Shown here in pieces: positions 1 to 64,000 of a DNA stretch of 64,000 nt. The notes under the pieces are model-generated. The model had not been told where the DNA came from. It was given only the letters and a program-made list of their open reading frames with translations, and made no database searches. How positions within the stretch are numbered: the first letter of the stretch is position 1; each line of letters opens with the position of its first letter. The DNA comes from Tenrec ecaudatus (lineage: Eukaryota > Chordata > Mammalia > Afrosoricida > Tenrecidae). The stretch is taken from the NCBI RefSeq assembly GCF_050624435.1, contig NC_134546.1, positions 18,437,001-18,501,000 on the forward strand, in the 5' to 3' direction. A program made the translations under genes and the position numbers.

Positions 1-777
1 TTTACCTATCAAATCTTTCAAAACTTAATGTGCCTATCTAGGACGCTCTCTTCTGACTCACCTGGAGAAGGGATAGTCATGCGCACACCTGGGAAACAAC
101 GCCCCAGAGGAAAACAAATGAAGAAAGCGAAAATCTCAGCTAGTCACCAGATGTGACTCCTACTTCCTTTTTCTCCGACGTCTAGGGGCTCCTCCTGACA
201 AGGCCTCAAACCACCGACGGGAAGTTTTACAGGGGCAGCATCACACCGACATTTCCGCACACACCCCATGAGCTCCCTGTACCATAGTTGACTGAATCAA
301 AGAAGCGTCATTTACACTCTACAGGGATCTTCGTTCCAAAGTCTTTGAACTGTGCTTGAAAGTGTGTCCAAGAGTGGCCTGGTTTAATCTGCAGAAGGCT
401 GCTTTTCAGGAGCGGCTTGCCATGGCCAGGAAAACCTTCATGGCCTCTGTCTAGTTGCCCTCCTCGCTCCTCCCTCACAAAGCCTTCCTGGCCCTCCACC
501 ACACTCTCCCAGAACTGCACTTTGAATCACACGCCTTGGCATTTATTTACTCAGACACAGTGTTAATTGGACCATGCCGAACTCCCTCAGCTTCTGGCTG
601 TCAGGGTTCTGCCGGCGGTTGACAGTCTAGCTATTGCCTCCAGGGGGCACTCAGTAGACACCTGCTCTCTGAGTGAAACCAGAAGGATGCCGGTGGGAAA
701 CAGTGGAGGTGGATGTTTGAGCAACACAACCGGGCACATGGGGAAGCACGGGGAAAGGAGGGTCGGGGAGTCCTCAC
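1..777 (-). other. IFT172 intron, cut by the window edge
   Basis: There is no exon here. The 213-nt reading frame on the minus strand at 308-520 and the 27-nt segment at 62-88, which has splice-like ends, do not match the expected IFT172 continuation. No clear repeat is seen. Confidence 0.7.
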
Positions 778-31906
<31,129 letters not shown>

Positions 31907-31954
31907 GACGAACACCTGTCTCGCAGATGCCACTAGACAGCGACAACTCCCGCG

Positions 31955-31968
31955 GTTACCTGGACAAC
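31955..31968 (-). promoter_or_regulatory. RFX X-box upstream of IFT172
   Basis: The 14-bp imperfect palindrome GTTACC-TG-GACAAC fits the RFX X-box GTNRCC-N(0-3)-RGYAAC, with a perfect left half and one mismatch on the right. It sits 49 bp upstream of the IFT172 start codon. RFX2/RFX3 drive many ciliary genes through such sites close to the start of transcription. The motif is seen directly; its use is inferred. Confidence 0.7.
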
Positions 31969-32070
31969 CCGCCACGCAGCCGCAGCCGCCGCTGCTGACG
32001 CAGACGCGACCAGAACACAACCCACGTCGCAAGGTCACCACGTAGCTTGCTTGCGGAGCAAATAGAGCGC

Positions 32071-32080
32071 GCGCAAGCGC
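32071..32080. promoter_or_regulatory. NRF1-like site in IFT172 promoter region
   Basis: gcgcaagcgc differs by one base from the NRF1 palindrome GCGCATGCGC. It lies about 165 bp upstream of the IFT172 ATG in CpG-rich DNA. The match is weak by itself, but NRF1 sites are common in TATA-less promoters of housekeeping and ciliary genes. Confidence 0.4.
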
Positions 32081-32131
32081 AGTGAGGCCTCGGGACGGTC
32101 TTCGAGAGGGCGTGGCGAACGCTCGCCTCGG

Positions 32132-32136
32132 CCAAT
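32132..32136 (+). promoter_or_regulatory. CCAAT box, IFT172 promoter region
   Basis: CCAAT within 'ggccaatccc', about 225 bp upstream of the IFT172 start codon, in a context that suits NF-Y. It reads CCAAT on the plus strand; NF-Y works in either orientation. Confidence 0.4.
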
Positions 32137-32314
32137 CCCATCACGGCTTGCAAGCTCTCAAGCCTAAGCCACGCCCAAGCCTTCGGGAGCACGGCCTCCA
32201 ACCAGGGGCAGCCTTTGCTGTCCTTTGAGGGACATAAGCGTGGCTGGAGTGCACTCTTGATCCTCATTCCCCCAAAAGAAAGCGGGGCAGGTGCGATTAT
32301 AGCCCTTTAACAGC

Positions 32315-32322
32315 TGACGTCA
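32315..32322. promoter_or_regulatory. Full CRE palindrome TGACGTCA
   Basis: A perfect 8-bp CREB/ATF palindrome about 410 bp upstream of the IFT172 start codon and about 1.7 kb past the FNDC4 poly(A) signal. It lies just outside the GC-rich core promoter. Confidence 0.5.
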
Positions 32323-32329
32323 TCGAACC

Positions 32330-34020
32330 GAAATAGGTTAATTTATATGAGTTGCATGGGATCGCAGGCTAAGAATGACGGTTAACAGCAGTAACTACTC
32401 TGAAATATGTGTCCCGCCAGGTAATATGCGAAGTGTTTTCATGCATTACTTCATTTCATCTCAAAGCCACCTTTTGAAGAGGGTAATATCATCAGTCTCA
32501 TTGAACATAATAGGAAACATAGGGGTCACATTCCTAAGCCAACAGCCAGGAAAGTACTTCAAAAACAAACAAACAAACAAAAACCAATGAAACTCATGCT
32601 ATCAAGTTGATTTCAACTCATAGCGACCCTATAAGGCAGGGTAGACGTGGTGGCGACCTGCCAACTGCAAAGTCAAGCCTTCAAACCACCGCAGCTCCCT
32701 GGGAGAAAGATGAGGCTTTTTACTCCAGCAACTCTAGCCTGTTCTTTAAGCTATCTCAGACTTGATAGCAGTGAGTTTCAAGTGAGCTCTTTCCAGAGTC
32801 AAAAGCTTCTACTTTCCCCTAAGAACCTAGAGTTGGTACATTTCAATGCCCTTTATATTCCTTCTCCAGTAGCTCCATGCCATGCTACTATAGACAGCCA
32901 TCACAAGAAATTATGCTTGGTCACTCTGTGAGATGAGTGTTTGGGAACCAGGAACCATGGAGAGGGTGTGAGGGTGTCCTACTCCACATTGGGAGAAGAA
33001 ATTATAGCTTAGGGTGGACATGCCTGGCTCACCTGGTAGATTAGGACTTGAGATAACGAAGCCTGGAGCTCAGTTAAGTAGAAAGGATAGTGACTTGTTA
33101 ACCATAGGGTTGTATAGCTAGGATCCTTTCCAGAATGAATGGGCTATTTTCTTGTAATACACCCAAGAGTCAGGGGCAGAAAGGGAGACATTCATAAAAC
33201 CTTCCCTGGGACGATCCCAAATGGAGAAGACCCTTGACGCTCCAGAAAGTGTCACAAAGTCTGTCCAGACATATTCTGGGTCCTGAGACCTTCCCCTGAG
33301 CCCCCAAGGTGATTATAGATGTCAGCAGATATTTCTCTCACTGCCTCCAACCCGCCTGGGAAATCAAGAGGCAGTCAAGGACAGATAGTATTTACACAGG
33401 AAACAAGTCAGCCCCAGAGGGGCCGACCTCAAGTTATAATGCTTTTGACAGGGGAATACAAACCCCTCTGTTTTATTTCCAGAGTCCTCCTGTGGACACC
33501 ATGGCAGAACTTGGACATGGACTCAGTACACTTCTCACTGACCAACAGAACAGAGAGACAGAGACAAAGGGGGAAACAAAGGTGGGGAGGGAAAGGGGCA
33601 GGGGTCCCCAGAGTGGAGCACGTGGCAACAAGAGATCCATTGCCATCACCGCTCTGTCATCGGTCCATCTCTGGCCAGGCTTGATGGAGAAGGCAGAAGA
33701 GTAAACCGTCAGGAGCTCGGCTGCTAATATGGTAGTGGAGGTGCAAAGGCTGTCGGCCCTCTCATGCAAGTGCAGGAAGAACCAATATCCTTCTCTTTCC
33801 CCGCTTCTCATGCAGAGGATGAGAAGCAAAGAAGATTCTAGTTTTCTACACCCCTCTTTCCTGCCCAACCCCCTTCACCCCCTCTAGGCTGGAAAACTGA
33901 AGCAAATGCCTCCCGTGAGACTTTGCTCCCCCAAGCGGTTGGTGTGAGGGGCCCTTGCAGTCAGAAGAGAGAAAAGGCGGGCACATGTCTTCCGCAGACT
34001 GTCCAGTATACGCTATAGCC
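32330..34020. other. IFT172-FNDC4 intergenic stretch
   Basis: Holds a MIR-like fragment near 32390-32550 and the AfroSINE mosaic at 32585. The rest (32750-34020) shows nothing I can name. A 131-codon plus-strand frame at 33309 has no recognisable domain. Confidence 0.5.
32585..32745. repeat. AfroSINE mosaic (two abutting fragments)
   Basis: 32585-32645 is an antisense tail ('caagttgatttcaactcata', 'gcgaccctataaggcagggt'). It joins a sense middle segment at about 32646-32745 ('tgccaactgcaaagtcaagc', 'gggagaaagatgaggctttt'). Confidence 0.65.
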
Positions 34021-34042
34021 TGCTCCAGTTTGTCCAAGAACC

Positions 34043-34048
34043 TTTATT
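34043..34048 (-). terminator. AATAAA poly(A) signal of FNDC4
   Basis: A canonical hexamer, followed on the minus strand by sequence able to hold the cleavage site. It is about 560 bp past the FNDC4 stop codon, a plausible 3' UTR length. Confidence 0.6.
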
Positions 34049-34533
34049 GGAAAACTGTCCATGGGGTGAGATCACTAGCAGCTGATGGACTGCCAGGTGA
34101 TGGGGGGGGGGAGCACCTGAGGCTCCGTGGAAGACATTGGAGTAGTGCAGTGCAGCCTCTCCTCCAGGCCCAGACAGTTCCTTTCACGTATTGAGAAGGG
34201 GGTGGTTACCCTCCCCCTGAGGCCCAGAGGCAAATGTGGGGATAGCTGGGGATGTTAGGAGTCCTGATGTAGGTGACATGGGGCCCCTGTTTGGGACTCA
34301 ATGGAATAGGGTTGAAAAGTGACTTTCCCCTGGACTAGAGGTTGGTGGAAGACATCCCATCTGATAGCCACTCTAGGTCCAGGGGTACAAGTCTGTAACC
34401 TACCTTCTGGCCCCCATGCTCACAGTGGAAAGAGGATGGGCACCAGGCCTGAGATTGTGGGAGTGTCATTACCCTCTGGGAGATTACAGGATCGGTCAGT
34501 CTTGGGCAGACCATCAACTTGGGCTCCTCCTGG

Positions 34534-34571
34534 CCCCAGCCCCAGCCCCAGCCCCAGTCCCAGGCCCAGGC
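34534..34571 (+). repeat. (CCCCAG)n short tandem repeat in FNDC4 3' UTR
   Basis: Several tandem units of 'ccccag' with one or two variants ('tcccag', 'gcccag'). In the FNDC4 RNA this reads as a CTGGGG run. Confidence 0.75.
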
Positions 34572-34607
34572 TGTTAGTGCATCTTTCTTCTGGTTCCGGT
34601 CTGTCAC

Positions 34608-37085
34608 TCATACATCAATGGTGTTGATGGACGGTGACTTTTTCTGTGAAACAAAATGGTATTAGGCTCTAATTTCAGGTAAGTCATAGGGGCCACCCCT
34701 TCTCTCCAGCGTCTCCCATCCCTGACTTTCCATCTCCTTCTCCTATCCCTCTTTGCCCTTCTCACTCTTTCTGATTGCTTCTCAGGGGCAACCATCACCC
34801 TTCCCACCCTCCCAGGCACCCACGTCACCTGTCTTGTCCCCACTGGTCTTCCCTGAGGACTCTGCTCTGTCCCCTTCCCCTTCTCTTTGGGGTTGTTGTT
34901 GGAGTCGTTGTCCTTGATGATGTCATATTGACGGCAGAAGAGCCCAATTACAGCTGAAATGGCAACAGTACAAATTTGAGACTTGGCCGTGACCGCTCCA
35001 CTCATAGCCTTGAAGGGCAAGATACCCAATCCCCCTATGCACAGAGACAACAGCTGATGCAATGGCGTATCAGGGATGAGGAGGGAGGGGGAAGGACATG
35101 GGGGAGCAAAGAATGGATGCAGGAGGGGGCAGGTTGCACTAGAACTGGCTGTAATGATGCATATACAACTCTTTAAAAGAAAATTAATTATGGAAGTATA
35201 TATGTGAATTTCATATCAATAAAACAATATTGAAAAGAAGATACCTGTAGCAATACCATGAGGGTAAGGGGGAGAAAGGGGGAACCAATTGCAATGATTG
35301 ATGTATAACATCCCCCTCTCCTAAGGGAGATGAACAAAAAAAAACGTGGGTGAATGGAGACATCGGAGGGTGTAAGATGTGAGAACAATAATCATTTATT
35401 ATTTATCAGGGTTTCTCAAGGGAAGGAGGGTGAGGGAGGGAGGGAAAAAACGAGGAGCTGATATCAAGGGCTCCAGTAGAAAGAAAATGTTTTGAAAAGG
35501 ATGATGGCAACATAGGTACAAATGTGCGTGATACAATTGATGCATGGATTGTTATAAGAGCTGTAAGGGCCCCCCCAATAAAATGATTTATTTTTTAAAA
35601 AGAAGACAAAAAAGATACCCACCTAGCTTCTAGAAAATCTGAGAAGCAAAGGATTCTTGGCGCCCCCACAAGCCACTATCTGTCTGCCTGGGTTTCCCAC
35701 AGCCTCCTCTTCCTCTCTTCAAATACCCCAATGACCCCCCTCCACAAAGCACCTCCCCAATCCACTTTTCTCACTCTGGTTTCTTCGGACAACCTTGGCT
35801 CCTCCCACCTTCACTGAGCCCCACTTCCTGAGTCCCTGATCTGCCCGTGCATGTCCACTGCTTACTCACCAGCCCACATGAGCAGAACCACCACAATGAT
35901 GACCACCTCCCCCGTCTGCAGCGGTCGCTCACCATCCAGACCCTCCACTGTGATATCACCTGAGAAAGGGAGAGACCGACTTCCGAGGTCACCAGGGGCC
36001 CAGCTAGGACCGGAGACCCTAGAGAAGAGAGTCTGGGTACACCCACCACAGGTTGCCCCTGAAGTTGTAGGTAGCCCCAGTTTGGGAGGAAGCCACTGGC
36101 GGACAGGTGTGTGACCACTGAACAGAGGGCTGCAAGTCAGGTACTCAACTCCTGCAGGCTCCAGCCGCTGGGAGATTGGGGAGGAGAAATCTTAAAACCC
36201 TTCCCCCAAACGATTAATCAGCAGTCTGTCCATACCCGTTCCCCTGCCCACCCGCTTTTCCTTCCTTCCCTGGCAGACCAAGGAATTAAGTCATCCTCTT
36301 AAGCATCTCAGCTGCACTAGGCCTTCGCCTTGGGTAATCAATGGGAAAGGCTTACCCGGGCTTGAGCTGTTTGAGGGGAGCCGGTCAGAGCCCTTGAGAG
36401 TTCGGAAGTGCACCCGGGGCCCTGGGGGGCTCTCTCCCCGGAGGCCGATGCTCCTGACCTGCACAGTGTAGTCGCTGTCTTCCGCCAGGCCCCACAGGGC
36501 GCAGGCCCGAGTGGTGGTGTTGACTTCCCGAATCACTCGCTGCCCAGGGCCATTCTGCCGCTGCAGGGATGGGAGAAGGGACAGCCTCACCCCAGGCCCA
36601 GGCCAGGCGGGTGTCCATCCAAACTCTCCAAGGGAGTTTGTTGAGAAGGGCAGCTTGAGCTGGGAACCGCCACATCCGGAATCCCCCATATGCTGGGTGA
36701 TGGTGGTGGATGGGGGCAATAGGAAACTGGTTGGGGGAGCAGAGGGGAGGTTCATACTTGCTGGGAAATGGAGTAGCCAATGACGATGTTGCCTTCTGGG
36801 ACGTCCCAGGACACAGTGGCCGAGTTGGCTCTGAGATGAGTGACCGTCACGTTCACGGGAGAGGGAGGCCGGTCTGCGGGCGCCCGTGTGTTCACAGGTT
36901 AACAAGGTTGCACCCACTGACCAGTTCTGGTTCACCGCCACGGCCTCCACTCCTTTCTACTCACCTGCTCGCACAAAGCCCAGGTCACAACTGACCAGCA
37001 GGAGGACCGTGGGGCTCAGGTATGGGGAGAGGGGCATCAGTGAAGCCATGGTCCCCATCGAGTCCGCTGGGGGACACTGGGGCAT
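34608..37085 (-). CDS. FNDC4: FNDC4, fibronectin type III domain-containing protein 4 (complete)
   Basis: Six coding exons in transcript order: 36965-37085, 36758-36873, 36356-36560, 35870-35959, 34829-34953, 34608-34643. They make 693 nt, or 230 aa plus TGA. All splice sites are GT-AG with matching phase. Layout: hydrophobic signal segment around residues 21-40 (PYLSPTVLLLVSCDLGF), one FN3 domain about 43-135 (RPPSPVNVTVTHL ... RGESPPGPRVHF), N-glycosylation sequons at N48, N93 and N143, a transmembrane helix about 166-184 (VVIIVVVLLMWAAVIGLF), and a cytoplasmic tail ending SPSINTIDV. The family's ectodomain is shed and acts as an anti-inflammatory factor on macrophages and fat; the close paralogue is FNDC5, the irisin precursor. 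The start MPQCPPADSM was chosen because it gives a length near the human 234 aa; the ATG 12 codons later (MASLMPLSPY) is also possible. The gene looks intact. Confidence 0.96.
35250..35600 (+). repeat. LINE-like 3' end in a FNDC4 intron
   Basis: 'gggggaaccaattgcaatga' to 'gggcccccccaataaaatga', with A-rich end. It lies in the intron between 34953 and 35870. Confidence 0.75.
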
Positions 37086-37129
37086 CCGCTTGACACCCGC
37101 GGGGTTCCTGGCAGGGCAAGAGTTGTGTG

Positions 37130-37930
37130 GGGGGGGGCTCCCCTCCACTACCATTCCGGCCGGCCGCACAACAGCCTCAGAGTCCCCACTGCTCAGGTGG
37201 CACCCACCCCCTCATCGCCCCGGAGCCCCCAGCGCGCGGTTCTGCCCGGCCCACACCCACCTCCGCGGGTCCTCGCGGTCCGTCAGGCCTCGGGGGGCTG
37301 CTCCGTTCCCAGAGGGCGGCCCATGGCCCGACTCCGTGGCGTTGCCCCTACCCCATCCCGGCGCCGGCTCGGCAAGGCTGCAGCGCGGCGCCAGCCGCGG
37401 GCCGCGGGCGCAGGGGGCGCGGACTCAGGGGGCGCGGGCCGCGGGTCTGCGGAGCCCGGAGCTCCGACGGGCCCCGCAGTCGGTCCCGAGCCGGGGGCGG
37501 TGCCGGCGCGGCCAGGCAGGCCCGGCGCAGGAGGCAGTGCGGCTGCTCCGCCGGCCCCTGCAGCGGGAGGTGACCGTCCCGGCGAGCAAGCCGCTGCCTT
37601 CTGCAGAGCCTGCCCCGCCGGCTCCGCCGCAGCCCGGCCGGGACGTGGGGCCCGCCCCGCCCCGCCGGGGTGCTCGTCGCCGTCATCCCCCCTCCCCCGC
37701 GGCCTCTCCCCCCCCCCCGCCCTGTTCTCTTGGGGCTCCTCCCACGACCCTCCCAATGGCAGCCTCCTGGGCCCCCAGCTCTCGGAGATGCGCCGGCCGG
37801 GGGCGTGAGCCGGAGGCGCCGCGGCGGGGGGCGGGGGTCTCCGGCACTTGGGAGAGCCCCTCCCGGCCGGATGGGAACTGCCAAGTCGGGCGGCGAAATC
37901 CCACTGTGAGCGCAGGAGGTGGGTCAGGGA
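37130..37930. promoter_or_regulatory. CpG island at the FNDC4 5' end
   Basis: This is the densest CpG stretch in the window, with very high GC and many 'cgcg', 'gccgc' and 'ccgcc' words. It begins just upstream of the first FNDC4 coding exon. An acceptor-like 'ttgccctgccag|gaacc' on the minus strand places a possible 5' UTR exon edge at 37107, so the transcription start is probably inside the island. Long open frames here on both strands result from the GC content. In human, the GCKR start lies a short distance beyond this point on the other strand. Confidence 0.75.
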
Positions 37931-38429
37931 GCAGGGCACGGAGCGGTCGGGATAACTGTGTTAACAATTCCTGAGTTGTGAGAGTGGTTCAGCTTTGAAA
38001 AGTCTTTCCCCCATTGGGATTCGGCTATTGATTCCATCACTCGCTCATTCATTCTTTCAGTTATTCAGTAAATATTTATGGAGCTGTCCCCATGTGTCTG
38101 CTTCGCGTTAAAACGTTGGAGCGATGAATTCTTTGTGCCTGGTTTATGGGGCGGGTGGGGTGGTGGTGGGGGATTGAAGATGAAAGAACTGCCACTTAAT
38201 TGGGAGAGTTGAGTTAATCTGCCCCCTTAGGTTCCCACCTGTAAATCAGATGAACCCTCCAGGAGCTGTGGGGACGAGGACGCAATGGCACAGGTTAAGG
38301 GACTATCTTTATGCGTCGAACAGCACTATGTGGGTATTTATTACTCATTTGTATCCGTTATGATAGTCGTGTAATCCTAAATTATTTCATGCCTTGGGTG
38401 AGCATGACTCTGGGCGCGGGCACCACCCT

Positions 38430-38535
38430 GGGCCGACCTGGGTGTGAGTTCCAATTCTACCAGCCGCATGACCACCAGCCGACCTGTGCGGACCCTGGGG
38501 TTTCATCATCGGAGTAATGGGGTTTCAATAGCCAC
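38430..38535 (+). repeat. MIR fragment between FNDC4 and GCKR
   Basis: 'gggtgtgagttccaattcta', 'gtttcatcatcggagtaatg': MIR core and 3' part. Confidence 0.55.
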
Positions 38536-39412
38536 ATCTGCCCTTGTAGCCAAGAGCTATGGACGTTTGAAGTGCTGTTTGCTCTGTAAAGTGGATTGTT
38601 GGCTCATGTTTTTAGGGCAGAGACCTTGGCTTCGAAATCACATTGCAGTATTCCTATTTCTGTACAACTTTTGTTCCCTCTTGAAACATCCAGTTCAGGG
38701 TCTGCACACCTGGGGCTTGGAAGCTTCTGTCCCCTTCCTTTCCGAGAGGACAGAGAGGGCAAGTAGGGCAGGGCATGTGTTGTACAGAGCATGAGACCAA
38801 GCCATGGCCAGGGCCCCTGATCTCTGCTGACCCCGAGGACCCTGATCTCTGGCCTCCTGGGGCAGTGCACTGTTGCTCGGACAGGCTCGTTGTAGTGGGG
38901 TGGGCCTGTGTCTGGGTGTGTAATCCTGTACTTCCAGGCCGAACATCCCTCTGAGAAGAAGACATTGTGCGTTGAAGGTCAAGAGTAATCTGCCCTGGAG
39001 TCTTCCACTCCAGAGCGCCACACCAGTGGCTAGGGAGACAGGCTACACACCAAGAGGCACCCACAGGAGCCTCTAGTGGCCAGGCAAGGGTGCAGGCAGA
39101 GCTCTAGGGGTGGTGCTCAGAGAGAGCAGGGTCCTTGGGTTAATCTTCTTTGGCCTTCAGAGGAAGAGCTTCGATGAGCTGAGCTGACCCAGTGGCTGCC
39201 ACACTGAGCTCAGACACAGCAGTGGCTGTGAGGGTGATACAGGACTGACCGGGCAGGGTAGCTCAGGCCATCACTGTGCATCTGAAACAAACAACAAGAA
39301 GTCTCTTGCCAATGTCTCTGTATCCCAGTGGAATGGATCATCTCAAACGCACCGCTGTGAATGTCAGAATCCAAGCCGGGCTGAGTTAAGCACTGGTCTG
39401 AGATTTTTGCCA

Positions 39413-39612
39413 TCTACCCACTGCCACCGAGTGGATGTGATTCTGCCTGATAAGGACTCAATAGGACGGAGCGGAACTGCCCTTTTGGGTTTCTGAGACT
39501 TTCAATGCTTACAGGCGCAGGGAGGCCCACCTTTCTCCCTCAGCTGCAGAGTTTGAATCACTGACCTTGCTTATTGCTTATTAGCCCAGTGGGTAACCCT
39601 CTGCCATCTAGT
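39413..39612 (-). repeat. AfroSINE
   Basis: Antisense copy: 'ccactgccaccgagtggatg', 'gggtttctgagactttcaat', 'agtttgaatcactgaccttg'. It ends 69 bp before the first GCKR relic. Confidence 0.82.
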
Positions 39613-39680
39613 AGTGACAAATCCAAGACAGTTTGTTCTTCCACTGTTATTACCTCCTCACCTTCTCTCTGAGCCAACTG

Positions 39681-39753
39681 GTCTCCTTCAACCAGTTGAT
39701 GAAAGGTCAAGGACAGAAACCTTTTACACTTGCTTCATTGCAGGGGGCCACAG
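39681..39753 (+). pseudogene. GCKR: GCKR exon relic (VSFNQLMKG...QKP)
   Basis: VSFNQLMKGQGQKP reads cleanly. A one-base deletion near 39722 then shifts the frame; the shifted frame gives YTCFIAGGHR against human YTYLIAGGDR. The donor 'ag|gtaggg' at 39754 survives. The expected acceptor position reads 'aactg' instead of ending in AG. Confidence 0.85.
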
Positions 39754-40093
39754 GTAGGGCAAACTGCCCTAGGAATATTTTATTTGGCCACAATAGTCAT
39801 TTTCCGAAGATCCTTTGGAATGCCTTTGAACAGAGAATGTGTCCCCTTTGCCTGGGTCCCCACCACCCATGCCTTCGGTTTTGCACTTGGCTGTGCTGCC
39901 TTTTGGCAGCCCTTGCAGGAATTTCGAGTTTTTCAGGGTGCTGAGCAAGCGCCTTGAAGCAATGTTAAGCAAACAGTGAAAGCTCAGTCAATGAGTGTTT
40001 CCCTTTGTTTGCTTCTCTAGGTGCAGGCTGACCTAACAAAGCATGGCTCCTTGTCTCCACCCAGCCCCACTGACCCTGAATCTGTTCCCTTAG

Positions 40094-40164
40094 GTCTGTG
40101 GTGGCCTCTAGGGAGGGAAGGAACAAAAGAGAGCACCTTACATGGGATTGAGGAGTTGAAGGAG
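40094..40164 (+). pseudogene. GCKR: GCKR exon relic (SVVASREG / TKESTLHGIEELKE)
   Basis: The acceptor 'cccttag|g' is good. SVVASREG is followed by four extra bases near 40119-40123, after which TKESTLHGIEELKE resumes in another frame. The exon end 'aaggag|ctttgt' lacks the GT of a donor. Confidence 0.88.
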
Positions 40165-40314
40165 CTTTGTGTTCCTTCCCCGAGGGGGACAGAAAAGCCC
40201 CAGTAATTCACTGGAAGTCTGCCCGTCCCCTGGATGGGACCCTGATCATCTCACACAATAGATGTGCACCCTAGACTCCTTAGTGGCAGTCCCCCACCCC
40301 GACTTGTCTCCTAG

Positions 40315-40365
40315 GTGGCTGCTGCGAAGAAGCGTGTGATTGCCATTGGCATTTCGGTAGACTCT
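40315..40365 (+). pseudogene. GCKR: GCKR exon relic (VAAAKKRVIAIGISVDS)
   Basis: Seventeen intact codons lie between a good acceptor 'ctcctag' and donor 'gtgagt'. Compared with human VAAGKKRVIVIGISVGLS it has lost one codon near the end. This is one of the least damaged relics. Confidence 0.85.
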
Positions 40366-41024
40366 GTGAGTGTAAAGGTGGATTGAGTGTGTCTATTTCA
40401 CAGGGTCGGGAATAGAAAATAGATGGACGAGGTGGGCCCCTGAAAACAGGAATTCCTCAGTGGTGGCCAAGTGGGAAGAGGAATATACATGCAGTCCCCT
40501 CCACAATCACAAGAGATGAACCAATCCAGGGGTTGGTCACCTGTGCTGCCAGCCAATCAGAGGGGCCACCTGGCTTATAAATCAAGTTCTGTTGAAACAC
40601 AGGAAGGCCTGCTTATTTACAGGCCTGTGGCTGCTTCCATGAGGAGGTCAGGGTTGAGTAGTTGCAGCAGGGTCCACAAAACCTAAAATAGCCACCACTG
40701 GCCCTTTACCAAAGAAACCCGATCCCTTGCTACTTAATGGTGCCTGTGCCATCTGTCCCAGCCACACCATGAGACTTAGGAGAAAGGCAGACCCGTGGAC
40801 CCTACCCCAGACCCACCGAGTCTGAGTTTGCGTTTTAAAGAGCCCCAGGGAGTGGGAGAAGCACTTGGTTCAATGACTCCAAGCTTTCTTTCAATTTGGT
40901 AGCGACCTTGGTCTAACAATCTGAGTGGAAATTCGATCAAAGCCGTCCTAGAAGGAGAACATTGACTATAAAGAGTTTGAGTAATTGAAAAGTTTTCCAA
41001 TTTTACCCCACGTGTGATTTCCTC

Positions 41025-41115
41025 AGGGAGCTTGTTAAAAATGTAGATACCTGACCCTCTCCTTCAGATCCTGACCGGGTCGATCTGAACTGTGCCCAGA
41101 AGTCTGCATTTAGAA
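41025..41115 (+). mobile_element. MER5A-like fragment
   Basis: 'gagcttgttaaaaatgtaga' followed by 'tcctgaccgggtcgatctg' and 'agtctgcatttag' resembles the interior of MER5A. Confidence 0.5.
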
Positions 41116-41201
41116 CAAAGTTTTCGGGTGCACGTAGTCCTCAGACAAAGCTCAGTCACCTGCCATCAGTCATTTCTCGCCCTCGCACCCTCTCCCACCA
41201 G

Positions 41202-41295
41202 GCTCCCTTTGTGGCTGGTCAAATGGAAGACTGCATGATAACCCGACTGTTTTCTTGCCAGTCCTGGTTGGTTTTAACCCAGTGAACATGGCCAG
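41202..41295 (+). pseudogene. GCKR: GCKR exon relic (APFVAGQMEDCM / TVFLPVLVGFNPVNMA)
   Basis: The acceptor 'cccaccag' and donor 'gtgagc' are intact. APFVAGQMEDCM is followed by a one-base deletion near 41245, so TVFLPVLVGFNPVNMAR reads in a different frame. Confidence 0.88.
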
Positions 41296-42424
41296 GTGAG
41301 CCTGCAGTCAAGAAAGGTGGTGACTCACTTGAACCCTGAGGGTGTGGGGGCTGGAGGACCCTGGTCAAGGTTCACAAAGCCACCGAGGAGAGGGCACACA
41401 GGGTCTTGTTCACCACATTTCAGAAAACTGAAAGAAACATGGGGTGCCCTGAAGCCCGAGAGGTTCTTTGGATCGGTCCTTCCATTCACTCACCCTCTCT
41501 CCTTGTTTCAAAAAGTATTAGAGGCAGTCAGTCTACAAAGGATGCATAAAAAGCCGAAAAGCATACCTTCAAAACAGGAGGCGAGAAAGCATGGAAAATC
41601 AGGGCAGGGGGAGAATAGGACAGAAATAATGTTCTTTCATTTTGTGTGGGCTCCAAGCAGCTTTCAAAACAGGAGTCCAGGGTCCTGAACAGCTTCTTCT
41701 TCCTCTGTCCACCTCCCTTAGTTTAGCACCCACACTCCCTCATTCTTGTAGGCCCCCCTTTAGTCCCCTCTGGCTGTGCAAACCCCCTCCCTTATGCCCC
41801 TTCTTTGAGGGTTCTGAGCCTCCAAATCGCTGCCTTCGTACTCTCTGTTGAAATGGCCATTTTGTCTGATCTCAGAGAGGGTCAAAATATTAAGCCAGCA
41901 AGCAGCGCTCAGATGTGGCTCTGTGGATGCGCTGCCTGGCGAGCGTTAGAACTAAGGAAGACCACAGATTCCTAGCCCACATCTAAGAGGTCTGCTTCAG
42001 CAGGTTTGGTGTACAGCTCTGGGATGTCTACTATTTTGAAGCATCCCTAGGAAACCTGATGCACAGTCAGGTTTGAGCCACCTGAAGCTAAGGGCCTCCT
42101 GTCACTGAAGGCACTCCAGCAAAGGCTTGCTGAATAATCCAACAGGAACTCAGTGTATTCAGAGGTGATCTGCGGAGAGGGGGTAGGGTGGGTTCTTTAT
42201 GAGCTACTTTTTTTTTTAACTCCTAGATTCTAGGTTTGCAGAATAACTCATACAAAGGTATAAATAAGCCTAAGATAACCTGAACCCAGATCCTTTTAAC
42301 AGAGGACTCTCCATCACCAAAATGGATCTGCTGCAGGGGATGCTAATTTCAGGCGCTGTGACTCAGTGAAATGAAGAATTTCAAACAAGGTAGGCGTGGA
42401 GATCTTCCCGTTGTTCCTTTAAAT

Positions 42425-42625
42425 CAGCGGCTCCCAAACTTGGCTGATCTTCAGCGTCGTCTGGGAAGCCTTTTAAAAATACAGATTGTTGGGCTCCTCT
42501 CCAGAGCTACTGAATTTGAATCTTAGGGTGGGGGTGGTTCCCAGAAATGGATAATTAATTAAGAAGAAAAAAAAAAGCTCCCCTGATGGATTGGATCTCT
42601 GGCCAAGTTTGGGAATCTTGGTTTT
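42425..42625 (+). mobile_element. MER5A-like hAT fossil
   Basis: 'cagcggctcccaaacttggc', then 'ctgggaagccttttaaaaat' and 'gggctcctctccagagctact', closing 'ccaagtttgggaatc', follows the MER5A pattern. It is an old, shared eutherian element. Confidence 0.6.
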
Positions 42626-42949
42626 AAACCATTGACTATGGACACAGCCTCTTCTCTTTGTTTATAAGGGCCTTATGACGCCTCTAGGTAGCATCAGAAG
42701 TCGTCTGAGGACAAATTGTAAGACACATTTTACATAATGGGTATGGAACATTGTAAATGTGTTTGCTGTACATGTAAGACAGGTGAAAAAGTATACAATA
42801 TGTTCGAGAAGGGATGGACTTTGCAGAGATGGGATGCTATGTCCACATAACTCGGAGAGTTACCACAGTGGGTGATTCAGTAGCAAAGCCATGGCAGATC
42901 AACTATAGAAGGAAGATCCTCTTTCTTTGCGATCCCATGGTTTATGCCT

Positions 42950-43300
42950 GTCTTAGTTACTAGTACTCTTGAAAGGAAATACCACAAGTGGGTGACTATC
43001 AAGAACAGAAATTCCACACACACAAAATGAACAGAAATTCATTTTCTCATAGTTCAGGAGGCTAGAAACCCAAATCAGGGCCTCAGCTTGGCTAATTCCC
43101 GTCTGGGACCAGCCTTGCATCTTGGGTCTAGGTGCTCTTTTGGTCACTCTGAAGTGATTGGGTTTAGGACCCATTCCACTCTGGTATGACCTTGTGAACC
43201 TGACAAAAGAAAACCCATTCCCCAACAGGATTACATCAATAGATACGGGAGCCAATGCTACAATATAGATTTTGGGGTCACAATTGAATCTGTAACAGGT
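42950..43300 (-). repeat. Old interspersed repeat, eutherian type
   Basis: 'aaataccacaagtgggtgac', 'cattttctcatagttcagga' and 'gattttggggtcacaattga' follow a pattern common in placental genomes. The family name is not certain. Confidence 0.45.
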
Positions 43301-43307
43301 TTGGGCT

Positions 43308-43505
43308 GTGTTTTCCAAAAGTGGGCGATACTGCCTCCTGGTGGGCACTGGAGCGATCCAGGGGGGCTGTACAAGCAGATGCTTACTTACACAGTCGTGG
43401 ATTATGAGCTAGAGTACAAGTTTTTTATCACCAGGAAGCCCTAAGTAAATTTTTTTTTCTTGAAAAGGGGGCAGTAGGCCAAATAAGTTTGGGAGCCTAT
43501 GCTCA
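43308..43505 (+). mobile_element. hAT-like non-autonomous element (second family), GCKR region
   Basis: 'gtgttttccaaaagtgggcg' start and 'ggccaaataagtttgggagc' end, with the internal word 'ggggcagtaggcc'. It is the same family as 23888-24124 in the other orientation. Confidence 0.55.
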
Positions 43506-44626
43506 AGGGAGATAACAAGTTTGTAGCTTTCTTGTCTCCTTAAGAAATTGTTTTGTAAAAAAAAAAGAAATTGTTTTGTTTTTGATTAATTCACCGATGA
43601 AAGGGATGTTTGCCAGCTTTTAGGTACCACACTAGCTTGGTTCTCTAATTAGGAATGTTATCCCCCCTCAGGTTCACTGTTTGGAGGGATTTCCAGGATA
43701 TATTTACAGGATGTGCAGGACTTCTGATGGTCCCTCAGACTGAACATACGTTGGCAATTCTGACACTTGGCAAACAGACATCCGCCTGGGGTCCTGCAGA
43801 GAGTGTGGCTTGTGCGGGCACCTCAAAGGAACAGGACACAAAAAGGTGCTAGTGTCAGGCTGGATTTCAAATATTGTTTGGGGCTTACGTTACAGAATGT
43901 TCTACGAAACACCGTCCTTGCAATGTAGAGATAAGAAGCCCAGTGAGCTCTGTAGAGTTGGTGACCTCAACTCCCAACCCCATTCTGACCTTTGATCCTG
44001 GCCCCCAGCTGAGGTCCCTCTCTGAGATTCTCAAGGACAATCCTCTCACGTCTGTCTCTCTTGAAGCCCAGAAATGATCCCATTGTAGACTGGAGGTCAG
44101 CACTCCTCCAAGGTGCAGAGTGGATGCCAAAATTGCACGAGAAATAGGAAGGTAAGGTCTCTCTCTCCTTTCCCCGCTCTCTCCCGTAGCCCCGGCGCCT
44201 TGGGATTCCTCGCTCCTGCCTTAGGGCCTCTGATTTTAGAGTCTGTTACAGCTTGTCAACATCCTGAAGCAGTGCATCGGCTGAAATGTTATAAATCACA
44301 TTCCATCTTCTTTTACTTTTTCACCTTAAGATGCTTTAACTTCATTATGATCCCGTGTCTCAGATCAGTCGTCACTAAACCCTGAAATGCTCTAGGGGCT
44401 ATATTTTGCATCTGTGTGTAGAAAGTATTGACTAGAATGATGAATTGCCTTATTTTGTCTTATCTCTTTCATATGTTCAAATTTCAAATATGAGCTTAAC
44501 AAAAATGAGATGCGGTTTCATTGCCCAGCCTTTGTAATCCTCTCCGAAATGAGGTGTGCCTTCTCAACCTCCAGTGCTCTGTTGTTGTAGTCCACCTCTG
44601 AATCGCGGCTGAGTCTCATGAACATG

Positions 44627-44905
44627 AGATCTAGTGGTGTGGTGGTTCACAGCTTGGCTTCTAACAAAAGGTCTGCAGTTCAAACCCCCAAGTGACTGAC
44701 TTTGGGGAGGAAAGACCTGATGATCTGCCCTGGTGATGTCAAAATGGGTCCCTTTGCTTCCAAATCAAGAGCCCTTCTGGAGTGGTGGGTTATGTATTAA
44801 GCTGCTTAACACAAGGTCAGCAGTTCACAACCACCAGCCGCTCCATGGGAGAAAGAGGAGGCTGTCTACTCCGGGAAAGATTCAAATGGACTGGATGGCA
44901 CCAGA
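44627..44905 (+). repeat. Two AfroSINE copies in tandem
   Basis: Sense copies at 44627-44755 ('gatctagtggtgtggtggtt') and 44766-44905 ('cttctggagtggtgggttat', 'ggtcagcagttcacaaccac'), both incomplete at the 3' end. Confidence 0.7.
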
Positions 44906-46103
44906 TCCCATTACTTTGGCCAAAGGCCTTGGCCAAAGCCCCATCCATCCTTCCCCTGCCAGCGACAGGCACATCCGCGGCATTCCATATTACACCAGCT
45001 CCGGTCTTGCATCTTCCAAGTGCACTCTCTTCTCTCTGCAACTGTTCACTTTTAATCTCGCTTTTGCAGTCACAACTTGTTCCTATCACGTGTCATCTCT
45101 CTGCAGTGATCTCTTTTCTGTTTTGCCTGCTGTGTTGCCTACCTGGACCATGACCGCAGCTGCTTTATTGATCTGTCCAAAGCCTATGACATCTGGTGTC
45201 TGGACTGACCAACGACTGTAAGAGAATCCTGCGGGAGGAAGTGTGGGAACGTTCTCCGGCTAATGGGAAAGCCACTCGGCGTGGGTTTTCTTTTCTTTCT
45301 GCTGTGATTTGGGTGAAAGTGTACAGAGTCTATTATTGGTTTTCCATTCTACAATTCACACGCCTTTTGATTCATAACACTGACTGCCGCACCTCCAGGG
45401 TAGCTCTTCCCACTTGCTCCTAAGTTGATTGTCCTAAGGAGCGGCCCCTCCCTAGCATGACTGTTCACCTAATAGATTTGGCTTGTCGTTTGAGCGAGAG
45501 GAGGGTGAGCTAGGCTGCATGCCTGAAGGGCGTCTAGGGGGCCATCTCAGGGGTTCCACTAGTCTCTCTCAGACCAGAAAGCCCGGTCTTTGTCATTGAT
45601 TTGAGTTTTGTTCCACATTTTTCTCCCACTCTCTCCATGACCCTTTAGAGAGGTCAGCACCGGTAGCCAGGCACTACCTAGCTCTCCTGGTCTCGGTGTG
45701 GTGGAGGCTGGTGTTCACGCGGTCCACTAGTCCCTTGGGTGAACTGTTTCCTTGCGACTGTGATTCTCATCACAATCCTTTGCTCTGGACAGGGAGAGAG
45801 CAGCAGGGGCACCTCGCAGGCTTTGAAGACCCCATCACTGCTCAGCACACTAGGATGCAGAGCATTGTCTTCGTGGACGAGGGTATGTGAACTGACCTTG
45901 GTGTCCCCTCGGATGATTTCTCCCCCACTGAGTCCTGGCTGTTCCACAGGAATGACGAAAGGTGGCCCTTTGCCTCCTCTTCCTCTCTCAGCTGCATTCT
46001 CACAGTGCACAGGGGCCACCGTGCAGGCCTGATGGTCATTGCCCAGTGGCCTCTTCATCCTCTTCTCTCTCTCCACCCCTCCCTCATCCCCTTGCCTTCT
46101 TAG

Positions 46104-46222
46104 CCCGAGGTCCTCCGCAGCTCCTCTCAGAAGAAAGGTGGAAGTGCCACTAGGATCCTCCTGGAAACCCTGTTCCTGGCAGCTCACAAGTCTATGGAGC
46201 GGGACATTGCAGCCTCTCAGAG
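46104..46222 (+). pseudogene. GCKR: GCKR exon relic (PEVLRSSSQKKGGSATR...IAASQR)
   Basis: Open throughout, with acceptor 'ccttcttag' and donor 'ag|gtaggg'. It encodes KGGSATRILLETLFLAAHK, matching human KGGSATKILLETLLLAAHK. A preserved exon like this argues for fairly recent loss or chance survival. Confidence 0.9.
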
Positions 46223-46589
46223 GTAGGGTGGTCCTGGACAAGAACGAGGTCAGAGTCAGACAAGGACCAGGAGGCAAGGACCACCCTGCCTCCGTTAGGC
46301 AAGAGGGAGGGCTGGAGTTGGTGGGGACCCAGCCAGTGCCGATTGAGAGACTAGGCTGGCTGCTTCTTCTCTGGGCAAGGAACGGGCTGGTGAATGACGT
46401 CATCCCCACCATGAGACCAGAGCCTGGTTTGCTTCCAGTGGACTTGGAGTTCTCAGGTCACACACCTAACCCTTGAACCAGCCTAGATCACCCAAAGTTC
46501 ACCCCGCTCCTATGACTCCGTTCATGCAGGGACCATGCAGATCGGCCATGGAAGAGCTCCTTCGGCCTTGGGTCTACTCCCCTCTGCAG

Positions 46590-46780
46590 CAGGGACTCTC
46601 AACATTCCTCACACCGTAACCCTTTCATACACTTCCTCATGTGGTGGGGACCCCCAACCATAACAGTATTTTCACTGCTCCTTCATCACTGTCATTTTGC
46701 TACTGTTCTGAATCGGGTGACCCCTTGAAAGGGTTGTTCGACCCCTAAAGGGGTCGCAAACCACAGGTTGAGAACCACGG
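46590..46780 (-). mobile_element. SPIN/URR1-like non-autonomous hAT element
   Basis: 191 bp, from 'cagggactctcaacattcc' to 'ggttgagaaccacgg', with a perfect 8-bp target duplication ctctgcag on both sides (46582-46589 and 46781-46788). It sits in a former GCKR intron. Confidence 0.9.
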
Positions 46781-47335
46781 CTCTGCAGGATCCCTAGTCC
46801 AGTGCTAAATCAGCTGACAGAGCGCCCATTTACCTCAACTCTCAGATGTCTCAACTGTCTTCCTGGACCCCATCCTCTTCCTCATAGGCCCCAGATGCCC
46901 TGGTCTCTTTCTCTGCTTTTTCCTTTTCTGCCCCTGGAAGCCCTTTCAGAATGCCGCCTGGCCCCCCTCTGTACCTCCACCAGCCACCAGTAGAACTTAG
47001 CTTTAAGGAACTGTGCCTCTTCCTCTCCATGGCAGGGGGCACTCGGCCTTTCTGAGGGGTGGCCTTAGGAGCTGGTAGCCTTCCCCCCAGATGCCTACAG
47101 ATGAGTGAGCTCATCAAGTGACCTACAACCAAAGTCCCAAGGTTGCAGCCTGATGAAGCCAGCCAGCACCATGCATTTAGAGGGGGAAGGTGGCCTGGGG
47201 TCAGAGAATAGGGGAAATGCTCTGAGACATGGTAATGGGCAGGGTGTTTGGGACCTACATGTTGGAGGTCCTGGTAGACTTTTTAAGAGAAAAAAAATCA
47301 TATACATCTTTCTCTGATCTCTGACCACTTTCCTT

Positions 47336-47435
47336 TGTGATCCCATCATGTCCTGAGCCATTCCCAGCCTGGAGAAGAAAGGCTGGGTGTATTGCCATCA
47401 TGGATGGTGTAGAGTGCATCCACACCGTTGGTGCT
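47336..47435 (+). pseudogene. GCKR: GCKR exon relic (SLEKKG ... IAIMDGVECIHTVGA) with stop
   Basis: The codon aligned with lysine in human LMKSVSTSLEKK is TGA (47354-47356). About 29 nt, the segment for LVGWQTLGI, are missing near 47388, which shifts frame before IAIMDGVECIHTVGA. The expected donor reads 'gctag|gggg', with no GT. Confidence 0.88.
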
Positions 47436-47770
47436 AGGGGGGACCCCATTCCAACCTCTCATCCTGATTTTACCGGATCCCAACTGATCGGTCAGCTATC
47501 CAGATTCTTCCCTCCTCCCAAGATCCGGGGACTCTTCATTCAATGGTTTTCCACTCCTGCCCAAACAGGCATTTGAACCCTCCCGCAGTTCCTGTTCCCT
47601 TCGCTCCTACTGTACGCTGATGATGCCTCCGCACCCAACTCCCCCCACCCCACAACTTCACTATAGCTTGAAACGCCCGAGTCTTCCTTCCCAGCTCTGT
47701 TGACACCTCCAAGCCTAAAACCTTCCTTTCCTAAAAACCCAGCATTCTTTCATGTCCTGAAATCCCCCAG

Positions 47771-47847
47771 ACTTCCAAGGCAGCTGTGGCTCTCTCATCG
47801 GTGATCACAATGACATGTTTAACCAGAAGGCTAGACCCACCAACCAG
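47771..47847 (+). pseudogene. GCKR: GCKR exon relic (DFQGSCGSLIGDHNDMFNQK)
   Basis: The frame is open, with acceptor 'aatcccccag' and donor 'caaccag|gtggga'. GSLIGDHNDMFNQKA matches human GFLIGDHSDMFNQKA. The relic's 77-nt length equals that expected for the human exon. Confidence 0.88.
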
Positions 47848-47957
47848 GTGGGAGGAGATTGGCACTTGGGGAATTCATTATGACCACTGGTGTGCAGAGG
47901 GTGGGAGAAAGGGGGCAGGTGCAGAGAGGTAGGGGAGGGCAATGGGATGGTCTAGAT

Positions 47958-48147
47958 CAGCGGTTCTCAACCTGTGGGTCATAACCCCTTTTGGGGTCGA
48001 ATGACCCTTTCACAGGGGCCGCCTGATTCGTAACAGTAGCAAAATGACAGTGATGAAGTAGCAATGAAAATAATTTTATGGTTGGGGGGCCACAACATGA
48101 GGAAGTGTATGGAAGGGCCACAGCATTAGGAAGGTTGAGAACCACTG
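47958..48147 (+). mobile_element. SPIN/URR1-like non-autonomous hAT element
   Basis: 190 bp in the opposite orientation to the other three, from 'cagcggttctcaacctgtg' to 'ggttgagaaccactg'. The target duplication gtctagat / gtctagaa matches at 7 of 8. Confidence 0.9.
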
Positions 48148-48356
48148 GTCTAGAATACCAGGTAGTGTATGGGGAAGCACACGGTGAAAACGCTACCCTC
48201 AGTCCCAACCCTGATTCTAGTCCAAGGCTCTTGTACTGACGCGGTGGGCCATCCTGAGCAAAATACTTCACCTCCTTGATTCTGTTTTTATCATCTGTAA
48301 ATGAGAGGTGGCCTCAAAAGTTCTCTTCAGTATACAAATCCATGTTCTGGCTCTAG

Positions 48357-48452
48357 CGGGCCCAGTTCTCCTTCTCCCAGGAGGACATCCTGACTTTCGT
48401 CCTGCCATCCTCATGGAAGTTGATAGCGTGCTGTTCATTTTCACCCTGGATG
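48357..48452 (+). pseudogene. GCKR: GCKR exon relic (RAQFSFSQEDILTFVLPS / MEVDSVLFIFTLD)
   Basis: QFSFSQEDILTFVLPS is followed by a one-base deletion near 48410, then MEVDSVLFIFTLD in a second frame. The donor after GATG is 'ggagca', so GT has become GG. Confidence 0.88.
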
Positions 48453-48609
48453 GGAGCAAGAAGATGGGCGTCATGGGGTGTGGGGCTGGGGGCAGTACAA
48501 TGATCATTTTCTGGGTCTTGGAACAGGTGCTCAGAGATAAGGACAGAGCAAATATCCCGAGGGGACCCAAGGAAACAGGAGGAACAGCTGGACAGCTGGA
48601 CTTTCCTAG

Positions 48610-48704
48610 ACAAGCTCACGGAGGTGCAGACACTGGTGGAGCAGGTGAAAGAGAAGATCCCCAACACTCAAGCCCTGCAACCCAGTACTGTGGGGCAGTC
48701 CTTG
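48610..48704 (+). pseudogene. GCKR: GCKR exon relic (DKLTEVQTLVEQVKEK...)
   Basis: Open after acceptor 'ctttcctag': KLTEVQTLVEQVKEKIPNTQ, then STVGQSL. The sequence after TCCTTG ('gagaggagg') is not a clear donor, so the exon runs on in frame into the next relic. Confidence 0.85.
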
Positions 48705-48770
48705 GAGAGGAGGCTCTGGGATGGCAGTTACCGTAAGGCCTTCCTAGGGATGCCCATCCTGTTTCTCTCT

Positions 48771-48846
48771 CTGAAGAAGCTCTTTCCTGCCATCACCAGC
48801 ATCACATGGCTACTGGTCTTTGAATCTGAAGGGAACTTCATCCAGG
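48771..48846 (+). pseudogene. GCKR: GCKR exon relic (LKKLFPAITSITWLLVFESEG)
   Basis: LKKLFPAITSITW, then EGNFIQ, matches human LKKLFPSIISITW and EGNFIQ, with one codon fewer in the middle. The sequence just before it ('gtttctctct') has no AG acceptor. Confidence 0.88.
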
Positions 48847-49159
48847 GATTAAGAATGAGAAGGTCCTGTCTGGAATGAGGGTGGGGAGGGGTGGGAGATT
48901 CCAGAAACTGGGATGTGAAGGCTAGAGCTGGACCTCCACAAAGCTAGCTGAGCAAATTCTACCTACACTGGAATGACCTGAACTAATTGGCAGACTCTAG
49001 TGCATTCAATTATATCCACAGGAATAGGGGCTAGAATTACAACTCATTTTGGGGGTGGGAACGATCCAATCTATCACACCCTGCAGAGAGGTTTATAAGC
49101 CAGCAAAGCATGTTCCCCCATGCTGTGATAAACCTTAGATAACATTGTTCTTTTTATTT

Positions 49160-49345
49160 TATTTCATTTTAAATCATTTTATTGGGGGCACCTACAACTC
49201 TTATCACAATCCATCCATCCATTGTGTCAAGCACATTTTTACATTTGTTGCCATCATCATTCTCTAAACATTTTCTTTCTACTTGAGCCCTTGGTATCAG
49301 CTCTTCATTTTCTCCCCATCCTCTCCTCCATCCACATTGTTCTTT
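49160..49345 (-). repeat. LINE-like 3' end, antisense
   Basis: 'aaatcattttattgggggca', 'tgtgtcaagcacatttttac', 'cttgagcccttggtatcagc'. Confidence 0.75.
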
Positions 49346-49369
49346 TTGGTATCTGCTAATCAGCACAGC

Positions 49370-49960
49370 AAAAAAGAAAAAGACATTTCAGTGTTGTTTT
49401 TCCCTCTTTAGGTATTATTTATTTTGTTGTTGTTGAGGGTATACACAGCAACATACATGCCATTTCAACAGTTCCTGCACATACACAATCCAGCCTTATT
49501 CAGTCTACCTTTGAGTGGTGCAGCATTCGCCCTATCCTTTTCTAAGCTCTTCCTCCCACATTAAAACAAACTCACTCTCGCCTTCCCCCCAGGTAGCTGA
49601 TAGAGAACCAAATACTCAAGGCAGACCTGTTTAACTCCTTAAGCTCAACTACTGTTGAAGTTTACGCCGAGTTCAGTGAGTTCAGGGGCTACTTTTGTTT
49701 GAATGGTTAAGAGTATCTCAGAGCAATAGTTTCAAGAGTTCATTGATCCTCTGATCTTGAGTTCATGAGAAAGTCTAGAGCCCATAAGAAGTTTAAAATT
49801 CTATTCCGCATCACCCCTTCCTTTTCAACAGGCTTGCTCTATGGAATCTGTGTCCCAAATGTCTAGTAATGGTAGTCGGACACCATCCAGTTCTTCTGGT
49901 CTCATGGCAAAGGAGTGCTTCACGGAGGCAATTAGCTACGCATTCCATCTCCTACTGTTG
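49370..49960 (-). repeat. Unclassified retroelement-like segment, antisense
   Basis: Starts with T-rich text, then 'gagggtatacacagcaacat' and 'ccatttcaacagttcctgca'. It resembles an antisense LINE 3' UTR, but no named family is recognised. Confidence 0.35.
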
Positions 49961-50169
49961 TTGTCATTTATATTTAATTCATTTTGATTTGATGACAATG
50001 AGTACAGAAGTTGACTTCGGAAAGATAGATAGATATTGGCCATTTGGGTTTTTTCCTTCCATGTCTTGCTTCTTTATAGTTTTTGCCCCTAGGAAGGTAT
50101 TTTTCAATGGGTTTTGACCATAAAAGAATAGTCACTTTTATCTTACTGATTTGTAAGAATGGGTACATA

Positions 50170-53100
50170 TGACAAGGACAGCAGGCGTCTCTCTTTTCTG
50201 CTCACATTTTCCACGTTTTTCATTTACCTTTTATTTATGCATTTTTAAAAGGAAATTTAATTTACTCTTACCATATCAAAGGGAACCATACCGCTGGGAA
50301 CCATGCAGAACCACAATAACAGACTATGGAAAAGACTTCTTCGAGGGTTTGGGCCTATGTTGGGGGAAGGTTAGACTGTAGAGGTTTGCTTTGGATTGGA
50401 TGCCATCGGGGACTGGGGCGATCCTCTGACTGCAGAGATTTAGAAATGTTACTAAGCAGGAGGTAAATCTAACACTGTAATTGACAAAGCAGCCACGTCC
50501 CTCACCTTAACTGGGAGGGTGGGTATATGTATGCTTGTTCCATGACCACAGGAAGTGGTCCAGTTTTCTATGTATCATCTCATTACGGTCACCGAGTGAC
50601 CTCGGCTGATATTTGGTTTTCTATGAAATTGTTTACACTCAACAAGAAAATATCATGCCTTAGATGTGAGCATTGTGACAGCTCCCAGATGCCAAGGACA
50701 GCACTTCTCTTGTTCTTTTTGGCAAGGCAAGATCAAGTTGGGTCATAAAACATTAATGCCTGCTATCCAGATGGCAAAAGTGAGCGAATCTAAGCTGCTG
50801 ACGCATTTGATGTGACGAAGGCTCTAAAGTAGCATTTTAGACTAAAGTCAGGATACGTGGACCATCTGCAGTAAACAGGAACCAGCCTTAAAGACAGGCG
50901 CTCTCCATGAGCAAGCCTAGGCAATGGAAACATGTTCCAGAGTCCTGCGGGGTCTGTCTTAGGTAGCTTGGTGACTACTGTTTCCTTTTAGCCCTGTCAC
51001 AGGCTGTTCTACTTTCCCCAGCCCTTGAATAGGCACACCACAAAGTGCCCCTAAAAGGCAAACTCGCCTTTGACTGGCAGAGGAAATGAAGGGCTGTGTG
51101 CATTTCCTTGGTAACTCAAGCTGACGAGTTTAGAATGGTTGGCTGAGCTTTCGGTGGGGAAGATGGCTCCTTTGGACCTCCTGCTAGAGTCAGAGAGGTT
51201 TTTGGGGCTACAGGCTGTGTGAATTGTGCCCTTGCAGGGTGTCTACAGAGGAGGAGGAGGCAGCCGTGCCTCCTGGGAGTTCTCCGAAGTCATTTGTTCA
51301 TCTCATTGTAAAGGTTTATGGAATTCCTCGCCCCCGCCCCCGCCCCCAGGAGAACTTGGGAGATGTAGTGTAAGGTTTTTCCGAGTGGGTCATACCTTGG
51401 TTCTTGGTATGATGAACGATGAAAGAATTCATGCTGAAACCTGTTTTGTAATCCAGGTGGGTTTAGGAGAAGTTTCAGGTTTTACGGTCTCAAAAGGATA
51501 TGCACCAGTTCTGGGAAGCATGCCCAGCCGCGGGGAGGCCACACTGGGGTTCATACCTGGGTCGAACAACCACGTGGAAAAGATCACCCTCGCGTGCAGA
51601 TTTGGGGGGTGGCGATCCCAGGGGGCCAGAAGCCCAAAACCCCAAAGACGAAGAGCATGTGGGCCAAGAGGCTGTGGGCCCCGAGTAGACTGGAATGGGC
51701 TCATGTGTGCCTTCGAGCCCTCCTCTGCTGTGAGGAGCCAGGGGAGAGAGTGGCTGTCTCACAGCCAGGCTAATTTCAAACCCAGGCATGGTTGATGGTA
51801 TTGGTCGACCCCATTGCTGGGTTGATCCCACCTGGGTGATGTCATGAGCCTGGGCCTAGTTTAGACCGCCCAGGTGTACCTCCCACCTGGCTCAGGGGCT
51901 TGAGTAGGAGCATGCTCAGTTTGGAGTATTCATAGGCATCTGATGGTCGTCTGATTTCCTTCCAACCTCCTTTATGGGGGCCTCTGCAGGCATGGGAGGG
52001 GACACCCCCCTGCCCCTAGTTTTACAACTCGCAAAGTCAATGATTCTGAATACATAGGGTAAGTGAAGTCTGATGTCCACATGAGAAGGAGTGCCTTGTT
52101 GAATACAGACCGTATCCAGAGTATAAGCATCATTTAGTATCGCAGGAATAAGCTACACTTTTGTCCCTCCACGTGAGCATATTCCTGGACTGGAGTGAAA
52201 TTGTCCCTACAGAGCAGGTTGAGTGTCTTGGAATAAGACAAATATTAGTTTCCATTCCTAAGGGCTCTTTGGATATTTTTTATGTGAAGAAGTTTTACTT
52301 GACGTTTTTTAAATACTGAAATCGATTAACCTGACTTTATCTTTTACTCAGCGTTAGTTATTCTCTTTCAAAATGTACAGAAATTATTGATCGAAGGAAT
52401 TGTCCACTGGGGCTTTTGAAATACTAACTTGCTGAAATATGTGTGATGGAAAACCCTCTCACTTTTATTTGGAAAGGTCTCAAGCCTGAAGAAAGTTTGG
52501 GAAGAAGACTACAATGAGCATAGACTTTCCGTCCTTCAGTAACATTTGTTTCATCGTCCTCTTTTCCCCTGAATCATTTGAAAGCTAATTGGGGGTATCA
52601 TGACACTTCACACTAAGTATCTCAGCATGCAGAGAGCAAGGGCATTCCCCCACATCAGCGCAGTGTGATTATCCCACCCCGGACATGGGAGTGAGCACAG
52701 TGCTCAGTCTTGAGGGTAACAATAGGAGATATTGTTCTTATCTTCTAGATGTAGTTTGAGCTGCTGATCTTTCAGTTAACAACTGAATGCTTAACCAGGC
52801 CCCCTTCTATATGAGCTTAGCCCACTTCATTTCCTTCCGGGCTCTAGTTCCCTCAGATGAAGAAATGGGGATAGAAAGCACGTCCCGGTGGGGTTATTAT
52901 GAGGATTAAGTGGAATTCGTTCATTTTTCAACAAGAATGTAGTGATCAACAGCTATGGGTCAATAACTGGCAAAAAGACCAGAGCTCTGGATACAAAGAA
53001 GACCCCCATCTCTGCCCTTCAGCAGAGTGTGGTGCAGGGGAAGGAATCCAAGGACTTCTGGCTCCTACTCTATCTGGTACCCAGGGAGAAGGAAGAAAAA

Positions 53101-53380
53101 TTTGACAAGAGCAAATTCCCACTTGAAAGGATTCAAAGAAAGTATCCATCTACCAGGCGTCAAAACCACAAATGTAAAAAAATAACAAAAAACCCACACA
53201 TGTGTGAAACCACCTGTTTTGTCCGGTATAGTTTAGGCTTAGGACTGTCCCAACGTTGAAACCCTGTGCCCGTCAAGGAAATGACACCTGCATTTTGGCC
53301 TCAGGGTTTCAACCCCTGGACTTCTGTCTCCAGAGTCACGCCTGGCCTGCTGCTCTCCCCTGCTCCCATTTCTGATATCT
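50170..53380. other. Former GCKR intron, mostly unassigned
   Basis: No GCKR exon is found. A 189-codon plus-strand frame at 51226 and its antisense shadow have no recognisable domain. A MIR fragment lies at 52835. Confidence 0.5.
52835..52930 (+). repeat. MIR 3' fragment
   Basis: 'ccctcagatgaagaaatggg', 'gttattatgaggattaagtg'. Confidence 0.55.
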
Positions 53381-53389
53381 CCCTATCAG

Positions 53390-53536
53390 TGTCAGCGTGA
53401 GCTAAGCACCAAGTGGGTGCCCAATACAGTGAGTACAGGGAGCCAGGAGCTCCTGGGGAAGATTCTAGAAAACCACCTGCTGGACCTGTGCATTCGCAAC
53501 TCTAGGCTCTTCTGGCGGGCCCTGGCCATGTTGCAG
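53390..53536 (+). pseudogene. GCKR: GCKR exon relic (QRELSTKWVPNTVSTG...LFWRALAMLQ)
   Basis: All 49 codons are open, with acceptor 'cctatcag' and donor 'gtaggg'. QRELSTKWVPNTVSTGS and LFWRALAMLQ match human closely. It is the best preserved relic. Confidence 0.92.
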
Positions 53537-53618
53537 GTAGGGCCGGGTGGGCGGGGCAGCCTAGGCCTCAAACCCGGGCCTGCAGGGGGGCAGGGAGGGT
53601 GTGCTCTAAAGAGGCACC

Positions 53619-53762
53619 TCGAGTGACCCTATAGGACACAGTCGTTTCCCAGATGGTCCAGGAGTAGAAAGCCCTGTCTCCTACGGAGCGGGTGGTGGAT
53701 TTGAACTGTTGACCTAGCAGATGTCAGCCCAATGTATAACCGCTATCTACTCCACCGGGGCT
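53619..53762 (-). repeat. AfroSINE, partial
   Basis: Antisense copy: 'gagtgaccctataggacaca', 'ggtggatttgaactgttgac', 'ctccaccggggct'. Confidence 0.75.
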
Positions 53763-53769
53763 AAAGAGA

Positions 53770-56460
53770 CACAGGAGACGCCTTTTCTCCTGGGTCTCTC
53801 CTTCTTCCTCTATCAGGCTCATCCTCTCTCCCGAGGAAGGGTGGAAATGTGTGTGTGCGCACATCGGCGAATATCTGTAAATGATCGAACAGACCCCTTC
53901 AATGAATAACTAAACAACAAGAGAAGATTCTTGCAGTTGCAGTATGTGATAGAAGTCCATTTTCACCAGGGTAAGCTAAACAAGGCAAATGAGTGGCTAA
54001 TACAAACGAAAAGTCCCAGGGTAGCTACATCCAGATATTCCCAGCATGTGCTCTGGAACCTCCAGCCCTGAGGTCTGCTTTTCTCTCTGTTGCCTTAAAT
54101 CTCGGGCAGTGTTTCTCCATAGGAAGCAAATAGACACTAGACACCAACAATGCCACTCTAATAAGTTGGCTATTTAGTGGAGCCTATCTGTCCTCAAATG
54201 CCCTGGGGAGGGTTCTTATTAGTTTCTTTGGGGTTAGGTGGCCGGCCCTGAACAAATCACTGTTCACACTAAGGAGGCTCTCTGCCTGGGCCTAATTCAG
54301 GTGCTCTCCTTTCAAGATGGTGGTGGGAGAAGCAGGAAGGTGAACTCCAATGAAACGGCATAGCCTGTGTGAAAATGGTGCGGTGAGAGGCCTTGACCTC
54401 TTCTCTCATCACCTAGAGGAGAACCACCATTGGCTTCAACCTGAAGCTGATTCCTATGAAGCAGAGGTCCAGGCATGCTTCCTCTCACCAACCTTTTTCA
54501 TCGATTCTGACACCAGCTGTCCCTTCCACAGCAGTCTCTATTTCTCTGCTGGGCTCAAGAATTTGCTGAGTGGCCACAAGACTCACAGTTATGGAGTTGT
54601 TTGGGGAAGTAACAAGATTAGAAATGACTCAGGTCTCATTGATTTGGTGTCAGGACAGCCTCTGCTTAGCTGTGCTTTCAAGCAGGTCTCTCTCAGGCAT
54701 TCGGTCTCTGGCTTTCTCAAGCAAGAGTTACAAAGCTCATTAGATGACCAAGAGGTGGCTGGAGACCGCCCCCCCCAATCTGCCAGCAACCCCCTCCAAG
54801 AGCATTCAGCTTTCTCACTCTGTGGACCAGGAGCCCACCATGCCTTCTGCTGCTTGTCTCCTGGTTCTGCTGCTGCTATTTCTCTACGACCACGTCTTGC
54901 TGTCTCTCCCTGTCTCCAGTGCTGCAGTTCTCTCTCTCTCTCTCTCTGTCTACCTGAGGTAAGGTGGGTCCCAGTGCAGAGATCCTGGCTCCAAAGGATG
55001 CACTGTGCTCTCACCTCTTCTTGGTGATTGTGAAGCCCCCTCTCTGCTCTGGAATGGGCTCTCTTTCCAGCTTGGTGGGATGGCAAAATTATCCCCTAGT
55101 TGGGTCCCATAGGAGGCCGGTTCAAAAAGGCTGTAAAACAAATTCCATGATCTTTTCATTCCACGTCTTCTTGAGATTTTGGAAGCACCCTGTAGATCTT
55201 ATTTGCATGTTCTCAGCCCACAAGGGTGCCATATACCTTATTTAAATCATTAGCAAGATATCCGAGCCCCTTAGTGGGTCACAAGCACTTGATTTGCATA
55301 CCACCACCCACTCCTTTAGTGGGAGATACAAGACTATGGCTGGAGGGGCTGTCTTAAGAAATACATCGCAGGACAGTCTGAGATTGAGGGAGTAACGGTT
55401 TCCCAGGGGAATATCGAGGGATGGATGGATGTTGAGCAGATAGCAAACCAGATTGTCATGAAAGTCATATTGTCAGACAAAATACAGAACACTCAGTCAA
55501 AGTTGAATTTCAGAGAAACAAGGAGTAAATTTTTATTATAAGACTATCCCATTAAAGTATTATATTAATTTTTGGTTATTTATCTAAAATTCATATTTGA
55601 CTGGTGTCTCTCTCTTTATTTGCTAAGTCTGGCATTCTTACAAGAAAGGAATCCGGGAATAAACATTTAGTGAGTGCACCAGTCCCCCAAACAAGGCCTC
55701 AAAGGAGTCAAATTAACCAACCAACCAAAAAGCAAAACAAAACCCAAACATTCATTATATTGCTCTAGGTCCTGGAGGTGACGTGCGTAAAGGTGACAGG
55801 GTTTACATAATCTCGTCCTTGCCATCCATAGTGGACAATCTAGGAGAGAGAAAACTATGGTAACTCTTGCAAGACGAATGTTCCCTATGGCAAAAGAGAA
55901 GGCTTCGTGGGAGTGGTAACATTTGGGTGAGGCTGGTGGCCTTTACAGGGGTTCTGGATAGGTGGAAGACTGACGAGCTTCTGACAGAGGATCAGCCAAA
56001 GCCCCGAAAGGGCACTAGGCATAACATGAGAGGGTCACGGGTATGACTACAGGGGAGAGCCCTTTTACAGAGCAGTGGGTGCTGTGAGGTAACAGGAACT
56101 GTGGAAGAGTTGAAAAACAGACAGGAATTTAGATTTGCCAAAAGTAACTGAACCTGTGCTGTCCAAAATAGGTGATACACTTGAAATGTAGCCAGTGTGG
56201 CTCTGGAACTGAATTCTAGTTTTATTTAAAAGCTAAACCAATGTGCAAAAAACCTTTTTTGATTAAAAGTAACTTCGCTTCTACGACTGGACTGCATTTC
56301 ATGTTACCAGCACAAATTCAACATCTGACACCAGCATTTGAAAGCTGTGCCAGATTTCAAAGACTTGGTGTGGAAATGTAAAATACCTCATTCGTATTAT
56401 TAAGTTATTTCCAAGTTGAAATAATTTCCTGAGCATCTATTTGGTTAAAGAATGTCATTA
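53770..56460. other. Former GCKR intron, mostly unassigned
   Basis: Contains a 225-codon plus-strand frame (54350-55027) with a TCTC-rich end and no domain, and AT-rich unique sequence after 55400. No exon relic is seen. Confidence 0.5.
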
Positions 56461-56469
56461 AAATTAGTT

Positions 56470-57240
56470 TCATCCAATAAACGGCCATCTAGCTGAGAAG
56501 CAACAAAGCCCACATGGAAGAAGCACACCAGCCTGTGTGATCATGAGGTGTCAATAGGATCAGATACCAGGCATCAAAGAACAAAAAATCATATCATTGT
56601 GAATGAGGTAGAGTGTGGAGTGGAGACTCAAAGCCCATCTGTAGGCACTGGAAATCCCTTACAGAAGGGTCGCAGGGAGGAAATGAGCCAGCCAGGGAGC
56701 AGCATAGCACCAATGAAACAACTTTCCTCTAGTTCTTTAATGCTTTCTCCCCCCCTCCCCTCCACTATCATGATCCCAATTCTACCTTACAAATCTGGCT
56801 AGACCAGAGCATGTACACAGGTTTCCAGATAAGAGCTGGAAACACAGGGAATCCAGGACAGATAAACCACTTGGACCAATAATAAAGAGTAGCGATACCA
56901 GGAGGGGAAGGGGAAGGTGAGGAAGAAAGGGGGAACCAATCACAATGATCTACATATAACTTCCGCCTTGGGGGCAGACAACAGAAAAGTGGGTGAAGGG
57001 AGACATCAGACAGTTTAAAACATGAAAATATAATAATTTATAAAGTATCAAGGGTTTGGGACAGAGGGAGTATGGGAGAGGGAGGGGAAATAAATGAGGA
57101 GCTGATAGCAAGGGCTCAAGTAGAAAGAAAATGTTTTGAGAATGATGATGGCAACAAATGTAAAAATGTGCTTGACACAATGGATCTATGGATGGATTGT
57201 GATGAGTAGTATGAACCCCCAATAAAATTATTTTTTAAAA
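56470..57240 (+). repeat. LINE-like 3' end, longest copy
   Basis: About 770 bp from 'agctgagaagcaacaaagcc' through 'ggatcagataccaggcatca', 'ccttacaaatctggctagac' and 'ggaatccaggacagataaac' to 'cccccaataaaattatttt'. It is the best copy here from which to rebuild the family. Confidence 0.78.
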
Positions 57241-58186
57241 TTAGTTTCATCAATTCTTTTTATATTGTAAAAATTTTAAGGATATATGTGCCTCCAATTA
57301 TATTCCTGATGGACCATGTTTTTCTAGACAGAGGGGAAGTGTAGTGGCAATAGAGGGCCATGGTTATGAGTGAACACTCTTGACACAAGATCGCTTCGGT
57401 TAGGGAGGAAACAATTGTTTTCAGCTCCTACGCATAGTGGCCCGTGCACAACAGAACAAAGCACTGCTCAGTCCTGTGCCATTCTCACACTTGTTCTTAT
57501 GTTTGAGTCCAATGTTGAAGCCAAGGTGTCAATCATCTGGCCAGGGTCTCCCTCTTTTTCACGGCCTCTCTACCAAGCAGGATGTCCTTTTCCAGGGACT
57601 GGTCTCTCCTGGTAACATGCCCAAAGAACATAAGCTGAAGTCTGACCATCCTTGGTTGTAAGGAACAATATGACTGCACTTCTTCCAAGACAGGTATGAG
57701 TGTCCTTTCGGCCGTCCGAGGCACCTTCAGTGTCCTTTCCCAGGGCCATAATTCAAATGCACTGGTTCTTCTTTGGCCCTCCTTCTCCAAGGTCCAACTT
57801 CCACATGCATGCGAGGCGATTAAAATACCATGGCTTGGGTCAGATCAACTTAGTCCTCAAATTAGCATCTTTGTTTTTCAATACTTAAAGAGGGAATACA
57901 TTCTGATTAAGTGTACCAGCCTGTAGTGTTGCTGGGATACAGTAAAAAATTGGACCAAGTTGCCGTTAACCCTACAGTTTTACCTTGTCAGTCAAGATCC
58001 TCCAGCTACCCCTTTAACTCAATCTTCCCTTACACTTTGGGGTTGCAAGCTTGGAATCACAAATGGGGACAATATCTACAGCCAGGGTTTAGGATCCTAG
58101 CTTCCCACTCTTGGCTTTCTCCTTCCAAACTTTCCCACATCCCCTGGCCTTTTAGCCCAATGCTGATCTTACCACTTGCTTTACAG

Positions 58187-58816
58187 AGGTTTTCTGGACA
58201 GCCCAAAGGCTCCATGTATCCAGAGCCTCTAGTCCGGTGGTTCTCAATCTTCCTAATGCCGCGACCCTTTCATATAATTCCTTATACTGTGGTGACTCCC
58301 CAACCATAAAACTATTTTTGTTGCTACTTCATCACTGTCATTTTGCTACTGTGATGAATCGTCATGTAAATATCTGATAGGCCGGATGTATTTTCATGGT
58401 TACAAATGAAAATAATGAAAGCATAGTGATTCATCACAAAAATGATATGTCATTCTATATTGTGAAATATTCATTTCTAATGGCAAGTAAATGAAATGTT
58501 GTCTTGAAGCATGGTGTAGCATGGGTAACAGTCTTCCTGCCGGGTACTCGTATGTGGGCGTATCTGCATGTGGGCGGGCCTGCCTGGAGACGGATAGAGA
58601 AGCAGAGTCTCGGTTCCTAAGACCGTCAGAAATAGGTGTTTTCCAATGGTCTTAGGCGACTCCTGTGAAAGGGTCGTTCTACTGCAAAGGGGTCTGGACC
58701 CACAGGTTGAGAACCACTGCTCTGACCCGAGCAATCTACTTCCCTCAGCTACTGTCGGGTGATATCTGGTGGTCCCCACCTCCTGCCATAGCCAGATCGC
58801 ACCTGAGAAAGAAAAG
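58187..58816 (+). pseudogene. GCKR: GCKR exon relic split by a SPIN transposon
   Basis: After acceptor 'ctttacag', RFSGQPK is followed by a one-base insertion near 58210; the restored frame then soon meets TAG. At 58235 a 485-bp hAT element interrupts the exon. The rest continues at 58728, where the frame giving RAIYFPQLLSGDI matches human RAIHFPQPLSDDI. The donor 'aaaag|gtctcc' is plausible. Confidence 0.9.
58235..58719 (-). mobile_element. SPIN/URR1-like hAT element, 485 bp, inside a GCKR exon
   Basis: The ends 'cggtggttctcaatcttcc' and 'ggttgagaaccactg' are inverted repeats. The flanks 'ctctagtc' (58227-58234) and 'ctctgacc' (58720-58727) are a decayed 8-bp target duplication, matching at 5 of 8 with transitions only. 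It is longer than the other copies (about 191 bp), with about 295 bp of extra internal sequence. It has no transposase frame. Confidence 0.85.
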
Positions 58817-59389
58817 GTCTCCTGCCTACCTGGATCATTTATAAGGGATTGGAATGAAAGCAGAGTAGTTAAAGAGGCCCCCAGTGTCTGAGCTTTCCAA
58901 ACTGCTGTTCCACTCCATCATTGCTAACACTCACTGCCCCCCTTCCCACAGGAAGAGTTCTCTCATCTTTGGGCTCATAGAAGTCCTGCGCTGTCCTTCC
59001 ACTTCAGTAGTCGTGAGGGAAGTAGCCGGGTACAATTAGGATCAGGAACAAGTCAGCATAGTTCTTCAGTCAGGATGGGCCATGCCCACAGGCAGCCCCT
59101 GCTCTTCAGCCCGCTTAGCCGAGTGTGACAAAGTGCCTGGCGGTACCCCACTCCACTTGGGAGATGCCTGCCCAGAGGCTCTCAGCTCTTTGGCTCTACG
59201 GCCCACTGTAGCTGCCCGACTATGGTCACCATAAGCAGCCACAGCGCCACACCAAGTGAATCATCTAGGGCTGCTGCTTCTCCCTGTCTCATACCATCTC
59301 CAGTGTTATGGCTCTCTTTCTCTCATGGCTCCTGGGTCTTTAAAGTTCTCGATGTAAGGACTCTGAATCCAAAGGACTCTGGGTCCTTG

Positions 59390-59900
59390 TGTCAGTCCGG
59401 GTGGACTAGAGAAACACCTATGTGTATAAGAAACATATGTGTATCAGAAAGAGATTTATATACAATTGAACATTGAGAAAACATCCCAGCCCCATCCAGA
59501 TCAAGTCCATAAGTTCAATATTAGCCCATATGTCCCATACCAATTTATAAAGCCCTCTTCAGACTCATGAAACACACGCAATGCTGCTGAATGTAGAAGA
59601 TCACAGGCCAGTGGGTAGAAAGTCTTTGGGTCCAGTGTCATTGGAAACATCTCAGTGCCGGCAGGGGTCTCTGCATCAGGGTGGGTCCATGTGTCTTGTC
59701 AGCTGCTCTGTCTCCCACGGAGTGTCAGAGACAGAAGTGTCTCCTGCCTCCAAGGAGGAAGTACCGGATTTCCCATATTTCTCAGGAGAAAGCCATGCCC
59801 ACACAGAGACCTCATTGCCTATGATCTGATTGACAAGCTAGACTCCACCCCTACAATGCTTAATCCTCAAATTAACAATTACCTATCTACCTCAGTCCTA
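59390..59900 (-). repeat. Unclassified 550-bp interspersed repeat, second copy
   Basis: Matches 11290-11850 in reverse: 'aagccctcttcagactcatg', 'gaagatcacaggccagtggg', 'catgcccacacagagacctc'. It lies between the last two GCKR relics. Confidence 0.6.
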
Positions 59901-60097
59901 AAGGATGAATAGTTTCCTGAGGTAGACAGAAGACTTCTCGGTGCACTTGACTCACCTCGTGACCTGTTTTGGATCTTGATGGACACATACTTACTCTCTC
60001 CTATTCCTGTGTCCCAGCTGGTAGCTTTGACCCCCGAGCTGGAAGCGCCTGCTTCTCGTGGGACCTTCCTCAGATAACCTTTCTTTCTCTCCCGCAG

Positions 60098-60275
60098 GTG
60101 ATCCCTGTAGCCTTGCTGAGCCTCCTCTTCCCATGTGCCACTCCAGGGGCCCAGGCACACCTTGGCTGCCACTCCCTCTGTCTGTGAGGCTGTCGGGAGC
60201 ACCCTCCCTGGGCTGGTCAGAAAGGTAAAACAGGCCCCCTGGAGACCCTGGAGCCTGCAGCTTCTGGGCATGTGG
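60098..60275 (+). pseudogene. GCKR: GCKR last-exon relic (VIPVALLSLLFPCATPGAQAHL)
   Basis: The acceptor 'cccgcag' is good. VIPVALLSLLF...GAQAHL is followed by a one-base insertion near 60170, which runs the old frame into TGA; ATPSVCEAVGSTL continues in the next frame. A further shift precedes QKGKTGPLETLEP, matching the human tail. No aligned stop codon remains, so the right limit is approximate. Confidence 0.88.
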
Positions 60276-60650
60276 AGGGGCCTACTCCAGCCCAGTCCAG
60301 CTCAGCCCTGGGGCCTGGGAAGCCAACAGCACAACTGATGGGAGAGGGGCGGCCAGGCTCCAGCGTCAACAGCTGCCTAGAGAAAAGAGGGGGCTGCATG
60401 TCTCCTGGGATATTTTGGTTTTAGAAATGAAACAAAATGCCTTGTTTGGAAGTTATTTTCCCAAACCAGGGTCAGTAGATCAGAGGTGGGACACCATGGG
60501 GGTGGCCAGCGGAGCATGGTTACAGGACAGCCACCCATTAGATGATGAAGTGAGGGTTGCGTCCTCTGCCCAAATCTGTAAGAGGAAGGTAAGGAATTCC
60601 AGGGTGCTGAACACAGAAACCCAAGAGGGTTCCTTTTAGAGCTCAGCTGT

Positions 60651-60652
<2 letters not shown>

Positions 60653-60701
<49 letters not shown>
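60653..60701 (+). repeat. (GT)n microsatellite
   Basis: About 24 uninterrupted GT units. It is the longest perfect microsatellite in the window. Confidence 0.95.
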
Positions 60702-60704
<3 letters not shown>

Positions 60705-60961
60705 TCAAAGGTGCCCTCTCTCATCCTAGAGCTGTTGGTGACAGAGTCTGATAGTAGAGAGCTGGCTCCCTCTTGTGTTCAAGAAACAGTCACCTAACAG
60801 ACACCCAGAAACCTCCTCTGGGACTTAAGCTCTTGGGACCTTTAGTGGGAGCATGGTTGCTAAGGAACCAACCCATCTTATATATATATATTTTCCCGTC
60901 TTATATTTTAAAAGCATAATCAACCTTTGTAAGGCAGCCACAAACCCAAACTAAACTGCCT

Positions 60962-61086
60962 ACTTACTGATAAGTTGACTCTCACGTATAGTGACCTTAT
61001 TAAGGTTTTCTGAGGCTGTGTTTGAATTACTAGCCTTGCGGACAGCAGCTGAGTGTGTAAATCACTATGCCACAAGAGTTCCTCAA
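60962..61086 (-). repeat. AfroSINE, degraded
   Basis: Antisense copy: 'ataagttgactctcacgtat', 'tttgaattactagccttgcg', 'ctatgccacaagagttcctc'. Confidence 0.65.
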
Positions 61087-61360
61087 GGCAGCTGTAAGGT
61101 CTCGGTATGTATCCATGAGCTTGGGAGTGGGAGAAATAGGATGAGGATCCTGGAGCACTTTATACAGATAGAAAGTAAACTCTACAAAGGCCTTAAAAAA
61201 ACAAACAAGCAAACAAACAAACAAAACCCCCCCAAACCCAAAAAGACACAGAAGTCAACCTGGAAGAGCTCCCAATGGCCAAAGTTGAAGCAATTCAAGC
61301 AACAAAGTAAATAACGTAGAACTGAAATCTAACACAAAGTGGAAAATGACAATGCATCCA

Positions 61361-61540
61361 ACCCACTGCCACCCAGTCCATCCTGGCTCCTAGCCACCTT
61401 ATGTGGGGGTCCCGAGGCTATAAATCTTTGTGGGAATAGACAGCCTCATCTTTCTCCTGTGAAGGGACTGGTGAGTTGAACCACCAATCTTGTGGTTAGC
61501 AATCTAATGCTTACCTGACAGCGCCACCAGCGCTCCTTAT
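61361..61540 (-). repeat. AfroSINE
   Basis: Antisense copy: 'ccactgccacccagtccatc', 'gacagcctcatctttctcct', 'ccaatcttgtggttagcaat'. Confidence 0.8.
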
Positions 61541-61884
61541 AAAATACATAAGCATGAATCTAAATTGATATAAATAAATGAATGGGTAAGTAAGGGTGGT
61601 GGAGAAAGAATCTCAATGTATATATAGGGATACGTCCAACCTCCAGGAAATGCAGCTCATTTCTGCCCCCTCAGGGGGTAGACTAGGGACGTAAGGGTTT
61701 GCATCCATTAAAAATTCCAGAATGGGGAAAAAGAAAAACTAACTTCACAAACACTGGCAAGCACTGCCTTAATCAAGTAATCAGGATTAGTTGATGTTGC
61801 TTCATGCACCTTTGTCAGGATGATGAGCAGGGTATGTCACCTTTATCATGCTCATTCTTCAGATCCCTAATCTAAACAACAACA

Positions 61885-62083
61885 ACCCCACTGCCACTGA
61901 GTTGATTCTGACTCATAGTTACCGTATGACAGAACAGAACTGTTCAATGGAATTCTAAGACTATAAATCTTAATGGGAGCAGAGAGCCCTCTCTTTCTTA
62001 TGTGAAGTGACTGGTAGGTTTAAACCACTGACTGTGTGATCAGTAACACAACACTCAATCCATCATGACACAAGAGCCCCTTA
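61885..62083 (-). repeat. AfroSINE
   Basis: Antisense copy: 'ccactgccactgagttgatt', 'agagagccctctctttctta', ending 'catgacacaagagcccctt'. Confidence 0.82.
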
Positions 62084-62538
62084 ACCCTAATCTAAGCATA
62101 AGGAAAACAGAGTGACTCAGATTGAGGGGTATTTGACAAACTGCCAAAGTCACAGAAAGCAAAGAAGGTCTGAGCAACTGTCCCAGACCGGACAACAAAA
62201 TGCACTGTGGCATCCTGGACTGGATTCCGAAGCAGCAAAAGACATTAGTGGTATGATTCACATACAGTCTGGAGTTTAGTTAACAGTGAAAATACACCCG
62301 TGTTGGACTTTGGGCCTGAAGCCCTCCCTCAACGCAAGATCACTTTGTTCTAACAACCTGGCATTCTGTGATGCTCACCCTCCTGCCACAATCACTGATG
62401 ACAAAATGGGTGTATAAGCAAATGTGGTGAAGAAAGCTGGTGGTGCCCAGCTATCAAGATATAGCATTTTTTGATAGCCAATGTTATAGAATCTCAAAAA
62501 CTGTCTAGAAAAGCAAAGTAGGCATGTATAGCTCAATT

Positions 62539-62702
62539 AACTCACTGCCATTGAGTCACAGCCAATTCATAAGACAGGCTGGAATTGCTGCTATGAACTT
62601 ATGAAAGGCCCATTTTTCTCCTGAGGAGCCTCTGGTGGTTTTGAACTGCTGACCTTGCTGTTAGCAGTCCAACACGCATTCACTATGCGACCAGCGCTCC
62701 TG
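62539..62702 (-). repeat. AfroSINE
   Basis: Antisense copy: 'aactcactgccattgagtca', 'ttttgaactgctgaccttgc', 'actatgcgaccagcgctcct'. Confidence 0.8.
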
Positions 62703-62964
62703 TGAAATACAATAGTGAAGTAAAAATAGAGTAGAAAGTCTCATCCCCAAAGGAAGAAATTGGAGGGAAAGGAGGGGCCACGAATACCAAGCAAGTCTGA
62801 ATTCCAGTAAGACAAATCTCATTGGCTCCTAAGGCTTGAAAATAATTGTCTTTGTCATCTGTTGCTATATCATGCCCTTTTTCCTTGGTTGAGGGGCAAA
62901 GATGAGAGGAGTTTTAGGTGCCCCTTTGTGATCCAAGAGTTTACATTTTTAAAAGTTTGTTCAT

Positions 62965-63010
62965 ATTTATGTATGTGTGTGTGTATATATGTGTGTGTAT
63001 ATATATATTT
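62965..63010 (+). repeat. (TG)n/(TA)n microsatellite
   Basis: Alternating 'tatgtgtg' and 'tatatata' blocks left of a LINE-like tail. Confidence 0.8.
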
Positions 63011-63059
63011 AAAGTCAGGGGATAGCTTACTGTAACATTTTTTAATCAATCACTTGAAA

Positions 63060-63200
63060 TTTAAAAACATCATTTTATTGGGGGCTTGTACATTCATCAC
63101 AATCCATACATCAATTGAATCAGGCATGTTCGTACATATGTTGCCATCATTCTTTTCTAGACATTTACTTTCTATTGAGCCCTTCGTATCAGCTCTTCCC
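63060..63200 (-). repeat. LINE-like 3' end, antisense fragment
   Basis: 'catcattttattgggggctt', 'atgttgccatcattcttttc', 'ttgagcccttcgtatcagct'. Confidence 0.7.
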
Positions 63201-63452
63201 CCGACCCCAGGAAATACTTTTTTGAAAAAATTTTAATCAATCATTTGAAAAACTATTTACCAAAGGACGAATATCAGAAATGTTAGGAAGGAAGAAATAA
63301 TGCAAACAGAAAACACCGAGAGGAAGTGGGATACACTGCAGGGATTAAAATCGAGGAGATGAAACACAATTGTATGAATTATTGACTGGAAAATGGATCT
63401 GTCTCATAACCTTCACCTACTTCACAAACAAAAAGTTGAACAACAAAGAGAT

Positions 63453-63650
63453 TGACTCGTTGCCATTGAGTCAATGTCAACTCATAGCAACGCTATGGGA
63501 CTGGGCAGCACTGCTTCTGATGGTTTCTGAGGATATCACTCTATGGGAATAGAAAGCCTCATCTTTCTCCCTCAGAGCAGCTGGCCGTTTCGAACTGCTC
63601 ACCTTTAGTTAGCAGCTCAAAGCATAACCACTACCCCACCGGGGCTCCTT
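63453..63650 (-). repeat. AfroSINE
   Basis: Antisense copy: 'gactcgttgccattgagtca', 'gaatagaaagcctcatcttt', 'ctaccccaccggggctcct'. It is the fifth minus-strand copy in 2.7 kb. Confidence 0.85.
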
Positions 63651-64000
63651 CAAGACACAGCCTAATCCTATAGCTAATGTCCTGCCTTATTAACATAACT
63701 GCCTCTAGTCCTGCCTCATTAAGGACATAAGGTTAGGCTTTATGTCACAGAAGATACATTAAGATCACAAAATGGAAGATGTTAAAAAAAGGAAGATAAT
63801 GACATAATACTGAGAACTTAGCATAGTCAAGTTGATACCTATTTGATGGGGGGGGGGCACAATTCAACCCATAGCAATCTTTTGTTCCTGAAGCACACCT
63901 GGACCACAGCCCCACCCTCTGGGCTCTGGGTATTGGCCCCGCCCTGCCAATTATGGGCAGTGATCCCTCAGCCCTAGCATCCCAGAGCTGAGGGGGCTCC

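Follow-up and report, generated by a model that had tools for sequence, protein, structure and literature searches.

The window, by which we mean the whole 64,000-nucleotide stretch of Tenrec ecaudatus DNA analysed here, contains the coding exons of a gene that we take to be FNDC4 and, downstream of them, the remains of GCKR, one exon of which is split by a hAT transposon. The genes around the split exon are arranged as follows.

34611..37073, reverse strand: coding exons of the presumed FNDC4, well conserved, adjoining GCKR upstream
39681..60256, forward strand: GCKR remnant, covering residues 119-622 incompletely, with numerous frameshifts and a single in-frame stop (47106)
53393..53536, forward strand: GCKR exon preceding the split one, residues 477-524, open frame, 39/48 residues identical to human
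60095..60256, forward strand: final GCKR coding exon (residues 569-622), frameshifted near 60161 and 60213

The FNDC4 region matches a human FNDC4 query, and FNDC4 is the expected upstream neighbour of GCKR. The same region matches the solved structure of FNDC5 (E 4.5e-12), and the Pfam fn3 profile at 19.7 bits, below the curated cut-off of 25. For GCKR, the query was the human sequence, which is identical to a solved chain, and a frameshift-aware alignment placed frameshifts near 39723, 40113, 41238, 44145, 47148, 47384, 48408, 58202, 58767, 60161 and 60213, those near 44145 and 47384 being uncertain. With an inferred +2 at the target site of the transposon (see below), these 11 mapped frameshifts bring the total to about 12, in addition to the stop at 47106. 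Exon numbers were counted backward from the last coding exon, taken as 19, and do not match the published numbering one to one.

We searched the Tenrec ecaudatus assembly (3.92 Gb, 2140 contigs) for GCKR, exon by exon, a procedure that can miss short exons, and obtained three matches at E 0.001 or better, all within the window. Residues 1-118 were not convincingly found in the window, including positions 37074-39680, or in the genome (best E 7.4), and no more than about 2.6 kb separates the FNDC4 exons from the first GCKR exon found. A 5' deletion that removed these residues could be an early or even the founding lesion of the gene. Residues 1-30 gave a weak match near 38734 (score 34, compared with 26-31 in five shuffles) and residues 1-24 one at 2146 (E 0.023, 37.5% identity), both of which were taken as chance, and a repeat search over 37001-40300 listed nothing.

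The introns of GCKR are present, the remnant stands in the presumed orthologous place next to FNDC4, and no second copy was found in the genome. Since all three genome matches fall in this window, GCKR counts, within the reach of the search, as a unitary pseudogene. It is extremely improbable that we are dealing with a duplicate copy or an assembly error and that a working gene stands elsewhere. The missing 5' exons and the possible loss of short exons from the search would fit such a reading, but the exons are separated by introns and adjoin a conserved FNDC4, the genome holds no other GCKR match, the window contains no run of N, and the draft assembly used in 2013 likewise had a broken gene (PMC3613411, Table 2).

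The loss of GCKR in tenrec is already known, a GCKR pseudogene having been reported in the lesser hedgehog tenrec by Wang et al. 2013 (PMC3613411). Table 2 of that paper gives frameshifts in exons 5, 7, 8, 9, 13, 17 and 18 and splice lesions in exons 5, 6, 9, 13, 14 and 15, so that the same gene carries many lesions there, as here; the last exon has two frameshifts in our sequence, and the 2013 list has none in exon 19. The same paper links GCKR loss to low liver glucokinase activity. Its main text contains no word starting with "transpos", and its abstract, its sections 11 and 12 and further passages describe neither the insertion nor missing 5' exons. Among the publications found on GCKR together with gene loss or with tenrec, it was the sole relevant one by title and start of the abstract.

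The split exon and the element within it comprise five segments, all on the forward strand.

58187..58226, forward strand: GCKR exon, portion left of the target site, the 18th if the last coding exon is the 19th, with a +1 frameshift near 58202 and an acceptor AG at 58185-58186
58227..58234, forward strand: left target-site copy CTCTAGTC, with TA at positions 4-5 (the family preference), reading CTC TAG in the ancestral GCKR frame
58235..58719, forward strand: hAT element, most likely SPIN-type, 485 bp, with inverted ends and an internal length insufficient for a transposase gene
58720..58727, forward strand: right target-site copy CTCTGACC, 5/8 identical to the left copy
58728..58816, forward strand: same GCKR exon, portion right of the target site, with a -1 frameshift near 58767 and a donor GT at 58817-58818

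The hAT element is real and splits one GCKR exon. The left flank (58181-58229) aligns with GCKR residues 523-538 at 13/16 identical positions and with one +1 frameshift, the first two of the 16 residues deriving from intron acceptor letters, and the right flank (58722-58819) aligns with residues 538-570 at 21/32 identical positions and with one -1 frameshift; the frame is accordingly lost upstream of the element and again downstream of it. When the element and one target copy are removed, alignment of the exon to human residues 521-572 scores 140, compared with 38 for the best of 200 letter shuffles. The terminal inverted repeat joins 58237-58250 to 58704-58717 (14 bp, 93% complementary), and a second inverted pair of 11 bp joins 58262-58272 to 58666-58676. 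The two target copies differ by three mismatches, all of them transitions. A sequence-only reading of this DNA had described a 485-bp element of hAT structure, with inverted ends and an 8-bp duplicated target, flanked by two halves of a single GCKR exon; the description holds on each of these points, the duplication now matching at 5/8 positions.

The element belongs to a large family. We scored the best 40 of 9658 genome candidates, of which the 39 besides the focal copy share 85-88% identity with it, and an exact internal 20-mer of the family has 2938 genome matches, against none for the reversed control. The consensus of the 39 copies is 486 bp long and has the ends CAGTGGTTCTCAACC and GGTTGAGAACCACTG, from which the start of the focal copy departs by two changes within the first 15 bases. 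The flanking 8-mers agree at six or more of eight positions in 30 of these copies and at five or fewer in nine, a generous count since each end was allowed a shift of up to 3 bp, and across all 39 the target preference is for T and A at positions 4 and 5.

SPIN is the most likely name for this family, on the grounds of its structure, its size and its agreement with a putative SPIN consensus. The terminal inverted repeats of SPIN begin CAGTGGTTCTCAAC, and the ends of the family consensus carry this motif. Compared with what we take to be the 5' part of SPIN, our consensus agrees at 337/342 positions (98.5%) without gaps, and identity for the focal copy is 90.9% across 341 aligned positions, an agreement that points to SPIN and is no test of SPIN identity. 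To this extent it still weighs against membership in a different hAT family with horizontal spread, such as hAT1 or OposCharlie1, which we hold to be very unlikely even though other hATs have been reported in tenrec (passages of PMC5857283) and a search for an autonomous partner yielded none: hAT dimerisation domains gave at least 147 matches, from the best 150 of 1024 candidates scored, and none of the eight loci examined among them matches the family consensus at E 0.001.

In several respects the family resembles SPIN (SPACE INVADERS), a non-autonomous element found in tenrec and other tetrapods and placed in hAT-Charlie in a passage of PMC4054807. The inverted ends are common to both, as are the 8-bp duplication with a preferred central TA, a body too short for a transposase, and thousands of copies from an old burst. 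The element itself is unremarkable, and it is notable solely by its location in a coding exon. SPIN transfers to galago, murine rodents, opossum, tenrec and vespertilionid bats, 15-46 million years ago, are given in a review citing Pace et al. 2008 (passages of PMC5857283), and of the SPIN-bearing mammals named there, tenrec carries many more listed GCKR lesions than any other (PMC3613411, Table 2). Outside tenrec, searches of viral, bacterial and archaeal, phage and plasmid collections gave no true match to the family, two viral-contig matches having just the 20-mer in common with it; literature matches to the SPIN end sequence, judged by title, included none on transposons.

We compared the age of the insertion with the age of the loss of constraint on GCKR. 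The focal copy diverges from the consensus by K 0.091-0.105, and 20 copies not picked by similarity have a mean K of 0.106-0.108; nine or ten of these 20, depending on the consensus, are younger than the focal copy by the non-CpG measure. The 20 copies are the first of the 2938 20-mer matches, all on contig C1, with the 20-mer masked and the best aligned piece per copy used, and the requirement of an intact 20-mer may slightly favour younger copies. An initial estimate of mean K 0.081 was dropped as biased low, as it came from the 39 copies closest to the focal one. At mammalian rates (2.2-3.5e-9 per site and year), K 0.09-0.105 would correspond to roughly 26-48 million years, and divergence from a family consensus can overstate the age of an insertion.

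For GCKR, 303/392 residues are kept at positions where human and rat agree (445 codons counted of 473 aligned, exon-end overruns and a few other codons having been trimmed), which in a neutral simulation with assumed working-gene baselines of 0.90-0.97 corresponds to a neutral K of about 0.07-0.11. Indels provide a second comparison, with 12 frameshifts in 1335 bp of GCKR against 68 non-triplet indels (up to 30 bp) in 7733 bp of the copies, a density ratio of 1.02 (95% range about 0.55-1.9), or 0.77 with nine frameshifts, once the inferred +2 and the uncertain ones near 44145 and 47384 are left out. The release of GCKR from constraint and the insertion are thus of about similar age, with wide error; the clocks may be off by as much as about twofold and do not order the two events, "at" and "after" not being separable.

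The length of the target site does bear on the order. Human and rat GCKR both read S-L-L, followed by R or Q at residue 540, so that 6 bp are expected between the serine codon AGC and CGA; in the tenrec this gap is 8 bp with one target copy, whichever copy is used, and the ancestral frame runs through the left copy as S-L-stop. Because the target is 8 bp long where the intact gene has 6, the exon was probably already broken when the element arrived. A +2 preceding the insertion has an edit cost of 6.8 and an intact site one of 7.8, one substitution apart, since a prior +2 explains both target copies at once and an intact site needs one more substitution. The likelihood ratio of a +2 before the insertion to an intact site with a later +2, computed as a sum across codons, target offsets and positions of the indel, is 367-1752 with the target preference of the family and 218-945 without it; these values assume a duplication of exactly 8 bp, the gain of 2 bp in one step, the human and rat spacing in the tenrec ancestor and an equal chance of indels before and after the insertion, a short prior neutral period lowering them proportionally.

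Together, the +1 near 58202 and the target +2 make +3, and the frame before the insertion could therefore have read open there, in a variant (frame 0) with about 11 altered residues, covering the stretch SKARCIESLL, in which human and rat are identical. Whether or not the +1 was already present, the element seems to have been preceded by one lesion or more.

We consider it unlikely that the insertion was the first inactivating lesion, in an intact exon, with the other lesions, including the +2 at the target, following later. Such an order is permitted by both clocks, which allow loss and insertion to be simultaneous; the mutual restoration of frame by the +1 and the +2 means that the earlier state was not certainly dead, the preceding exon still has an open frame, and the edit costs lie only one substitution apart. 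The target length and the likelihood ratio speak against it, however, as does the absence of residues 1-118 from our searches, and its prior is low because the mapped exons carry about 14 disabling changes, of which the element is one, beside 12 frameshifts and the stop. The bolder claim, that a transposon gained by horizontal transfer was itself what killed a glucose-control gene, its insertion into an exon with compensating frameshifts being the fatal hit, would explain the coincidence in age between the SPIN burst and the loss of GCKR; we regard it as distinctly improbable.

We therefore favour, as the likely history, the insertion of a SPIN-type hAT element into an already damaged GCKR exon, followed by joint decay. 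A transposase from elsewhere would have moved the non-autonomous element, which would have entered an 8-bp target in the GCKR exon by cut-and-paste and duplicated it. The target would already have had the wrong length by then, 8 bp in place of the 6 bp of two leucine codons, and the element would have decayed in place together with the rest of the unitary pseudogene. The insertion is probably an ordinary late hit in a known pseudogene, which helps to date the loss and probably did not cause it.

The sequence-only reading had allowed that the element either killed the gene or landed after its loss, and saw in it a time marker in both cases. Target length and likelihood favour arrival after damage and disfavour the element as killer, and its use as a marker is supported: as a clean character, the insertion lends itself to scoring across other tenrecs and, if the exon was broken first, it gives a minimum age for the loss of GCKR. 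Setting the decay of a pseudogene against that of a transposon burst in the same genome dates a gene loss without an outside clock, here with wide error. The value of the locus is that of a phylogenetic marker with a probable minimum age, and it presents no new kind of system.

We additionally identified three short, internally deleted copies of the family in the window.

19383-19574: short internally deleted family copy
46597..46778, forward strand: short internally deleted family copy, between GCKR exons
47958..48147, reverse strand: short internally deleted family copy, between GCKR exons

With the element in the exon, the 64-kb window holds four copies, compared with two pieces in 200 kb of sampled genome; this excess, in a small sample, has a binomial chance of 0.034 and a Poisson chance of 0.004, and may reflect insertion into gene-rich DNA.

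Finally, the eight hAT transposase loci examined, of the at least 147 domain matches, match one another, mostly at 86-92% identity among the 40 best pieces, and do not match the SPIN-type consensus; they form a second hAT family, separate and similarly diverged. On contig C40, between 15.9 and 37.7 Mb, eight hAT-domain matches share a profile range (15-80) and an 86-aa open frame, and five of them have equal scores, a pattern suggestive of recent duplication of a family within this contig.
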